A stretch of DNA of 64,000 bases from Nakamurella panacisegetis (lineage in GTDB: Bacteria; Actinomycetota; Actinomycetes; Mycobacteriales; Nakamurellaceae), in assembly GCF_900104535.1 (NCBI RefSeq), contig NZ_LT629710.1, forward strand, positions 4,065,501-4,129,500. Direction: 5' to 3'. Below, piece by piece: positions 1 through 64,000 of the stretch (the first letter of the stretch is position 1; each line of letters begins with the position of its first letter). The notes below the pieces were generated by a model. It made no database searches. It was not told the origin of the DNA and was given only the letters and a program-made list of their open reading frames with translations. The position numbers were made by a program, and so were the translations under genes.

Positions 1-2101
1 CACCCCGTGGGACGACCTGCCGGCCGCGGCCCGCAAGGCCGTGCTGAACGGGTCGTCCGACCAGGTGCACGTCAGCTATCGCAACCGGTACGGCCGGCAG
101 CGCTCCTACTACGCCGAGTTCGAGGGGGCCATCCCGTTCCTGGAGCGGCGGGCCCAGCAGACCGACTCGGAGTGGGCCCGCGACAAGTACGAGGGGTACA
201 TGCGGGAGGTGCCGTGCCCGGTGTGCAACGGCACCCGGCTCAAGCCGGAGATCCTGGCCGTCACGATCGAGCACAGCGAGCAGGGCGACGTCAACATCGC
301 GCAGCTCGCCGGCATGTCGATCAAGGAGGCGTTCGACTTCTTCCCCGGCCTGGTGCTCTCCGAGCGGGACCGGATGATCGCCGAGCGGGTGCTGAAGGAG
401 GTCGCGGCCCGGCTCGGGTTCCTGCTCGACGTCGGGCTGAACTACCTGTCCCTGTCCCGGGCCGCCGCGACATTGTCCGGCGGCGAGGCCCAGCGGATCC
501 GGTTGGCCACTCAGATCGGGTCCGGGCTGGTTGGTGTGCTGTACGTCCTCGACGAGCCGTCGATCGGGTTGCACCAGAGGGACAACCACCGCCTGATCAA
601 GACGTTGACCCGGCTCCGGGACCTCGGCAACACACTGATCGTCGTCGAACACGACGAGGACACCATCCGCACCGCGGACTGGGTGGTCGACATCGGTCCC
701 GGTGCGGGCGAGCACGGCGGCAAGGTCGTCGTGTCCGGCCCGGTGCAGGAGCTGATCGACTCGGAGGAGTCGATCACCGGCGCGTTCCTGTCCGGCCGGC
801 GCGAGATCGCGGTGCCGCCGGTGCGGCGACCGATCGATCCGGCCCGCAAGCTCACGGTCGTCGGGGCGCGGGAGAACAATCTGCGCAACGTCACCGTCGA
901 CTTCCCGCTGGGCACCCTCATCGCGGTCACCGGCGTCTCCGGGTCGGGCAAGTCGACGCTGGTCAACGACATCCTGCACTCGGTGCTGGCCAATCGGATC
1001 AACGGCGCCCGGACCGTGCCCGGCCGGCACACCCGCGTCACCGGCCTTGACCTGGTGGACAAGGTGGTCGGGGTCGACCAGTCGCCGATCGGACGCACGC
1101 CGCGATCCAACCCGGCGACCTACACCGGCGTCTTCGATCACGTCCGGAAGTTGTTCGCCTCGACCACCGAGGCCAAGGTCCGCGGTTACCAGCAGGGCCG
1201 GTTCTCGTTCAACGTCAAGGGCGGGCGCTGCGAGGCCTGCTCCGGCGACGGCACCCTGAAGATCGAGATGAACTTCCTGCCCGACATCTACGTGCCGTGC
1301 GAGGTCTGCAAGGGCGCCCGCTACAACCGCGAAACCCTGGACGTGCACTACAAGGGCAAGTCCATCGCGGATGTGCTGAACACCCCCATCGAAGAGGCGG
1401 CCGAGTTCTTCCAGCCGATCGGGGCGATCCACCGGCACCTCAAGACGCTGGTCGACGTCGGCCTCGGGTACGTCCGGCTCGGCCAGCCGGCACCGACCCT
1501 GTCCGGTGGCGAGGCGCAACGGGTGAAGCTCGGCAGCGAGCTGCAGAAGAGGTCAACCGGACGCACCGTGTACGTCCTCGACGAGCCGACCACCGGTCTG
1601 CACTTCGCCGATGTCGAGAAGCTGCTGATCGTCATCAACGGGCTGGTCGACAAGGGCAACACGGTGATCGTCATCGAGCACAACCTCGACGTGATCAAGA
1701 CGGCGGACCACATCATCGACATGGGCCCCGAAGGCGGATCCGGGGGTGGCCTGGTGGTGGCCACCGGCACGCCGGAGGAGATCGCCGCCAACCCGGACTC
1801 GTTCACCGGTGAATTCCTGGCCGGAATCCTTCGCGGCCGGGGCGCTCCGACCGACGGCGCGGTCAACGGACGCACCCCGGCGAAGAAGGCCCCGGTCAAG
1901 GCGGTCGCTGCCGCGACCAAGGGCCCGGTGACCAGAGCGACGGCCAAGACGAACGGCAGCGCCCCCAAGGCTCCGGCCAAGAAGTCCGCGACCCGCACCA
2001 TGGCCACCGTCACCATCCCGGCGCCCGTGGTCACCGCGGACATGGCGGAGGCGAAGGCCGCCGCGGCCAAGGCCCGCCGACGGGCGGCCAAACTGCGCTG
2101 A
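1..2101 (+). CDS. uvrA: Excinuclease ABC subunit A, 5'-truncated by the window edge
   Basis: UvrA is the damage-sensing ATPase of nucleotide excision repair and works as a dimer with UvrB. The reading frame is open from base 2, so about 699 C-terminal residues of a roughly 950-1000 aa protein are present. Visible are the CPVC half of an insertion-domain zinc site (near nt 220), the first ABC signature LSGGEAQR (near nt 475) with its LDEPS Walker B, the second Walker [10 protein letters not shown] (near nt 932), the C-x2-C...C-x2-C zinc finger (CEAC to CEVC, near nt 1228-1310), and a second LSGGEAQR and LDEPTTGLH. After the conserved end (ILRGRG, near nt 1840) comes a tail of about 85 residues rich in Ala, Lys, Pro and Thr, which is longer than usual. 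Identity is certain. The start lies outside the window. Confidence 0.97.
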
Positions 2102-2152
2102 ACCGGAGGCACGGCGCCGCCACCCGTCGGGCCGCGTCCTCGGGCCCGGCGG

Positions 2153-2158
2153 TAGCGT
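2153..2158 (+). promoter_or_regulatory. -10 element TAGCGT for a leaderless eis-like transcript
   Basis: TAGCGT is followed by exactly seven bases and then the ATG at 2166. In actinobacteria a TANNNT hexamer 6-7 bases before a start codon usually means that transcription begins at the start codon, giving a leaderless mRNA. No Shine-Dalgarno sequence precedes this ATG, which agrees. Confidence 0.6.
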
Positions 2159-2165
2159 CCCGACG

Positions 2166-3335
2166 ATGGAACTGCGACTGCTGACCGAGGCCGACGAGGC
2201 CAGTTCGACCCTGATGAGTCACCACGCCTTCGGATCTCCGACCGGAGGTCAGGTCGCGTTCACCATCGGTCCGCACATCCGGCGCTGGGGACTGTTCGAT
2301 GGAAAGGTGTTGGCCGCCAAGGCCAACGACCGAAGTTACGACTCCTGGATCGGCGGCCGCCGCGTTCCGACGGCGGGCGTCGCCGGGGTGGCGGTCGCCC
2401 CGGAGTACCGCGGCGGCGGACTGGCCCGCCGGGTGATGACGCACCTGCTGGATCAGGCCCGGCAGCGGGGTGCGGTGATCTCCACCCTGTTCCGCACGGC
2501 CCCGGCGCTGTACCGGTCGCTGGGCTTCGAGCAGGTGGCCGAACTCACCGACGCCGCCTTCCCGGCCGCGGCGCTGCGCGGGATCCGGGCCGCGCACACC
2601 ACGGTCCGCCGGGCCACCGGGGCCGATGCCGCCGCCGTCCACGCCGTGTATGCCGCGGTCGCGGCCGAGGGTTCCGGCCTGCTCAGCCGGGACGGCGACT
2701 CCTTCTCCGGTGCCGATCCGATCGCCGCCACCGACGGGTGCACGGTGGCCGAAGCGGACGGCCGGGTGGTCGGGTACGTCAGCTGGAACCGCGGCACCGG
2801 CTACTCGGGGACCGCCGCCCTGACGGTGGTCGACCTGCTCTCGACCACGGCCGACGGGTACCGCGCGTTGCTGTCCGTGGTCGGGTCGTTCGACGCCGTC
2901 ACCCCGACCATCCGGATCCGCACCTCCGGCACCGACCCGATCCACTGGTTCATCCCGGGTACCGGATTCTCGGTGGAGCAGGTACGGCCGTACATGTTGC
3001 GGGTGGTCGACGTGGCCGGCGCCGTCGCCGCTCGCGGGTGGCCGACCGGGTTGACCGCCGACGTGCCGTTGTCCCTCGACGATCCCGTCTGTCCGTGGAA
3101 CTCCGGGTCGTACCGGCTCGTGGTGGACGGCGGCCAGGCGCGGCTGGAATCGGTCGAACCGGATGACGAGGCCTGCGTCGTGACGCCGAGCGGACTGGCC
3201 GTTCTCTACGCCGGGGGAGTGCCAGCCGCCACCCTGCGCCGAGGCGGGCTACTGGCGGCGGGCACCCGGGCCGGCGATGCCGTGCTGGATGCCGCGTTCG
3301 CCGGCCCCCGGCCGGCCGTTCTCGACTACTTCTGA
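2166..3335 (+). CDS. eis: Eis-like GNAT acetyltransferase
   Basis: This 389-aa protein looks like the Eis family of multi-acetylating GNAT enzymes, which use acetyl-CoA to modify aminoglycosides and lysine-containing peptides. The N-terminal GNAT domain carries the acetyl-CoA pyrophosphate-binding motif VAVAPEYRGGGLARR near residues 76-91. A second GNAT-like half follows, then a C-terminal sterol-carrier-like domain. The chain ends in Phe (LDYF). In M. tuberculosis Eis (402 aa) the free carboxylate of the terminal Phe is the proposed general acid/base, so the ending fits. Start ATG 2166 is supported by a leaderless -10 element. The gene stands alone between uvrA and hisE. Its last 18 bases belong to a 23-bp tandem duplication that includes the stop codon. 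The substrate cannot be inferred. Confidence 0.85.
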   Translation: MELRLLTEADEASSTLMSHHAFGSPTGGQVAFTIGPHIRRWGLFDGKVLAAKANDRSYDSWIGGRRVPTAGVAGVAVAPEYRGGGLARRVMTHLLDQARQRGAVISTLFRTAPALYRSLGFEQVAELTDAAFPAAALRGIRAAHTTVRRATGADAAAVHAVYAAVAAEGSGLLSRDGDSFSGADPIAATDGCTVAEADGRVVGYVSWNRGTGYSGTAALTVVDLLSTTADGYRALLSVVGSFDAVTPTIRIRTSGTDPIHWFIPGTGFSVEQVRPYMLRVVDVAGAVAARGWPTGLTADVPLSLDDPVCPWNSGSYRLVVDGGQARLESVEPDDEACVVTPSGLAVLYAGGVPAATLRRGGLLAAGTRAGDAVLDAAFAGPRPAVLDYF

Positions 3336-3366
3336 CCCGCGTTCTCGACTACTTCTGACCCGCGTT
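3318..3366 (+). repeat. 23-bp perfect tandem duplication across the eis stop codon
   Basis: Bases 3318-3340 are repeated exactly at 3341-3363, and the first three bases of a third copy (GTT) follow. The unit encodes the last residues of the Eis-like protein (VLDYF), the TGA stop and five bases beyond. The first stop (3333-3335) terminates translation, so the second copy is non-coding. It looks like a recent replication-slippage duplication. Confidence 0.9.
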
Positions 3367-3437
3367 CCGGGTGGGCGGAGCGAGGCGCCGGAGCCGGTGA
3401 GCGCAGGCACTGCCGGAGTCTGGGAGAATAGGTCATC

Positions 3438-3701
3438 GTGAAGACCTTCGACGCCCTGTTCGCCGAGTTGCTGGACCGCGCCAGCGAGCGTCCGGAGGGC
3501 TCGGGCACCGTCGAGGCCCTGGATGCCGGGGTGCACGCCCAGGGCAAGAAGTTGCTCGAAGAGGCCGGTGAGGTGTGGATCGCCGCCGAGCACGAGAGTG
3601 ACGAGGCGCTGGCTCTGGAGATCTCGCAGCTGCTCTACCGCGCCCAGGTGATCATGATCGGCCGCGGTATCGGACTGGAGCAGGTCTACAAGCATCTGTA
3701 G
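3438..3701 (+). CDS. hisE: Phosphoribosyl-ATP pyrophosphatase
   Basis: HisE hydrolyses phosphoribosyl-ATP to phosphoribosyl-AMP and pyrophosphate, the second step of histidine biosynthesis in the cytosol. The 87-aa protein is the usual length for a stand-alone HisE. It shows the MazG-like all-alpha signature: the acidic residues in [14 protein letters not shown] and the downstream [17 protein letters not shown] helix supply the Mg2+-binding Glu/Asp cluster. The start is GTG at 3438, with a weak GGGAG about 11 bases upstream. It lies 100 bp before hisG on the same strand, the actinobacterial hisE-hisG arrangement that sits next to the proteasome region in mycobacteria. Confidence 0.95.
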
Positions 3702-3801
3702 GGCCGTGCTGCCGTCGGCGCTCCACCGCGCCGACCGGTCCGCATCGGGCCCGCTTGCGACCCCACCCTCCCGTCCCACCCGAAACAGAGAGCGTCCATC
3801 C

Positions 3802-4647
3802 ATGTTGCGAGTTGCCGTTCCGAACAAGGGCACGCTGAGCGAGCCGGCCACCGACATGCTGCGCGAGGCCGGCTACCGCCAGCGGCACGATTCGCGTGAC
3901 CTGACGGTGATCGACGCCGCCAACGACGTCGAGTTCTTCTTCCTGCGCCCCAAAGACATCGCCATCTACGTCGGGTCCGGAGAACTCGATCTGGGCATCA
4001 CCGGCCGCGACCTGACGGCCGACTCCGGCGCCCCGGTCACCGAACAGCTCGGGCTCGGGTTCGGGCACTCCACCTTCCGCTACGCCGCGCCGACCGGCCG
4101 CGACTGGAAGGTGCAGGACCTGGCCGGCCTGCGGATCGCGACCGCCTATCCGAACCTGGTCCGGCAGAACCTCGCCGACCGGGGTCTGTCGGCCGACGTC
4201 ATCCGGCTCGACGGCGCGGTGGAGATCTCGATCCAGCTGGGCGTGGCCGACGCGATCGCCGACGTCGTCGGATCCGGCCGGACCCTTCGGCAGCACGCGC
4301 TGGCCCCGTTCGGTGACGTCATCTGCGCCTCCGAGGCGATCATGATCACCCGGGCCGAGGGTGACGTCTCGGCTGCGGCCCGGCAGCTGATCAGCCGTCT
4401 GCAGGGCGTGGTGTTCGCCCAGCAGTACCTGATGCTCGACTACGACTGCCCGAAGGCGCTGCTCGCCGCGGCGACCAAGATCACCCCCGGCCTGGAATCG
4501 CCGACCGTCGCGCCGTTGGCCGACCCGGACTGGGTGGCCGTCCGCGCGATGGTGCTGCGGAGCAAGTCGAACCCGGTGATGGATGCCCTGGCCGCCCTCG
4601 GCGCCAAGGCCATCCTCGCCTCCGACATCCGGTCCTGCCGCCTGTAG
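3802..4647 (+). CDS. hisG: ATP phosphoribosyltransferase (long form)
   Basis: HisG condenses ATP with PRPP in the committed step of histidine synthesis and is feedback-inhibited by histidine. The 281-aa protein is the long form. The two catalytic lobes ([13 protein letters not shown] at the N-terminus, then the region around [10 protein letters not shown] and the PRPP-loop-like [14 protein letters not shown]) are followed by a C-terminal ACT-like regulatory domain from about residue 205. The open frame extends upstream to 3706, but the conserved family N-terminus begins at [10 protein letters not shown], so the ATG at 3802 is chosen; it has a GAGAG-type ribosome site. A 10-bp hairpin lies just after the stop. 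Confidence 0.95.
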
Positions 4648-4655
4648 GCCACGGA

Positions 4656-4686
4656 CCGGGACCGGCGTCCATGTGTCCGGTCCCGG
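4656..4686. terminator. Hairpin between convergent hisG and thioesterase genes
   Basis: CCGGGACCGG (4656-4665) and its exact reverse complement CCGGTCCCGG (4677-4686) flank an 11-base loop. The hairpin lies nine bases after the hisG stop and 19 bases beyond the stop of the minus-strand gene. There is no U-tract, which is normal for high-GC actinobacterial terminators. It may serve both genes. Confidence 0.5.
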
Positions 4687-4705
4687 GCCGGCCATGGTCC
4701 GGTGA

Positions 4706-5497
4706 TCAGCCCAGGATCCGCACCGTGAGGGTCTGGGCCGACCGGCCGACGGGGCCCCGCACGTCGTGCAGGACGCTCGACGTCAGGCCGAGACCGTCCG
4801 GCCCGAAGGTGACGTCGGTGTCCAGCCCGAGCCATTCCCCCTCGGGGCGACGGAACAGGTGCACCGTCAGGTCCGTGTTCGGGAACAGCACCTGGTCCGG
4901 GCGGGCCCGGACCGCCACGCCGTTGGCGGTGTCGATGACACCGAACAGCCGGGCCGTGTCCGACGCCTCGACGCCGTCGATCAGGTCGAACTTCGGGCGG
5001 ATCCAAACCGTGGCCCGCCCGGGCCGACGTTCGTCGGCCGCCCTGACCTCGACCGACCGGATGTACCCGCCCGGCCAGAGGGCGGCCATGTCGAACGGCT
5101 CCAATTCGTCGGGGCCGGGGATGCGGTCGATCTCGGTCCCGGCGATGGACGAGGTGTCGGACCGGGCCAGGCGCCAGGCGGTCGCTCGTACCACCGCGCG
5201 TCCGCCGGCCGTCATCTCGGCCTCCAGCAGCTCGATGGTGCGGCCCGCGCGCACCACCGTCGCGGCCACTTCGACCTCGCCGTCCGGGATCGACCCGAGG
5301 ATGTCGAAGGCCACCCGCGACATGATCAGATCGTCTCGGGGGGAGCACGTTTCCAGCACATGGGTCAGCAGACCGGACACCGGAGCCATGTGCTGCTGGT
5401 CGGCCGACCAGGCGCCCTGGGCGTGCGTGGTGGACCGGAACCGCCCGTCGTCGATGGGTTCGTAGTAGGCCGTCGGGCGGGCCGGGGATGAGCTCAC
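4706..5497 (-). CDS. Acyl-CoA thioesterase-like protein (double hot-dog)
   Basis: The 263-aa product resembles the thioesterase superfamily of the TesB/4HBT_3 type, in which two tandem hot-dog folds hydrolyse acyl-CoA. The visible pattern is an N-terminal half with a conserved G-x-W-x2-DQQH-x-AP segment and MSRVAFDILGSIP. The C-terminal half contains PKFDLIDG, a FPNTDLTVHLFR strand and W-L-G-L-D-T-D-V-T-F, typical of this family. No catalytic residue can be assigned securely from sequence alone. The frame opens at 5560, but the GTG at 5497 is preferred because TACCCT lies exactly seven bases upstream, suggesting a leaderless start. It is divergent from the M50 protease and convergent with hisG. 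The substrate is unknown. Confidence 0.7.
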   Translation of the reverse strand: MSSSPARPTAYYEPIDDGRFRSTTHAQGAWSADQQHMAPVSGLLTHVLETCSPRDDLIMSRVAFDILGSIPDGEVEVAATVVRAGRTIELLEAEMTAGGRAVVRATAWRLARSDTSSIAGTEIDRIPGPDELEPFDMAALWPGGYIRSVEVRAADERRPGRATVWIRPKFDLIDGVEASDTARLFGVIDTANGVAVRARPDQVLFPNTDLTVHLFRRPEGEWLGLDTDVTFGPDGLGLTSSVLHDVRGPVGRSAQTLTVRILG

Positions 5498-5504
5498 CGG
5501 GCCC

Positions 5505-5510
5505 AGGGTA
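5505..5510 (-). promoter_or_regulatory. -10 element TACCCT for the leaderless thioesterase gene
   Basis: Read on the minus strand, TACCCT is followed by seven bases and the GTG at 5497. The same hexamer is used by the divergent M50 gene at 5605, so the 119-bp gap holds two similar outward-facing leaderless promoters. Confidence 0.55.
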
Positions 5511-5604
5511 GAGCGTGACCCAGCGGGCCCCGGACGGCTACGGCCCGGCCTCCACGCCATAGCCGGCGCGGTGAAGCGGGAGCCGGTGGATCCGCCGTGC
5601 CGAC

Positions 5605-5610
5605 TACCCT
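5605..5610 (+). promoter_or_regulatory. -10 element TACCCT for the leaderless M50 protease gene
   Basis: TACCCT is followed by six bases and the GTG at 5617, the spacing expected for a leaderless transcript. No ribosome-binding sequence is visible. Confidence 0.55.
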
Positions 5611-5616
5611 GCTGGG

Positions 5617-7675
<2,059 letters not shown>

Positions 7676-7700
7676 CCACGTCCGCAGGCCTGGCGCGCTG

Positions 7701-8594
7701 CTAGCTCTTGCAGACCTTCCAGGTTCCGTCCTCCGCCCGGACCGGGAGGCTGTCGGTCTGCGTGCCGCCGGTGTCGGTGACCGAGATCGGCACGCGGCCG
7801 CTCCGTCCGGTGAGCACGGGCGCCCCGGTGATCCGGATGCGGGTGATGGAGTCGAGGTCGGACTGCGTCACCGCGGCGGCCAGGGCGGGGCAGGAGGCCG
7901 CCTGGGTGGCCGCCAGGTCGTGCGCGTTCACCGCCGCCGCGAACGCGGTGGCGGCACCGAGCGCAGCGCTCTGATCATTCGTCGAGGTGTCGCCGCCGTC
8001 GGTGGTGGTGTCCGTCCCCGGATCGGACGTGGTGTCCGTCCCCGGATCAGCCGGGGGGTTCGCCTCCGTGGTCCCGGGCGGGGCGGCGACCTCGGTGGTC
8101 GGGGCGTTCGTGGTCCCGGTTGCGGCCGGGCCGGCTGGATCGGGCATCGGACGGGCTCCGGTCGAGCTCGACGTGGTGGCCACCGGCACCGGAACCGCCG
8201 GTGGTGTGGCCGAGGTCGACCCCTTCCTGGTCATCAGCACGGTGATCACCACCGCGGCCGCGACCACCACCACCGTGAGCAGGCCGATCAGCAGCGGGCG
8301 GTTGTTGCGCGGGGCGGCCGCCGGCTCGCCGCCCCACATCGGGCCCGGTCCGAACTGCCCTCCGTAGGACGGCTGGCTCCACGCCTGCTGGTGGTACGGC
8401 TGCTGCCCGGTCGGCTGCGGCCCATAGGGCAGGTACGCCGATGGCGGTTGGCCGTACGAGGGCGCCCCCGACGGGGCCGCCGGCCAGACGTTGGTCGCCG
8501 GCTGCTGTCCATGTCCGCTGAGGTGCCCTTCGTGCGTCGGGCGGCCCCACCCGTCGTCGGACGTCTGCCCGTAGCCACTCCACGGTCCGCTCAT
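7701..8594 (-). CDS. Membrane-anchored protein with Gln/Pro/Tyr-rich cytoplasmic part and extracellular domain
   Basis: I do not recognise a named gene. The 297-aa protein has about 95 N-terminal residues rich in Gly, Gln, Pro and Tyr, then one membrane helix (LLIGLLTVVVVAAAVVITV), a Thr/Pro/Gly/Asp-rich stalk with short DPGTDTT-type repeats, and a C-terminal domain of about 90 residues starting at LGAATAFAAAVNAHD. That C-terminal domain has the alpha-then-beta pattern of NTF2-like DUF4878 domains (inference). Two Cys residues near its ends (SCPAL and the terminal WKVCKS) could form an extracellular disulphide. The start is ATG 8594, preceded by AGGGGCG. It is divergent from mpa and convergent with trmI. 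The frame could extend upstream, but without the family-like beginning. Confidence 0.65.
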   Translation of the reverse strand: MSGPWSGYGQTSDDGWGRPTHEGHLSGHGQQPATNVWPAAPSGAPSYGQPPSAYLPYGPQPTGQQPYHQQAWSQPSYGGQFGPGPMWGGEPAAAPRNNRPLLIGLLTVVVVAAAVVITVLMTRKGSTSATPPAVPVPVATTSSSTGARPMPDPAGPAATGTTNAPTTEVAAPPGTTEANPPADPGTDTTSDPGTDTTTDGGDTSTNDQSAALGAATAFAAAVNAHDLAATQAASCPALAAAVTQSDLDSITRIRITGAPVLTGRSGRVPISVTDTGGTQTDSLPVRAEDGTWKVCKS

Positions 8595-8756
8595 CGTTGT
8601 CGCCCCTGCCCTTCCCTGGGTCTGCCGCGCCGACCGGAGAGGTCGGCCGTCTGGGGCTGTGACGGCCCCACATCGCCGGCGGTTCCGTCGATCGGCTGCC
8701 GGGCCGCGCGGGCGTCCCGGTGAGCGGTGGTCCCGATCCGGGCCGCGGCGCGCAGG

Positions 8757-8762
8757 TAGGGT
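8757..8762 (+). promoter_or_regulatory. -10 element TAGGGT upstream of mpa
   Basis: TAGGGT lies 38 bases before the mpa GTG. Initiation 6-7 bases downstream would give a leader of about 30 bases containing the GGGAGG ribosome site at 8790-8795. No good -35 element is visible. This is a candidate only. Confidence 0.35.
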
Positions 8763-8800
8763 TGAGTGATCTACGAGCCCACGAAAAACGGGAGGGCGAT

Positions 8801-10603
8801 GTGACCGACGGCGACAACTCCAGCGGCCAGTACGAACCAGCACGAGACGACCGCGGGCCGGAGCACGGCTATGTGCAGAGCCCGGCCGCGCTCAGCGCGC
8901 AGATCAGGGTGCTCAACGACGAGGTGGCCCAGCTTCGCCGCCGCCTGGCCGTTGCCCCGATGGACACGCGCCCGTTGGAGCGTCAGCTGTCGGAATCGAT
9001 GACCCGGATCAATGCCCTGACCGAGCGCAACGAGAAGTTGGTCCTCACCCTGCGCGAGGCGCGTACCCAGTTGCTGCAGCTCAAGGAGGAGGTCGACCGG
9101 CTGGCTCAGCCGCCCAGCGGCTACGGCGTCTACCTCAGCTCCGGCCCGGAGGGCACCGTCGAGGTGTTCACCGGTGGGCGTCGGATGCGCTTGACCGTGT
9201 CGCCGTCCATCGACATCCCGGCCCTGCGCCGTGGGCAGCAGGTGCGACTGAACGAAGCGCTCACCGTGGTCGAAGCGGGCGCGTTCGAGCTGGTCGGCGA
9301 GGTCTGCGCGTTGCGGGAACTGATCTCGGACGGGCGGGCGCTGGTCGTCGGCCACGCCGACGAGGAACGCGTGGTGAACCTGGCCTCGCCGCTGATGGAC
9401 ATCGCGTTGAAACCGGGTGACTCCCTGCTGGTGGACACCAAGGCCGGCTTCGCCTACGAACGGGTGCCCAAGGCCGAGGTGGAGGATCTGGTCCTGGAGG
9501 AGGTGCCGGATGTCGAGTACAGCGACATCGGCGGCCTGACCCGGCAGATCGAGCAGATTCGTGACGCCGTCGAACTGCCGTTCCTGCACGCCGAGCTGTT
9601 CCGCGAGTTCCAGCTGCGTCCCCCGAAGGGCGTGCTGCTCTACGGTCCGCCCGGCTGCGGCAAGACGCTCATCGCCAAGGCGGTGGCGAACTCGTTGGCC
9701 CGTAAGGTGGCCGCCGCCCGCGGGGTCGAGCACATCACCAGCTACTTCCTGAACATCAAGGGACCGGAGCTGCTGAACAAGTACGTCGGCGAGACCGAGC
9801 GGACCATCCGGCTGATCTTCCAGCGGGCCCGCGAGAAGGCCTCCGACGGCACCCCGGTCATCGTCTTCTTCGACGAGATGGACTCCGTGTTCCGTACCCG
9901 CGGCACCGGCGTCTCGTCCGACGTCGAGACGACGATCGTCCCGCAGCTGCTCAGCGAGATCGACGGCGTCGAGGGGTTGGAGAACGTCATCGTCATCGGC
10001 GCCTCCAACCGCGAGGACATGATCGACCCGGCCATCCTGCGGCCCGGCCGCCTTGACGTGAAGATCAAGATCGAGCGCCCCGACGCCGAAGCGGCCCGGG
10101 ACATCTTCACCAAGTACCTGGTGCCCAGCCTGCCGATCCACCCGGACGATCTGGCCGAGTTCGGCGGCGACCGCCAGGCCACCGTGCAGGCGATGATCCA
10201 GCACACCGTCGAGCGGATGTACACCGAGACCGACGAGAACCGCTTCCTCGAGGTCACGTACGCCAACGGCGACAAGGAGGTCCTGTACTTCAAGGACTTC
10301 AACTCCGGCGCCATGATCCAGAACATCGTGGACCGGGCGAAGAAGTCGGCCATCAAGGAACGCCTGGAGAAAGCCGGGGCGGTGGGCTCGGGCGGTCTGC
10401 GGGTGACCAACCTCCTTGACGCCATCGTCGACGAGTTCGCCGAGAACGAGGACCTGCCGAACACCACCAACCCGGACGACTGGGCACGGATCTCGGGCAA
10501 GAAGGGCGAGCGGATCGTCTACATCCGCACGCTGGTCTCGGGTAAGCAGTCCGAGGGGTCGCGGGCCATCGACACGGCATCGAACACCGGCCAGTACCTC
10601 TAG
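8801..10603 (+). CDS. mpa: Proteasome-associated AAA+ ATPase (Mpa/ARC)
   Basis: Mpa binds pupylated proteins, unfolds them and threads them into the 20S proteasome. The 600-aa protein shows the family order: an N-terminal coiled coil (about residues 30-105) that captures Pup, tandem OB domains (about 105-220), then the AAA module with Walker A GPPGCGKT, Walker B VFFDEMDS and the arginine-finger region around [10 protein letters not shown]. It ends in GQYL, the C-terminal motif by which Mpa/ARC docks into the proteasome alpha-ring pockets. The frame opens at 8720, but the GTG at 8801 follows a GGGAGG site with five-base spacing and gives the usual short acidic N-terminus. It heads the pupylation genes of the window. 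Confidence 0.97.
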
Positions 10604-10656
10604 CCAATACCTGTAGCGGACAACGCGAATCGGGCCCGTGAACGGCGTGCCCTTTG

Positions 10657-10662
10657 TAGAGT
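10657..10662 (+). promoter_or_regulatory. -10 element TAGAGT driving a leaderless mini-ORF before the kinase
   Basis: TAGAGT is followed by seven bases and the ATG at 10670 of a 20-codon ORF. The geometry matches the leaderless promoters at 13153 (dop) and 43027 (MFS exporter). Confidence 0.55.
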
Positions 10663-10669
10663 GCTCGAC

Positions 10670-10732
10670 ATGACCCAGCCCGCGACCGACAGTGTCGACC
10701 GCGGGCTGTGTCATCCCCGGGATGTCCGGTGA
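10670..10732 (+). CDS. 20-codon leaderless leader peptide overlapping the kinase start
   Basis: ATG at 10670 opens a 20-residue frame (MTQPATDSV..., ending DVR) whose TGA at 10730-10732 overlaps the kinase GTG at 10729 as GTGA. A TANNNT element exactly seven bases upstream suggests that the mRNA starts at this ATG. The kinase GTG itself has no clear Shine-Dalgarno, so its translation may depend on ribosomes terminating here. The peptide resembles no family I know. It could be a chance frame, but two other genes in the window have the same arrangement. Confidence 0.45.
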   Translation: MTQPATDSVDRGLCHPRDVR

Positions 10733-12429
10733 CCACCGACGATCCGACGGGCCGATGGACCCCGGACTTCTCCTCACCGGTGCCGGACGACGTGCTCCCG
10801 GTCGTGCCCGGCGTGCGCCTGGAGGAGAAGATCGGCCGGGGCGGTTACGCCGCCGTCTACCGGGCCCGGCAGCTCTCGGTCGATCGGGACGTCGCCGTGA
10901 AGGTCGACGACCGTCGGCTGCTCGACGATCGGGACAAGCGACGGTTCACCCGCGAGATCGTCGCCGCGGGCGCGGTCTCGGCCCATCCGCACATCGTGAC
11001 CGTGTACGACGGCGGCACCACTGCCGATGCCCACCCGTACCTGGTCATGGAGTTGTATCCGGGCGGCTCGTACGCCGACCGGATCCGGCGATCCGGGCCC
11101 GTCCCCGCCTCCGAGGTGGTGGACGTCGGGCTCGCCATCGCCGACGCGCTGGCCGCGGCGCATTCCGACGGCATCCTGCACCGGGACGTCAAGCCGGGCA
11201 ACATCCTGATCTCCCGGTACGGCTCCAGCGCCCTGGCCGACTTCGGCCTCGCGGCTCTGCCGCGGGCGGCCGAGGGGTTCTCGGTGACGATGGAGTCGCT
11301 GACCCCGTCGTACGCGCCGCCCGAAGCGTTCAGCGGTTCCGACCCGACCGCGGCCATGGACATCTATTCCCTCGGGGCCACGCTCTACGCGCTGCTCCTG
11401 GGACGGGCCCCGCGAAGCGACCGCTCCGGCACAGCACCGCCGCTGGCGCGTCTGCTGTTCCTGTTGAACGATCCGCTGCCATTGCCCGACGCACCGGATG
11501 CAGCCACCCTGATGCCGATCATCTGGCGGGCCACCGCGTTCCGGCCGGAGGACCGGTACCCGTCGGCTGCGGCCATGCGGGATGATCTGGCCCTGGTCAA
11601 GGCCGGACGCCCGGCATCGTCCGTCATCCCGGTGGGCACGCCGCACACCAGGCCGTTCACGACCGGCAACCCCGGCGTACCGGCGGTCGGATCGGACGGC
11701 GGGCGCGACCCGGACCCGTCCTCGTCCGGCCCCCTCGGCCTCTTTGCGGCGAGACCGGAAGCGGCGCCGCGGGAGTCCGACACCCGCGCGCCTCGGAGCC
11801 GGCGGTGGATCGGTGCCGCCGCGGCCGTGGTGGCGATCCTGTTCGTCGCTGGGCTGGTCGTGTTCGGCGGCCGCTCCTCGACCGGCGGAGTCGCCTCGGC
11901 CGGTACGTCCGCGCGCACCCACGCGCTGGTCACGGACCTGAGCGGCCTCGCCCCGACACATTCGGCGACATCGCCGGTGACGCGCGGTACCCCGTCGCCG
12001 ACCCGGACGGCCCCAACGAGTTCGAGTGCCCGATCGGCGTCGCCGACCCCGATCGCGAGCTCGGCCCGATCGCTTTCCGTTCCGGTCGCCGGCTCCTGCT
12101 GGGGCGGCTTGGTCGACATCAGCGGCACCAAGACGGCCCGCCAGATCCCCTGTTCCGAGCCGCACTACTGGGAGGCCTACGCAGCCGGACTGCTCGACCC
12201 GTCCACCCCGACGCCGTACGACGACGACGTGGCCAAGGACAAGGTGGTGAAGCAGATCTGCACCCAGAAGGCGCTCAAGTCCTACGTGGGCGCGAACGTG
12301 CACGGGACCTTCAACATCGACGTCGTCCCGCCTCGGGAACTCGCCTTCGCCCAGGGTGATCGCGCGTTCTACTGCGTCGCCAGCCGCGACGGGGCGGGTG
12401 AGGTCACCGGCTCGGTCAGGGCCGGCTGA
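10729..12429 (+). CDS. Transmembrane Ser/Thr protein kinase with septum-formation-like extracellular domain
   Basis: This 566-aa protein has an N-terminal Hanks-type kinase domain (about residues 30-290): glycine loop IGRGGYAAVY, ATP-anchoring Lys58 in VAVKV, catalytic Asp153 in HRDVKPGN and Asp171 in DFG, so it should be active. A Pro-rich linker leads to one membrane helix (about residues 360-382, AAAAVVAILFVAGLVVFG), then a Ser/Thr-rich stalk. The extracellular domain has four cysteines and the GSCWGG...C-SEPHYWEAYAAG pattern of the septum-formation (PF13845-type) domain. It lies between mpa and dop, an unusual place for a kinase. The GTG at 10729 is chosen because it overlaps a leaderless mini-ORF; the frame also opens at 10708. 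Confidence 0.85.
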   Translation: MTTDDPTGRWTPDFSSPVPDDVLPVVPGVRLEEKIGRGGYAAVYRARQLSVDRDVAVKVDDRRLLDDRDKRRFTREIVAAGAVSAHPHIVTVYDGGTTADAHPYLVMELYPGGSYADRIRRSGPVPASEVVDVGLAIADALAAAHSDGILHRDVKPGNILISRYGSSALADFGLAALPRAAEGFSVTMESLTPSYAPPEAFSGSDPTAAMDIYSLGATLYALLLGRAPRSDRSGTAPPLARLLFLLNDPLPLPDAPDAATLMPIIWRATAFRPEDRYPSAAAMRDDLALVKAGRPASSVIPVGTPHTRPFTTGNPGVPAVGSDGGRDPDPSSSGPLGLFAARPEAAPRESDTRAPRSRRWIGAAAAVVAILFVAGLVVFGGRSSTGGVASAGTSARTHALVTDLSGLAPTHSATSPVTRGTPSPTRTAPTSSSARSASPTPIASSARSLSVPVAGSCWGGLVDISGTKTARQIPCSEPHYWEAYAAGLLDPSTPTPYDDDVAKDKVVKQICTQKALKSYVGANVHGTFNIDVVPPRELAFAQGDRAFYCVASRDGAGEVTGSVRAG

Positions 12430-12433
12430 TCGA

Positions 12434-12455
12434 CCGCTGACCGCGCGGTCAGCGG
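12434..12455. promoter_or_regulatory. 22-bp perfect palindrome, candidate TetR operator
   Basis: CCGCTGACCGC is followed immediately by its exact reverse complement, with no loop bases. The site lies between the kinase stop and the tetR-like ATG, 19 bases before the start codon, where an autoregulatory TetR operator would overlap the promoter. The core TGACCGCGCGGTCA is the style of site bound by TetR dimers. The absence of a loop argues against a simple terminator. Confidence 0.6.
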
Positions 12456-12474
12456 ACATGGCAAGGTGGGGCGC

Positions 12475-13113
12475 ATGACCGAGCCAACCGGGGGCACGAG
12501 CACACCACGGGTGACGGCCCGCGCCGCCCGGCGACGAGCCGAGATCGTCGAGGCGGCCCGACAGGTCTTCACCTCCCGCGGCTTCCGGGGCGGGTCGCTG
12601 GGCGAGATCGCCGAGCGCGTCGGCATCACCCACCAGGGCGTGCTCCACCACTTCGGCAGCAAGGAACGGCTGCTGGTGGAAGTGTTGCGGGACAGGGACA
12701 TCGAAGATGGCCCGGGGAGCGAGACCCTGACCGGCGCCGCGTTCCTGTCGCACCTGATCGACACCGCGCGGCTGAACACGACGCGGTCCGGGATAGTCCA
12801 GGCGTACACGGTCCTCTCGGCCGAGTCGGTGACGCCGGGACACCCGGCCCAGGGCTGGTTCCGGACGCGATTCGCCGACCTGCGGTCCGAGGTGTACCAG
12901 GCCCTCCGGATCGTCGGCGGCATCGAGGTGGGCGAGGCGGAGCTGGAGCGGGGCGCGTCGGCGGTGATCGCCGTCATGGACGGACTGCAGGTCCAATGGC
13001 TGCTGGACCCGGCGGCCGTCGACATGCCGGCCACCCTGCGGATGGTGATCAACTCACTGCTCGCCGGCTGGGGGCGTCCGGCGCTGCCGCAGGAGCCGAA
13101 CATCACGGCCTGA
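12475..13113 (+). CDS. TetR-family transcriptional regulator
   Basis: The 212-aa protein has a typical TetR N-terminal helix-turn-helix (about residues 20-65): AEIVEAARQVFTSRGFRGGSLGEIAERVGITHQG followed by LHHFGSKERLL (shown here in pieces of the same motif). The C-terminal ligand-binding part (WFRTRFADLRSEVYQALR...) is of the kind seen in many actinobacterial TetR proteins with unknown ligand. The start is ATG 12475, with AGGTGGGG just upstream; the frame opens nine bases earlier. A perfect 22-bp palindrome directly upstream suggests autoregulation. The downstream gene on the same strand is dop, so control of dop is possible but unproven. Confidence 0.88.
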   Translation: MTEPTGGTSTPRVTARAARRRAEIVEAARQVFTSRGFRGGSLGEIAERVGITHQGVLHHFGSKERLLVEVLRDRDIEDGPGSETLTGAAFLSHLIDTARLNTTRSGIVQAYTVLSAESVTPGHPAQGWFRTRFADLRSEVYQALRIVGGIEVGEAELERGASAVIAVMDGLQVQWLLDPAAVDMPATLRMVINSLLAGWGRPALPQEPNITA

Positions 13114-13152
13114 CGCCCACCACGGCCACGGCCGGCTCTCGGCCCGGGGCAC

Positions 13153-13158
13153 TAGATT
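13153..13158 (+). promoter_or_regulatory. -10 element TAGATT driving a leaderless mini-ORF before dop
   Basis: TAGATT, seven bases, then the ATG at 13166 of an 8-codon ORF that ends on the dop start codon. Transcription starting at 13165/13166 would make the mini-ORF leaderless. Confidence 0.55.
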
Positions 13159-13165
13159 CAAGGTC

Positions 13166-13192
13166 ATGACTGCACAGGACGCGAACGCATGA
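13166..13192 (+). CDS. 8-codon leaderless leader peptide (MTAQDANA) overlapping dop start
   Basis: ATG 13166 opens an 8-residue frame, MTAQDANA, whose TGA (13190-13192) overlaps the dop ATG (13189) as ATGA. No Shine-Dalgarno is evident for dop, while a TANNNT element sits exactly seven bases before this ATG. The arrangement suggests that ribosomes load on the 5' end of the mRNA and reinitiate at dop. The peptide is too short to assign a function. Confidence 0.45.
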
Positions 13193-14700
13193 CCGTACGC
13201 CGCATCATGGGCACCGAGGTCGAGTACGGCATCTCCGTCCCGGGGGAGCCGGGCGTCAACCCGGTCATCTCCTCCACTCAGATCGTGCTGGCCTACGCCG
13301 CCTCGGTGGCCGCGCCCCGGGCCCGGCGGCCGAGGTGGGACTACGAGGTGGAGTCACCGCTGCGCGATGCCCGCGGCTACGACCTGTCCTCGCTGTTCGG
13401 CGGATCCGAACCGGACATCGACGACATCGGCGCGGCCAACGTGATCCTGTCCGACGGGGCCCGGCTCTACGTCGACCACGCCCACCCGGAGTACTCCGGG
13501 CCCGAGGTGACCAACCCGCTCGACGCCGTCCTGTACGACAAGGCGGGGGAGCGCGTGATGGAGCAGGCGGCCATGCTCGCGGCGTCGGTGCCCGGAGCCA
13601 AGGCGGTGCAGCTGTACAAGAACAACACCGACGGCAAGGGCGCGTCCTACGGCACGCACGAGAACTACCTGTGCCGCCGGGACACCCCCTTCCCGTCGAT
13701 CATCGCCGGTCTGCTGCCGTTCTTCGCGTCCCGGCAGGTCTTCGCCGGAGCGGGCCGGGTCGGGATCGGGCCGTCCGGGGCCACGCCGGGGTTCCAGCTG
13801 GCCCAGCGGTCGGACTACATCGAGGTCGAGGTCGGGCTGGAGACGACGCTCAAGCGCGGCCTGATCAACACCCGCGACGAACCCCACGCCGACGCGGACC
13901 GCTGGCGGCGCCTGCACGTGATCATCGGTGACGCCAATCTGGCCGAGACGTCCATCTACCTCAAGGTCGGCACCACCGCCCTGGTGCTGTCGATGATCGA
14001 GGCGGGCTGGCCGATGCCGCTCGAACTCGAACATCCGGTGTCCGCGGTACACCAGATCTCCCACGACCCGACCCTGAAGACGACGGTCAAACTGGCCGAC
14101 GGACGGTCGTTCACCGGCGTCGACATCCAGATGGCGTACCTGGAGGCGGCCCGGGCCTTCGTGGCGCACACCTACGGCGACGACGTCGACGCGGACACCA
14201 AGGACGTCCTGGCCACGTGGGCCGACGTGCTCGACAAGCTCGCGGACGATCCGATGCGGCTGGCCGACACCCTGGACTGGCCGGCCAAGCTCCGCCTGCT
14301 GGAAGGTTTCCGGAGCCGGGACGGGCTGGCCTGGGGGGCATCCCGGCTGGCCCTGGTCGACCTGCAGTACGCCGATGTGCGGCTCGACCGCGGCCTGTAC
14401 AACCGGTTGGCCTCCCGCGGCGCCATGAAGCGGCTGCTCACCGACGAGGCGATCCTGACCGCGATGACGGTTCCGCCCGAGGACACCCGGGCCTACTTCC
14501 GCGGGCGCTGTGTCTCCAAGTACCCGGACCGGCTGGCGGCGGCGTCCTGGGATTCGGTGATCTTCGATGTCGGCCGGGAGTCGCTGGTCCGGATACCGAC
14601 CATGGATCCGACCCGCGGGACCAAGGCGCACGTCGGGGCCCTGCTGGACGCCGCCGCCGACGCCGGTGAGTTGGTCGACGCCCTCACCAAGCGCTCCTGA
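13189..14700 (+). CDS. dop: Deamidase/depupylase of Pup
   Basis: Dop deamidates the C-terminal Gln of Pup to Glu, which readies it for ligation, and also removes Pup from substrates. The 503-aa protein is a carboxylate-amine/glutamine-synthetase-fold enzyme, paralogous to PafA at 29375. The N-terminus [10 protein letters not shown] carries the Mg-ATP-binding Glu of the first beta strand. The stretch around [17 protein letters not shown] is the Dop-loop region that PafA lacks, and YKNNTDGKG and [18 protein letters not shown] are the conserved active-site strands. The ATG at 13189 matches the family N-terminus closely. It stands 152 bp before pup. Pup here ends in Gln, so the deamidase activity is required. 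Confidence 0.97.
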
Positions 14701-14852
14701 GCCGACTGCTCCGGCGCGGGCGTTACCCGGTCGTGTCCGGCAGCGCCGAGGCGCAGTCGGGGTGGCTGGGTAAAGTCGAACACAGCGCCGACGAACGGAC
14801 CGTATCCTCTCGTCTTTCACGCAGTGCGGCGCCCTAGATTTGGGAGATCGAC

Positions 14853-15050
14853 ATGGCACAGGAACAGACCACGCGGCAGGGCGGCGGGGATTCCGACGAC
14901 GACGGCGACGCCGCGAGCGGAGCGGCCGGTCAGGAGCGCCGGGAGAAGCTCGCGGCGGAGACCGACGACATCCTGGACGAGATCGACGGCGTGCTGGAGT
15001 CCAATGCCGAGGACTTCGTCCGTTCGTACGTGCAAAAGGGCGGGCAGTGA
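14853..15050 (+). CDS. pup: Prokaryotic ubiquitin-like protein Pup (Gln-terminal form)
   Basis: Pup is the disordered protein tag that PafA joins to lysines of proteins destined for the proteasome. The 65-aa product has the expected acidic, Gln-rich N-terminal half and the helix-forming Mpa-binding part (ETDDILDEIDGVLESNAEDF). It ends VQKGGQ, so it must be deamidated by Dop before use. The start is ATG 14853, with GGGAG at 14842-14846; a TAGATT at 14835 lies too close to that site to be a simple leaderless promoter, so TAAAGT (14771) or TATCCT (14803) are better promoter candidates. prcB follows after three bases. Confidence 0.97.
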   Translation: MAQEQTTRQGGGDSDDDGDAASGAAGQERREKLAAETDDILDEIDGVLESNAEDFVRSYVQKGGQ

Positions 15051-15053
15051 GCT

Positions 15054-15884
15054 TTGAAGGATTCCAGCTGGCCGATCGCGGCGGTCCCGGCGGCCTATCT
15101 GACCCCAGGCCCTGGCTCGTTCACCGAATTCCTGGCCAAGGCCGAACCACATCTGTTGCCGGGTAACCGTGCGCACCCGGTGGCCGATCAGGTACCCCAC
15201 GGCACCACGATCGTTGCCCTCACCTGCGCCGACGGTGTCGTGCTGGCCGGTGACCGCCGGGCCACCATGGGCAATCTGATCGCCCAGCGGGACATCGAGA
15301 AGGTGTTCGTCGCCGACTCCCACTCGGCGGTCGGAATCGCCGGCACCGCCGGTCTGGCCGTCGAGATGGTCCGGTTGTTCAAACTGGAACTCGAGCACTA
15401 CGAGAAGATCGAGGGCGTCCGGTTGTCGTTGGACGGCAAGGCGAACCGCCTGTCCACGATGATCAGGGGCAACCTCGGGGTGGCCATGCAGGGGCTGGCC
15501 GTCGTGCCGCTGTTCGCCGGCTTCGACATCGACCGGGTGCCGACCTCCGAGGCCGGGCGCATCTTCTCCTACGACATCACCGGTGGCCGGTACGAGGAAT
15601 ACGACTTCTACGCCGTTGGCTCCGGGTCGATGTTCGCCCGGTCAGCCCTGAAGAAGCGGTTCGAGCGCGGTGCCTCGCTCGACGTGGCGGTCAAGGCGGC
15701 CGTCGAGGCGCTGTACGACGCGGCCGACGACGACAGCGCCACCGGCGGCCCGGATCTCACTCGCAAGATCTATCCGATGGTCATCGTCGTGACGGCGGCC
15801 GGAGCTCGTCGTCTCCCCGAGGCCGAGGTCGGGGCCGTGTCCGAGTCGGTGGTCGCCGGCCGGATGATCAACCCCGGCGGCTGA
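15054..15884 (+). CDS. prcB: 20S proteasome beta subunit
   Basis: PrcB forms the two inner rings of the 20S core and carries the peptidase sites. The 276-aa precursor has a 50-residue propeptide, then HG|TTIVAL, where autocleavage exposes Thr51 as the catalytic N-terminal threonine. The mature chain shows [14 protein letters not shown] with the conserved Asp and EKVF with the active-site Lys; the GSGSMFA and [11 protein letters not shown] motifs near the end are typical. The only start in frame that keeps the full propeptide is TTG at 15054, three bases after pup. A GTG that overlaps the pup stop (15047) is in another frame and reads only 39 codons. AAAAGGGCGGG upstream can serve as the ribosome site. 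Confidence 0.95.
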
Positions 15885-15939
15885 GCCGAGTCCGTCCGCC
15901 CCGCTCGCGAACCGATCGACACCCAGGAGTCCCAGCACC

Positions 15940-16830
15940 GTGACGATGCCCGTCTATGCCTCACCCGAACAGTTCATGCGGGACCGGTCCGAATATGCCC
16001 GCAAGGGCATCGGCCGGGGCCGCAGTGTCGTCGTCACCACCTACTCGGCGGGTGTGCTGTTCGTGGCCGAGAACCACTCGCCCACGTTGCACAAGGTCAG
16101 CGAGATCTACGACCGCATCGGTCTGGCCGCGGTCGGCCGTTACAACGAGTTCGAGAACCTGCGGACGGCCGGGATCCGGTTGGCCGACGTGCGCGGCTAC
16201 TCCTACGACCGTCGCGACGTCACCGCGCGCTGGCTGGCCAACGCCTACGCCCAGACGCTGGGCTCGATCTTCTCCGAACACCAGAAGCCCTACGAGGTCG
16301 AACTGTGCGTGGCCGAAGTGGCCCGTTCGGTCGGGGAACCGGTTCCGGCGCCGGGGGAGACCCGTCTGGGCGCCCCCGGGCAGCGAGACCAGCTGTACCG
16401 CATCTCCTTCGACGGCTCGATCATGGAGGAGACCCGGTACGTCGTCATGGGCGGCGTGACCGAGCCGGTCGCGTCGGCCATGGAGAAGTCCTTCCGGGCC
16501 GGGTGGGACCTGCCGACCGCCTTGGCCGCCGCGGTCAGCGCACTCGGCGCGGGCGGTGAGGGGGCCCCACGGAAGCTCGAATCGGGCCAGCTCGAGGTGG
16601 CTGTACTGGATCGCACGGTCCCCGAACGGACCTTTCGTCGTCTGGACCGGGACCTGCTCGACCAGCTGCTGACCCCGCCGTCGGCCGAGCCGGCCGCGAC
16701 ACCCGCCGAACCGACGGAACCGGCGGAATCGGCCGAGCCCGTTGGACCGGCGGAAGCCGCGGACGCGGCCCCGGCCGACACCGCGCCCGAACCCGGACCG
16801 CCGGCCGACGAGCAACAGCCGGACCACTAG
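15940..16830 (+). CDS. prcA: 20S proteasome alpha subunit
   Basis: PrcA makes the outer rings of the 20S core, gates substrate entry and docks the Mpa C-terminus. The 296-aa product opens with the alpha signature [20 protein letters not shown] and RGRSVVV, and contains [23 protein letters not shown], typical of actinobacterial alpha subunits. It lacks a catalytic Thr, as expected. After about residue 245 there is an extension of about 50 residues made mainly of Pro, Ala and Glu ([10 protein letters not shown]-type), probably disordered. The start is GTG 15940, preceded by AGGAG at 15924; an ATG six bases later is possible. prcB ends 55 bp upstream, so the genes are co-transcribed. Confidence 0.96.
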
Positions 16831-16850
16831 CCGGGTATCAGGGACCCGGC
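16830..16850 (+). terminator. Hairpin after prcA
   Basis: GCCGGGT and ACCCGGC pair around a seven-base loop, starting at the last base of the prcA stop codon. The stem is short and no U-tract follows, so termination is uncertain. It marks the border between the proteasome operon and the subtilisin/CHAT block. Confidence 0.35.
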
Positions 16851-16911
16851 GGCTCGGCTCCTGCAGCCACCGGACGACTCTCCGCCCGTGTTCCGCCGAC
16901 CGCAAGGACAG

Positions 16912-18339
16912 ATGGTGACCAGTCCGGGACCCCGCCCCCACGCCGGACGTCGGTCCGCGTTGGACCGCTGGCACGGCAGCATCACCGAGCCCGGAAGCAC
17001 CCCGACCGGAGAATGGCCCCAGGCCGCGACGGCCTACCGAAGCACCGGACTGGTGCTGCACGCACCGGACGACGAAGCGGGCGAACGTATCCGCCGGGCC
17101 GTGACCGAGGTGGCCGCCCGCCGGGACTGGGTGGTGTCGGCCGGACGCTCCGGTGTCTCGCTGGCCCCAGCCGAGTCCTCGGTCGGCCCGATCGATTCCC
17201 GGGAGGTGGTGGCCGAACTTCGTCGTCACGTCGATCCCCAGGTCGCCGCGGGCGTCGGCCTGGATCACCTGATGACGACGGCGGAACAGTTCGGCGGCAA
17301 CCCGTTTGCCATCGGTCACGGTCGGACGGGCCTGGATCGATACGGCGACTCCGGGTACGCCGGGCGCGGGCCGGTCAACTTCGTCGTCCCGACGCCGCGG
17401 CCGGGGAGTCCGGAACGTGCGCCCCGAGTGGTGGTGCTGGACACCGGGCTCGGTGACCACCCGTGGTTCACCGCGTATCCGGCCAAGACGGTGGTCACCA
17501 TGAACGACGGCCGGACGATCGGGCCCGAGATCGACCCGGCGTCCATCAAGGGCATCGACGCCGACGGCACCGGAGCGGTCGCGAATGCACTGCTCGGCAC
17601 CTTGGCCAGTCATTCTGGCCACGGCACGTTCATCGCCGGGCTCATTCGTCAGGCCTGCCCCGAGGCCGACATCGTCGCCCTGGCCGTGATGGGCGCGGAC
17701 GGCATCGTCGCCGAATCGACGCTGACCGATGCCCTGACCCTGCTGGCCGACCGGCAGCGGGAGGAGCCTGGCTGGGCCGACGCGCTGGTGCTGTCCCTCG
17801 GCTACTACGCCGAGACGGCCGATGATCTCGCCTACAACACGGCACTGAAGCGGATCCTGGTCGAGCTGGGCCGGCTGGGCGTCGCGGTGTTCTGTGCCGC
17901 CGGAAACGATGCCACGGACCGACCGTCCTACCCCGCGGCGTTCGCGGTCGACGAGGACTTCGCCGCTCCGGACGTGGTGCCGCTGGTCTCGGTCGCGGCC
18001 TTGAATCCGGACGGATCCGTGGCCCTGTTCTCCAACGACGGGCCATGGGTGACCGCCGAGGCGCTCGGCGTCAATCTCGTCTCGACCGCTCCGGTGACCA
18101 GCGATGGCTCGGCCCGAGCGGGGGTGCACGTTCGCGGGCCCCAGGGGCGTCCGCGCGGCGGCGTGGACCCGGATGCCTTCGGGAACGGATTCGCCTCCTG
18201 GAGTGGCACCTCGTTCGCGGCGCCCGTCCTGGCCGGCCAGTATCTCCGCACCCTGGCCGAGGCCGGATTTCCACCGATCGCCGAGCGTGCGCGGCTGGTC
18301 CCGATCGGCCGGGGTGTCCGGCGGACGCACGTCAGGTAG
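16912..18339 (+). CDS. Cytosolic S8 (subtilisin-like) serine protease, first copy
   Basis: The 475-aa protein carries an intact subtilisin triad: Asp177 in VVVLDTGLGDHPWF, His237 in SHSGHGTFIAG and Ser434 in SGTSFAAPVLAG, with the oxyanion Asn in CAAGNDATDR. About 170 residues before the catalytic domain form an unfamiliar N-terminal region ending in GVGLDHLMTTAEQFGGNPF, which is shared with the second S8 protein. There is no signal peptide or membrane segment, so it should act in the cytoplasm, which is uncommon for subtilases. Start ATG 16912 follows AAGGA; GTG 16915 is an equal alternative and the frame opens at 16888. It begins an operon-like run that includes a sigma factor and two CHAT proteases. 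The substrate is unknown. Confidence 0.88.
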   Translation: MVTSPGPRPHAGRRSALDRWHGSITEPGSTPTGEWPQAATAYRSTGLVLHAPDDEAGERIRRAVTEVAARRDWVVSAGRSGVSLAPAESSVGPIDSREVVAELRRHVDPQVAAGVGLDHLMTTAEQFGGNPFAIGHGRTGLDRYGDSGYAGRGPVNFVVPTPRPGSPERAPRVVVLDTGLGDHPWFTAYPAKTVVTMNDGRTIGPEIDPASIKGIDADGTGAVANALLGTLASHSGHGTFIAGLIRQACPEADIVALAVMGADGIVAESTLTDALTLLADRQREEPGWADALVLSLGYYAETADDLAYNTALKRILVELGRLGVAVFCAAGNDATDRPSYPAAFAVDEDFAAPDVVPLVSVAALNPDGSVALFSNDGPWVTAEALGVNLVSTAPVTSDGSARAGVHVRGPQGRPRGGVDPDAFGNGFASWSGTSFAAPVLAGQYLRTLAEAGFPPIAERARLVPIGRGVRRTHVR

Positions 18340-18355
18340 TTTCTGCCGGAACAGC

Positions 18356-18451
18356 ATGTATCAGACCGGTGACGGTCCGCTCCTAGTCGTCGAATGCCGC
18401 CCGGTGCGGCGTCACCTGCAGCTGCGCAACCGCTACGGAGGCACCTTGTGA
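18356..18451 (+). CDS. 31-codon small ORF between the two S8 proteases
   Basis: ATG 18356 starts 16 bases after the first S8 stop and reads 31 residues (MYQTGDGPLLVVECRP..., ending GGTL). Its TGA (18449-18451) overlaps the GTG of the second S8 gene (18448) as GTGA. A weak GGAA lies four bases before the ATG. The C-terminal half is rich in Arg and His and contains one Cys. It fills the intercistronic gap exactly and could be a small protease partner, a substrate or only a coupling ORF. I recognise no family, and chance occurrence is possible in GC-rich DNA. Confidence 0.4.
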   Translation: MYQTGDGPLLVVECRPVRRHLQLRNRYGGTL

Positions 18452-20055
18452 CCGACCCGGCCGCCACGCCCGGATCGTCCGCCCCGAATGATCCGTTCGC
18501 CCGGTACGAGGCCAGAGTCCTCGATCCGGCCACCGCCGTCCGGCTTCCGGGCGGGGCCGCCCCGACCGTCACGGTCTACCGGGGCGACACCCTGCTGGTC
18601 AACGGCGCCGATCGGGCCACGGTCACGGCTCGCATCGACGCCGTGGCCGCACTGGCCACGGACCTGGGTCTCCGCCGGTCCGGGCCGGATCCGTTCGTCG
18701 AGATCGACCGCGACGGATCATCGGTGGACGTGTCGGCCCACAATCGATTCGCCCGTCTGCTGGGCCTGGCCGAGCAGACCGGAACCCCGCTCGTCGTGCC
18801 CGTCCGGTTCGAATCCTCGGCCGACGGTCCCGCCCCCGCGATCGACGTCTGGCCGCTGCTCCAGGCGGTCAGGGCCGCCGGCGATGCCGAGTTGGTGGGG
18901 TTCGTCGGGCTCGATCACCTGATGTTCGCGGCGGCGTCGATCTCGGGGAACCCGTACACGCGGGGCATGTCCCTGATCGGAGGCGACCCGTACACCAGGG
19001 GGATGGCGGCGATCGGCGGGAATCCGTACACCAGGGGCATGTCGTCCGGTGTCGACCAGTACCTGCAGGGCGGTTCCGGCGGCCACGGCCCGGTGAGCGT
19101 TGTACTGGCGCCGCCGCAGCCGGCACCCGGCTCGTGCCGGCCGCAGGTGGTGGTGATGGACACCGGCGCCGGGGAGCATCCGTGGTTCGACGCCTATCCG
19201 GTGCAACGCCGGTTGACCCTCGACAACGGCGACCCGATCGGGCTGGACGTCGATGACCCGGTGGTCGGCGCCACCGATCCCGAGGGCGCTGGGGCGGTGG
19301 CCGATCCGCTGACCGGGTTGTTGAACACCCACACCGGCCACGGCACCTTCATCGCGGGTCTGCTCCGGCAGAGTTGCCCGGACGCCGAGATCACCGCCGT
19401 GCGGATCATGGGCGGCGACGGGGTGGTCGCCGAGGACGAATTGACCCAAGCGCTGACGGCACTCGGCGTTCGCCTGGCCCAGCACCCCGGGAGTGTCGAC
19501 GCGCTGGTGCTCTCGCTCGGCTACTACGTCGAGACGACCGACGACCTCACGTTCACGGCCGGTCTGAAGGACCTGTTGGTCACCCTGGCCGCTCGCGGGG
19601 TGGTCACCTTCGCCGCCGCCGGCAACGACTGCACCGATCGCCGGTCATACCCCGCCGCGTTCTCCGACCACCCCGAATTCACCCATGACGGAGCCCTGCC
19701 CCTGCTGTCGGTGGCCGCGCTGAACCCCGACCGATCGGTCGCATTGTTCTCCAACGATGGATGCTGGGTGAACGGCGAAGCGCCCGGGGCCAACGTGGTC
19801 AGTACCGCACCGGTGCACCTGGCCGGCGCATGGGCCGCCGACACCGGTCTGATCGGTCCGAACGGGGAGCGTCGTGGAACGATAGACCCGGATCAGTTCA
19901 GCAGTGGGTTCGCGACCTGGAGCGGTACCAGTTTCGCCGCGCCGGTGCTGGCCGGTGAGTTCCTGGCCGGTCTCGTCCGGCACGGGTGCCCGAAGGATGT
20001 GGCCGACCGGCGGAAGCTTGTTCCGGCCCGGTCGGTCGAGCGATCGGAGCAGTGA
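18448..20055 (+). CDS. Cytosolic S8 (subtilisin-like) serine protease, second copy with 12-residue repeats
   Basis: This 535-aa paralogue of the preceding protease keeps the triad Asp238 (VVVMDTGAGEHPWF), His298 (HTGHGTFIAG) and Ser495 (SGTSFAAPVLAG), and the oxyanion Asn in AAAGNDCTDR. The N-terminal region of about 225 residues is longer than in the first copy. After the shared GLDHLM motif it contains three tandem 12-residue units of the form I-G-G-N/D-PYTRGM-x-x (residues 165-200). No signal peptide or membrane helix is seen. The GTG at 18448 is chosen because GGAGG lies five bases upstream and gives V-TDPAATPG; the open frame begins at 18394. The stop overlaps the sigma-factor ATG as TGATG, so the two are translationally coupled. 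Confidence 0.88.
   Translation: MTDPAATPGSSAPNDPFARYEARVLDPATAVRLPGGAAPTVTVYRGDTLLVNGADRATVTARIDAVAALATDLGLRRSGPDPFVEIDRDGSSVDVSAHNRFARLLGLAEQTGTPLVVPVRFESSADGPAPAIDVWPLLQAVRAAGDAELVGFVGLDHLMFAAASISGNPYTRGMSLIGGDPYTRGMAAIGGNPYTRGMSSGVDQYLQGGSGGHGPVSVVLAPPQPAPGSCRPQVVVMDTGAGEHPWFDAYPVQRRLTLDNGDPIGLDVDDPVVGATDPEGAGAVADPLTGLLNTHTGHGTFIAGLLRQSCPDAEITAVRIMGGDGVVAEDELTQALTALGVRLAQHPGSVDALVLSLGYYVETTDDLTFTAGLKDLLVTLAARGVVTFAAAGNDCTDRRSYPAAFSDHPEFTHDGALPLLSVAALNPDRSVALFSNDGCWVNGEAPGANVVSTAPVHLAGAWAADTGLIGPNGERRGTIDPDQFSSGFATWSGTSFAAPVLAGEFLAGLVRHGCPKDVADRRKLVPARSVERSEQ
18940..19047 (+). repeat. Three in-frame 36-bp repeats (12-residue units) in the second S8 protease
   Basis: The three units read I-S-G-NPYTRGM-S-L, I-G-G-DPYTRGM-A-A and I-G-G-NPYTRGM-S-S. 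They keep an exact 36-base period with only a few base changes, mostly synonymous or conservative. The first S8 protein has one degenerate counterpart (GGNPFAIGHG) at the same place after GLDHLM. Confidence 0.9.
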
Positions 20056-20753
20056 TGACGACCGAAGCGAGTGAGTTGGTGGCGGGTTCGGACAAACCAA
20101 CGGGCGATGCGCGGCTGGACAGCCAGACGGGCGGGGCCGACGCGGTCGCGCCGGCCCCGGTGCCGGCGCAGCGCACCGCCACCAGCAACCCGCGGGATCT
20201 CGGGGATCTGGTGACCCAGGCGGCCCTGGCCTTCCAGGACTACCGCCTCGGTGTTCCCGGTGGCATCGACCGTCTGGTGCGATTGGTCAGTCCGCTGCTC
20301 TGGCACACCGCGCGTCAGTGTGGCCTGTCCACCGCCGAGGCCGAGGACAGTGTCCAGCAGACCTTCCTGGCCCTGGTCCGGCGCGGTGAATCGATCTCCG
20401 ACCCGTTGGCCGTCGTGCGCTGGCTCACCGTGACGCTCCGCCGGCAGGCCTGGCGGGATCGGGCACTGGTCGCTCAGCGCTCGGGGACCGAACCCACCGA
20501 CGAGGATCTGCCCAGCGCCGAATCGGCCGAGCAGTCGGCCGTGCTGTCGGACGAGCAGCGTCGGCTGTGGGCCCACGTGTCGGCCCTGCCGGAACGCTGC
20601 CGACGGCTGTTGGCCGTCATCGCGTTCGCGCCGCGGCCGGACTACGCCGCGATCGCCCACGACATGGGCATGCCCGTTGGATCCATCGGCCCGACCCGCG
20701 GCCGCTGCCTGGACAAGCTCCGCACTCGGTTGCAGGGGGAGGAATGGTCATGA
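20055..20753 (+). CDS. ECF-like sigma-70 family RNA polymerase sigma factor
   Basis: The 232-aa protein has a disordered N-terminus of about 55 residues, then a sigma region 2 (VRLVSPLLWHTARQCGLS, AEAEDSVQQTFLALVRRG, VVRWLTVTLRRQAWRD; about residues 75-140). After an acidic linker comes region 4 (LPERCRRLLAVIAFAPRPDY, AAIAHDMGMPVGSIGPTRGR, about 180-225) with the -35-recognition helix-turn-helix. This is the two-domain layout of ECF sigma factors. The ATG at 20055 overlaps the stop of the second S8 gene and has GGAG six bases upstream. Its own stop overlaps the next gene as ATGA. No zinc anti-sigma gene is adjacent, so the downstream 166-aa protein or the proteases may control it. Confidence 0.85.
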   Translation: MTTEASELVAGSDKPTGDARLDSQTGGADAVAPAPVPAQRTATSNPRDLGDLVTQAALAFQDYRLGVPGGIDRLVRLVSPLLWHTARQCGLSTAEAEDSVQQTFLALVRRGESISDPLAVVRWLTVTLRRQAWRDRALVAQRSGTEPTDEDLPSAESAEQSAVLSDEQRRLWAHVSALPERCRRLLAVIAFAPRPDYAAIAHDMGMPVGSIGPTRGRCLDKLRTRLQGEEWS

Positions 20754-21250
20754 ACGACACCGCACACGGCGATCCGATGGATCAGCGTGACCTGGACATC
20801 CTGGGGGACCTGGTGGACATCTACGACACGCTCGACCCGATGCCGGCCGTGCTCCCGGATCTGATCCTGTTCGGGCTGCAGATCGGCGATCTCGATGCGG
20901 AAGTGGCTCGCCTGGTCGACTCCGAACTCATCCTCGCCGGGGCGGCCGGAACCCGCTCGGTGGAGCACGCCAAACGCGTCACGTTCTCCAGCGAGAACCT
21001 GACCGTCATGATCTCGGTGCAGAGCCAGCCCGGACATGCGTTGCGACTCGACGGATGGGCCGCGCCCGGCGGCGGTCTGCACGCCGAACTCCGCACGGGC
21101 GGGCAGACCCTGACCGCCGAGTGCGACGAGACCGGTCGCTTCGTCTTCGAGTCCGTTCCATCGGGCTCGGTGCAGTTGGTGCTGCACCCGACCGACGCCT
21201 CCGACCCGGCGATCCGGATCCCGGTGGTCACGCCCGCCCTGCACCTGTGA
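20750..21250 (+). CDS. Sigma-coupled protein with C-terminal beta-sandwich-like domain, possible sigma regulator
   Basis: No named family is certain. The 166-aa protein begins with an acidic helical part (LDILGDLVDIYDTLDPMP and LDAEVARLVDSELI), similar in style to the sigma-binding N-termini of small anti-sigma factors. From about residue 85 it turns into beta strands (LRLDGWAAPGGGLHAEL, LTAECDETGRFVFESVP, GSVQLVLHP), the pattern of carboxypeptidase-regulatory-like/transthyretin-like domains. I recall similar proteins beside sigma factors in other actinobacteria, but cannot verify this here. The ATG at 20750 overlaps the sigma stop (ATGA) and has GGGAGG seven bases upstream. No membrane segment is seen. 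A role as sigma inhibitor or protease substrate is inference. Confidence 0.6.
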   Translation: MNDTAHGDPMDQRDLDILGDLVDIYDTLDPMPAVLPDLILFGLQIGDLDAEVARLVDSELILAGAAGTRSVEHAKRVTFSSENLTVMISVQSQPGHALRLDGWAAPGGGLHAELRTGGQTLTAECDETGRFVFESVPSGSVQLVLHPTDASDPAIRIPVVTPALHL

Positions 21251-21260
21251 AACTGGGTGG

Positions 21261-23849
21261 GTGACCGCCCGCTCGATTCAGCGTCGACCGTCCGACCTGG
21301 TGGCGACGGTCGAGACCCTGCTCGGTCGGGCCAGGGCCGAAGGTGACGCCGGGAGGCCGGCGCGCGCGCTCGCCCTCTGCGATCGTGCTCTCGCCGTCCT
21401 GTCGGCCGACCGGAACGGATCGGCCGAGCTGAACCGATCGGCCGACCGGGCCGCCCTCGCCGCCCGGATCCTGATCACGTCGGCGTACCAACACTCCGGT
21501 CTCGGGGATCTGGCCCGGGCCATGTCCGCGCTGGCGCAGGCCGAGTCCACCGACCCGACGCAGCGACCTGCGATCGACGGCACCCGGGCCATGGTGCTGA
21601 TGCGGGCGGGCGAAGACGCGGCGGCACTGGCCGCCTTCGACCAGGCGGTCCCGGGTCTGCGGGAAGCCGATCCCCGGTTGCTGTCCACGGCCCTGCTGAA
21701 CCGCGGGTGGCTGCATATGAACGCGGGTCGGCTGGCCGAAGCAGAGGCCGACACCGCCGAAGCCCGGGCGGCCGCCCACGCGGCCGGCGATGCCTGGGGC
21801 GTCCACATGGCGGCGCACAACCTGGGGTACATCCAGTTCCTCTCGGGCGACCTGCCGGGCGCGCTGGCGTCGATGGACGCGGCCCAGAGGGCGCTCGAGG
21901 ACCCTCCGATCGGGATGCCCGCTCTTGACCGGGCTCGGGTGCTGCTGGCCGCGGGACTGGTCACCGAGGCCGCCGAATTCGGCGACATCGCCGTGCGCGA
22001 CTTCGACCGCAACAAGGCCCTCAGCGAACTGCCGGATGCGTTGATCGTCGCCGCCGAGACCGATCTGCTGCAAGGGGAATGGCAGCGTGCCCAGACCCGG
22101 GCCCGGCAGGCCAGGCGACTGAACGCCAAGCGCGGCAACCCCAATGCCGCCCTGCTGGCCGAGTTGACCGAACTGAAGGCCGCTGCGGCCGCCCGGTCCG
22201 GCCGCCCGAACTCGGCCACCACGGCCAAGGCCGCCGCGCGCCGTGCGGCGCAGTTGGCGACCGCTCTGGCCGACGCCGGGCTGCCGGCCGACGCGGCCGT
22301 CGCGCACCTGCTGTCCGCCCAGGCGCTGCTGGACGCCGGTGATCCGGACGGTGCGTTGGACGCCGCGACGGCAGCCGGTCCGGTCGCCCGGGACGTCCCG
22401 CTCGGCACCCGTCTGCACATCCGGTTGGTCTCCGCGGAGCTCGAGCTGCGACGTCGGCGCCAGCCACAGGGTCTGGAGCACGTTCGCCGGGGACTGGACG
22501 ACCTGGCCGACTTCCAGAGCCGGTTCGGATCACAGGATATGCAGTCCGGCGCGGCCATCCACGGCGCCGCCCTGGCCCGCCTCGGCCTGCGCACCGCGCT
22601 GTCCGGCGGTTCGCCGGCGGCGATCCTGCAATGGCTCGAACGATCGCGGGCCGTCAGCACCCGGCTTCCGGCCGTGCATCCGCCGGCCGATCGTGAACTG
22701 GCCGAGACACTGGGACAACTCCGGCTGGCCACCATCGAGGCCCGGACGGCGGCGGTCGCCGGGCACCGGGACCCCGTCCTGGAGCGGCGGGTGGCCGATC
22801 TTCGCCGTCACGTCCGGACCCGGTCCTGGACGGTCAGCGGATCGGGCACCGCCCAGCGCCCGCTGACGCTGGCCGCCGTACAACGGCTGCTGGCCGCCGA
22901 CCCGTCCGGGCCGACCGTGATCGCCTACCTGCACGGCGTGCAGGAAACCCACGCCCTGGTCATCACCGGTCGCGGGGCCTCCCACCACCGGCTCGGGGAC
23001 TGGCCGCACCTCCATGGCCTGATCCGCCGGGTCGCGGCCGACCTCGACCTCCTGGCGGCGCCGCGCATACCGAAACCGGTTCTCACCGTCGGCCGGCAGT
23101 CGCTGCAGACCGCACTGGCCCACCTGGACGCCGAACTCCTGGACGTGGTCCGGACGGGAATGACCGACGGGCCGGTGATCGTGGCCGCGGTGGGGCCGAT
23201 GGCGACACTGCCGTGGGGCTTGCTGCCTTCCCTGGTCGGACGACCGGTGTCGGTGAGTTCGTCGGTGACGGCGGCCATGGCCGACGTCGGCCGGCCGGGC
23301 CGGGCCCATCTGCGCGGGGTCCTGGCCGTCGCCGGTCCCGACGTGCCCGGTGGCGGCGCCGAGGCGGCGGCCATCGCCGCCATGCATGCCGGTGCCGGTC
23401 TGCTGGTCGGGGCGCACGCGACCGGCGAAGCCGTGCTCGGGCAACTGCCCGACGGTGGGCTGCTGCACGTCGCCGCACACGGCCATCACGAGCCGGACAG
23501 CCCCTTGTTCTCTTCCATCCAACTGGCCGACGGCCCGCTCTACGGGTACGACATCGCTCCCAACCCGACCCGGCCCGACCACGTGGTCCTGTCCAGCTGT
23601 GACGTCGGCCGGAGCGACGACCGACCGGGCGGGGAGCCGCTCGGACTGGCCGCGGCCCTGCTGCGCAGCGGCGTGTCGACCGTGGTGGCCGGGGTCAGCC
23701 GGATCGCCGACGACGTGGCGGCGTCGACCATGATCGTGTATCACGAGCGCCTGCTGGCCGGCGATGGTCCGGCCGTTGCTCTGGCCACGGCGATCGCCAC
23801 CGCGGACGGGGCCCCGGCCCCGATGAACTGCTTCGGTTCCGGCTCCTGA
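21261..23849 (+). CDS. TPR-CHAT caspase-like protease, first copy
   Basis: The 862-aa protein has about ten TPR-type helical pairs in residues 15-450 (for example LLNRGWLHMNAGRLAEAEAD and NLGYIQFLSGDLPGALASM), a helical linker, then a CHAT domain (about residues 545-862). CHAT domains are clan CD cysteine peptidases related to caspases and separase. The catalytic pair is visible: His740 in LLHVAAHGHHEP and Cys780 in LSSCDVGRSD. TPRs usually receive the activating signal or bind the substrate. The start is GTG 21261, ten bases after the preceding stop, so it is probably part of the same operon. There is no signal peptide. The substrate is unknown; the sigma-partner protein and the S8 enzymes are candidates. 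Confidence 0.88.
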   Translation: MTARSIQRRPSDLVATVETLLGRARAEGDAGRPARALALCDRALAVLSADRNGSAELNRSADRAALAARILITSAYQHSGLGDLARAMSALAQAESTDPTQRPAIDGTRAMVLMRAGEDAAALAAFDQAVPGLREADPRLLSTALLNRGWLHMNAGRLAEAEADTAEARAAAHAAGDAWGVHMAAHNLGYIQFLSGDLPGALASMDAAQRALEDPPIGMPALDRARVLLAAGLVTEAAEFGDIAVRDFDRNKALSELPDALIVAAETDLLQGEWQRAQTRARQARRLNAKRGNPNAALLAELTELKAAAAARSGRPNSATTAKAAARRAAQLATALADAGLPADAAVAHLLSAQALLDAGDPDGALDAATAAGPVARDVPLGTRLHIRLVSAELELRRRRQPQGLEHVRRGLDDLADFQSRFGSQDMQSGAAIHGAALARLGLRTALSGGSPAAILQWLERSRAVSTRLPAVHPPADRELAETLGQLRLATIEARTAAVAGHRDPVLERRVADLRRHVRTRSWTVSGSGTAQRPLTLAAVQRLLAADPSGPTVIAYLHGVQETHALVITGRGASHHRLGDWPHLHGLIRRVAADLDLLAAPRIPKPVLTVGRQSLQTALAHLDAELLDVVRTGMTDGPVIVAAVGPMATLPWGLLPSLVGRPVSVSSSVTAAMADVGRPGRAHLRGVLAVAGPDVPGGGAEAAAIAAMHAGAGLLVGAHATGEAVLGQLPDGGLLHVAAHGHHEPDSPLFSSIQLADGPLYGYDIAPNPTRPDHVVLSSCDVGRSDDRPGGEPLGLAAALLRSGVSTVVAGVSRIADDVAASTMIVYHERLLAGDGPAVALATAIATADGAPAPMNCFGSGS

Positions 23850-23976
23850 GCGGGGAACCAATTCGTCCGGCTGGGAGCGTGTTGGCGCGCAGCGCCGTTC
23901 GGCCTGCGTGGAGCCACGTGTCGGATCGCCGGTTGGGCCAGATGGGAGGGCTTGCGTCGTCTGTGACACTGGATGG

Positions 23977-26559
23977 GTGAATCCGGTCGTACCGCGCGGT
24001 TCGCTCCATCGGCATGAGCAGTCGGCGTTCTCCCTGTGGTCGCAGTCCCGGGCGGCCAGTGATGACGGTCAGTGGTCGCTCGGTCTCCGGTTGGCCCAGC
24101 GGGCGCTGCGTCGGCTCGACGAACACGAGGCGCCGGACCCGGTGCTGCGGTCCCGAATCCTGATCGCGTTGGCCTACAACAACTCCGAGCTGGGGCACAC
24201 CGATCGGGCCCGGGAACTGCTCGACGCCGCCGCGACGGCCGACGCCGTACTGCCGGCGGTCCGGGTGGCCCGAGGTCTGATCATGGTCCGCACCGGTCGC
24301 CCGGATGCCGCGTTGGCCGATCTCGACGCGGCGGTGGCCCAGTTGCGTGTGTCCTCCACCCCGGAAGCGCTCGAGGATCTGGCCGGGGCGCTGATCAACC
24401 GCGGGCTGCTCCACATCGTGGCCGGCCGGCTGGCGCAGGCGGCCGCCGACACGGCCGCCGCCGGCGCTATCGCCCGCGAGCTCCATCGCGGCGACATCAC
24501 GTTCATGGCCGACCACAATCTCGGCTTCGTGCGGTACCTGGCCGGCGACCTCCCGGCCGCATTGTCGGCGATGGAGGCGGCGGCCGCCGCGTGGCCGCGG
24601 GCCGCGCAGGACGGGGTGTCGCCGCTGGACCGGGCGCGCGTCCTGGCCGCCGCCGGGCTGATCGAAGCGGCCGGTGAGCACGTCGACCAGGCCCTGGGCT
24701 TCTTCCGGGCCAACCGGGCAACGGCCGACCTGGTGGATGCCTATTCGGTGCGCGCCGAACTGGACCTGCTGGCCGGCGATCCGGACGCGGCCTCGATCGC
24801 CGCCCGGCGGGCCGAGCAGACCGCGCGCCGGCGGGGCAACACCTCGGCCGCCCTGGCCGCCCGCACCCTGCGTCTCCAGGCGGTCCGGGCCAAACGCCGG
24901 CTCGAACGCCGGGAGCAACCGAACCGGGCCGGGTCGCTCCGACGGGCCCGCGCCGACGCTGCTGACGCCGCCCGGCTGGTGGCGGATCTGGACGCGGTCG
25001 GTCTGGTCGAGGAGGCCAAGACGGCGCGGCTATTGGCCGCGGAAGCGCTGTTGGACGCCGGGGAGGTAGCGCAGGCGGCGGCACTGGCCCAGGAGGTCCG
25101 TCGCCGGTCCGGCTCGCGGCTGGCCACCCGGTTGCACGGCCGGTTGCTCGACGGCCAGGTCGAACTGGCGATGGGCGACCGGCGGGCCGGACTGGCCCAC
25201 ATCCGCCGCGGCCTGGACGACCTGTCGCACTTCCAGGCCACCTTCGGCTCCCAGGACCTGCAGGCGGCAGCGGCGGTGCACGGTCGGGAACTGGCCCGTC
25301 TCGGTCTGCGGACCGCGGTCGAGACGGGCTCACCGGCGGCCATCTTCCAATGGCTGGAGCGGGCGCGCGGCGTGAGTTCCCGGCTCCGCGCGGTCCGTCC
25401 GCCGGCCGACCCGGAATTCGCCCGCGAGCTGGGGGAGTTCCGCGCCGGGTACCAGCAAGCCCGGCAAGCGGTGCTGACCGGCCGTCGCGACGCCGCGTTG
25501 GAGGCCAGGGTCCGACAACAGCGACGTCAGGTACAGACCCTGGCCTGGTCGGCGTCCGGCGGCGGGGACGTCCGTCGTCCGCTCACCCTGGCCGCGGTCC
25601 GGCGTCGCCTGGCCGCGGACCCGACGGACCCGACGGTCATCGCCTACATCCGGGGGGACGGGGTGCTGCACGCCCTGGTCATCACCGCACGACGAGCCAC
25701 CTTTCGGCAGCTGGGCCGATTCGACGAGATCGCGCAGCAGACGCTTCGGGTCGGGGCCGACCTGGACCTGCTGGCAATGCCGCGGATACCCCAGCCCGTC
25801 CGCGATGTGGCCGGGCGCTCGCTGACCGGCGGTCTCGGGCGGTTGTCCGGCGCCTTGATCGGACCGATCGAGCAATTGATCGGCGCGGGCCCGGTGCTGA
25901 TCACCGGGCTGGGCGTGCTGACCACGGTGCCGTGGGGGTTGTTGCCCAGCCTGGCCGGCCGGCCGGTGTCGGTGACGGCGTCGGTGACCGGCGCGATGGC
26001 CGGGCGTTCGCTCGGTGAACGTCGGGTGCTGACCGTGGCCGGACCCGAGGTGTCCAATGCGGCGGCGGAAGCCGAGCAGATCGCCGCGCTCTACCCGGAT
26101 GCGTCGTCCTTGGTCGACGACAACGCCACCGGGGCTCGGATGCTCGCGGCCATTCCCGACGGGGGTGTGCTGCACATCGCGGCCCACGGGCACCACGAGG
26201 TGGAGTCTCCGCTGTTCTCGTGGGTGCAGCTGGCCGACGGACCGCTGTACGGCTACGACATCGCGCCGAACCCGTCCCTGCCCGATCACGTGGTGCTCTC
26301 CAGTTGCGATGTCGGACGCAGCGACGACGACCGGCCCGGTGGGGAACCGCTGGGGCTGGCGGCGGCGTTGTTGCGGAGCGGGGTCTCGACGGTGATCGCC
26401 GGGGTGAGCCGGATCGCCGACGACGTGGCCGCGCCGACCATGCTGGCCTACCACCGGCGGTTGATCGCCGGAGACGGCCCGGCGCGGGCCCTGGCCACCG
26501 CGATCGCCGACGTCGACGGCGGGTCCGTCGCTCTTACCTGCTTCGGGGTCGGCGCCTGA
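23977..26559 (+). CDS. TPR-CHAT caspase-like protease, second copy
   Basis: This is an 860-aa tandem paralogue of the preceding gene with the same layout: TPRs (about residues 25-440), linker and CHAT domain (about 545-860). The catalytic pair is His737 in LHIAAHGHHEV and Cys777 in LSSCDVGRSDD. The stretch from PDHVVLSSCDVG through SRIADDVAA is nearly identical in the two copies, while the TPR parts differ more. This suggests separate inputs with similar cleavage chemistry. The GTG at 23977 is chosen because it aligns with the first copy; the frame opens at 23908 and no convincing ribosome site is seen. A 127-bp gap separates it from the first copy, so it may also have its own promoter. Confidence 0.87.
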   Translation: MNPVVPRGSLHRHEQSAFSLWSQSRAASDDGQWSLGLRLAQRALRRLDEHEAPDPVLRSRILIALAYNNSELGHTDRARELLDAAATADAVLPAVRVARGLIMVRTGRPDAALADLDAAVAQLRVSSTPEALEDLAGALINRGLLHIVAGRLAQAAADTAAAGAIARELHRGDITFMADHNLGFVRYLAGDLPAALSAMEAAAAAWPRAAQDGVSPLDRARVLAAAGLIEAAGEHVDQALGFFRANRATADLVDAYSVRAELDLLAGDPDAASIAARRAEQTARRRGNTSAALAARTLRLQAVRAKRRLERREQPNRAGSLRRARADAADAARLVADLDAVGLVEEAKTARLLAAEALLDAGEVAQAAALAQEVRRRSGSRLATRLHGRLLDGQVELAMGDRRAGLAHIRRGLDDLSHFQATFGSQDLQAAAAVHGRELARLGLRTAVETGSPAAIFQWLERARGVSSRLRAVRPPADPEFARELGEFRAGYQQARQAVLTGRRDAALEARVRQQRRQVQTLAWSASGGGDVRRPLTLAAVRRRLAADPTDPTVIAYIRGDGVLHALVITARRATFRQLGRFDEIAQQTLRVGADLDLLAMPRIPQPVRDVAGRSLTGGLGRLSGALIGPIEQLIGAGPVLITGLGVLTTVPWGLLPSLAGRPVSVTASVTGAMAGRSLGERRVLTVAGPEVSNAAAEAEQIAALYPDASSLVDDNATGARMLAAIPDGGVLHIAAHGHHEVESPLFSWVQLADGPLYGYDIAPNPSLPDHVVLSSCDVGRSDDDRPGGEPLGLAAALLRSGVSTVIAGVSRIADDVAAPTMLAYHRRLIAGDGPARALATAIADVDGGSVALTCFGVGA

Positions 26560-26656
26560 GCCGCGGCCCGACCCGACCGTCTCGGCCGCCGTCGCCGGGG
26601 CGTGCACGCGGGCCGGGCCGTCGTTGTCGGAGGCCGGTGCTCCGTGGCCCGCCCGG

Positions 26657-26662
26657 TATTCT
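26657..26662 (+). promoter_or_regulatory. -10 element TATTCT upstream of the CNNM gene pair
   Basis: TATTCT lies 13 bases before a short ORF (26676-26735) that runs into the TTG start of the first CNNM gene. Initiation six or seven bases downstream would give a leader of about seven bases before that ORF. This is a candidate only. Confidence 0.35.
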
Positions 26663-26675
26663 GACCGGCAAGCCC

Positions 26676-26735
26676 ATGGACACTCACATATCGAAGCCCG
26701 GTGACCGCTCTCGTCCGCGGGAGGGTCGGCGTTGA
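26676..26735 (+). CDS. 19-codon upstream ORF overlapping the CNNM TTG start
   Basis: ATG 26676 reads 19 residues (MDTHISKPGDRS..., very basic at the end) and its TGA overlaps the TTG at 26732 as TTGA. The GGGAGGG that would serve the TTG lies inside this ORF. The overlap rule is the same as for the kinase, dop and MFS leaders, but the promoter spacing is not strictly leaderless, so chance is more likely here. Confidence 0.3.
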   Translation: MDTHISKPGDRSRPREGRR

Positions 26736-28168
26736 TCACCCAGATCGTCCTGCTCGCGGTCGGCCTGCTGCTGATCGCCGGAACGGCCATCTACGTGGCC
26801 GCGGAGTTCAGCCTGGTCACGGTCGACCGGGCCACCGTCGCCCAACGGGCCTCGACCGGCGACTCGAAGGCGAAGTCACTGCTCGTCGGTCTCCGGTCCC
26901 TGTCCACCCAGCTCTCCGGCGCCCAGGTCGGGATCACTGTCACCACCCTGGCCCTCGGGTTCGTGATGGAACCGTCGCTGGCCCGCCTGATTGCAGATCC
27001 GTTGCGGGCCATCGGAATCGGGGCTGCGGCGGCGAACTCCATCGGGGTGGTGGCCGCTCTCGTCATCGCCACCGTGCTGTCCATGGTGTTCGGCGAACTG
27101 GTCCCCAAGAACCTGGCCATCGCCGAGCCGTTGGGCACCGCCCGATCCGTCATCACGCCGCTGCGGGTCTCCACGCTGATCTTCCGCCCGCTGATCTGGG
27201 CGCTCAACGGCATCGCCAACGGCGTCCTCCGGATCTTCTCCATCGAACCCCAGGAGGAGCTGCGGTCGGCCCGGTCGCCCGACGAGCTGCAGTCCCTGGT
27301 CCGCCGCTCCGCCGCGCAGGGGACGCTGCCGGGGGAGACGGCCGGCCTGCTGGCCCGATCGATCTCGTTCTCCGGCAAGACTGCGGCGGACGTGCTCACC
27401 CCGCGGCCCCGGGTGCGGTTCGTCAAGGCCACCGATCCGGTGGAGTCGGTGATCGAGGCGGCCGCCGAGACCGGCCACTCGCGGTTCCCGGTGTCGGGGG
27501 AGAACTCGGACGACGTCGTCGGCCTGGTCCACCTCAAACGGGCGGTCGCGGTCGCCCCGGACGATCGCGTCGGGGTGCGAGTGGAACAGGTGATGGTCGA
27601 CGTGCCCGTCGTCCCGGCCACGCTGCCGCTGGACGACCTGCTCGACCTGTTGCGCGAGCAGGGTCTGCAGATGGCCGTGGTGGCCGACGAATACGGCGGG
27701 ACGGCCGGGATCCTGACTCTCGAGGACGTGGTCGAGGAACTGGTCGGCGAGATCACCGACGAGCACGACATGGGCGACCGCCGGGCCATGCGGCAGCACG
27801 ACGGCACCTGGCTGCTCCCGGGCGATCTGCGACCGGACCAGATCGCCGAGATCACCGGGGTGACGCTGCCCGAGTCCAGCGCCTACGAAACGGTGGCCGG
27901 CCTGGTCATCGCCCGGCTGGGCCGGATGCCCGAGAGCGCCGACACCGTGGAGGTGACGGCGACCGTGCTGGCCGATGTCTCGCTGGGCGTGCTGACCGCT
28001 CGCGTGCACGGGTCGGCCGACGACGTCCCGATTCCGGTCAACGCCCTGGACGACCTACCCCGGGTGGTCAAGGTCCGGCTGACCGTCGCGGCCCGGGGCC
28101 GTCGCCGGATCGAATCGGTGGTGCTGTCCGCCGTGGCCCAGGTCGACGACAAGGGCGAACTTCGATGA
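26732..28168 (+). CDS. CNNM/CorC-type membrane protein with CBS pair, first copy
   Basis: The 478-aa protein has an N-terminal CNNM (DUF21) membrane domain (residues 1-195, with VAAEFSLVTVDR near the start and VFGELVPKNLAIAEP), a CBS pair (about 205-345, VLTPRPRVRFVKATDPVES and VVADEYGGTAGILTLEDVVEE) and a C-terminal CorC_HlyC domain (GTWLLPGDLRPDQIAEITG). Such proteins are linked to magnesium/cobalt transport; the older name haemolysin C is misleading. The start TTG 26732 follows GGGAGGG with eight-base spacing and is the only start that gives the full first helix. Its stop overlaps the next gene as ATGA. Confidence 0.88.
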   Translation: MITQIVLLAVGLLLIAGTAIYVAAEFSLVTVDRATVAQRASTGDSKAKSLLVGLRSLSTQLSGAQVGITVTTLALGFVMEPSLARLIADPLRAIGIGAAAANSIGVVAALVIATVLSMVFGELVPKNLAIAEPLGTARSVITPLRVSTLIFRPLIWALNGIANGVLRIFSIEPQEELRSARSPDELQSLVRRSAAQGTLPGETAGLLARSISFSGKTAADVLTPRPRVRFVKATDPVESVIEAAAETGHSRFPVSGENSDDVVGLVHLKRAVAVAPDDRVGVRVEQVMVDVPVVPATLPLDDLLDLLREQGLQMAVVADEYGGTAGILTLEDVVEELVGEITDEHDMGDRRAMRQHDGTWLLPGDLRPDQIAEITGVTLPESSAYETVAGLVIARLGRMPESADTVEVTATVLADVSLGVLTARVHGSADDVPIPVNALDDLPRVVKVRLTVAARGRRRIESVVLSAVAQVDDKGELR

Positions 28169-29364
28169 ACGGGACCTGGGGCCTGATCGCCCTCGTCGTG
28201 TTCCTGTTGGCGCTGAGTGCCTTCTTCGTCGCGGCCGAGTTCTCGCTGATCTCGGCGCGGCGGACCGTCATCGAGCCACGGGCGGTGACCAGCGCTCGCG
28301 CGCGGGCCACCCTCAAGGCGATGGAGAACATCTCGGTGATGATGGCCTGCGCCCAGCTGGGCATCACCGTCTGTGGCGTGCTGCTCGGTGCGCTGGGTGA
28401 ACCGGCCGTGGCCACCCTGCTGGAGCCTGTCTTCCACGCCATGGGGGTGCCCGCCTCGGCGCTGCACCCGGTGGCCCTGGTGGTCGCCCTGCTGTTGGTG
28501 GTGTCCGCGCACGTGGCTCTGGGCGAGATGGTCCCGAAGAACGTCGCGCTGGCCGGACCGGAGAACACCGCCATCCTGCTGGCCCCGCCGTTGCGGGCGA
28601 TCGCCCTGTTCCTCGGCCCGATCGTCCGTGGGCTCAACCACGTGGCCAATGGCGTGGTCCGGATGCTCGGCCGGGAGCCAAGGGACGAGGTCGCCTCGGC
28701 CTTCACCCGGGACGAGGTCGCTGGTCTGGTCGCCGAATCCCGATCCGAAGGTCTGCTGGACCGCCAGGAACACGACCTGATCACCTCGGCCCTCGAGTTC
28801 GACACCGCGAAGGTGGACTCGGTGCTGCTGGCCGACGCCGACGTGGTGTCCGTGCAGACCGGCGTCACAGCGGCCGAGATCGAGCAGGCGTGCGCCCGGA
28901 CCGGGTTCTCCCGATTCCCGGTTCGGGGCGACGACGGGAAGTTCGTCGGCTACGTGCACATCCGCGACGTCATCGACATCCCGCCGGAGCACCGCGACGA
29001 GCCGGTGCCGGCCGGACGCATCCGTCCCCTCCCGGTGGTCGTCACCGGAACCGACCTCCGGCTCGCCCTCGACCGGATGAGACGGCTCGGTGCCCACCTG
29101 GCCCAGGTGGCGGCACCGGTCCCGGTCACCGTGCCGGAGTCGACGGCCGACCCGGTCGCCGTGCTCGATGCCATCGCGGCGACCTCGGCCGGGCCGCCCG
29201 AGCAGCCGTTGCCGGAGGCGCGGCTGGGGTTGGTGACCCTGGAGGACGTGATCGAGGAGCTGATCGGAGAGGTCCGCGACAGCACTCGTCGGCGACCGCA
29301 GACATCCGGCCCGACCGTGCATCCGGCCCAGGACCCTTCCGGGACGCAACGTCCGGGGGCATAG
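28165..29364 (+). CDS. CNNM/CorC-type membrane protein with CBS pair, second copy
   Basis: This 399-aa paralogue of the upstream gene has the CNNM membrane domain ([36 protein letters not shown]) and a CBS pair with [18 protein letters not shown], but stops soon after. It therefore lacks the CorC_HlyC domain, as is usual for the second member of such actinobacterial pairs. The ATG at 28165 overlaps the stop of the first copy, so the two proteins are probably made together and may form a heteromer. The long open frame that extends upstream to 26701 through the first copy is only a shadow. Its TAG stop forms part of the pafA -10 element. Confidence 0.87.
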
Positions 29365-29367
29365 GGT
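29362..29367 (+). promoter_or_regulatory. -10 element TAGGGT for leaderless pafA, built on the upstream stop codon
   Basis: TAGGGT is followed by seven bases and the pafA ATG at 29375. Its first three bases are the TAG stop codon of the preceding CNNM gene. pafA has no Shine-Dalgarno sequence, consistent with a leaderless transcript. Confidence 0.6.
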
Positions 29368-29374
29368 TCTTGCC

Positions 29375-30733
29375 ATGCAGCGGCGGATCATGGGCATCGA
29401 AACCGAGTTCGGCATCACCTGTACCTTCCACGGGCAGCGTCGGCTCTCCCCGGACGAGGTGGCGCGGTACCTGTTCCGGCGGGTGGTTTCCTGGGGGCGG
29501 TCCTCGAACGTCTTCCTGCGCAACGGGTCGCGTCTGTACCTCGATGTCGGTTCCCACCCGGAGTACGCCACCGCCGAGTGCGACAACCTGCTCACCCTGA
29601 TCGCGCACGACAAGGCCGGCGAGCGGATTCTCCAGGACCTGGTCGTCGACGCCGAGGCCCGGCTGGCCGAGGAGGGCATCGGCGGGGACATCTATCTGTT
29701 CAAGAACAACACCGACTCGGCCGGCAACTCCTACGGCTGCCACGAGAACTTCCTCATCGCGCGGGCCGGTGAGTTCTCCCGGATCGCCGACGGGCTGATC
29801 CCGTTCCTGGTCACCCGGCAGTTGATCGCCGGCGCCGGGAAGGTGCTCCAGTCCCCGCGGGGGGCGTCGTACTGCCTGTCCCAGCGGGCCGACCACATCT
29901 GGGAGGGGGTCTCCTCCGCCACCACCCGCTCCCGGCCGATCATCAACACCCGGGACGAACCGCACGCCGACGCCGAGCGTTACCGGCGGCTGCACGTCAT
30001 CGTCGGCGACTCCAACATGAGCCAGACCACCACGTTCCTGAAGGTGGGCAGTGCGGCGCTGGTGCTGGAGATGATCGAGGCCGGGATCCCGTTGCGGGAC
30101 TTCACGTTCGAGAATCCGATCAGGGCCATCCGGGAAATCTCGCACGACGTCACCGGCCGCCGGACGGTGCGGCTGGCCTCCGGGGCCGAGATCTCCGCGC
30201 TGGACGCGCAGATGGAGTACTACAGCAAGGCCGTTGACTTCGTCGCCACCCGCGGCACCGACCCCATCTCCGAGCGGGTGCTCGATCTGTGGGGCCGCAC
30301 GCTCAAGGGCGTCGAGACCGGCGATCTGTCGGGGGTCGACACCGAGATCGATTGGGTGATCAAGAAGAAGCTCATCGACTCCTATGCCGCCCGGCACGGG
30401 ATGGATCTCGCCGATCCGCGGATCGCGCAGATCGACCTGACGTACCACGACGTCCGGCCGGGTCGCGGGCTGCACTCGTTGCTGGTCAACAAGGGCCTGG
30501 CCGCCACCATCGTCACCGACGACGAGATCACCGCCGCGACGACCGTCGCCCCGCAGACCACCAGGGCGAAGTTGCGCGGCGAATTCGTGGCGGCGGCCCA
30601 GGACGCCGGCCGCGACTACACGGTCGACTGGGTCCACCTGAAGCTGAACGACCAGGCGCAACGGACCGTCCTGCTCAAGGACCCGTTCCGCAACACCGAC
30701 GATCGGGTCACCAAACTGATCGAGTCGCTGTAG
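29375..30733 (+). CDS. pafA: Pup-protein ligase
   Basis: PafA uses ATP to join the C-terminal Glu of deamidated Pup to lysine side chains of target proteins. The 452-aa protein is paralogous to Dop but lacks the Dop loop. It starts [16 protein letters not shown], where the ETE strand provides Mg-binding glutamates, followed by [38 protein letters not shown], and [18 protein letters not shown]. The C-terminal domain that binds Pup follows. The ATG at 29375 matches the family start and has a leaderless -10. pafB begins 73 bp later. The subtilisin/CHAT block and the CNNM pair separate pafA from the proteasome genes. Confidence 0.97.
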
Positions 30734-30806
30734 GCGGCTGCCTCCGGCACCCCGCAAACCGCCGAGATGACGAGCGGGCGGTGCAGGTTGTGGAAGGCTG
30801 GAGTAC

Positions 30807-31877
30807 GTGGCGACGGCGAAAGCGGAACGACTGCTGAACCTGGTGATCGCCCTGGTGAACTCGCCTCGCTTCCGGACGGCGAACTGGATCAGGGACAAGG
30901 TCGCCGGGTACAGCGACGCGCCGACCGAGGAAGCCTTCTTCCGGACGTTCGAGCGCGACAAGACCGAACTGCGGGATCTGGGCATCCCGTTGCAGACGCC
31001 CGATGACGGGTCCGACGGTTACCGGATCCTGCCCGGCGAGTTCTCGCTCCCGCAGCTGTCGTTCACACCGGCCGAGACGGCCGCCCTCGGGCTCGCGGCC
31101 CGGCTCTGGGAGACGACGGCACTGGCCGGGCCGGGATCCAATGCCATCCGCAAGATCCGCGATGCGGCCCCAGGCGACCAGGACGACGATCATCAGAGCT
31201 CGGCCGCCGGTCTGCTGCAGCCGCGGGTGCGGACCGGTGATCCGTCGTTCGCCCCGCTCTACGCCGCGGTGCGGGCCGGACGGGCCGTCACCTTCGACTA
31301 TCGCAAGGATCCGGCCGGTGCGCCGGTCGGCCGCAACGTCCAGCCGTGGGGACTCGTGTCGTACAAGGGCCGCTGGTACCTGGTCGGGTTCGACACCGAC
31401 CGCAAGGCCCGCCGCACCTTCCGGCTGTCCCGGATCGCCGGGAGCGTCAAAGCGGTCGGCCGCGCCGGCGTCGCTTCCGCCCCGGCCGGCCTTGACCTCC
31501 TGTCCCTGGTCGCCGGGAGCGTCGAACTGCCGGCCGGTCGCACGACCACGCTTGTGATCAAGCCGGGCTCGGCCGCCGGACTGCGGCGTCGGGCCACGAC
31601 GACCGCTGACGCGACGCCGTCGATCGACCTGGACCCGGCCGGTCGCCACGCCGGTTGGGACGTGGTGCAGATGCCGTTCGCCCATCTCTGGGACACGGCC
31701 CGGACGATTGCCGGCCAGGGTCCCGACGTGCTCGTGGTCGAACCGCCGGACCTGCGCGAGGCGGTGATCCGGCTGCTGGTCGGGGCGGCCGGCTCGGCCC
31801 CGGGAATGGACCCGGAGGCGATGCCGCGGTTCGAGCCGGAGGACGTGCGGCTCGACGTTCCGGAGGTGGCCTCGTGA
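30807..31877 (+). CDS. pafB: WYL-domain transcription regulator PafB
   Basis: PafB with PafC forms a heterodimer that activates the mycobacterial DNA-damage response independently of LexA. The 356-aa protein has an N-terminal winged helix (AERLLNLVIALVNSPRF, about residues 5-75) and a WYL domain (about 155-240) with the hallmark GRWYLVGFDTDRK; in this family the segment binds single-stranded nucleic acid or other ligands. A C-terminal WCX part follows. The start is GTG 30807, with GGAG five bases upstream. The stop overlaps the pafC GTG as GTGA. Position after pafA is conserved in actinobacteria, although the pair does not take part in pupylation itself. Confidence 0.95.
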   Translation: MATAKAERLLNLVIALVNSPRFRTANWIRDKVAGYSDAPTEEAFFRTFERDKTELRDLGIPLQTPDDGSDGYRILPGEFSLPQLSFTPAETAALGLAARLWETTALAGPGSNAIRKIRDAAPGDQDDDHQSSAAGLLQPRVRTGDPSFAPLYAAVRAGRAVTFDYRKDPAGAPVGRNVQPWGLVSYKGRWYLVGFDTDRKARRTFRLSRIAGSVKAVGRAGVASAPAGLDLLSLVAGSVELPAGRTTTLVIKPGSAAGLRRRATTTADATPSIDLDPAGRHAGWDVVQMPFAHLWDTARTIAGQGPDVLVVEPPDLREAVIRLLVGAAGSAPGMDPEAMPRFEPEDVRLDVPEVAS

Positions 31878-32854
31878 GCGAGACGGCCACCGATCGTCTG
31901 GCCCGCGTGCTGGGCCTGGTTCCGTACATCTCCCGACGTCCCGGGGTCGCCCTGGCCGACCTGGCCGTTGAGTTCGGGGTGTCGACCGAGCAGATCAGCG
32001 CCGACCTCGATCTCTTGATGGTCTGTGGGTTGCCCGGCTACTACCCGGACGATCTGATCGACGTCGTGCTGGACGAGGAGGGCGGCACCGTCTCGATCGC
32101 TTTCGACGCCGGTATCGAACGGCCGGTGCGCCTGACCTCCGACGAGGCGGTCGCTCTGACCGTCGCGCTGCGCGCCTTCGCCGACCTGCCCGGCCTGGTC
32201 GATGCCGACGCCGTCTACTCAGCGCTGGCCAAGCTGGAGCAGGCCGGGGCGCAGACGGCCGACGCCGTCCGGGTGTCCGCGGCCGACGCGGCCCCGGCGC
32301 TGGGTGCGGTGCGGCAGGCGATCGACGAGTCGCGGCAGATCTGGATGCGGTACTACACCGCGTCCCGGGACGCGTTGACCGAACGGATCGTCGACCCCAT
32401 CCGGCTGCTGGTCACCGACGGCCACTCCTACCTGGAGGGTTACTGCCATGCCGCCGATGCGGTGCGGCACTTCCGGGTGGACCGGATCGAGGAGATCCGG
32501 GTGCTCGACGAGCCGGCCCAGGGGCAGCTGTGGGTCGACTCCGACATTCCGGAGAAGATGTTCCACCCCGATCCGCAGATCCCACCGGTGACTCTGCGGC
32601 TGGAGCCGGCGGCGCGCTGGGTGGCCGAGTACTACCAGACCGAGGACGCCGTCGAGTTGCCGGTTGCCGGTCGCGGCCGGCAACCGGTTGACGGGCGGGA
32701 CGGTGGCCTGCGGGTGCGGCTGCGCGGCGGAGGTGACGAGTGGCTGGTGCGATTGGTGCTCTCCCTGGGCGGATCCGCGGTCATCGAGGACCGCCCGGAC
32801 CTGGCCGTTCAGGTGGCCGAGCGGGCGGCCCAGGCATTGGCCGCCTACCGCTGA
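31874..32854 (+). CDS. pafC: WYL-domain transcription regulator PafC
   Basis: The 326-aa partner of PafB has the same architecture: N-terminal winged helix (TDRLARVLGLVPYISRRPG, VALADLAVEFGVSTEQISAD), WYL domain near residues 140-230 with GHSYLEGYCHAADAVRHFRV, which is a degenerate WYL motif as usual for PafC, and a C-terminal WCX-like part. The GTG at 31874 overlaps the pafB stop; the longer frame back to 31655 runs inside pafB and is not needed. The next gene is tatC after 165 bp, where tatA would normally be found. Confidence 0.93.
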   Translation: MSETATDRLARVLGLVPYISRRPGVALADLAVEFGVSTEQISADLDLLMVCGLPGYYPDDLIDVVLDEEGGTVSIAFDAGIERPVRLTSDEAVALTVALRAFADLPGLVDADAVYSALAKLEQAGAQTADAVRVSAADAAPALGAVRQAIDESRQIWMRYYTASRDALTERIVDPIRLLVTDGHSYLEGYCHAADAVRHFRVDRIEEIRVLDEPAQGQLWVDSDIPEKMFHPDPQIPPVTLRLEPAARWVAEYYQTEDAVELPVAGRGRQPVDGRDGGLRVRLRGGGDEWLVRLVLSLGGSAVIEDRPDLAVQVAERAAQALAAYR

Positions 32855-33019
32855 CCGTGCCGTTCGCCGACCTGGGCGGCCTGGCGTCCGCGCCCCGGCC
32901 GGCCGGCCGGATCGGCTCCGGCGCCGCCGACACCGGGCGCCCAACCCTGGCCGGATCCCCGGCCATGGCATCATCGAGGTCGGACCCGGTCGGTCCGATC
33001 GTCTTCCGAGGAGTTGTCC

Positions 33020-34006
33020 GTGCTGCTTCGCCGTAAGAAGGACGAGCCGAAGCCTGACGGCACGATGTCCTTGATGGAGCACCTGTACGAGCTCCGGAAG
33101 CGGCTGTTCTGGGCGGCCGTCGGCCTGTTCCTCGGGACCCTGGTCGGGTTCATCTGGTACACCGTCGCCATCCCGTCCCTGCACATCGCGAACCTCGGCG
33201 ACATCCTCACCGGCCCTTACTGCAAGGTGCCGGCGGACAAGCGGCTCGCCGTCACCGGCCACGCGTGTGCCCTGCTGGCCACCGACGTTTTCAGCCCGCT
33301 GCAGATCCGGTTGAAGGCCGCGTTCATGGTCGGCGCCGTGCTGTCCTGCCCGGTCTGGCTGTACCAGCTGTGGGCGTTCGTCACTCCGGCCCTGTACGAC
33401 AAGGAACGCAAGTTCGCCCGGATCTTCGTCTCGTTCGCGGCGGTCCTGTTCGCCGGCGGCGCCGTCCTGGCCTACTTCGTGATCAGCGAGGGCCTGACCG
33501 TGCTCCTCGGCTTCGCCGGCAGCGGCGTGGTCAGCGGCCTGGACCCATCGAAGTACTTCCAGTTCCTGATGGCCATGCTCATCATCTTCGGCGTCTCCTT
33601 CGAACTGCCGCTGATGTTGATCATGCTGAACATCATCGGCCTGATCAAGGGCGAGAAGCTGGCGAAGGCCCGGCGCTACTCGATCTTCGGCCTGGTGGTG
33701 TTCGCGGCCCTGGTGGTGCCCGGCAACGACCCGATCACCATGTCGGCGCTGGCCCTCTCGCTGGTCATCCTGTACGAGGTGGCGGTCCAGGTCACCAAGG
33801 TGCACGACAAACGCAAGGGCGCGCGACTGGCCGCCGAGGGGCTCGGTGACCTGTCGGACGACGAGGCGTCGCCCGATCCCACCACGGCCGGCGACCACGG
33901 AGGCACGGCCGCATCGCCTCCGGTGGAACGACCGGCTCCGGTCCCCGCGCCCACTCCGATCACGGTGAACGACCCGAGCGCCCCGGACTTCGGCGACGCG
34001 ACGTGA
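33020..34006 (+). CDS. tatC: Sec-independent protein translocase subunit TatC
   Basis: TatC is the membrane receptor of the twin-arginine pathway; it recognises folded precursors by their RR signal peptide. The 328-aa protein shows the cytosolic start MSLMEHLYELRKRLFW, with the conserved Glu and Arg of the signal-binding site, six membrane segments and the conserved FELPL segment in the fourth helix region. The C-terminal 60 residues are Pro-rich and disordered. GTG 33020 follows GAGGAG with six-base spacing; a TTG two codons earlier is less likely. A separate tatA gene, expected just upstream from the pafBC-tatAC-helY order of mycobacteria, is absent. The stop overlaps helY (GTGA). Confidence 0.95.
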   Translation: MLLRRKKDEPKPDGTMSLMEHLYELRKRLFWAAVGLFLGTLVGFIWYTVAIPSLHIANLGDILTGPYCKVPADKRLAVTGHACALLATDVFSPLQIRLKAAFMVGAVLSCPVWLYQLWAFVTPALYDKERKFARIFVSFAAVLFAGGAVLAYFVISEGLTVLLGFAGSGVVSGLDPSKYFQFLMAMLIIFGVSFELPLMLIMLNIIGLIKGEKLAKARRYSIFGLVVFAALVVPGNDPITMSALALSLVILYEVAVQVTKVHDKRKGARLAAEGLGDLSDDEASPDPTTAGDHGGTAASPPVERPAPVPAPTPITVNDPSAPDFGDAT

Positions 34007-36909
34007 GCGGGCAGCGCGGACCGGAACGGGCGCGACGATCGCAACCGGACGACCCGACCGGCGACGAGTTCCGGCGAAACGAGCCGGGAGGCGTGGTCGT
34101 CGAGCCCGCGCCCGACGACCATGACGAGGCGGAGTCGCCGGCCGAGCGTTACGCCCGATCCCGCGACCGCGCGAGACATCCATACCTGACCGACTTCGCG
34201 GCCGGCCGGCCGTTCCGCCTCGACCCGTTCCAGGTGGACTCCTGCCGCGCCCTGGAAGAGGGCCGCGGAGTGCTGGTCTGCGCCCCGACCGGCGCCGGCA
34301 AGACCGTGGTCGGCGAGTTCGCCGTCTACCGGGCCCTGGCCACCGGCGGCAAATGCTTCTACACCACCCCGATCAAGGCCCTGTCCAACCAGAAGTTCTC
34401 CGATCTGGTCGCCGAGTACGGCGCCGACCGGGTCGGTCTGCTGACCGGCGACACCTCCATCAACTCGCACGCGGACGTCGTGGTGATGACCACCGAGGTC
34501 CTCCGCAACATGCTCTATGCGGAATCACCCGACCTGGACGGGTTGACGGCCGTGGTGATGGACGAGATCCACTACCTGGCCGACAAGTTCCGCGGTGCCG
34601 TCTGGGAAGAGGTGATCCTGCACCTGCCGACCGCGGTCCAGGTGGTCGGCCTGTCGGCCACCGTGTCCAACGCCGAGGAGTTCGGCGCCTGGCTGCAGAC
34701 CGTCCGCGGGCACACCACGGTGGTCGTCGACGAGCACCGTCCGGTGCCGCTGTGGCAGCACATGCTGGTCGGCCGCCGGTTGTACGACCTGTTCAGCACG
34801 TCCAGCGAGTCGTACGACCCGTCCCGCCCTGGAGCCCGGATCCGCATCGAACCCGCACTGGCCAGAGCCGTGTCGGACGCCGAAGCGCTGGCCGAACGGT
34901 TCGCCGGCGGCCGGAACCGGGACAACCGTGGCAACCGGGGCGGCCGGGCCGGATTCGGCGGAGCGCAGGGCGGTACGCGCTGGCGCCCGCCGTCCCGGGT
35001 CGACGTGATCGAACGGCTGGACGGGTCGGGGTTGCTGCCGGCCATCACGTTCATCTTCTCCCGCGCCGGTTGCGACGCCGCGGTGCAGCAGTGCGTCCGG
35101 TCCGGGATGCGCCTGACCAGCGAGAAGGAACGGGTCCAGATCCGCGCCATCGTCGACCGGCGGACGGCGGACCTGCCCGAGGCCGATCTGGCCGTCCTGG
35201 GTTACTGGGACTGGCGGGAGGCACTGGAACGCGGGATCGCGGCCCACCACGCCGGCATGCTGCCCGCGTTCAAGGAGACGGTGGAGGAACTGTTCGTGGC
35301 CGGGCTGGTCAAGGCCGTCTTCGCCACCGAGACCCTGGCCCTCGGCATCAACATGCCGGCCAAGACGGTCGTGCTGGAGAAACTGGTCAAGTACAACGGC
35401 GAGGGGCATGTCGACCTGACTCCGGGGGAGTACACCCAGCTCACCGGACGCGCCGGCCGGCGCGGGATCGACATCGAGGGCCACGCCGTCGTGCTCTGGT
35501 CACCCGGGATGGACCCCCACGTGGTCGGCGGGCTGGCCTCCAAACGGACCTATCCGCTGCGGTCCTCGTTCCGCCCGAGCTACAACATGGCGGTCAACCT
35601 CACCGATCGGATGGGCCGGGTGGCGGCCAAGGAACTGCTGGAGCAGTCCTTCGCCCAGTTCCAGGCCGACTCCGCCGTGGTCGGGCTGGTCCGGCAGGTC
35701 AAGCGGGACGATGAGGCGATCCGGTCGCACTTCAAGGCGATGACCTGTCACCTGGGCGACGTGGCCGAGTACCTGGACCTGCTGAACGAACTCAACGCGC
35801 ACGAGAAGACCCAGGCCAAGGCGGGTGCGGCGCGCCGTCGCGACGCGACCACCAACGACCTGATGTCACTCAAGCGAGGCGACGTGATCGCCATTCCGTC
35901 CGGCCGACGCGCGGGTCTGGCCGTCGTCCTCGACCCCGGCGTCGGCGCCGACGACGTCGTGCGGCCTCTGGTCATCACCGCCGGACGGTGGGCCGGCCGG
36001 CTGACCGCGGCCGACTTCCGGGGGTCGGTCCCGCCGCTGGGCCGGATCAAGCTGGACAAGTTCGTCGACCACCGGTCGCCCGCAGTGCGGCGGGACGTCG
36101 CCTCGGCGATCGGTGCCGCCTCGACCGGCGGGCGCCTGTCCGCCGGGGACAACACGCCTCGTCCGCTCGGCGACGACATCGACCTGGTGGCCCTGCGGAA
36201 GGCGGTGCGGTCCCACCCGGTGCACGGATGCGCCGATCGGGACAACCATCTGCAGTGGGCGCGGCGATGGTTGCGGCTGCGCACCGAGAACGCCGCCCTG
36301 GAGTCGAGAGTGGCGGGTTCCCGGAACTCCCTCGGAGATGCCCTCGACCGGATTCTGGCGCTGCTCGACCGCCGGGGCTACGTCACGGGCGACGAGCTGA
36401 CCGATGCCGGCCGGATGCTGTCGCGGATCTGGTCCGAGAGCGACCTGGTCGTCGCCGAGTGCCTGCAACGCGGCGTCTGGAACCATCTCGGGCCGGCCGA
36501 CCTGGCCGCGGTGGTGTCGGTGTTGGTGTTCGAAGCGCGACGGGAAGGCGTTGGAGCGCCGCGACTTCCGGGGGGTGCCGCCTCCGACGCGGTGAGTGCG
36601 ACCACCCGGATCTGGACCGAGATCAGTGCCGACGAGGCGGCGGCGGGGCTGCCCGCCACTCGCAACCCGGACGCCGGTTTCGCGGCGGCGGTCGGTGCCT
36701 GGGCGCGCGGCGAGACGCTGACCGACGCCCTCGAGGTGGCCAACGCCACCGGGACCGACATGTCGGCCGGAGACTTCGTCCGCTGGTGCCGACAGGTGAT
36801 CGACCTGCTCGATCAGGTCAGGACGGTGGCCGATCCGCCCCTGGCCGGCACCGCCCGGGCCGCGCTGACCGCCCTGCGCCGGGGAGTGGTCGCCCTGGGT
36901 GCGGTGTGA
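34003..36909 (+). CDS. helY: HelY-like Ski2/Mtr4-type DExH RNA helicase
   Basis: The 968-aa protein is an ATP-dependent helicase of the Ski2-like group, conserved in actinobacteria next to tatC. After about 60 charged residues come Walker A CAPTGAGKTVVGEFA, TTPIKALSNQK, the DExH box VVMDEIHYLAD, motif III GLSATVSN, and in the second RecA domain FIFSRAGCDAAV, AAHHAGMLPAFKE, ATETLALGINMPAKT and motif VI QLTGRAGRRGIDIEG. The C-terminal half matches the helical DSHCT region of Mtr4/Ski2, which suggests a role in RNA turnover. GTG 34003 overlaps the tatC stop. Its natural RNA substrate is not known. Confidence 0.92.
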   Translation: MSGQRGPERARRSQPDDPTGDEFRRNEPGGVVVEPAPDDHDEAESPAERYARSRDRARHPYLTDFAAGRPFRLDPFQVDSCRALEEGRGVLVCAPTGAGKTVVGEFAVYRALATGGKCFYTTPIKALSNQKFSDLVAEYGADRVGLLTGDTSINSHADVVVMTTEVLRNMLYAESPDLDGLTAVVMDEIHYLADKFRGAVWEEVILHLPTAVQVVGLSATVSNAEEFGAWLQTVRGHTTVVVDEHRPVPLWQHMLVGRRLYDLFSTSSESYDPSRPGARIRIEPALARAVSDAEALAERFAGGRNRDNRGNRGGRAGFGGAQGGTRWRPPSRVDVIERLDGSGLLPAITFIFSRAGCDAAVQQCVRSGMRLTSEKERVQIRAIVDRRTADLPEADLAVLGYWDWREALERGIAAHHAGMLPAFKETVEELFVAGLVKAVFATETLALGINMPAKTVVLEKLVKYNGEGHVDLTPGEYTQLTGRAGRRGIDIEGHAVVLWSPGMDPHVVGGLASKRTYPLRSSFRPSYNMAVNLTDRMGRVAAKELLEQSFAQFQADSAVVGLVRQVKRDDEAIRSHFKAMTCHLGDVAEYLDLLNELNAHEKTQAKAGAARRRDATTNDLMSLKRGDVIAIPSGRRAGLAVVLDPGVGADDVVRPLVITAGRWAGRLTAADFRGSVPPLGRIKLDKFVDHRSPAVRRDVASAIGAASTGGRLSAGDNTPRPLGDDIDLVALRKAVRSHPVHGCADRDNHLQWARRWLRLRTENAALESRVAGSRNSLGDALDRILALLDRRGYVTGDELTDAGRMLSRIWSESDLVVAECLQRGVWNHLGPADLAAVVSVLVFEARREGVGAPRLPGGAASDAVSATTRIWTEISADEAAAGLPATRNPDAGFAAAVGAWARGETLTDALEVANATGTDMSAGDFVRWCRQVIDLLDQVRTVADPPLAGTARAALTALRRGVVALGAV

Positions 36910-37090
36910 TGCCACGGCGGGTATCACCAAGCGCCTGACAGCGATCACGCCAGCCGGTACGTTCCTGATGTCATAGGGCGCACCAGATTTTTCGGCCGTT
37001 CGCGGCCCGGTCCATGTCAGCGGGCCTCGGCCGTGGTTGGATCACCGGTGTGACGTCGAGTTTGCGTGAACTGTTTACAGGAGGCAAGGC

Positions 37091-38056
37091 ATGAGCTCGC
37101 CATACGGTCCGTCGGGCCAGCAGGATCCCGCGCAGGGCTGGCCGGGGTACGGGCAGCAGCCACCGGCGGGTCCGCCGGCGTCTCCGGACAGTGGCGCGCA
37201 GCCGGCGCAGTACGGGCAGCCGGGGTATCCGGCGCCGGGTGGCGCCCAGGGGAATGAGCAACCGCCGACCTACGGCCAACCGCCGAGCTACGGACAGCCG
37301 CCGACCTACGGCCAGCCGGCCTACGGGCAACCGCCCGCCGAGCCGACGCCGAACTACGGACAGCCTCAGACCTATGGCCAGCCCGCCTACGGGCAGCAGC
37401 CCGGCTACGGCCAGCCGACCGGAGCACCGAGTGGGGCTCAGCCGGCGTACGGGCAGCCGGCCGATTACGGCCAGCCCGCCCAGCCGGCGTACGGACAGCC
37501 CGGTAGCTACGGCAACGCCCCGACCTACGGTGCCCCGCCCTCGTACGACCAGCCGGGCTATGGCCAGCCGGCCGGTGCTCCGACCTACGGGGGGACTCAG
37601 GAGTACGGCCAGCCGGGGGCCTACGGCCAGCCGGGCGGCTTCGGACAACCGGCCGGGTACAACCAGCCGGGCGGCTTCGGCCAGCCCGGTGGGTACGGCC
37701 AGCCGAGCAGCTCCGCGCCGGCCAAGAAGTCGAACCGCGGTCTGATGATCGGCGTCGGCGCCGCGGTCGTGGTGCTGGCCATCGCCGCGGTCGTGCTGTT
37801 CCTGTACCCGGGTGTGCTGAACAAGAAGGTCTTCGACCACACGAAGGTCGAGGCTGACATCACCAAGATCCTGACGTCGGCTCCGCCGGCCGGATACGGC
37901 ATGACCGGCGTCACCGGTGTGTCCTGCCCGTCCGACGTGAAGGTGACCGTTGGCGCCACGTTCACCTGCACGGCGACGATCAACGGCACCACGAAGTCGA
38001 TCCAGAACACCATCCAGGACTCGAGCGGGAAGTACCAGGTCGGCGTCCCCAACTGA
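37091..38056 (+). CDS. Membrane-anchored DUF4333-type protein with YGQP repeats
   Basis: The 321-aa protein starts with about 215 residues of low-complexity sequence, with fifteen exact YGQP tetrapeptides by my count, which should be disordered and cytoplasmic. A single membrane helix follows ([21 protein letters not shown]), then a small extracellular domain of about 85 residues with [20 protein letters not shown]; the two Cys probably form a disulphide. This C-terminal part resembles DUF4333, common in actinobacterial envelope proteins of unknown function. The start is ATG 37091, with AGGAGG eight bases upstream. The gene is monocistronic and ends at a strong hairpin terminator. Confidence 0.75.
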
Positions 38057-38074
38057 CCCCGCGCCCGACCTCCG

Positions 38075-38104
38075 ACGGCCCCACGCCAGACGGCGTGGGG
38101 CCGT
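38075..38104. terminator. 13-bp-stem bidirectional terminator
   Basis: ACGGCCCCACGCC pairs perfectly with GGCGTGGGGCCGT around the loop AGAC. It lies between the convergent DUF4333-type gene and the 5'-3' exonuclease gene and can end both transcripts. Confidence 0.8.
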
Positions 38105-38121
38105 TCGTCGTTCGGCGGTGT

Positions 38122-39069
38122 CTACGCCCGCCCGAGGGCGTCGATCAGCCGGGCCACCGGTGAATGGAGGCCGTATTGCTCGGCCAGCTCCACCAGCCGG
38201 TCTGGATCGACCGGGGTACCGGGCAGGCGCCCGTCACCGGACGGGGTGATCGTGACGCCGGCGTCGGTGGCCACCCGGACCACCTTCGGGGCCACCCGCA
38301 GGTAGGCCAGGGCCGGGGTGAGCTTGGCCCGCTGGGAGGGCGTCATCGACGACGAGGGGTCGACGAGCGCCGCGACCAGTGACTCGATGGAGCCGAATGA
38401 GTTGACGAGACCGGCGGCCGTCTTGTCGCCCACCCCGGGCACGCCCGGCAGCCCGTCGGAGGGGTCTCCGCGGAGCGCGGCGAAGTCGGGGTACCGCCCG
38501 GCCGGAATCCCGTGTTTGGCGGCCACGCCGGCGGTGTCGAGCACCTGCACCTTGCTCATGCCGGCCCCGATGTACCGCACCCGCACCGGAGTCGGTTCGT
38601 CACGGGCCAACTGGAACAGGTCCCGGTCGCCGGTGACGACTTCGACCGGGTCACGGCGTTCGCGGGCGGCCAGAGTGCCGATGACGTCGTCGGCCTCGAA
38701 ACCGGGCGCCCCGGCGATGGCGATACCGACCGCGGACAGCACCTCGAGCAACACCGGGATCTGCGGAGCCAGCTCGTCCGGTACCTGCTCGACGGCGGTC
38801 CCACCGTCTAGCAGAGGTTGAGAGTTGTCCGATTCGGCCACTCGGTGGGTCTTGTAGGTGGGAATCAGCTCCACCCGCCAGGCCGGTCGCCAGTCCAGGT
38901 CGAGGCAGGCGACGACCCTGGTCGGTCGGCCGTCCAGGATCACCCGCCGCACGATGTCCAGGGTCCCCCGGATGGCGTTGACCGGACGCCCGTCCGGACC
39001 GACCGTCGATGCCGGCACCCCGTGGAACGCCCGGAAGTAGATGCCCGCCAAGTCCAACAGTTGCAGCAT
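38122..39069 (-). CDS. 5'-3' exonuclease (Pol I-type FEN family)
   Basis: The 315-aa product matches the stand-alone 5'-3' exonucleases related to the N-terminal domain of DNA polymerase I, which remove RNA primers or flaps. The metal-binding acidic residues are seen in LLDLAGIYFRAFHG (Asp), CLDLDWRPAWR, PGFEADDVIGTLA and VTGDRDLFQLA. The helix-3-turn-helix DNA-binding motif follows as LPGVPGVGDKTAAGLV. The start is taken as ATG 39069 (MLQLLDLAG), which matches the family beginning; a GTG 30 bases upstream is possible. It is divergent from the M24 peptidase gene and ends at a shared terminator. Confidence 0.9.
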   Translation of the reverse strand: MLQLLDLAGIYFRAFHGVPASTVGPDGRPVNAIRGTLDIVRRVILDGRPTRVVACLDLDWRPAWRVELIPTYKTHRVAESDNSQPLLDGGTAVEQVPDELAPQIPVLLEVLSAVGIAIAGAPGFEADDVIGTLAARERRDPVEVVTGDRDLFQLARDEPTPVRVRYIGAGMSKVQVLDTAGVAAKHGIPAGRYPDFAALRGDPSDGLPGVPGVGDKTAAGLVNSFGSIESLVAALVDPSSSMTPSQRAKLTPALAYLRVAPKVVRVATDAGVTITPSGDGRLPGTPVDPDRLVELAEQYGLHSPVARLIDALGRA

Positions 39070-39174
39070 GTCCGGGGACGTTACCGGCCCGTGGGTCACC
39101 TCGCGGCCGGAGGAACGACCCATCCCGGTGGATCCGGGGGGACGGTCGGGGTGACCACGGCAATAAGTCCGTCC

Positions 39175-39186
39175 AACCGGCCGGTT
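39175..39186. promoter_or_regulatory. 12-bp palindrome overlapping the M24/AsnC promoter
   Basis: AACCGGCCGGTT is a perfect palindrome whose last base is the first base of the -10 element TAAGCT. The AsnC-type regulator gene is second in this operon, so an autoregulatory operator is plausible. Confidence 0.35.
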
Positions 39187-39191
39187 AAGCT
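39186..39191 (+). promoter_or_regulatory. -10 element TAAGCT for the leaderless M24 peptidase gene
   Basis: TAAGCT is followed by seven bases and the ATG at 39199. No ribosome site is seen, so the transcript is probably leaderless. Confidence 0.6.
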
Positions 39192-39198
39192 GCCGATC

Positions 39199-40356
39199 AT
39201 GTCCGCCGATTCGGTTCCCGCAGGAATTCCCACCGCTGGGGGAGAGTCGGCCTTCGCCGATCGCCTGACCCGCCTCGGCGCCCAGGCCGCGAAGGCCGGA
39301 GCCGACGTGGTGATCATCTCGCCCGGGGCCGATCTGGCCTATTTCGCCGGCCACTCGGTGCCCTCGCACGAACGCCTGACGGCGCTGGTCGTTCCGGTCG
39401 AGGGTGATCCGCAGATGGTGGTTCCGGCCCTGGAGCGGCCCGGTTGGACCGGCAGCCCGATCGAGCATCTCGGGGTTCCGTTCAGCACCTGGACCGACGG
39501 CATGGATCCGTACCAGGTGCTCGTCGCGCTACTTCCGGCCGGCGCCCGGGTACTGGCCGTCGACTACCACATGCCCGCGGTCCATGCCCTCGGGATCTCC
39601 TGGGCCGTACCGGGTTCGGAGCTGACCCTGGCCGGCGAGGCGATCGGCGAGCTACGCATGCGCAAGGAGGAGGACGAGATCGCGGCCCTGGCCGAGGTCG
39701 GTGCCGCCATCGACCGGGTCCACGGACGCGTCGGCGAGTTCCTCCGCGCCGGCCGCACCGAGGCCGAGGTGGCGGCCGACATCGCCGCGGCCATCGTGGA
39801 GGAGGGCCACACGCAGGCCGAGTTCGTCATCGTGGCGTCCGGGGTGAACGGGGCCAGCCCACACCACGAGGCGTCCGAAAAGGTGATCGAGCCGGGTGAC
39901 CCGGTGGTCGTCGACATCGGCGGCCCGAACCGGACCGGGTACTACTCCGACTGCACCCGGACCTACCGCGTCGCCGGTCCGTCGAGCGATCCGGACGTCG
40001 AGGAGATCTACGAGATCGTCCGCCGAGCCCAACAGGCCGGCATCGACGCCGTCCGCCCTGGGGTCTCGGCGGAATCGATCGACCGGGCCTCCCGCGCCGT
40101 GATCGAGGCGGCCGGGTACGGCCAGTACTTCATCACCCGCACCGGCCACGGCATCGGCCTGGAGGTGCACGAGCACCCGTACATGGTCTCCGGCAACACC
40201 TTGCCGCTCGAGGTCGGCATGGCGTTCTCGATCGAGCCGGGGATCTATCTACCGGGTCGATTCGGCGTGCGCATCGAGGACGTCGTGGTCGTCGGTGCAG
40301 ACGGGGCCATCCTGATGAACCGGGCCGACAAAGCCCTGCGGACCGTGGGGGGATGA
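39199..40356 (+). CDS. M24 family Xaa-Pro peptidase
   Basis: The 385-aa protein has a creatinase-like N-terminal domain (about residues 15-150) and a pita-bread metallopeptidase domain. The five metal ligands of M24 enzymes are all visible: two Asp in VVVDIGGPNRTGYYSDCTRTY, His in RTGHGIGLEVHEHPY, Glu in FSIEPGIYLPG and Glu in GVRIEDVVVV. It should therefore be an active aminopeptidase P or prolidase-type enzyme that cleaves Xaa-Pro peptides. The frame opens at 38818, but ATG 39199 is supported by a leaderless -10. Its stop overlaps the AsnC-type regulator gene (ATGA), and a prolyl oligopeptidase follows, so the region looks devoted to proline-containing peptides. Confidence 0.92.
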   Translation: MSADSVPAGIPTAGGESAFADRLTRLGAQAAKAGADVVIISPGADLAYFAGHSVPSHERLTALVVPVEGDPQMVVPALERPGWTGSPIEHLGVPFSTWTDGMDPYQVLVALLPAGARVLAVDYHMPAVHALGISWAVPGSELTLAGEAIGELRMRKEEDEIAALAEVGAAIDRVHGRVGEFLRAGRTEAEVAADIAAAIVEEGHTQAEFVIVASGVNGASPHHEASEKVIEPGDPVVVDIGGPNRTGYYSDCTRTYRVAGPSSDPDVEEIYEIVRRAQQAGIDAVRPGVSAESIDRASRAVIEAAGYGQYFITRTGHGIGLEVHEHPYMVSGNTLPLEVGMAFSIEPGIYLPGRFGVRIEDVVVVGADGAILMNRADKALRTVGG

Positions 40357-40847
40357 GCGGCATGCTCGAGGACATCGACGCCCGGATTGCCGCGGTCCTC
40401 GCGGCCGACGGCCGCTGCTCCTACACCGAACTGGCCGACAAGGTCGGGCTGTCGGTGTCGGCCGTGCACCAGCGGGTACGCCGGCTGGAACAACGGGGCG
40501 TGATCCGCGGCTACGCGGCGAGGATCGACGGTGAACAGATCGGCCTGCCGCTGACCGCCTTCGTCTCGCTGACCCCGATCGATCCGGCCGAACCGGACGA
40601 CTACCCGCAGCGCCTGCTCCCGCTGCCGCAGATCGAGGCCTGCTACTCGGTGGCCGGGGTCGAGTCCTACATCGTCAAGGTACGGGTGGCGTCGCCGTCC
40701 GCTCTTGAGGCCCTGCTGGCCCAGATCCGGGCCACGGCGAACGTGTCGACCCGCACCACGGTGGTGCTGTCCACCCCGTTCGAGGACCGCCCGATCACGG
40801 TCGGCGGTGCGACCCCCGAGTCGACGACGCGGGCCGAGCACACCTGA
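40353..40847 (+). CDS. Lrp/AsnC-family transcriptional regulator
   Basis: The 164-aa protein has an N-terminal helix-turn-helix (LEDIDARIAAVLAADGRCSY, TELADKVGLSVSAVHQRVRR) and a C-terminal RAM/ActR ligand-binding domain (LPLTAFVSLTPIDP; IEACYSVAGVESYIVKVRVA). These regulators bind amino acids and control amino-acid or peptide metabolism. The ATG at 40353 overlaps the M24 stop; an ATG nine bases later is also possible. Co-transcription with the M24 peptidase and the prolyl oligopeptidase 38 bp downstream suggests that it responds to an amino acid from peptide breakdown (inference). Confidence 0.92.
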   Translation: MSGMLEDIDARIAAVLAADGRCSYTELADKVGLSVSAVHQRVRRLEQRGVIRGYAARIDGEQIGLPLTAFVSLTPIDPAEPDDYPQRLLPLPQIEACYSVAGVESYIVKVRVASPSALEALLAQIRATANVSTRTTVVLSTPFEDRPITVGGATPESTTRAEHT

Positions 40848-40885
40848 CGCACCGTCGCGACGGCCGGGCGTGATCTGATCGAGCC

Positions 40886-43000
40886 ATGCCCGATCATGCT
40901 CTGACCTACCCCCATACCGACCGCGACGACACGAGCGACGTACTGCACGGCATCACGGTCGCCGACCCTTATCGGTATCTGGAGGATCCGGATGCCCCCC
41001 GCACGGTGGCTTTCGTCGACGCCCAGAACGCGCTGTCCCGGCCGTATCTCGCGACGCTGCCGGCCCAGGCCGCATTCGCCTCCCACATGACGAACCTGCT
41101 GACCGCGCCCCGTTTCGGCGTGCCCTGGCGTCGCGGTGACCACTACTTCATGATCGCCAATCCGGGCCACCTGGACCAGGATCAGGTGTTCGCGTCCACG
41201 TCCCTGGACGAACTGAGCGTGGGGAACGGCCACCTGCTGATCGACCCGAACACCTGGAGCGCCGACGGCACCGCCGCTCTGACCGGCCTCCAGGTGAGCG
41301 ACGACGGCACCCTCGCCGGGTACACCCGCTCCGACGCCGGATCCGACTGGAAGACGATCGCGCTGGTTGACGTCATCTCCGGCACCGAACGGCCGGACCG
41401 GCTCGACGGCGCGAAGTGGCTCGACCCGATCTGGATGCCCGACGGCGCCTCGTTCCTGTACTGGCACTACCCGGAGGTCTCGGTGCCGTCCGACGACGCC
41501 ACCGACTCCGGGGCCTACACGGACGAGACCGGGGTCGGGCAACTGGCCCTGCACCGGCTCGGGCAGCCCCAGGCCGACGACGAGGTGATCTGGTCGAGGC
41601 CAGAGGCCAAGGAGTGGATGGTCGGCCCGTGGGTCAGCGACGACGGGCGCTGGCTGGTGCTCACCGCTTCGCCCGGCACCGACTCCCGGACCACGATCAC
41701 GGTCCGGCGGATCGAGACCGATGCCGATGGCCGCAGCCGGGTGCGTCCGGATGAGACGCCGGTGGTCGCGGAGCTGGCCGACGCCCACTCGGTGGTCGGG
41801 GCCGACGGCGACGTGCTCTACCTGCGGACCGAGCGTCACGCGCCGGCCGGCCGTCTGGTCGCCGTCGATCTGGAGCACCCGGACGCGCCCTGGCGGACGA
41901 TTCTGAGCGGCACGCCGGACCGGATCCTGTCCGACGTGGCCATGGCCCGTGACACCTTCGTCACCGTCTGGTCGGTGGACACCGCGTCCCGACTCGAGAT
42001 CACCGACCGCCGCGGCGTCGTCGTGGCCGCCCCCGAGCTGGGGGATCTGGTGTCCTTCACCGCGCTCCGATCCCGGGCGTCGGACACGGAGATCTTCGTC
42101 GGCACCACCGGTTTCGACCACCGGGCCCGGAACTACCGGATCACCACCGACGGCGTCGTCACCGAGTTGCCGCGCCCGGCCGGAGCGGTCGTGCTGCCCG
42201 AGGTGACCGCCGAGCGCCGCACGGCGCCGTCGTCCGACGGAACGCCGGTACCGATGAGCGTCGTCCGGCGGGCCGACCTGCCGCCCGGACCCCACCCGAC
42301 CCTGTTGTACGGGTACGGCGGATTCGACATCGCGGTGCCACCCAGCTTCTCGGCCCTGTTCGCCGGGTGGATCGCCGCGGGCGGCGTGCTGGTGGTGGCG
42401 AACCTGCGGGGCGGGGGAGAGTTCGGCACCGCCTGGCACGAGGCCGGCATGCGGCAGCACAAGCAGCGGGTCTTCGACGACCTGTACGGGTGCGCCGAGG
42501 CCCTGATCGCCGACGGCACCACCAGTGCCGCCCAGCTGGCGGTGCACGGTCGCAGCAACGGGGGCCTGCTGGTCGGCGCGGCCATCACGCAACGGCCGGA
42601 ACTGTTCGCCGCGGCGCTGCCCACGGTCGGGGTGATGGACATGCTGCGCTTCCACCGGTTCACCATCGGCTGGGCCTGGACCAGCGAGTACGGCAGCCCC
42701 GACCGTGCGGAGGACTTCCCGGTGCTGCACGCCTACTCGCCCCTGCACGCGCTCCGGGAGGGTGTCCGCTATCCGCCGACGCTCATCAGCACCGGCGACC
42801 ACGACGACCGCGTGGTGCCCGCCCACTCGCTGAAATTCGGGGCGCAGATGCAGTTCTGCCAGGCCGGCCCGGGTCCGGTGCTGATGCGGATCGACACCCG
42901 GGCCGGGCACGGCGTGGGCAAGCCGGCCCGGGCGCTGGCCCAGGAGTACGCCGATCAGCTCGCCTTCGCCGCGCGGTGGACCGGGCTGAGGTCGGACTGA
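40886..43000 (+). CDS. Prolyl oligopeptidase family (S9A) serine peptidase
   Basis: The 704-aa protein is the usual length for prolyl oligopeptidase, which cuts short peptides after proline. The N-terminus DPYRYLEDPDAPRTVAFVDAQN is characteristic. A seven-bladed beta-propeller spans about residues 75-420, and the alpha/beta-hydrolase domain at the end carries Ser in GRSNGGLLVG, Asp in STGDHDDRVVP and His in RAGHGVGKP. No signal peptide is seen, so it is cytosolic. The start is ATG 40886, without a clear ribosome site. It follows the M24-AsnC pair on the same strand. Confidence 0.93.
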   Translation: MPDHALTYPHTDRDDTSDVLHGITVADPYRYLEDPDAPRTVAFVDAQNALSRPYLATLPAQAAFASHMTNLLTAPRFGVPWRRGDHYFMIANPGHLDQDQVFASTSLDELSVGNGHLLIDPNTWSADGTAALTGLQVSDDGTLAGYTRSDAGSDWKTIALVDVISGTERPDRLDGAKWLDPIWMPDGASFLYWHYPEVSVPSDDATDSGAYTDETGVGQLALHRLGQPQADDEVIWSRPEAKEWMVGPWVSDDGRWLVLTASPGTDSRTTITVRRIETDADGRSRVRPDETPVVAELADAHSVVGADGDVLYLRTERHAPAGRLVAVDLEHPDAPWRTILSGTPDRILSDVAMARDTFVTVWSVDTASRLEITDRRGVVVAAPELGDLVSFTALRSRASDTEIFVGTTGFDHRARNYRITTDGVVTELPRPAGAVVLPEVTAERRTAPSSDGTPVPMSVVRRADLPPGPHPTLLYGYGGFDIAVPPSFSALFAGWIAAGGVLVVANLRGGGEFGTAWHEAGMRQHKQRVFDDLYGCAEALIADGTTSAAQLAVHGRSNGGLLVGAAITQRPELFAAALPTVGVMDMLRFHRFTIGWAWTSEYGSPDRAEDFPVLHAYSPLHALREGVRYPPTLISTGDHDDRVVPAHSLKFGAQMQFCQAGPGPVLMRIDTRAGHGVGKPARALAQEYADQLAFAARWTGLRSD

Positions 43001-43026
43001 GGGTCATCGGGCCCGGCGGGCTTCGT

Positions 43027-43032
43027 TAGCAT
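43027..43032 (+). promoter_or_regulatory. -10 element TAGCAT driving a leaderless mini-ORF before the MFS gene
   Basis: TAGCAT, seven bases, then ATG 43040 of a 12-codon ORF. The geometry is identical to that before the kinase and dop genes. Confidence 0.55.
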
Positions 43033-43039
43033 GGGGAAA

Positions 43040-43078
43040 ATGTCCGAGATCCTGCTGACGAACGAGCCCCGACTGTGA
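43040..43078 (+). CDS. 12-codon leaderless leader peptide (MSEILLTNEPRL) overlapping the MFS start
   Basis: ATG 43040 reads MSEILLTNEPRL and its TGA (43076-43078) overlaps the exporter GTG at 43075 as GTGA. The exporter GTG has no clear Shine-Dalgarno. A short leader peptide before a multidrug exporter could act as a ribosome-stalling sensor of translation inhibitors; this is only a hypothesis. Confidence 0.45.
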   Translation: MSEILLTNEPRL

Positions 43079-44517
43079 CGACGACCGACAAGAAGACCAG
43101 TCCGACCGACGTCCCCGTCGGGGTCGGGTTCCGCTCCGAACGGGGCCCGGTGCTGATCTCCTTGATGTTGGCGACCTCCCTGGTCGCGCTGGACTCGACC
43201 ATCATCGCCACGGCCGTCCCCTCGGTGGTGAAGACCCTGGGTGGCTTCGCCGAGTTCCCCTGGCTGTTCTCGATCTACCTGCTGGCGCAGGCGGTGTCGG
43301 TGCCGATCTACGCCAAGGTGGCCGACATGTTCGGCCGGAAGCCGGTGATCCTGCTGGGAATCGGGCTGTTCCTCGTCGGGTCGATCCTGTGCGGGGTGGC
43401 CTGGAGCATGCCGGCCCTGATCGCGTTCCGGGCCCTGCAGGGCCTCGGCGCCGGGGCGGTGCAGCCGATGAGCATCACCATCGTGGGCGACATCTACACC
43501 CTGCAGGAGCGGGCCAGGGTGCAGGGCTACCTGGCCAGCGTCTGGGGCATCTCGGCCGTCGTCGGGCCGGCGTTGGGCGGTGTGTTCAGCGAGTGGGTCT
43601 CCTGGCGGTGGATCTTCTTCGTGAACATCCCGATGTGCTTCCTGGCCGGGTGGATGCTGTGGCGCCGGTTCCACGAGAACGTCGTCCGCCAGCCGCACCG
43701 GATCGACTACCTCGGTGCCGTCCTGCTCACCGTCGGCTGCTCCCTGCTGATCCTGGGCCTGCTGGAAGGCGGTCAGAGCTGGGCCTGGGACTCCGCCGTT
43801 GGCATCTCCGTCTTCGTCATCGGACTGCTCTCGCTGACGGCGTTCGTCTTCGTGGAGCGCGGGGCCGCCGAACCGGTCCTCCCGCTGTGGATCTTCCGGC
43901 GCCGGGTGCTGGTCAGTGGCAGCGCCGTCTCGCTGGCCGTCGGCGCGGTGCTGCTGGGCCTGACCTCCTATGTCCCGACCTACGTCCAGACCGTGCTCGG
44001 CGCCGGTCCGCTGGTCGCGGGGTTCGCGCTGGCCACCCTGACCATCGGCTGGCCGATCGCGGCCTCCCTGGCCGGCCGGCTCTACCTGCGCATCGGGTTC
44101 CGGTCCACCGTGCTGATCGGCGGCGCGGTGGCTCTGGCCGGGACGGCGCTGACCGTCGGGCTGGGACGGCACTCGTCGATCTGGACGGTCGGAATCGACT
44201 GCTTCGTCATCGGGGTCGGACTCGGACTGGTGGCCAGCCCGACGCTGGTCGCCGCGCAGTCCAGCGTCGGGTGGGCCGAGCGCGGCGTCGTGACCGGGAC
44301 CAACATGTTCAGCCGATCGATCGGCAGCGCCGTCGGCGTGGCCCTGTTCGGTGCCCTGGCCAACTCCGTTCTGAACGCCTCCGGCCACCCCGACCAGTCG
44401 GCCGCGGCCGTCAATGTGGCGTCCCACCACGTGTTCGTCGCCATCGTGGTCGCCTGCGCCGTCATGGTGCTGGCCTCCGTCCTGCTGCCGGCCCGCCGGA
44501 ATCAGGTGGTCGTCTGA
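43075..44517 (+). CDS. MFS transporter of the DHA2 (EmrB/QacA) drug-export family
   Basis: The 480-aa membrane protein has the DHA2-family features: LDSTIIATAVPSVVKTLGGF in the first helix with an acidic residue in the membrane, motif A as AKVADMFGRKPVILLG between helices 2 and 3, and the family motif around RALQGLGAGAVQPMS, followed by about 14 predicted helices. Such transporters exchange protons for lipophilic cations and antibiotics. No TetR gene is beside it, so control may lie in its leaderless leader peptide. The start GTG 43075 overlaps the leader stop. Confidence 0.9.
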   Translation: MTTTDKKTSPTDVPVGVGFRSERGPVLISLMLATSLVALDSTIIATAVPSVVKTLGGFAEFPWLFSIYLLAQAVSVPIYAKVADMFGRKPVILLGIGLFLVGSILCGVAWSMPALIAFRALQGLGAGAVQPMSITIVGDIYTLQERARVQGYLASVWGISAVVGPALGGVFSEWVSWRWIFFVNIPMCFLAGWMLWRRFHENVVRQPHRIDYLGAVLLTVGCSLLILGLLEGGQSWAWDSAVGISVFVIGLLSLTAFVFVERGAAEPVLPLWIFRRRVLVSGSAVSLAVGAVLLGLTSYVPTYVQTVLGAGPLVAGFALATLTIGWPIAASLAGRLYLRIGFRSTVLIGGAVALAGTALTVGLGRHSSIWTVGIDCFVIGVGLGLVASPTLVAAQSSVGWAERGVVTGTNMFSRSIGSAVGVALFGALANSVLNASGHPDQSAAAVNVASHHVFVAIVVACAVMVLASVLLPARRNQVVV

Positions 44518-44564
44518 TCGTGCTTGACTGACCCGGTGAGCACCGGACGAACGAGCGTGACCCG

Positions 44565-46196
44565 ATGACGACGACCCTGTTCCGCGGTGGGCGCGTGCAC
44601 ACCGCCGCCGACCCGGAGGCCACCGCCCTGGCCGTCACCGACGGGGTGATCAGCTGGATCGGCGGGGAACACGCGGTCGAGATGGCCGGTCGCCCCGACC
44701 ACGTGGTTCAGCTCGACGGTGCCCTGGTCGCACCGGGATTCGTCGATGCCCACGTGCACAGCACGGACGCCGGTCTGGCCCTGATCGGCCTCGACCTGTC
44801 GGCCGCGACGACCCTCGCGGACTGCCTGGTCCGGATCGCGAGCGCGGCGAACGCCGTCGAGCCCGGAGGCCTGGTGTGGGGACACGGCTGGGACGAGACC
44901 CGGTGGCCGGAGAACCGGCCGCCGACGCGGGCCGAGATCGACGCCGCGGTCGGGGACCGCCCGACCTACTTGAGCCGGGTCGACGTGCATTCCGCCCTGG
45001 TCAGCACGACACTGGCGGCCGGGTTGCCCGATCTCGCCCTCCATCCCGACATCCCGCCGACCCGCGGCGCCCACCACGCGGTCCGGAACCGGGCCAAGGC
45101 GTTGCTCACCCCGGAGCGCCGCACGCAGGCCCAGACGGCGTTCCTGACGGCGGCGGCCGCGGCCGGCATCGTCGAGGTGCACGAGTGTGCGAGCGGCGAC
45201 GAGCCCGGCCGCGCCGACCTGGCTTCCCTGCTGGCGCTGGACGTGCCGATCTCGGTGCTGGGCTACCTGGCCTCGGCGGTCGCCGACCCGGCGGAGGCCA
45301 CCGCATTGCTGCGTCTGACCGGGGCCGTGGCGCTGGCCGGCGATCTGTCCGTCGACGGGGCCATCGGTTCCCGGACGGCCGCCCTGACCTCTCCGTACGC
45401 CGACGACCCGCAGGCTTGTGGCACCCGGTACCTGAGCGACGACGAATTGACCGACCATCTGTGGGCCTGCGCCGTGGCCGGCGTCCAGCCCGGCTTCCAC
45501 GCGATCGGCGACGACGGGGTGAGCGCGGTCGGCCGGGCCCTGCGCCGGGCGATCGACCGGCTCGGCCCGAACGGAACGGTGAAGTTGGCCGGCGTGGTGC
45601 CCCGCATCGAGCACGCCGAGATGGCCGACGCCGAGGCCATCGCCGCGTTCGCGGCGACCGGGACCGTGGCCAGCGTGCAACCCATGTTCGACGCCGAATG
45701 GGGCGGAGACCAAGGCATGTACGCCCGCCGGCTGGGGGCCGACCGCGCCCGCCCGATGAACCCGTTCGCCGCCCTCGCCTCGGCCGGGGTCGCCCTGGCC
45801 CTCGGCTCCGACGCCCCGGTCACCGCGGCCCGGCCGTGGCAGGCCGTGCAGGCCGCGGTCCATCACCACACCGCCGGGTCCGGCCTGTCGCCCCGCGCCG
45901 CGTTCACGGCCCACACCCGCGGCGGCCACCGGGCCGCCGGCCGCACCGACCGGGGAGTGGGCACCATTGCGGTGGGCGCTCCGGCCCACCTGGCGATCTT
46001 CGCCGCGGGCGAGCTGGTGCGCCCGGCGGCGAACCCGCGGGTGGCGCGATGGTCGACCGACCCGCGATCCCGGGTTCCGCTGCTGCCGGACCTCACCCCG
46101 GGGGCGGGCCTCCCGACCACCCTCGCCACTCTGGTCGGCGGACGGGTGGCGTTCGACACCGGCCTGCTGGCCGACCTCACCGAATCCGTCGGCTGA
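44565..46196 (+). CDS. Amidohydrolase family 3 (YtcJ-like) metal-dependent hydrolase
   Basis: The 543-aa protein belongs to the amidohydrolase superfamily. Its first part is a beta domain (RGGRVHTAADPEATALAV, VIWIGG-type strand), then the metal site motif PGFVDAHVHSTDAGL. His residues in GFHAIGDDGVSAV and IEHAEMAD and the catalytic Asp in ALGSDAPVTAARP complete the usual set. A C-terminal FTAHTRGGHRAAG...GTIAVGAPAHLAIF segment is typical of YtcJ/N-acyl-amino-acid or exoenzyme regulatory (AepA) relatives. The start is ATG 44565; a ten-codon GTG ORF (44536) also ends on it but lacks a good promoter. The substrate is unknown. Confidence 0.85.
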   Translation: MTTTLFRGGRVHTAADPEATALAVTDGVISWIGGEHAVEMAGRPDHVVQLDGALVAPGFVDAHVHSTDAGLALIGLDLSAATTLADCLVRIASAANAVEPGGLVWGHGWDETRWPENRPPTRAEIDAAVGDRPTYLSRVDVHSALVSTTLAAGLPDLALHPDIPPTRGAHHAVRNRAKALLTPERRTQAQTAFLTAAAAAGIVEVHECASGDEPGRADLASLLALDVPISVLGYLASAVADPAEATALLRLTGAVALAGDLSVDGAIGSRTAALTSPYADDPQACGTRYLSDDELTDHLWACAVAGVQPGFHAIGDDGVSAVGRALRRAIDRLGPNGTVKLAGVVPRIEHAEMADAEAIAAFAATGTVASVQPMFDAEWGGDQGMYARRLGADRARPMNPFAALASAGVALALGSDAPVTAARPWQAVQAAVHHHTAGSGLSPRAAFTAHTRGGHRAAGRTDRGVGTIAVGAPAHLAIFAAGELVRPAANPRVARWSTDPRSRVPLLPDLTPGAGLPTTLATLVGGRVAFDTGLLADLTESVG

Positions 46197-46239
46197 GGAG
46201 ATCATCTCCGGGCTGACGAGTTGATCACCCGAGTCGCAC

Positions 46240-46245
46240 TACGCT
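46240..46245 (+). promoter_or_regulatory. -10 element TACGCT for the leaderless lnt gene
   Basis: TACGCT is followed by six bases and the GTG at 46252, the spacing of a leaderless transcript. Confidence 0.5.
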
Positions 46246-46251
46246 GATCCG

Positions 46252-47955
46252 GTGGCATCTCCCGCGGTCGATCGCGCCCCGTCCGCCGACCTCGTGCGGC
46301 TAACCCGGAAACGGCTGCAGCAGTCGGGCCATCCCGGCCGCCTGCACCGGTGGAAGGCTTCGCTGCTCGGTGTGGGCGGACTGCGTGTCCTGGCCGCCGT
46401 CGTCGGGGGCTATGCGCTCAATCTGTCCTTCGCACCGACCACGTTGTGGTGGATGGCACCCGTCGGGCTGGCCCTGCTCGGCCTGTCGGTGCACGGCCGC
46501 CGGCTCCGGCCGGCCCTTGGCCTCGGCCTTCTGTTCGGCCTGGCCTTCTACCTCCCGCTGCTCAACTGGACGACGGTGTACGTCGGGCCGGTGGCCACCG
46601 CGCTGGCGGTGGCCGAGGCGCTGCTGACCATGCCCGTCGGTGCCCTGATCGCGTCGGCGTCGCGCCGCCTTCCGCTGTGGCCGATCTGGGCCGCCGCGGC
46701 CTGGATCGCCGCTGAGGCGCTGCGGGCCAGGTTCCCGTTCGGCGGCTTCCCCTGGGGCGGCATCGCCTACTCGCAGCCCGACGGCCCGCTGCTGCCCGCC
46801 GCGTCGCTCCTGGGGGCCTCGGGGCTGGCCTTCCTCACCGCGTTGGCCGGGTTCGCTCTCAGCGGCCTGGCCCGTGCCGTCTGGAACCACCGCCGGCACC
46901 TGCGCCCCATGCTGCTGCTGGCGCCGGTGATGCTGGTCGCCGTGCCGTTCGTGCTGGGCGTCGTGGGCCTGCGGACCGAGCAGAGCGGGTCCGACGCGCC
47001 CCACAAGACGATCGCCGTCGTCCAGGGGAACGTGCCGCAGCCCGGGCTGGAGTTCAATGCCCGCCGGCGGGCCGTCACCGACATGCACGTCAAGGAGACG
47101 CAGAAGCTGGCGGCGGCGGTGAGGGCGGGGACGGCGCCGAAACCGGAGCTCGTCATCTGGCCGGAGAACGCCTCCGACATCGACCCGTACACCAATTCCG
47201 ACGCGTTCGCCGAGATCGATCAGGCGGTCAGGGACATCGGTGTGCCCACCCTGGTCGGAGCGGTGGTCGGCGCCGGCCAGCCGGGGCAGAGCTACAACAT
47301 GGGCATCGTCTGGGATCCGGTGACCGGCCCGGCGGCCAAGCTGTCGGACCAGACCTACAGCAAGATGCACCCGGTGCCGTTCGGCGAGTACATGCCGTGG
47401 CGGTCGTTCTTCCGGATCTTCTCCGCCAAGGTCGACCTGCAGCAGGGTGAGTTCCTGCCCGGGCGGCGTCCCGGCAACCTCACCATGAACGGCGTGAAGA
47501 TCGGCGACGTCATCTGTTTCGAGGTGGTCTACGACGGCATCGTCCGCGACGTGGTCAAGGGTGGGGCGCAGGTCCTGGTGGTGCAGACCAACAACGCCAC
47601 CTTCGGCTACACCAACGAGACCTACCAGCAGCAGGCGATGAGTCGCGTGCGGGCCGTGGAACACGGGCGGGAGGTGCTGATCTCCTCGACCAGCGGGGTG
47701 TCGGCGGTGATCCGGCCGGACGGCAGCGTGGAGTCCTCCATCGGGTTGTTCACCGCCGGCTACATGGACGCCTCGGTGCCCCTGATCTCGGCCACGACGC
47801 CGGGAACGGTCATCGGGGGTCCGCTGGAATGGGTGCTGGCCATCGGCTTCCTGGCCGGCCTGGCTTTCGTGACGGTGCGGGAACGCCGCCGTCGGAACTC
47901 CGGCACCGGCGATTCGACGGGCGCCGAGTCGTCCCCCGGTCCCGCGACCGCATAG
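46252..47955 (+). CDS. lnt: Apolipoprotein N-acyltransferase
   Basis: Lnt adds the third acyl chain to the N-terminal Cys of lipoproteins at the outer face of the membrane. The 567-aa protein has about seven membrane helices, then a nitrilase-like domain (about residues 250-510) with the Glu-Lys-Cys triad: Glu in LVIWPENASD, Lys in YSKMHPVPFGEYMPW and Cys in GDVICFEVVYDG. A last helix near the C-terminus re-enters the membrane. The start is GTG 46252. The next gene is ppm1. In M. tuberculosis the two domains are fused in one protein (Rv2051c); here they are separate, as in M. smegmatis and Corynebacterium. Confidence 0.94.
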   Translation: MASPAVDRAPSADLVRLTRKRLQQSGHPGRLHRWKASLLGVGGLRVLAAVVGGYALNLSFAPTTLWWMAPVGLALLGLSVHGRRLRPALGLGLLFGLAFYLPLLNWTTVYVGPVATALAVAEALLTMPVGALIASASRRLPLWPIWAAAAWIAAEALRARFPFGGFPWGGIAYSQPDGPLLPAASLLGASGLAFLTALAGFALSGLARAVWNHRRHLRPMLLLAPVMLVAVPFVLGVVGLRTEQSGSDAPHKTIAVVQGNVPQPGLEFNARRRAVTDMHVKETQKLAAAVRAGTAPKPELVIWPENASDIDPYTNSDAFAEIDQAVRDIGVPTLVGAVVGAGQPGQSYNMGIVWDPVTGPAAKLSDQTYSKMHPVPFGEYMPWRSFFRIFSAKVDLQQGEFLPGRRPGNLTMNGVKIGDVICFEVVYDGIVRDVVKGGAQVLVVQTNNATFGYTNETYQQQAMSRVRAVEHGREVLISSTSGVSAVIRPDGSVESSIGLFTAGYMDASVPLISATTPGTVIGGPLEWVLAIGFLAGLAFVTVRERRRRNSGTGDSTGAESSPGPATA

Positions 47956-47958
47956 GTT
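47953..47958 (+). promoter_or_regulatory. Possible -10 element TAGGTT upstream of ppm1, on the lnt stop codon
   Basis: TAGGTT begins with the lnt stop codon TAG and would give a leader of about 80 bases before ppm1. This is weak evidence; read-through from lnt is equally possible. Confidence 0.25.
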
Positions 47959-48042
47959 GGGAACCTGGCTTGGCAAGGCGGCAGGTACACGACGGTCATC
48001 GGGCGGTTGTTCGACAACGCCCTCGAAGGAGAAACAACACCC

Positions 48043-48834
48043 GTGAGTTCCGAGGAAAGCGTCGACGCGAACGAGACCGGCGAGAGGGTTCTCGTGATCA
48101 TCCCGACGTTCAACGAGCGGGAGAATCTGCCCCGCATCCTGGACCGGGTCCGGGCCGCAGTGCCGGATGTCCACGTCCTGGTGGTGGACGACGGCAGCCC
48201 GGACGGGACGGGTCTGATCGCCGACGAGCGGGCCGCCGCGGATGACCGGATCGCCGTGCTGCACCGCACCGAGAAGAACGGCCTCGGGCCGGCCTACTTC
48301 GCCGGTTTCGGCTGGGGCCTCGATCACGGTTTCGACGTGCTGGTGGAGATGGACGCCGATGGGTCGCACGCACCCGAGCAACTGCCGCGGCTGCTGACCG
48401 CACTGGATCACGCGGACCTGGTGATCGGATCGCGCTACGTCCCGGGCGGTTCGGTCGTCAACTGGCCCAAACGCCGGGAGCTGCTGTCCAAGGGCGGAAA
48501 CCTGTACTCCCGGCTCGCCCTCGGCGTATCGGTCAAGGACATCACGGCCGGCTACCGGGCCTACCGGGCCAAGGTGATCCGGGCCATTCCGCTCAACGAG
48601 GTCGCCTCCCACGGCTACTGCTTCCAGGTCGATCTGGCCTGGCGGACCATCCTGGGCGGATTCCGGGTGGTGGAGGTGCCGATCACTTTCACCGAGCGCG
48701 AGATCGGTGTGTCCAAGATGAGCGGGAACATCGTCCGTGAGGCCCTGATCAAGGTCACGCTCTGGGGTGCGGCGCATCGCTGGCAGCAGATCAAGGGGCT
48801 GTTCAGCAGGTCGGGCGAGCGGGTCAGCCGCTGA
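48043..48834 (+). CDS. ppm1: Polyprenol monophosphomannose synthase
   Basis: Ppm1 transfers mannose from GDP-mannose to polyprenyl phosphate, giving the mannose donor for lipomannan, lipoarabinomannan and protein O-mannosylation. The 263-aa GT2-family protein has [18 protein letters not shown], the nucleotide-binding [16 protein letters not shown] and the metal-binding [14 protein letters not shown]. It lacks C-terminal membrane helices, so it depends on a membrane partner such as Lnt. GTG 48043 is preceded by AAGGAG with 11-base spacing; the frame opens 36 bases earlier. The gene ends at a long perfect hairpin shared with rbpA, and the lnt-ppm1/rbpA neighbourhood is as in M. tuberculosis. 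Confidence 0.93.
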
Positions 48835-48868
48835 TCGGCGGCTCCGCCCGAGATCGACCCCCAGATGC

Positions 48869-48908
48869 AGATCGGCCCCGCTCCGGAAGTCCGGAGCGGG
48901 GCCGATCT
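48869..48908. terminator. 19-bp-stem bidirectional terminator between ppm1 and rbpA
   Basis: AGATCGGCCCCGCTCCGGA pairs with its exact reverse complement after a two-base centre. It lies 35 bases after the ppm1 stop and 17 bases beyond the rbpA stop on the other strand. Confidence 0.85.
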
Positions 48909-48924
48909 AGTTGGCCGTTCTGGT

Positions 48925-49266
48925 TCAGGAAGCGGTACGACGGGCCTTGAGCTCGGCCAGACGCTCACCCAGGATCTCTTCCAGTTCGGCGATGGAGCGA
49001 CGCTCCAGCAGCATGTCCCAGTGGGTACGCGGCGGCTTGACCGCCTTGCCCTCGGGAGCCGAGCCGTCGATCAGAGCGGACTCGAGGCCGTGCATCCGGC
49101 AGTCCCAGACCGCCGGAACCTCGGCGTCGTCGGCCATCGGTACGGTGAACTCGTGGCCCCTCGGGCAACGGAAGGTCGCCGTGCGGCGCGGTGCCAGGTC
49201 GTGATTGCGATCAGCCTCGTAACTGGTGCTTCCGAGGCGACTTCCGCGTAGGACGCGGTCAGCCAT
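48925..49266 (-). CDS. rbpA: RNA polymerase-binding protein RbpA
   Basis: RbpA is an essential actinobacterial protein that binds the principal sigma factor and RNA polymerase and stabilises the open promoter complex. The 113-aa protein shows the N-terminal tail VLRGSRLGSTSYEADRN, the core with FRCPRGHEFTVPMADDAEVP and WDCRMHG, whose Cys and His residues form the zinc-site pattern, the basic linker and the C-terminal sigma-interacting helix around HWDMLLERRSIAELEEIL. The start ATG 49266 has AAAGGAA upstream. A sigma-R/sigma-E-type promoter motif about 100 bases upstream suggests stress induction, as known for S. coelicolor rbpA. Confidence 0.96.
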   Translation of the reverse strand: MADRVLRGSRLGSTSYEADRNHDLAPRRTATFRCPRGHEFTVPMADDAEVPAVWDCRMHGLESALIDGSAPEGKAVKPPRTHWDMLLERRSIAELEEILGERLAELKARRTAS

Positions 49267-49704
49267 GGTGTTCCTTTCGCATCGTTCGTCCGGGGCCACG
49301 CAAGAGCGTGGTTCCGGGGCCGGCGAAAATTCACCGGCTGGTTGCCCTTTGGGGCGCTACCGAGTGGTAACGCTGTCAGAGGGTGGTTCGTTCCCGATCG
49401 ACCGTCGGATGGTCCGGCGGCCGGCGGAATTGCGACATGGTTCCCTCGTCGCCCGATGATGTGACGACCGATCCGGTCGTCCGTCACGCCTGTCGTCCCC
49501 CGGCAATCTGACCATGTCGAAGGCGGCCCCACGATGAGCGGCGACCTTGAACGTTAGCGCACTGCCGACCGCAAGCGGGCGCACAGTACCAGGAACCGCC
49601 GCACATGGTGATGGGTTCCACACCGGGACCGGAATCCGGTCGGTCTGGAAATAGGACCGTCAGGTCGAAGGTCGTCGCGTAGCGGCCCCGATGTTGGCGC
49701 GTGA
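49267..49704. other. 438-bp gap holding the rbpA leader and promoter, no gene seen
   Basis: The stretch between rbpA and tdk has no convincing reading frame. It contains a small hairpin, CCACGC-AAGA-GCGTGG (49296-49311), in the rbpA leader, and an ECF-sigma-type promoter motif (49369-49395). An open frame on the minus strand (49357-49623) has atypical composition and no ribosome site, and it crosses the promoter. I see nothing else in the rest. Confidence 0.6.
49369..49395 (-). promoter_or_regulatory. Sigma-R/sigma-E-type (ECF) promoter of rbpA
   Basis: Read on the minus strand, GGGAAC is followed by exactly 18 bases and GTT. This fits the GGAAY-N18-GTT consensus of the oxidative/thiol-stress ECF sigma factors (SigR in Streptomyces, SigH/SigE in mycobacteria). 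Transcription would start about 95-100 bases before the rbpA ATG. SigR control of rbpA is established in S. coelicolor. Confidence 0.6.
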
Positions 49705-50394
49705 TCAGCTGTCGAGCGGGAACGTACCGGCTCCGGCGGTCGGCCCCAGGTCGCCCTGCCGATGGTGTCGCCGGCACAGGACCTTGTAGTGAACCGCGGC
49801 CGCGGCCTCGGTATCGGCCACGACGACCCGGGCCCCGGACTTGGCCACCACCCCGTCCACCACCCGCGCGTTGAACCGGCCCGGCCGGCCGCACCAGCAC
49901 AGCACCTCGACCTGCAGGGGCACTGATTCGTCGGCGAGCTCGAACAACCGCGCCGACCCCGGGAACAAATTGCCGAGGAAATCCGTGGCGATTCCGAAGG
50001 CGTAGACGTCGATACCGGAGTCGTCGGCCAGCTGTGCCATCTGCTCCACCTGGGCCGGGGTGAAGAACTGGGCCTCGTCCACGATCAGGTAGTCGACGCG
50101 GACGCCGGCCGCCCAGGACCGGCCGACCAGTTCGGCCAGGTCCTCGCGGTCGTCGACTTCGGTCGCCGGCTTGACGATCCCGACGCGGGAGCTGATCTGG
50201 GGGATGGCTGACCGGTCGTAGCGGGTGAGCAGCAGTCCGCGGAAGCCGGCCTTGCCGCGGTTGTGGTCGAGCTGGAGCGCCAGCGTCGACTTGCCGCAGT
50301 CCATCGGTCCGTAGAAGAACTTCAGAACCCCGGGAGCTTCACCGCCGGCACCCAACTGATCGGGCAGGGGGGTCGCCGGATCCGGAGCGCTCAT
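49705..50394 (-). CDS. tdk: Thymidine kinase
   Basis: The enzyme phosphorylates thymidine with ATP in the salvage of pyrimidine nucleosides. The 229-aa protein is a type II thymidine kinase. Walker A is GPMDCGKSTLALQ, the catalytic and magnesium-binding region is LIVDEAQFF, and the zinc-binding lasso domain has CWCGRPGRFNAR and CRRHH. The final part contains the thymidine-binding loop. It starts at ATG 50394 with no obvious ribosome site. The neighbouring genes give no clue to a special role. Confidence 0.93.
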   Translation of the reverse strand: MSAPDPATPLPDQLGAGGEAPGVLKFFYGPMDCGKSTLALQLDHNRGKAGFRGLLLTRYDRSAIPQISSRVGIVKPATEVDDREDLAELVGRSWAAGVRVDYLIVDEAQFFTPAQVEQMAQLADDSGIDVYAFGIATDFLGNLFPGSARLFELADESVPLQVEVLCWCGRPGRFNARVVDGVVAKSGARVVVADTEAAAAVHYKVLCRRHHRQGDLGPTAGAGTFPLDS

Positions 50395-50563
50395 CGCGGG
50401 CCGGACGCGGCCGACGTGATCCGTGCGTCCCGCACCCGCCCGCTTGGCAATGGCGTCGTCGCGGTGACCGGGGGAGCAGAGCTGAGCGGACTGGGCACCA
50501 GCGGACTGTACGCACTGCCTGGGCGGGGAGCCGAATGCGGCGCGGCCGATCCGGACGGCTGTG

Positions 50564-51349
50564 TCAGGCGGGGTTCCACTGACCGCGCTCGTTCAGGACG
50601 GATCGGAGTACGTCAGGGCGGTCGGTCATGATGCCGTCGACACCCAGGTCGAGGAGTCGCCGCATCTCGTCGGCCTCGTTGATCGTCCAGACGTGCACCT
50701 CGATGCCGGACCGGTGGGCGGCCGCCACGAAGGCCGGATTGACCACGCCGACCGGGCCGTACCGGACCGGGACCTGAGCGGCCAGGGCGCCGGGCGTCCT
50801 GGGTGTGATGTGCAGGCGTGCCGACGCGGCCAGACGGCCCACTCCACGTGGCCCGAGAGACGTCGCCACACCTGGGCCGAGGGCCTGCCGCAGGGTGGTC
50901 AGCCGACGGTCGGAGAACGAACCGAGCCCCACTCGGTCCAGGGCTCCGGAGGCCCGGAGCAGGTCGATCAGCGGCCCGACCGCGCGGTCCGACTTGGGGT
51001 CGATGTTGAAGCGGGTGGTCGGGAACGCGGCCAGGACGTCGGCCATCAGGGGTATCGGCTCCCGCCCACCGATTCGGGCCTGCCTGACCTGATCCCACCG
51101 CAGGTCGGCGATCCGGCCCCGCCTGTCGGTGACCCTGTCCAGGTGGGAGTCGTGGAAGGCGACGAGCACTCCGTCGGCCGTGGCGTGGACGTCCGTCTCC
51201 AGGTACCCGTAGCCCTCGTCGACCGCCCGCCGGAAGGCGGCCATGGAGTTCTCGCAGCCGGCGAGATCGCCGATGTGCCAACCACGGTGGGCGAAGGCAC
51301 GCGGGCCCGATCCGTCGAGGTAGGCCGTCATGGGACAGAAGTCTGTCAT
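50564..51349 (-). CDS. Glycerophosphodiester phosphodiesterase
   Basis: The 261-aa protein has the TIM-barrel GDPD pattern: AFAHRGWHIGDLAGCENSM with the catalytic His and Arg, the metal-binding YLETDVHATADGVLVAFHD with the second catalytic His, then RFNIDPKSDRAVG and VHVWTINEADEMRRLLDLGVDGIMTDRPD at the end, all typical of GlpQ/UgpQ enzymes that release glycerol 3-phosphate. There is no signal peptide, so it resembles the cytosolic UgpQ type. The start is taken as ATG 51349; ATG 51331 (MTAYLDG) is also reasonable. Neither has a ribosome site. It is divergent from a small zinc-finger gene. Confidence 0.9.
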   Translation of the reverse strand: MTDFCPMTAYLDGSGPRAFAHRGWHIGDLAGCENSMAAFRRAVDEGYGYLETDVHATADGVLVAFHDSHLDRVTDRRGRIADLRWDQVRQARIGGREPIPLMADVLAAFPTTRFNIDPKSDRAVGPLIDLLRASGALDRVGLGSFSDRRLTTLRQALGPGVATSLGPRGVGRLAASARLHITPRTPGALAAQVPVRYGPVGVVNPAFVAAAHRSGIEVHVWTINEADEMRRLLDLGVDGIMTDRPDVLRSVLNERGQWNPA

Positions 51350-51380
51350 GTCGCGGTCGGTTTGCCGACGGCCCTTGGTT

Positions 51381-51386
51381 TACCGT
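51381..51386 (+). promoter_or_regulatory. -10 element TACCGT for the leaderless zinc-finger gene
   Basis: TACCGT is followed by six bases and the ATG at 51393. The hexamer is the only promoter-like sequence in the 43-bp gap to the divergent phosphodiesterase gene. Confidence 0.5.
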
Positions 51387-51392
51387 GATCGG

Positions 51393-51755
51393 ATGCCTGC
51401 CGTGGAATCCGCGATGATCGCGCCGGCCGCCGGTCGGGCTCCGGCCCGGTGCGGCTGGTGCGGACGCGAGCTCCCGTCCGCCGGGACGGTCGGGCGCCGG
51501 CGTCGCTACTGCACCCAATCCTGTCGACAACGGGCATACGAGAACCGCAACGCGCTGCAGCGTGGCGAACTGCCATCCGACGCGGTGGTGCTGACCGTCG
51601 ACGAGCGCGACGATCTGGCTGACCGCCTGTACCAGGCCCGGTGTGCGGCCGAGGACGTCTCCACCGCTCTGCTGGAAGGTGCGTCGGCGGCCGAGCTGGG
51701 TCCGCTGGTCGCCGAGATGCTCGTGGCCGCGCGGGCGGCCGAGCGGATCCGCTGA
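51393..51755 (+). CDS. Small zinc-finger-like protein
   Basis: The 120-aa protein has an N-terminal C-x2-C...C-x3-C motif (RCGWCGRELPSAG, then RRYCTQSCRQRAYENR), a treble-clef-like zinc site seen in many small actinobacterial proteins that are usually called hypothetical. The rest is an alanine-rich helical segment ending in ARAAERIR. It could bind DNA, RNA or a protein; no function can be inferred. The start ATG 51393 is supported by a leaderless -10; the frame opens at 51330. The gene is monocistronic and convergent with a metallophosphoesterase gene. Confidence 0.7.
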   Translation: MPAVESAMIAPAAGRAPARCGWCGRELPSAGTVGRRRRYCTQSCRQRAYENRNALQRGELPSDAVVLTVDERDDLADRLYQARCAAEDVSTALLEGASAAELGPLVAEMLVAARAAERIR

Positions 51756-51900
51756 GCCCAGTCCGCCGGGCCGGGAACCCAGGAGGCCGGTTGCCCGTTT
51801 GATCGGTTGACCGGGTGCCGGCAAGTCCCCGGGCCTCACATCAGTAAGAGCCGTTGTGGACTACCGCAGCCCCCCGGGCTGGCTGGAGCCATTTCGGTCT

Positions 51901-51916
51901 GTCGCCCCGAGGCGAC
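51901..51916. terminator. Short hairpin between convergent genes
   Basis: GTCGCC-CCGA-GGCGAC lies between the small zinc-finger gene (ending at 51755) and the metallophosphoesterase gene (ending at 51939). The stem is only six base pairs, so termination is uncertain. The rest of the 183-bp gap shows nothing. Confidence 0.25.
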
Positions 51917-51938
51917 TCGGCACCCGGTCCCTTCTCGG

Positions 51939-53096
51939 TCAGGTCGTGGTGGGGTGGTCCCCGCTTCGCAAGGTCAGCAGCGTGATCTCGCTGGGGGCGA
52001 AGATGCGGAACGGCGGTCCCCAGAAGCCGCTCCCTCGGCTCGTGTACAGCTGCGTCCCCTCGCCGTGGTGGGAGAGGCCGTGCAGCGCGCCCTGTTCCGC
52101 TCGGACCACCAGATGGAACGGCCACATCTGACCGCCGTGGGTGTGCCCGGACAACTGCAGGCCGACGCCCAGCGGGGCGGACAGCCGGACGGACTTCGGT
52201 TGGTGGGCGAGCAGGATCACCGGCAGGTCGGGGTCGGCGTCGGCCAGGGCCGTGGCCAGATCCGCTCCGTGCCCCGGCACCCCTGACCCCTTGGCGGTCA
52301 GATCGTCGATCCCGGCCAGTACCAGGCGATCGCCGTCCCGCTCGAGCACGACGTGTCGATTGCGCAGGACGGTCCAGCCCAGTTGATCCATGTGGGCCAC
52401 CCACTCGGCCGCGCCGGACATGTATTCGTGGTTGCCGGTGATGTACACCCGGGCCAGGGTGGCCTTCGCGTCACCCAGCGGGGCCACCTGCAGACGGCGC
52501 CGGGCCACCGACCCGTCCGCGAGATCACCGGCGTGGGCGAGGATGTCCGGTCGCAACTGGTTGACCCGGGCCACCATTCCGGCCGACCACCGGGCCCGGT
52601 TGATCGGGCCGTAGTGCGTGTCCGCGATCAGGACGAGGCGCAGCCCGTCGAACGCCGCGCCCAGCCGCGGGAGCGTCACCTCCTGGTTGACCACCCGCGG
52701 CACCCGTCTGGCCTGCCAGGTGCCCCACAGGCAGAGGCCGACCACCCAGACCAGTACGGCCACCGCGGCCCATCGGTTCGGGGTGGTCCCGTGCATTCCG
52801 GCGACGGCCAGCACCGCCTCGACCAGTCCGCCGAAAATGCTCCACGCGAAAAGCTGCCAGATGATGCCGAGCCACGTGTCGCCGGCCGCGGCCAGCCGGT
52901 CGCGGCCGCCCTGCTTGTGCCCCAGCCACATGACGAGCGGGAAGCCGAGCAGGGCAACCACCGCGGCCGCCGTCCCGATGGCCGTGGCGGGCGACGGCCA
53001 GTGGGGCATCATCACCAACCCCCACCAGGGAACCCCGTGCAGCAACAGCAGGACGGTGGTCAGGACGGTCAGGAAGACCCAGCGGCGGGAGAGCAT
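51939..53096 (-). CDS. Membrane-bound calcineurin-like metallophosphoesterase
   Basis: The 385-aa protein begins with four hydrophobic helices (about residues 5-130). The soluble domain then shows the dinuclear-metal motifs in order: LIADTHYG (Asp and His), LAHAGDLADG (Asp), YITGNHEYMSG (Asn-His), LLAHQPKSV (His) and LSGHTHGGQMWP (His-x-His). It matches the YkuE-like group of membrane phosphoesterases, some of which act on lipid phosphates. The substrate is not known. The start ATG 53096 lies 30 bp after the M48 peptidase stop, so the two are probably co-transcribed. Confidence 0.9.
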   Translation of the reverse strand: MLSRRWVFLTVLTTVLLLLHGVPWWGLVMMPHWPSPATAIGTAAAVVALLGFPLVMWLGHKQGGRDRLAAAGDTWLGIIWQLFAWSIFGGLVEAVLAVAGMHGTTPNRWAAVAVLVWVVGLCLWGTWQARRVPRVVNQEVTLPRLGAAFDGLRLVLIADTHYGPINRARWSAGMVARVNQLRPDILAHAGDLADGSVARRRLQVAPLGDAKATLARVYITGNHEYMSGAAEWVAHMDQLGWTVLRNRHVVLERDGDRLVLAGIDDLTAKGSGVPGHGADLATALADADPDLPVILLAHQPKSVRLSAPLGVGLQLSGHTHGGQMWPFHLVVRAEQGALHGLSHHGEGTQLYTSRGSGFWGPPFRIFAPSEITLLTLRSGDHPTTT

Positions 53097-53125
53097 CGGT
53101 CCATCTTCCGGTGCCGCCCGGGCGG

Positions 53126-54256
53126 CTACTTGCCCGGCTTGCCCTTCTTGCCCGAATCACCCTTCGGATCGTCGTCCGGCGGTGTGTCGTCCGCCGGCTC
53201 CCCGGTCGCGCCGGTGCTCGTGTCGAATCGCTTCCACAGGCCGGTCAACGTGTCGGCGAGGCTTTGCCCGACGTTCTGCGCGGCCCCGCCGAAGTCTTTG
53301 CCCACGCTGCGGGCGGTCTGCGTCAGTGGATCGTTCGAGTTGTTGAACCCGTCCCGGTAGCTCTTGGCGGCCGCCTTGATCTCCTCGGAGATCGATGCCT
53401 TGGAGTCGTCCTCGCGTCTTGGGTAGTCGCCCGCCATGATCTGCTTGTAGTCGCCGCTCTCGACCCATTTGCGGATCTCGGCCGCACGGACCACCGAGAA
53501 CGGATGCGATTGCCGTTCCAGGTTCATCAGCTTGAGGACGCCGTCCCGGATGTCGCCGGCCGCTTCGTACTCGGCGGCCTGCTCGAGGAAGGCGACGGTG
53601 TCCATCTTGCCAAGGGACGCTCCGCCGGCCAGCTTCATGAAGACGCGCAGCGGCACCTGCGGATCCTGGGCCACCAACATCCCCGCGCGGTCGGCCGACA
53701 GCTCGGCCTTGCGGCTCCACTCGTACAGCGCCGCGATGATGGCGCGCAGGGCCAGACCACCGAGCGGCATCCATCCCAGGTTGTCGGCGATGCGCAGCAG
53801 GTGGAACAACATGGTCTGGTAGACGGCGTGGCCGCTCATGGCGTGGCCGAGTTCGTGTCCGATCACCCACCGGATCTCGTCCGGGTCGTCCAGGAGGTCG
53901 ACCATTCCCGTGCTGATGACGATGAACGGCTCGTCCATACCGATGCACATGGCCACCGCGGCCGGATCCTGCCTGATATACAACTCAGGGCGTTTGGGCG
54001 AATCCAAGGTAGCGGTGGCATCACTGAGCAGGCGATCGATCTCGGCGAACTGCCGGTCGCTCACCTTGACCGCGGACGACAGATACATCAACCGGTGCTT
54101 GCGTTCCCGGAACAGACCGGCCAGGGCCTTGAGGACGGTGTCGAACCCCGGTACCGCGCGCAGGGCGACCAGGGCCGACCGATCGGCCGGATGCTCCCAG
54201 GCCCGCGAACTGATCCCCGGAAATGTCACACGCTTCTTCGCCACGGTCCTGGCCAT
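53126..54256 (-). CDS. M48 family zinc metallopeptidase
   Basis: The 376-aa protein has the M48 pattern with WVIGHELGHAMSGHA (zinc-binding HExxH) and the downstream glutamate ligand in RKAELSADRAGML. Hydrophobic stretches flanking these motifs are weak, so it may be peripheral to the membrane, unlike HtpX with four helices. The C-terminal part is charged and ends in a Lys/Gly-rich KKGKPGK. M48 enzymes help in quality control of membrane proteins. The start ATG 54256 has GGGAGGG eight bases upstream; the longer frame to 55018 is not coding. Confidence 0.88.
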   Translation of the reverse strand: MARTVAKKRVTFPGISSRAWEHPADRSALVALRAVPGFDTVLKALAGLFRERKHRLMYLSSAVKVSDRQFAEIDRLLSDATATLDSPKRPELYIRQDPAAVAMCIGMDEPFIVISTGMVDLLDDPDEIRWVIGHELGHAMSGHAVYQTMLFHLLRIADNLGWMPLGGLALRAIIAALYEWSRKAELSADRAGMLVAQDPQVPLRVFMKLAGGASLGKMDTVAFLEQAAEYEAAGDIRDGVLKLMNLERQSHPFSVVRAAEIRKWVESGDYKQIMAGDYPRREDDSKASISEEIKAAAKSYRDGFNNSNDPLTQTARSVGKDFGGAAQNVGQSLADTLTGLWKRFDTSTGATGEPADDTPPDDDPKGDSGKKGKPGK

Positions 54257-54366
54257 GGATTCCCTCCCCGTTGATCCGTCCCACCCAGTCCGGTCCCGAA
54301 TGGGCGTGAGACGGTTTCTGCGACCATAGTGCCAAACCCCGACGCAGTTCGGGCCGACGGGCGAAA

Positions 54367-54708
54367 TCAGTGTGCCGGTAGGTCGAATCGCGCTCGGTAG
54401 CGGGCCGGGACCAGATCCAGGTACTCCGGGTGACGTTGCACGTAGGACAGGACGAACGGGCAGATCGGCAGCATCCCGTGGCCACCGGCCCGGATCTGGT
54501 CGAGCGTGTGGCTGATCAGTTGCGAGCCGAGGCCGCGGCCCTCGAAATCCGAATCGATCTCGGTGTGGACGAGCGCATAGTTGTCCCCCTCCACGCGGTA
54601 GTCCAGCAGGCCGGCGGGCGCCCCGTTGACGAACAGCTCGAACCGGTCCTCGACGGTGTTGTCGCGGACGACGACCGAGTCGGACCGGGTCGGTGTGGTG
54701 TCTTCCAT
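54367..54708 (-). CDS. Small GNAT-fold acetyltransferase (YjdJ/NATD1-like)
   Basis: The 113-aa protein is a minimal GNAT domain of the PF14542 type (COG2388). It contains HTEIDSDFEGRGLGSQLI, which is the acetyl-CoA-binding loop, and LPICPFVLSYVQRHPEY with the conserved Cys and the terminal HPEY that mark this subfamily. The substrate is unknown. The start ATG 54708 has TATCGT exactly six bases upstream, suggesting a leaderless transcript. Confidence 0.88.
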   Translation of the reverse strand: MEDTTPTRSDSVVVRDNTVEDRFELFVNGAPAGLLDYRVEGDNYALVHTEIDSDFEGRGLGSQLISHTLDQIRAGGHGMLPICPFVLSYVQRHPEYLDLVPARYRARFDLPAH

Positions 54709-54714
54709 GCCTCA

Positions 54715-54720
54715 ACGATA
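54715..54720 (-). promoter_or_regulatory. -10 element TATCGT for the leaderless GNAT gene
   Basis: On the minus strand TATCGT, six bases, then ATG 54708. Confidence 0.5.
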
Positions 54721-54850
54721 GAACCGTCGTCCCGGCCGATCGGTGACCCCTTCGCCCAGAGAGCCCCGCCCGGCCGCGGCGGTGGGGCCTTTGCTCCGGA
54801 TCGCGGTGGTCCGGTGCCAGGGACCGGCTCTGACTGTCGGGGGGTTCGGC

Positions 54851-54856
54851 TAGCGT
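54851..54856 (+). promoter_or_regulatory. -10 element TAGCGT for the leaderless nfo gene
   Basis: TAGCGT is followed by seven bases and ATG 54864. Confidence 0.55.
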
Positions 54857-54863
54857 TGTCGAC

Positions 54864-55622
54864 ATGGTTGCCATTGGTGCGCACGTCGATTCCGCCGATC
54901 CGTTGCCGGCCGCCGCGGCCGTCGGGGCCGGCGCCGCCCAGTTCTTCCTGGCCGATCCGCAGGGCTGGAAGAAGCCGGTCGAGCATGCGCACGCCGACGC
55001 GATCCGGGCGGCCGACATCCCGATCTACATCCACGCCCCGTACATCGTCAACGTGGCGACGACGAACAACCGCATCCGGATCCCCAGCCGCAAGATCCTT
55101 TCCCAGCACGCGGCGGCCGCGGCCGACATCGGTGCGAAAGGGCTGATCGTGCACGGCGGTCACGTCAGTTCCGATGACGAGCTGGACCGCGGCTTCGCCA
55201 ACTGGCACAAGGCCTTCGAACGGGAGCAGTTCCCGCTGCCGATCCTGATCGAGAACACCGCCGGCGGGAATCACGCGATCGCTCGCCGCTTCGACCGGCT
55301 GGCCCGGCTGTGGGATGCCGTCGGCGAGTTCGGCGTCGGATTCTGCCTCGACACCTGCCACGCGTACGCCGGCGGCGAAGATCTGACCACCGTGGTCGAA
55401 CGGGTCATGGCGATCACCGGCCGGATCGACCTGGTGCACGCCAACAGCAGCCGGGACGAGTTCGACTCCGGCGCCGATCGCCATGCCAACTTCGACTCGG
55501 GAACCATCGCGGCCGAGCAGATCGCCGCCGTCTGCCGCGGGGCCGGGTCGGACGTGATCGTCGAGACGCCCGGCGACGGGCAGAGCGCGGACATCTCGTT
55601 CCTCCGGGGCGAGCTGGACTGA
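54864..55622 (+). CDS. nfo: Deoxyribonuclease IV (AP endonuclease)
   Basis: Endonuclease IV cuts DNA at abasic sites in base-excision repair and uses three zinc ions. The 252-aa protein shows the family order: AIGAHVDSADPLPAAAAV at the start, IYIHAPYIVNVAT, KGLIVHGGHVSS, LIENTAGGNHAI, GFCLDTCHAYAGGEDLT, LVHANSSRDEFDSGADRH and VETPGDGQSAD, which together supply the His, Glu and Asp zinc ligands. The start ATG 54864 is supported by a leaderless -10. It precedes an MmcQ/YjbR gene by nine bases, so the two form a small operon. Confidence 0.94.
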   Translation: MVAIGAHVDSADPLPAAAAVGAGAAQFFLADPQGWKKPVEHAHADAIRAADIPIYIHAPYIVNVATTNNRIRIPSRKILSQHAAAAADIGAKGLIVHGGHVSSDDELDRGFANWHKAFEREQFPLPILIENTAGGNHAIARRFDRLARLWDAVGEFGVGFCLDTCHAYAGGEDLTTVVERVMAITGRIDLVHANSSRDEFDSGADRHANFDSGTIAAEQIAAVCRGAGSDVIVETPGDGQSADISFLRGELD

Positions 55623-55631
55623 GGAGGACCG

Positions 55632-55994
55632 ATGCTGGGTGCAGCGGCCGTTCGGGCCTACTGCCTTGACCTGCCGGACGTCCGCGAGGACTACCCGTTC
55701 GGCTCGGTGCCGCAGGTCTGCACCTTCAAGGTGGCCGGGAAGATCTTCCTGCTCAGCGCCCTGGCCGCGCCGCCGCCTCTGCAGATCAGCGTCAAATGCG
55801 ATCCGGAGATCGCCGTGACCCTGCGGGCCGCCTACCCGGCGGTCGTGCCCGGCTACCACCTGAACAAGCGGCACTGGAACACCGTCTCCCTCGACGGCTC
55901 GGTTCCGGACGAGTTGGTCCTGGAGATGATCCAAGACTCCTTCGACCTGGTGGTCGACAAATTGCCTCGTCACCAACGGATCCGGCTGCGCTGA
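55632..55994 (+). CDS. MmcQ/YjbR-family protein
   Basis: The 120-aa protein matches the YjbR/CyaY-like fold family (MmcQ), with PDVREDYPFGSVPQVCTFKV, ISVKCDPEIAVTLRAAYPAV, and LNKRHWNTVSLDG followed by an amphipathic helix. Members are thought to bind nucleic acid, but the function is not established. The start ATG 55632 has GAGGAGG upstream. It is co-transcribed with nfo and convergent with the Ehr-type complex genes. Confidence 0.88.
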   Translation: MLGAAAVRAYCLDLPDVREDYPFGSVPQVCTFKVAGKIFLLSALAAPPPLQISVKCDPEIAVTLRAAYPAVVPGYHLNKRHWNTVSLDGSVPDELVLEMIQDSFDLVVDKLPRHQRIRLR

Positions 55995-56107
55995 CCTGGC
56001 GGCCAGGGGAGTGGGCCGGCGAACGACGACCGCTCGACAACCGAGCCCCCGCCCGCCGGGCGTCGCCGAATCGAGGCTCGGGTGCGGTGGCCTGGTGTGC
56101 GGTTGGG

Positions 56108-57646
56108 TCAGAGGTCGTTGCCGGCGTAGGACAGGTTGAAGCTCTTGTTGGCCAGCGGGAAGTCCGGGACGATCGTGTTCTGCAGCGCGACCGGCAGGGC
56201 GGGCCAGTTGAAGAAGGACGGGTCGACGATCTTTACCCGGCTCAGGGTGCCGTCGCCGGCCAGTTCGATGCGGTGCACGATGGTGCCGCGCCACCCCTCG
56301 ACGATGCCCACCCCCGACCGTGGCGGGCCGGGCACTGCCGGCAGGGCCGGCGCCGGCGCCGTTCGGGGGCCGGCGATCACGAGGGCGTTGATGGTGGCGA
56401 TCGAGGCGTCGATCTCCTGGGCGCGGATCATGAAGCGGGACAGCACATCGCCGTCGCCGGGGGCCGGGTCGATTCGCGGGTGGTGGATGTGGGCGGCCGG
56501 GTCGTCGCGGCGGGCGTCGACCTGCAGACCACTGGCCCGGGCCGCGAAGCCAAGGACGCCGATGTCGGTGGCCTGTTGGCGGGTCAGGACGGCGGTGCCG
56601 GTGAGCCGGTCCAGCAGGACGCTGTGATCCAGCGCGAGCGCCACCAGACTCGCCATGTCCGCACCGATCCGGCTCAGCTGGACCGGATCGGGTAGGGCCA
56701 TGACGGCGGCGCCCCCCGGAGTGATCGCCCCTCGCAGGAGCCGGTGCGCGGTGACGGCGTCGTTGATCCGCAGCAACTCCTCCCGGAGCCGGAGCGCTTG
56801 CGCGTTGAGAACGGAGTACCCGGTGTCGTTGCACAGCGCGCCGAGATCGGTGACGTGGTTGTAGATCCGCTCCAACTCCAGCAGGACCACCCGGATCTGT
56901 TGTGCGGCCACCGGTACCGGTAGATCCAGGGCATCCTCGACGGCACGGCAGAAGGCCAGTGTGTGCCCCACGGAGGTGTCTCCGGAGACCCTCTCGGCCA
57001 GTTCGAGCCCGCCCGCCGGAACGCGGCCCTCGAAGAGCTTCTCGATGCCGCGGTGCACGAACCACAATCGGGCCTTGAGATTGAGGATCGTTTCGCCGAC
57101 AACGGAGAACCGGAAGTGGCCGGGCTCGATCAGGCCGGCGTGGACGGGACCGACCGGGATCTCGTAGACGCCGGGCCCTTCCACGGTGCGGAATTCGTAG
57201 GGGCCGTCAACGTCGCCGAAGGTCGGGGGTTCGCCGGCGTCGGTGAGCATGGGGTACCACCCCTTGGGCCAGTGGAAGTGCCGGACGAGCCGCGCTGGCA
57301 GGGGGTGATCGTCGGGGACGATTCCGAACAGGTCCCGCATCTCCCGCTCGAAACGACCGGCCGGGAACGAGATCCGGGCCAGGCTGGCCAGATGCGGGTG
57401 GCTGCGCGGCATCGGCACGTGCAGTTCCACTCGCCGGTCGGTGTCCTGGTCGGTGAACAGATACACGGCCCGCAACCCGCCCTGATCGTCATGCCCGGCG
57501 ACCAGGGCGAGCCGAAACCCGCGACCCAGCAACACCTGTGCGTAGCTGGGCAGCTTGTCGCTGGTGACGGTGAATGCGGTGCGGTGGTGGCCGACCGGGC
57601 GTCCGACATTGCGCGATGCGGGCTCGGGGGCGGTCTCGGCGTTCAT
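56108..57646 (-). CDS. hycE: Large subunit (NuoCD-like) of an energy-converting-hydrogenase-related complex, no Ni ligands
   Basis: The 512-aa protein fuses a NuoC-like 30-kDa domain (about residues 1-165, FEREMRDLFGIVPDDHPLP) with a NuoD/group-4 hydrogenase large-subunit domain. Canonical group-4 NiFe hydrogenases carry a Cys pair in ERxCGxC and another in DPCxxC. Here the first reads AERVSGDTSVGH and the C-terminus reads PLANKSFNLSYAGNDL, so all four nickel-binding Cys are absent. The enzyme should not bind NiFe. It matches the Ehr group and the HycE-like protein of the Rv0081-Rv0087 locus. Start ATG 57646; a TTG two codons earlier is possible. It lies seven bases beyond hycQ, last in the operon. 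Confidence 0.9.
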   Translation of the reverse strand: MNAETAPEPASRNVGRPVGHHRTAFTVTSDKLPSYAQVLLGRGFRLALVAGHDDQGGLRAVYLFTDQDTDRRVELHVPMPRSHPHLASLARISFPAGRFEREMRDLFGIVPDDHPLPARLVRHFHWPKGWYPMLTDAGEPPTFGDVDGPYEFRTVEGPGVYEIPVGPVHAGLIEPGHFRFSVVGETILNLKARLWFVHRGIEKLFEGRVPAGGLELAERVSGDTSVGHTLAFCRAVEDALDLPVPVAAQQIRVVLLELERIYNHVTDLGALCNDTGYSVLNAQALRLREELLRINDAVTAHRLLRGAITPGGAAVMALPDPVQLSRIGADMASLVALALDHSVLLDRLTGTAVLTRQQATDIGVLGFAARASGLQVDARRDDPAAHIHHPRIDPAPGDGDVLSRFMIRAQEIDASIATINALVIAGPRTAPAPALPAVPGPPRSGVGIVEGWRGTIVHRIELAGDGTLSRVKIVDPSFFNWPALPVALQNTIVPDFPLANKSFNLSYAGNDL

Positions 57647-57653
57647 CGGCAAC

Positions 57654-59195
57654 TCATCTCTGGAGGGCCGCGGCGGCCAGACTCAGCAGGCCGTGCAGCG
57701 GCCACGCCGACAGGCCGAGCACCGCCGACCCGGTCAGCGCGCCGATCAGGACGGCGGTGGTGGTGCGGGACAACAGGGCCCGTCGGGTGGCCACTGCCGT
57801 CTTCGCCGATGCGGCTGGGTGATCGGCGGTCCGGTCGGCGCTGACGAGGGCCGGGCCCGGGGATTCCCCGTCCGGATCGGCGCCCAACAGCATCCGGCTG
57901 GTGTGTACGAACAGCGCGGCCGCGATGAAGATGACCAGGAGCAGCGCCGGGGCCATGACCCAGGCCACCGGGGAAGCGAAGCCGGCGCGGAAGATGCCCA
58001 GTTCGCTCGCGAACAGGCTGAACGGCGGCAGACCGATGAGGGCGGCGACGCCGAGCCCGAAACATCCGGCCAGCAGCGGGTATCGGCCGGCCAGCCCGGC
58101 CACCGAAGTGATGCTCGTGCTGCCGGTGCTCTGCTGGATCCGACCGGCGGTCAGGAACAGCACTGTCTTGGCGATGCCGTGTCCCAGGATGTGCAGCAGC
58201 ACCGCGGCGATGGCCAGCGGCGTGCCGACGGCGGCGCCCAGGGCGATCAGGCCCATGTGCTCGATGCTGGAGTAGGCCAGCATCCGCCGGTAATCCCGCT
58301 GGGCCTGCAGCAGCGACGCTGCGATCAGTAGTGACGCCATGGCCAGAACCAGCAGCAGCCCGCGGCTCAGGCCGACTCCGAGGACGGCGTCGGCGATGGC
58401 TTTGACCCGCAGGACCGCGTAGAAGCCCACGGAGGACAGAACCCCCGACATCAAGGCCGCGACCGGGGCCGGGGCCTGGCTGTAGGCGCTGGGAACCCAG
58501 GCGTGCAACGGGGCCAGGCCGGCCTTGGTACCGAATCCGACGATCAGCAACACCACGGCCAGCCGGGTCACCCCGGGGTCGAGGCGTCCGGCCGCGGCCA
58601 GCAGCGAGCCCCAGTCCAGTCCGGCCCCCGAACCGGTCTGCCGGGAGGCGAAATTGAGCAGTACCACGCCGAGCAGGGCCAGGGCGATCCCGGCCGAGCA
58701 GATCACCACGTACTTCCACGCGGCCTCGATGGCACGGCGATCGCGGCGTTCCCCGACCAGGAAGGCGGTGACGATCGTGGTCGCCTCGACGGCGACCCAC
58801 AGCACGCCCAGATTCGCGGCCAGCACGGCCAGTGCCATCACCGCCAGGAACAGTTGCACCAGCATGTTGTGCCGGGCGCAGGTGTGGCCGGTGGCGCGCT
58901 CGGCGGCCACCTCGACCCGCAGGTATCCGGGAGTGGCCAGGGTGGTGATGCTGGCGATCACGCCGATGACGACCAGCATGTAGGCACTGAGTGCATCCAG
59001 GCGCAGCAGGCCGCCCATGGCCTGCACCGGGCCGGAACCGGTCACCGTGATGGCGTTGACGATGGCGACGGCCAGAGTGCTCAGAGCGGCCAGCGGGGCC
59101 AGCCACGTCATGGCCGGCCGCCAGCGGACCAGCGCGTAGACCGCTGCCGTCACCGCGGGGACCGCGATGGGCAGGACGATCGGGGCGGTGGCCAT
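57654..59195 (-). CDS. hycQ: NuoN/NuoM-like antiporter subunit of the Ehr-type complex
   Basis: The 513-aa hydrophobic protein has about 14 predicted membrane helices and the proton-translocation motifs of the Mrp-antiporter family: LWVAVEATTIVTAFLVG with the conserved Glu, and FGTKAGLAPLHAWVPSAYSQ with the essential Lys and His. It is equivalent to HyfF of hydrogenase 4 and to Rv0086 (HycQ). The ATG at 59195 overlaps the stop of the preceding hycP gene (TGATG), so the two are coupled. The remaining frame upstream to 59783 is a shadow. Confidence 0.92.
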   Translation of the reverse strand: MATAPIVLPIAVPAVTAAVYALVRWRPAMTWLAPLAALSTLAVAIVNAITVTGSGPVQAMGGLLRLDALSAYMLVVIGVIASITTLATPGYLRVEVAAERATGHTCARHNMLVQLFLAVMALAVLAANLGVLWVAVEATTIVTAFLVGERRDRRAIEAAWKYVVICSAGIALALLGVVLLNFASRQTGSGAGLDWGSLLAAAGRLDPGVTRLAVVLLIVGFGTKAGLAPLHAWVPSAYSQAPAPVAALMSGVLSSVGFYAVLRVKAIADAVLGVGLSRGLLLVLAMASLLIAASLLQAQRDYRRMLAYSSIEHMGLIALGAAVGTPLAIAAVLLHILGHGIAKTVLFLTAGRIQQSTGSTSITSVAGLAGRYPLLAGCFGLGVAALIGLPPFSLFASELGIFRAGFASPVAWVMAPALLLVIFIAAALFVHTSRMLLGADPDGESPGPALVSADRTADHPAASAKTAVATRRALLSRTTTAVLIGALTGSAVLGLSAWPLHGLLSLAAAALQR

Positions 59196-59857
59196 CAGTC
59201 GTGCAACTCGCGCAGTTCGTCCAGGTCGGTGCCCCCGAAGGCGGCCCGGATCCGGGCGTTGAGGATCTGCAGGACCACCACGACCAACACCACGTCCAAC
59301 GACAGGCCCAGCTCGACGACCAGTCCGACGCCCGAGGTGGTCAGGAACGCGACAGTGGTGATGCCGTTGTCCATCAGCAGGAAACCGACGAGTTGGGACA
59401 GCGCGAGCCGACGGCTGATCAGCACGAAGAAGCCGATCAGGACCACCGCCAGGCCGACCGGGATCGCGTGCGTGGCCGGCGACGGGGCCAGCGCGATCAA
59501 CGGTTGGCTGACCGCGTAGGCCAGAAGGGTCAGGCCCCCGGCGACCAACAGCGAGGCCACCACGTTGACCAGTGGTCGCAGTTCCCGTTGGGCCTGCCCG
59601 GCGCCGGCCAGGGCACGGCGCAGGAGCCAGGGGAGCACCCCGGCCCGCAGGATGAGCAACCCGACCGCGACCACACCCAGTTCGGTGTCGCGTTGCTGCA
59701 CCGCCAACACCCCGACCGTCGCGGCCAGTGCGACCCCCTGCACCGCGAAGACGGTGGTCACTGCGGACAGTTCCCGGCGCCACAGGATCAGCACCGCGGT
59801 CAGCAGCAGCGCCCCGCAGGGGATGTCGAGCAACTCGACATACAGCGTGGTGCTCAT
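59195..59857 (-). CDS. hycP: HyfE/HycP-like small membrane subunit (NuoK-like) of the Ehr-type complex
   Basis: The 220-aa protein has six or seven hydrophobic segments and matches HyfE of hydrogenase 4 and Rv0085 (HycP). The conserved parts are the C-terminal LALSQLVGFLLMDNGITTVAF and the ending around LVVVVLQILNARIRAAFG. Its NuoK-like core helps form the proton path. The start ATG 59857 has GGGAG upstream. It lies 69 bp after the hycD gene, the longest gap in the operon. Confidence 0.9.
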   Translation of the reverse strand: MSTTLYVELLDIPCGALLLTAVLILWRRELSAVTTVFAVQGVALAATVGVLAVQQRDTELGVVAVGLLILRAGVLPWLLRRALAGAGQAQRELRPLVNVVASLLVAGGLTLLAYAVSQPLIALAPSPATHAIPVGLAVVLIGFFVLISRRLALSQLVGFLLMDNGITTVAFLTTSGVGLVVELGLSLDVVLVVVVLQILNARIRAAFGGTDLDELRELHD

Positions 59858-59926
59858 CGTCTCCCTTTCGTGTTCGTGAACTTCACGGGACTCCTCGGGC
59901 CGTTGGGGTGGGTGGAACGACGACGG

Positions 59927-60874
59927 TCAGGCCAGGAAGAACGACGCGGCGACGGCCAACAGGCCGAGTACGAAGGACCCGGCCAGCAGTTCCGGCACCC
60001 GGAACAGCCGCAGTTTGACCAGGAACACCTCGCCGGCGGCCAGGACCGCTCCCAGCAGTGCGACCTTCACGACGAACGCAACGACACCGAGCAGCAGCGC
60101 GGCCGGTGCGGCGCTGGTGGCGATGCCCCAGGGCAGGAACAGGTTCGCCAGCAGCCCCAGGAACACTCCGAGGCGCATGGCCGAGGCCCATTCGATCAGG
60201 GCCAGGTCCGGGCCGGCGTATTCCAGGACCATCGCCTCGTGGATCATCGTCAGTTCCAGGTGAGTGGACGGGTTGTCGACCGGCAGTCGCCCGGTTTCGG
60301 CGATGATCGCGACCGCGAGGGCGACCGCCGCGAGCAGGCTGACCGGGGAGATCACCTGGGACGGTTCGGCCACGGTGGAGGCGATGATCGCGCCCAGGTT
60401 CGTCGATCCGACCCGGACCGACAGCGCGAACACCGACACCAGCAGGGTGGGTTCGACCAGCGCGACGATCGTGGTCTCCCGGCTGGCCCCCATGCCGCCG
60501 AACGCGGTACCGGTGTCCAAGCCGGCCAGGGCCAACGCGACGGTCCCCAGCGTCAGCAGCGCGATGACCACGAACAGGTCACCGATCGAGTCCAACAGCG
60601 AGGTGGTGGAGATGAACGGGACGGCCACCGTCACCACCAGGGTGGTGGCCATCAGGAGCAGGGGCGCGGTGCGGTAGACCTCGCTGGTACCCCGCGGTGC
60701 GGCGGGCTGTTTGCGCAGCTGCTTGCGCAGATCCCGCCAGGGCTGGGCCGGGCCCGGCCCCACGCGGCCCTCGAGCCGGGCCCGGATCTGCCGCATCATC
60801 CCCACCAGCAGGGGCGAGAGCGCCAGGACCAGGACCGGCTGAACCAGGGCCACGACCGCCGTCGGGGCGCTCAC
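59927..60874 (-). CDS. hycD: NuoH-like membrane subunit (HycD/HyfC) of the Ehr-type complex
   Basis: The 315-aa protein has about eight membrane helices and belongs to the NuoH/HycD family, which links the soluble and membrane arms. The conserved motifs are RARLEGRVGPGPAQPWRDLRK at the first cytosolic loop, and the acidic loop IIAETGRLPVDNPSTHLELTM plus IHEAMVLEYAGPDLALIEWA, where Glu and Asp residues line the quinone/proton E-channel. The GTG at 60874 overlaps the stop of the preceding subunit as GTGA. It is homologous to Rv0084. Confidence 0.93.
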   Translation of the reverse strand: MSAPTAVVALVQPVLVLALSPLLVGMMRQIRARLEGRVGPGPAQPWRDLRKQLRKQPAAPRGTSEVYRTAPLLLMATTLVVTVAVPFISTTSLLDSIGDLFVVIALLTLGTVALALAGLDTGTAFGGMGASRETTIVALVEPTLLVSVFALSVRVGSTNLGAIIASTVAEPSQVISPVSLLAAVALAVAIIAETGRLPVDNPSTHLELTMIHEAMVLEYAGPDLALIEWASAMRLGVFLGLLANLFLPWGIATSAAPAALLLGVVAFVVKVALLGAVLAAGEVFLVKLRLFRVPELLAGSFVLGLLAVAASFFLA

Positions 60875-62889
60875 CTGGTCACCACCAGATACAGCAGGAG
60901 GGCCAACAGGGAGTAGAAACCGTAACCCAGGTAGCGGTGGATGCTGCCGGGCGCGAGCCGCGTACCGACCTTGCCCCAGGCGGCGGTGAACCTCAGGATC
61001 GGCTCGTACAACCGCCGCTCCACCCGATCCGGGACCCGACGGTGGTACTCCACGGCCGCCACCAGGTACTGCGACTCGGCGAGGTGGGTGACATCGACGT
61101 CCTGTTCGGCTTGCAGCACGTCATCGAAGACCCGCTGCAAGGGCTCGGCGAACGAGGTTGCGGTGTACTCCATCCGCGCGCTCAGCGGACCGGCGCCGCC
61201 GTCCCACAGCCGGGTGTCCCGTCGGGACCGCCGGGTGCTGACCGCCCGCACGGTGCCGGCGGCCACCCCGAGCGCCAGCAGTAGAGCCACCGTCAGGATG
61301 ATGGGGGACAGCGAGCCGGCCACGCCGACCAGCCGCACGGTCAACCCGTTCCGGGCTGCTGGTGTGCCGGATCCCAGCAGCGTCGAACCGACCCGGCTCA
61401 GTCCGGGCAGGATGACCGTCGGTGACAAGGCCAACGCGACGCACCCGGTGGCGGCGACCGCCATCCCGGCGATCATCCCGGCCGGGCTTTCGGCCGCTGT
61501 TGCGGCCGCGGCGCTGCGGGGCCGGGCGAGGAAGCCGATGCCGAAGGCCTTGACGAAGGTGGCCACGGACAACCCGGCGGTCAACGCCACCGCCGCGACG
61601 GCCAGCGGCATGGCGATGGCGGTCGCCACCCCGGCGGCGGGCAGCCCGTGGATCAGCGCCTGCAGCAACAACCACTCACTGACGAAGGCCGCTCCCGGCG
61701 GCAACGCCGAGGCCACCAGCGCGCCCAGACCGAAGGCGGCCGTGGTGGCCGGCATCCGCGGACGCAGTCCGCCCAGCTGGTCCAGATCGCGGGTGCCGGT
61801 CGCGTACAGAACCGAGCCGGCGGCCAGGAACAGCAGCGTCTTGAACCCGGCGTGATTGATCACGTGCAAGAGGGCCGCCGCGATCGCCAATCCGGCCAAC
61901 GCCGGCTGGCCGGCGGAGTGGAAGATCCCCGCCGCGCCCACCCCGACCAGGACCAGGCCCATGTTCTCGGTGGTGGAATAGCCCAGCAGCGTCTTCAGGT
62001 CAGTGCTGATCGCGGCCTGCAGGATGCCGTAGATGGCCGAGATGCCGCCCAGGGCGAGCACCAGCAGCCACCACCAACGGGCGCCGCCGCCGAGCAGGTC
62101 GAATCCGGTGCGCAGGATGCCGTAGATCCCCATGCTCACCATGGCCGCCGACATCAAGGCCGACACGTGACTGGGGGCCTCCGGGTGCGCCCGGGGTAAC
62201 CAGGCATGCAGCGGGACGATTCCGGCCTTGGAGGCAAACCCGATCAACGCCAGCAGGAAGATCAGGCCCCGCAGACCGGGGGAGAGTTGAGCGGCGGCGA
62301 TCCGCAACGCCGGGAACGAGTCATCCGCGGCGTGCCCGGCCAGCAGCATCAGGCCGGACAGGATCGCCAGCAGTGCGAGATGTGTCATCACCGCATACCA
62401 GCGGCCGGCGGACGCCACGGCAGGCCGTCGGCGATGCTCGGCCAGCACCAGCAGGAGAGAGGTCAGCGCCATCAGCTCCCAGCACAGCAGGAACGCGCCG
62501 ACGCTGGCCGCGATCGGAACGAGCAGCATGGCCGTGACGAACAAGGGAAATGCCACCTGGACGCCGCGACCGTCCAGCCCGTGCCGGCCGTAACTGATCC
62601 CGTATATGCCGGTGGCTACGGCGACACCGCCGGTCGCCGCCATGAATACGCCGGACAGCGGATCGACGGTGATCCAGACTCCGGACAGCGGAAGCAGATC
62701 CGGCAGCTTCACCGTGAGTCCGTGGCCACCGAGCGCGGCGATTCCGGTCAGGACCCCGGACGAGCCGGCCGCCGCCGTGCCCACGCCGACCACTCGGGCC
62801 CGCCATCGCCGCGGTAGAGCCGCCCCGCCGCCGCAGCTGAGCAACCCCAGGCCGACCGCGATAGCCAATGTCCACGCCACCAGGGTCAT
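60871..62889 (-). CDS. NuoL-like antiporter subunit (HyfB/HycC) of the Ehr-type complex
   Basis: The 672-aa protein has about 16 membrane helices and belongs to the NuoL/HyfB family, equivalent to Rv0083. Motifs include LLCWELMALTSLLLVLAEH (conserved Glu), IGFASKAGIVPLHAWLPRAHPE with the essential Lys, GYSTTENMGLVLVGVG and HVINHAGFKTLLFL. The C-terminal part has a long hydrophilic segment before a final helix, as in HyfB. The ATG at 62889 overlaps the stop of the NuoB-like gene (ATGA); the longer frame to 62943 is inside that gene. Confidence 0.93.
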   Translation of the reverse strand: MTLVAWTLAIAVGLGLLSCGGGAALPRRWRARVVGVGTAAAGSSGVLTGIAALGGHGLTVKLPDLLPLSGVWITVDPLSGVFMAATGGVAVATGIYGISYGRHGLDGRGVQVAFPLFVTAMLLVPIAASVGAFLLCWELMALTSLLLVLAEHRRRPAVASAGRWYAVMTHLALLAILSGLMLLAGHAADDSFPALRIAAAQLSPGLRGLIFLLALIGFASKAGIVPLHAWLPRAHPEAPSHVSALMSAAMVSMGIYGILRTGFDLLGGGARWWWLLVLALGGISAIYGILQAAISTDLKTLLGYSTTENMGLVLVGVGAAGIFHSAGQPALAGLAIAAALLHVINHAGFKTLLFLAAGSVLYATGTRDLDQLGGLRPRMPATTAAFGLGALVASALPPGAAFVSEWLLLQALIHGLPAAGVATAIAMPLAVAAVALTAGLSVATFVKAFGIGFLARPRSAAAATAAESPAGMIAGMAVAATGCVALALSPTVILPGLSRVGSTLLGSGTPAARNGLTVRLVGVAGSLSPIILTVALLLALGVAAGTVRAVSTRRSRRDTRLWDGGAGPLSARMEYTATSFAEPLQRVFDDVLQAEQDVDVTHLAESQYLVAAVEYHRRVPDRVERRLYEPILRFTAAWGKVGTRLAPGSIHRYLGYGFYSLLALLLYLVVTR

Positions 62890-63368
62890 CGGCCGGTCAG
62901 CCTGCGGATTCCCTCGATGATGGCCTCGGGGCGCGGCGGGCACCCGCGCACACCCAGATCCACCCTCAGCACATCGGACACGGCTCCGGTGACGCCGTAG
63001 GCACCGGCGAAGACGCCGCAGTTGTGGGCGCAGTCGCCGATCGCCAGTACCGCTTTCGGGTCGGAGAGGGCCTCGTGGGTGCGTCGCAGCGGCTCGGTCA
63101 TGTTGCGGGTGATCACCCCGGTGACCATCAGCACGTCAGCGTGCCGGGGCGAGGCGACCAGCCGTGCCCCGTACCGCTCGGCGTCGTACACCGGGCCGAA
63201 CGCCGACGCGATCTCGACCTCACAGCCGTTGCAGGAGCCCGCGTCGACGTGCCGGATCTGCACCGAACCACCCAGCTCGGCGGCAATGGGGTGGCGCTCC
63301 TGCGGTGCGGGCAGGGGCGGTTCGGCGGCCCGGCCGGTGGCGCGGATCCGCCGCCAGATACCTAGCAC
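62886..63368 (-). CDS. NuoB-like [4Fe-4S] subunit of the Ehr-type complex
   Basis: The 160-aa protein is the small electron-transfer subunit, equivalent to HyfI/HycG and Rv0082. The ligands of the N2-type [4Fe-4S] cluster are all present: two Cys in DAGSCNGCEVE, one in AIGDCAHNCGVF and one in GVRGCPPRP. The redox cluster is thus kept although the large subunit has lost the nickel site. GTG 63368 is chosen because GGAG lies four bases upstream; another GTG at 63401 would add 11 residues but has no ribosome site. It follows the ArsR-type regulator gene. Confidence 0.93.
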   Translation of the reverse strand: MLGIWRRIRATGRAAEPPLPAPQERHPIAAELGGSVQIRHVDAGSCNGCEVEIASAFGPVYDAERYGARLVASPRHADVLMVTGVITRNMTEPLRRTHEALSDPKAVLAIGDCAHNCGVFAGAYGVTGAVSDVLRVDLGVRGCPPRPEAIIEGIRRLTGR

Positions 63369-63444
63369 GTGACTCCGATCCCGATCCGGCGAGCCCGACA
63401 CGACGCCGGGCAGTTGACAAAACAGAGCGATGCGATGGGGGGGC

Positions 63445-63843
63445 CTATCCGACCGCGGTGCGGGCGGTCCTTGTCTTCCTGGCCTTGACCGGCGGCAGCG
63501 TTGCCGGTGGCTCGGAGATCGGGCTGGCCAGGTCCTTGAGCAGTTCCATCTGTCCGGAGATGACCCCGGTGAGGATCTGCCGGGCCACAGCCAGCAGTTC
63601 GGCCACCTTTGGGCTGGTCAACGAGTAGAACACCGACGATCCCTCCTTGCGGGTGGTCACCAACCCGGCCCGGCGAAGAACGGCCAACTGCTGGGACAGA
63701 CTCGCCGCCTCGATACCGAGCTCCGGCAACAGCTCGGACACTGCATGTTCCCGTTGGCCCAGCAACTCGAGGACCCGGACCCGCGCCGGATGCCCCAGCG
63801 TCCGGAAGAACTCGGCCTTGAGTTGGTACAGAGGCGCGCTCAC
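63445..63843 (-). CDS. ArsR-family transcriptional regulator (Rv0081-like)
   Basis: The 132-aa protein has the winged helix-turn-helix of ArsR (LKAEFFRTLGHPARVRVLEL, SELLPELGIEAASLSQQLAV, LRRAGLVTTRKEGSSVFYSL). It lacks the CxC metal motif of metal-sensing members. In sequence and place it matches M. tuberculosis Rv0081, the repressor that controls the Rv0081-Rv0088 operon and acts as a hub in the hypoxia response. The last 25 residues are basic. The start GTG 63843 has GGGAG five bases upstream. It probably represses the Ehr operon and itself. Confidence 0.9.
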   Translation of the reverse strand: MSAPLYQLKAEFFRTLGHPARVRVLELLGQREHAVSELLPELGIEAASLSQQLAVLRRAGLVTTRKEGSSVFYSLTSPKVAELLAVARQILTGVISGQMELLKDLASPISEPPATLPPVKARKTRTARTAVG

Positions 63844-63972
63844 ATCGACTCCCGTTCACAGCCGGCTCCGACCTGATTCCTCACCACTGCGATTCGATGA
63901 CGTGCTTCCGCGGCCCTCGGCCGCTCGAGCTCCTCATCGCAACGCTCAGATCGAACCAGCAGAATCTTGCAC

Positions 63973-63988
63973 TTGCAGACTCTAGCAA
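63973..63988 (-). promoter_or_regulatory. Possible ArsR promoter/operator: TTGC-N8-GCAA around TAGAGT
   Basis: On the minus strand the 16 bases carry outer half-sites TTGC and GCAA around a -10-like TAGAGT. Start of transcription just downstream would give a leader of about 130 bases before the ArsR GTG. The half-sites are only four bases long, so this is weak. A hairpin GCGGCC-CTC-GGCCGC (63910-63924) lies in the leader. Confidence 0.3.
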
Positions 63989-64000
63989 CTGTGCAGCCGC

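Follow-up and report, generated by a model that had tools for sequence, protein, structure and literature searches.

A conserved sigma factor–partner gene pair accompanied by TPR-CHAT and subtilisin-like proteases, with a species-specific peptide repeat in the subtilisin

Judged from gene order across loci, an ECF-type sigma factor (SIG) and a partner protein (PART) are encoded by a coupled gene pair, which a TPR-CHAT cysteine protease and, in most loci, a subtilisin-like S8 protease accompany. In the window, the whole 64,000-nt stretch of Nakamurella panacisegetis (NZ_LT629710.1) that was analyzed and to which all positions refer, six genes on one strand follow each other head to tail at 16912–26559 in the order S8–S8–sigma–partner–CHAT–CHAT (Table 1). 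This block had been proposed in a preliminary description, and reading its genes confirmed that it is real. The start of S8b is GTG 18448, leaving a gap of 108 bp after S8a, or alternatively ATG 18394; the size of the gap had been given correctly. The gap holds a predicted sigma-type promoter, and no evidence was seen in it for the small ORF described earlier. Pfam assigned both subtilisins to S8 (E 1.2e-13 and 1.1e-11) and both TPR proteins to CHAT (E 5e-23 and 9.2e-23). The catalytic residues are kept, as had been claimed: all 97 aligned S8 proteins have Asp/His/Ser, and the His and Cys columns of CHAT are conserved in 96 to 99 of 99; the conserved residues of CHAT1 are His736, His740 (in an AHG motif) and Cys780. 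The earlier description overlooked that the module sits inside the Pup-proteasome locus, between prcA and pafA, where we take the gene ahead of prcB to be pup from its motif and the two genes ahead of pafA presumably encode CNNM-type CBS membrane proteins.

Table 1. Features of the module and its flanks in the window
Feature	Position	Strand	Description
dop	13189..14700	+	Pup_ligase family (Pfam), flank
pup (presumed)	14853..15050	+	65 aa ending GGQ, flank
prcB	15054..15884	+	proteasome subunit (Pfam), flank
prcA	15940..16830	+	proteasome subunit (Pfam), flank
P1	16835..16862	+	predicted sigma promoter, GTATCA-N17-CTCCT, between prcA and S8a
S8a	16912..18339	+	subtilisin-like protease without peptide-repeat array; Pfam S8
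P2	18358..18384	+	predicted sigma promoter, GTATCA-N16-CTCCT, ahead of S8b
S8b	18448..20055	+	subtilisin-like: prodomain, disordered repeat linker, catalytic domain; Pfam S8
S8b peptide repeat	18940..19041	+	three PYTRGM copies in longer units; codons differ synonymously
SIG	20055..20753	+	ECF-type sigma factor; TGATG overlap with S8b; Pfam and NCBIfam
PART	20750..21250	+	partner protein; ATGA overlap with SIG; N-terminal helices, disordered linker, beta-sandwich
PART Arg69-Ser70	20954..20959	+	candidate cleavage site, disordered linker
CHAT1	21261..23849	+	TPR-CHAT cysteine protease; 10 bp gap after PART; Pfam CHAT
CHAT2	23977..26559	+	second TPR-CHAT protease; 127 bp gap after CHAT1; Pfam CHAT
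CNNM-type protein 1 (presumed)	26732..28168	+	CBS membrane protein, flank
CNNM-type protein 2 (presumed)	28165..29364	+	CBS membrane protein, flank
pafA	29375..30733	+	Pup_ligase family (Pfam), flank

Loci were collected by homology in three sets, set A through PART (40 regions fetched out of 53 match rows), set B through SIG (the best 80 of 568 relatives) and set C through PART (60 regions with E down to about 1e-12, rows near contig ends being skipped, together with two further records), so that none is a blind sample; dropping duplicates by PART sequence gave 169 distinct loci. The module of sigma factor, partner and proteases is conserved beyond its own genome and holds across these loci, in support of the preliminary description: SIG lies ahead of PART in 166, CHAT is present on either strand in 144, S8 of any type on either strand in 138, and all four are present in 131. 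With start codons picked by rule, 76 of 112 pairs show an overlap of the SIG stop with the PART start. In one sample, 13 of 62 loci had the SIG–PART pair with neither protease inside the fetched stretch. CHAT without S8 is common (33 against 23 of the 38 loci in set A), which makes CHAT the stronger candidate for the protease that acts on PART. A second copy of S8, of CHAT or of both was found in 3 of the 7 Nakamurella relatives that were read and in a single further locus; none of the remaining loci scanned had more than one full-length S8 or CHAT gene. One further search gave a match in 60 of 119 genomes, with the best 30 loci being read, and 7 of the 9 Nakamurella genomes lacking the module were also read. 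Clustering of flanking ORFs of at least 130 aa within 2.5 kb in 57 loci found no universal fifth gene; the clusters were lineage-specific with at most 8 loci each, and in several lineages the module lies among housekeeping genes.

By gene context alone, we filed the locus as ECF54-type. According to the passages on this group in the review PMC8999054, which takes it from Huang 2015 and Casas-Pastor 2021 and lists Geodermatophilus amargosae as the model member, ECF54 has conserved subtilase, CHAT and carboxypeptidase-domain neighbors and no known anti-sigma factor, and proteolytic control has been proposed. The window shares with it an ECF sigma factor with regions 2 and 4 and the subtilase and CHAT genes in a conserved context, and was placed by this context rather than by the identifiers of the group, which are its own HMM and the reference SFT86700.1. 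The module had been presented as undescribed, a claim that falls because ECF54 was already published with subtilase, CHAT and carboxypeptidase-domain neighbors and a proposal of proteolytic control.

SIG matched Pfam sigma region 2 (E 1e-5) and NCBIfam TIGR02937 (sigma70-ECF, 50.4 bits against a cut-off of 42.9) over residues 95–249, which is long enough to take in regions 2 and 4 and bears out their earlier identification; the protein is of the plain region 2–4 kind, and its N-terminal tail is variable. Pfam does not place PART among enzymes, its sole likeness being sub-threshold, to a carboxypeptidase regulatory-like domain (CarboxypepD_reg, 13.2 bits, below the cut-off of 32.3). A Foldseek search with its fold gave nothing at E 0.001 or below, and no recognized anti-sigma fold was found by Pfam, Foldseek or PDB profile matches. 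Zinc-type (ZAS) anti-sigma factors carry a conserved His/Cys zinc motif, and PART was rejected as one of them since no Cys or His was among its invariant or near-invariant columns. Residues 62–71 of PART are disordered in the structure model, and one column of this linker is Arg in 107 of 113 sequences, followed by Gly or Ser in 99 of the 107; among the six sequences without this Arg, five, including that of the window, carry Arg-Ser three residues further on. In distance matrices of 83 loci, which leave phylogeny in, the distances of the PART N-domain tracked those of sigma region 4 (0.27) and of the protease domain of CHAT (0.21), each with 0 of 200 permutations, while the S8 catalytic domain correlated more highly with sigma region 2 (0.54) and the CHAT TPRs (0.29).

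Our best explanation, advanced with confidence just short of even, is an ECF54-type cytosolic module in which proteolysis of PART frees an autoregulated ECF sigma factor and the long S8 forms a second, zymogen layer. PART would keep SIG inactive until a signal sensed by the TPRs switches on CHAT, which would cleave PART after the conserved linker Arg; the cut would separate the two PART domains and release SIG, which would drive GTATC-N17-CTCCT promoters including that of its own operon, with the long S8, where present, acting as the second protease layer. If true, a caspase relative and subtilisin proteases would here be linked to a sigma factor without CRISPR. Regulated proteolysis of the RseA/DegS type works alike, in that a protease cascade releases an ECF sigma factor (PMC8103513, in the part drawn on here), but the window proteins look cytosolic, with no membrane anti-sigma factor seen and a highest 19-residue hydropathy of 1.67 among the module proteins.

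The ECF54 proposal has the opposite sign, proteolysis holding the sigma factor inactive, and the review passages have proteases degrading the sigma factor in this class without an anti-sigma factor (PMC8999054). Proteases that destroy or restrain SIG directly, with PART as a delivering adaptor and a signal that inhibits them, would also agree with the lack of a known anti-sigma fold in PART. We nevertheless consider such a shut-off unlikely, given that the conserved cut-site-like Arg is in the linker of PART, that SIG is a plain protein of its kind and that SIG–PART pairs occur with no protease nearby.

In the model of S8b, residues 185–228 are disordered and flanked by two confident domains. 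The best structure match spanning both domains was PCSK9 (6u2f, Z 26.5, rmsd 3.8, 309 aligned), followed by pro-subtilisin E (3whi, Z 25.5, rmsd 3.6, 301 aligned), which likewise combine a prodomain and a subtilisin domain but differ from S8b, in which the two domains are separated by a disordered array of identical short peptides and no secretion signal is apparent. With an array score cut-off of 6 (the highest scores were 4 for shuffled proteins and 5 for catalytic parts), 103 of the 120 long S8 proteins carried a tandem peptide repeat, its unit varying between species and being identical within each. The array copies differed by 845 synonymous and 28 nonsynonymous codon differences, a count that the picking of arrays by amino-acid identity biases toward few nonsynonymous ones; unexpectedly, selection seems to keep the species-specific repeat identical. 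A change this rapid yet concerted in a subtilisin asks for a reader. Across 45 loci, array unit distances tracked the S8 domains (partial correlation 0.15 per domain, weakened as evidence by the array and domains sharing one gene) and not CHAT, and CHAT was rejected as the reader on similarly weak figures (−0.07 for the protease and 0.04 for the TPRs).

Elsewhere in the locus, the array unit was found in micropeptides, and in the window in one chance-like antisense match. A short Pro/Lys-rich micropeptide in three Nocardioides loci matches at its C-terminus the array of its own S8, all six residues agreeing in L082 and L113 and five of six in L077. Among 34,402 ORF ends there were two six-residue matches, and none to the array of another locus; four-residue matches of ORF tails (17 against 10 in the control) were set aside as noise. 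Array hexapeptides or the micropeptide could be ligands of the S8 cleft or of the TPR domain that tie the activity of the proteases to the level of peptide, but this is improbable: the micropeptide is confined to three Nocardioides loci, the sole match of at least five residues in a later sample was of low complexity (L162), no second exact copy of PYTRGM was found in its own genome nor of PFMKGG in genome G017, and the micropeptide sequence has no hydrophobic export signal. Within the favored mechanism, the peptide copies in the S8 linker may instead be what a protein whose specificity drifts from species to species, perhaps S8 itself, recognizes or processes. Possible rather than probable, in our estimate, is a species-specific peptide key whose copies change in concert and are recognized by a pocket that co-evolves with them, the cleft or prodomain of S8 being the likeliest, and of which the micropeptide in some Nocardioides would be a copy acting in trans; if true, an evolving lock-and-key would gate a cytosolic zymogen that controls transcription.

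The dyad GTATC-N17-CTCCT was present in 62 of 169 module upstream regions, the best dyad in one shuffle reaching 8, while the searched form was absent from 99 of 175 upstream regions and ahead of CHAT was found in 0 of 138. A predicted promoter of this type precedes both S8 genes of the window, and the module promoters support a predicted signature of autoregulation. In seven Nakamurella genomes, the motif scan gave 40 sites against 5 with reversed-pattern controls, many of them not ahead of any shared gene. The shared predicted targets, which look like envelope proteins, are a lipoprotein family (in 6 of the 7 genomes), a small membrane protein and a YceI-like protein. Ten genomes of other lineages had the strict motif in five, at the module in four of those, and a class-wide search gave 32 of 394, a figure that says nothing either way; the regulon is predicted for Nakamurella. 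The ECF54 passages of PMC8999054 are silent on the PART linker Arg, the S8 array, the micropeptide, the promoter and the proteasome-locus insertion, some of which the primary papers may hold. As far as our searches reach, the near-invariant Arg-Gly/Ser in the disordered PART linker, the S8 tandem repeat with a species-specific unit, the micropeptide ending in an array unit at three loci, the promoter before many modules and the insertion into the Nakamurella proteasome locus are new within the literature searched. The predicted promoter, the one-genus predicted targets, the candidate PART cleavage residue and the S8 array offer concrete handles for ECF54, whose control by proteases has been put forward on gene context.

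The type III-E CRISPR system Craspase (Csx29, Csx30 and CASP-sigma) likewise has a TPR-CHAT protease, a partner and an ECF-like sigma factor in one locus, with the CHAT protease Csx29 cutting the sigma inhibitor (PMC10028731, in the part consulted), but the window module adds an S8 protease. No Csx30 was among the PDB chains matching the PART profile at E up to 1, and PART had no Pfam or PADLOC match as a Csx30-type partner; a very distant relation may exist. The independence from CRISPR claimed earlier agrees with a PADLOC scan of the six module proteins, in which no CRISPR part was found. An anti-phage or suicide module, with CHAT and subtilisin as immunity effectors and the sigma factor amplifying expression, would fit the role of CHAT in Craspase and an S8 array that turns over like a recognition surface, but is very improbable, and the defense role once suggested is left without support, by a best PADLOC match of BovA (E 0.0084, CHAT1, part of the profile, 2023 database), PART in one phage-collection and one plasmid-collection record, neither a convincing mobile element, the housekeeping neighbors and the envelope-like predicted targets in Nakamurella. 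Carriers of the module are many actinobacteria, widespread in soil and the environment.

Re-reading of the sequence and domain scans confirmed the composition, direction and junctions that the preliminary description had given for the six-gene block, which encodes subtilisin-like proteases (S8a and S8b), a sigma factor (SIG), its 166-aa partner (PART) and TPR-CHAT cysteine proteases. CHAT1 and CHAT2 were the sole CHAT matches (E 0.001) in the N. panacisegetis genome, a single contig of 5.01 Mb. We concluded that this module is real, widespread and, by gene context, of the ECF54 type. It cannot be called undescribed, because the review PMC8999054, citing Casas-Pastor 2021 and Huang 2015, gives proteolytic control as proposed for ECF54 on the grounds that this group has conserved carboxypeptidase, subtilase and CHAT neighbours, which corresponds to the gene set of this module. 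The comparison drawn with Craspase is a fair analogy of function (PMC10028731). The suggested protease cascade is possible and unproven, and a defence role is unlikely.

Positions of the module, its setting, predicted promoter motifs and micropeptide genes (L numbers, compared loci)
Feature	Sequence	Position	Strand	Remark
Pup-proteasome locus	Window	13189-31877		Module inserted after prcA
Six-gene block	Window	16912-26559	+	Two S8 proteases, ECF-type sigma factor, PART, two TPR-CHAT proteases
Predicted promoter motif before S8a	Window	16835-16862		Motif match
Predicted promoter motif before S8b	Window	18358-18384		Motif match
Micropeptide gene	L082	10200-10277		C-terminus matches own S8 unit
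Micropeptide gene	L113	10166-10252		C-terminus matches own S8 unit
Micropeptide gene	L077	10135-10230		C-terminus is one residue off own S8 unit

At order level, 45 of 150 genomes carried PART, from 21 of 55 genera; at class level, 98 of 394 did, from 49 of 138 genera. We compared 40 regions found by PART (set A), 80 named loci found by SIG (the best 80 of 568 relatives; SIG and PART both present in 80/80) and a third, PART-found sample of 62, from which HMM scans and duplicate removal left 169 distinct loci. Sigma lay 5' of PART in 166 of these, CHAT was present in 144 and S8 of any type in 138, and all four occurred together in 131; for the 138 loci away from contig ends, the counts were 137 (sigma-PART), 121, 112 and 111, respectively. 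S8 was the least constant member, and SIG and PART stood alone within the fetched stretch in 13 of the 62 third-sample loci. The chief gene orders were S8-SIG-PART-CHAT and SIG-PART-S8-CHAT, and named carriers include Nocardioides, Microbacterium, Cellulomonas, Terrabacter, Micromonospora, Phytohabitans and Salsipaludibacter. One locus of Salsipaludibacter albus (of another class, Nitriliruptoria; L126) holds PART and CHAT twice each, two S8 stretches and a single SIG. MT838002.1 (L161), filed as an unverified bacteriophage, has S8-SIG-PART-CHAT in that order and is probably misfiled bacterial DNA. The size of the module-bearing Nonomuraea gerenzanensis record NZ_LT559118.1 (L160; 11.85 Mb), filed as a plasmid, suggests a chromosome.

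The part of the module worth following is the apparently selected peptide array of S8. In the S8b model, confidence is high for the prodomain (about 30-182) and for the catalytic domain, and residues 185-228, a tandem peptide repeat, are disordered; the top matches spanning both domains, PCSK9 (6u2f; Z 26.5, rmsd 3.8, 309 aligned) and pro-subtilisin E (3whi; Z 25.5, rmsd 3.6, 301 aligned), were tied within 1. Arrays were found in 103 of 120 distinct long S8 proteins, with 83 distinct units; the period was 6 in 75 arrays, 68 of which contain Pro and typically read [NH]-P-[FY]-x-x-[STG], counted from the residue before Pro. Codon pairs within arrays were identical in 1371 cases, synonymous in 845 and nonsynonymous in 28, against a synonymous share of 30% expected from random single-base changes at differing codons, the arrays having been picked by amino-acid identity, which biases the count toward few nonsynonymous differences. 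In the third sample, 19 of 24 long S8 proteins and none of 23 low-scoring short-type matches (HMM 92-188 bits) had an array. Eleven loci (L210-L220) have a short array-less S8, with CHAT and SIG-PART on opposite strands in 9.

All 30 carriers read in one genus (the best 30 of 60), probably Microbacterium as judged from matching arrays, had arrays, with 12 units. Two loci, L331 (NPFTRT x3) and L329 (NPFSRT x3), share 92% identity in the part of the catalytic domain that was compared and differ by Thr to Ser in all three copies and in their Asn and Pro codons; because the Arg-Thr codons match copy by copy (CGC ACG, CGG ACG, CGC ACC) despite this replacement, the copies seem, in this one example, to have changed separately and not by copying. 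The mixed array of L321 (NPFTQT, NPFTQS, NPYTKS x3) is a possible intermediate of unit change.

Across 45 loci, unit distance tracked the S8 domains (partial 0.15 each, reached by 5 and 12 of 300 permutations) and did not track CHAT. Three loci carry, between PART and S8, a gene for a 25-31 aa Pro/Lys-rich peptide whose C-terminus is the unit of its own array (5 of 6 residues in one locus), written in codons identical to no array copy. Among 34,402 ORF ends, six-residue matches numbered 2 to the own array and none to another locus's array.

The predicted structure of PART comprises two N-terminal helices, a disordered stretch (62-71) and a beta-sandwich. One column of the disordered stretch holds Arg in 107 of 113 aligned proteins, and the next residue is Gly or Ser in 99 of the 107; five of the six exceptions, including the window PART, have Arg-Ser three residues on. 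Clan CD proteases often cleave after Arg, and this linker Arg is therefore the best candidate CHAT cleavage site. Gene coupling and a weak distance-matrix signal suggest that PART may bind sigma; the signal links PART with region 4 of sigma and with the protease domain of CHAT, and two less plausible pairs score higher.

In the window, dop, pup, prcB and prcA lie 5' of the module; on its 3' side are genes for a pair of CBS membrane proteins, together with pafA and a PafC-like gene. The module followed prcA in 7/7 Nakamurella relatives read, and 8 of 17 same-genus genomes among those listed carried PART. Of the 9 module-less Nakamurella, 7 were read: after prcA came the CBS pair with pafA in 4, pafA immediately in 2 and a different interruption in 1. 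The link to the proteasome is a local one, because the other 33 set A loci had no proteasome gene nearby, bar one weak pafC-like match.

A GTATC-N17-CTCCT dyad was found 5' of the first gene in 62 of the 169 distinct loci; when those upstream regions were shuffled once, the best dyad reached 8. TATC-N17 or N18-CTCC occurred in 76 of 175 upstream regions. Among seven more Nakamurella-type modules whose upstream stretch was searched, two (L033, L034) had no relaxed-form site, and neither had the truncated L035. In seven module-bearing Nakamurella genomes, the motif occurred 40 times versus 5 for the reversed control. One lipoprotein family lay 3' of it in six (G000, G003, G051, G059, G073 and G080), related YceI-like proteins in three (one Pfam-checked) and a small membrane protein in two; many other sites had an unrelated gene next, or no clear gene. 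Motif searches of other lineages showed no regulon outside Nakamurella. With a profile built from the six motif-found lipoproteins, full-length members (E below 1e-20) were detected in 7 of 8 module-bearing versus 3 of 9 module-less Nakamurella genomes (Fisher p 0.0498), preceded by the motif in 6/7 (the same six that the motif search had first turned up) and 0/3, respectively. Two scanned members (L225/L257 and L244) had no Pfam match above cut-off. The family (L225, L241, L244, L251, L242 and L250) has a lipobox Cys and two more invariant Cys.
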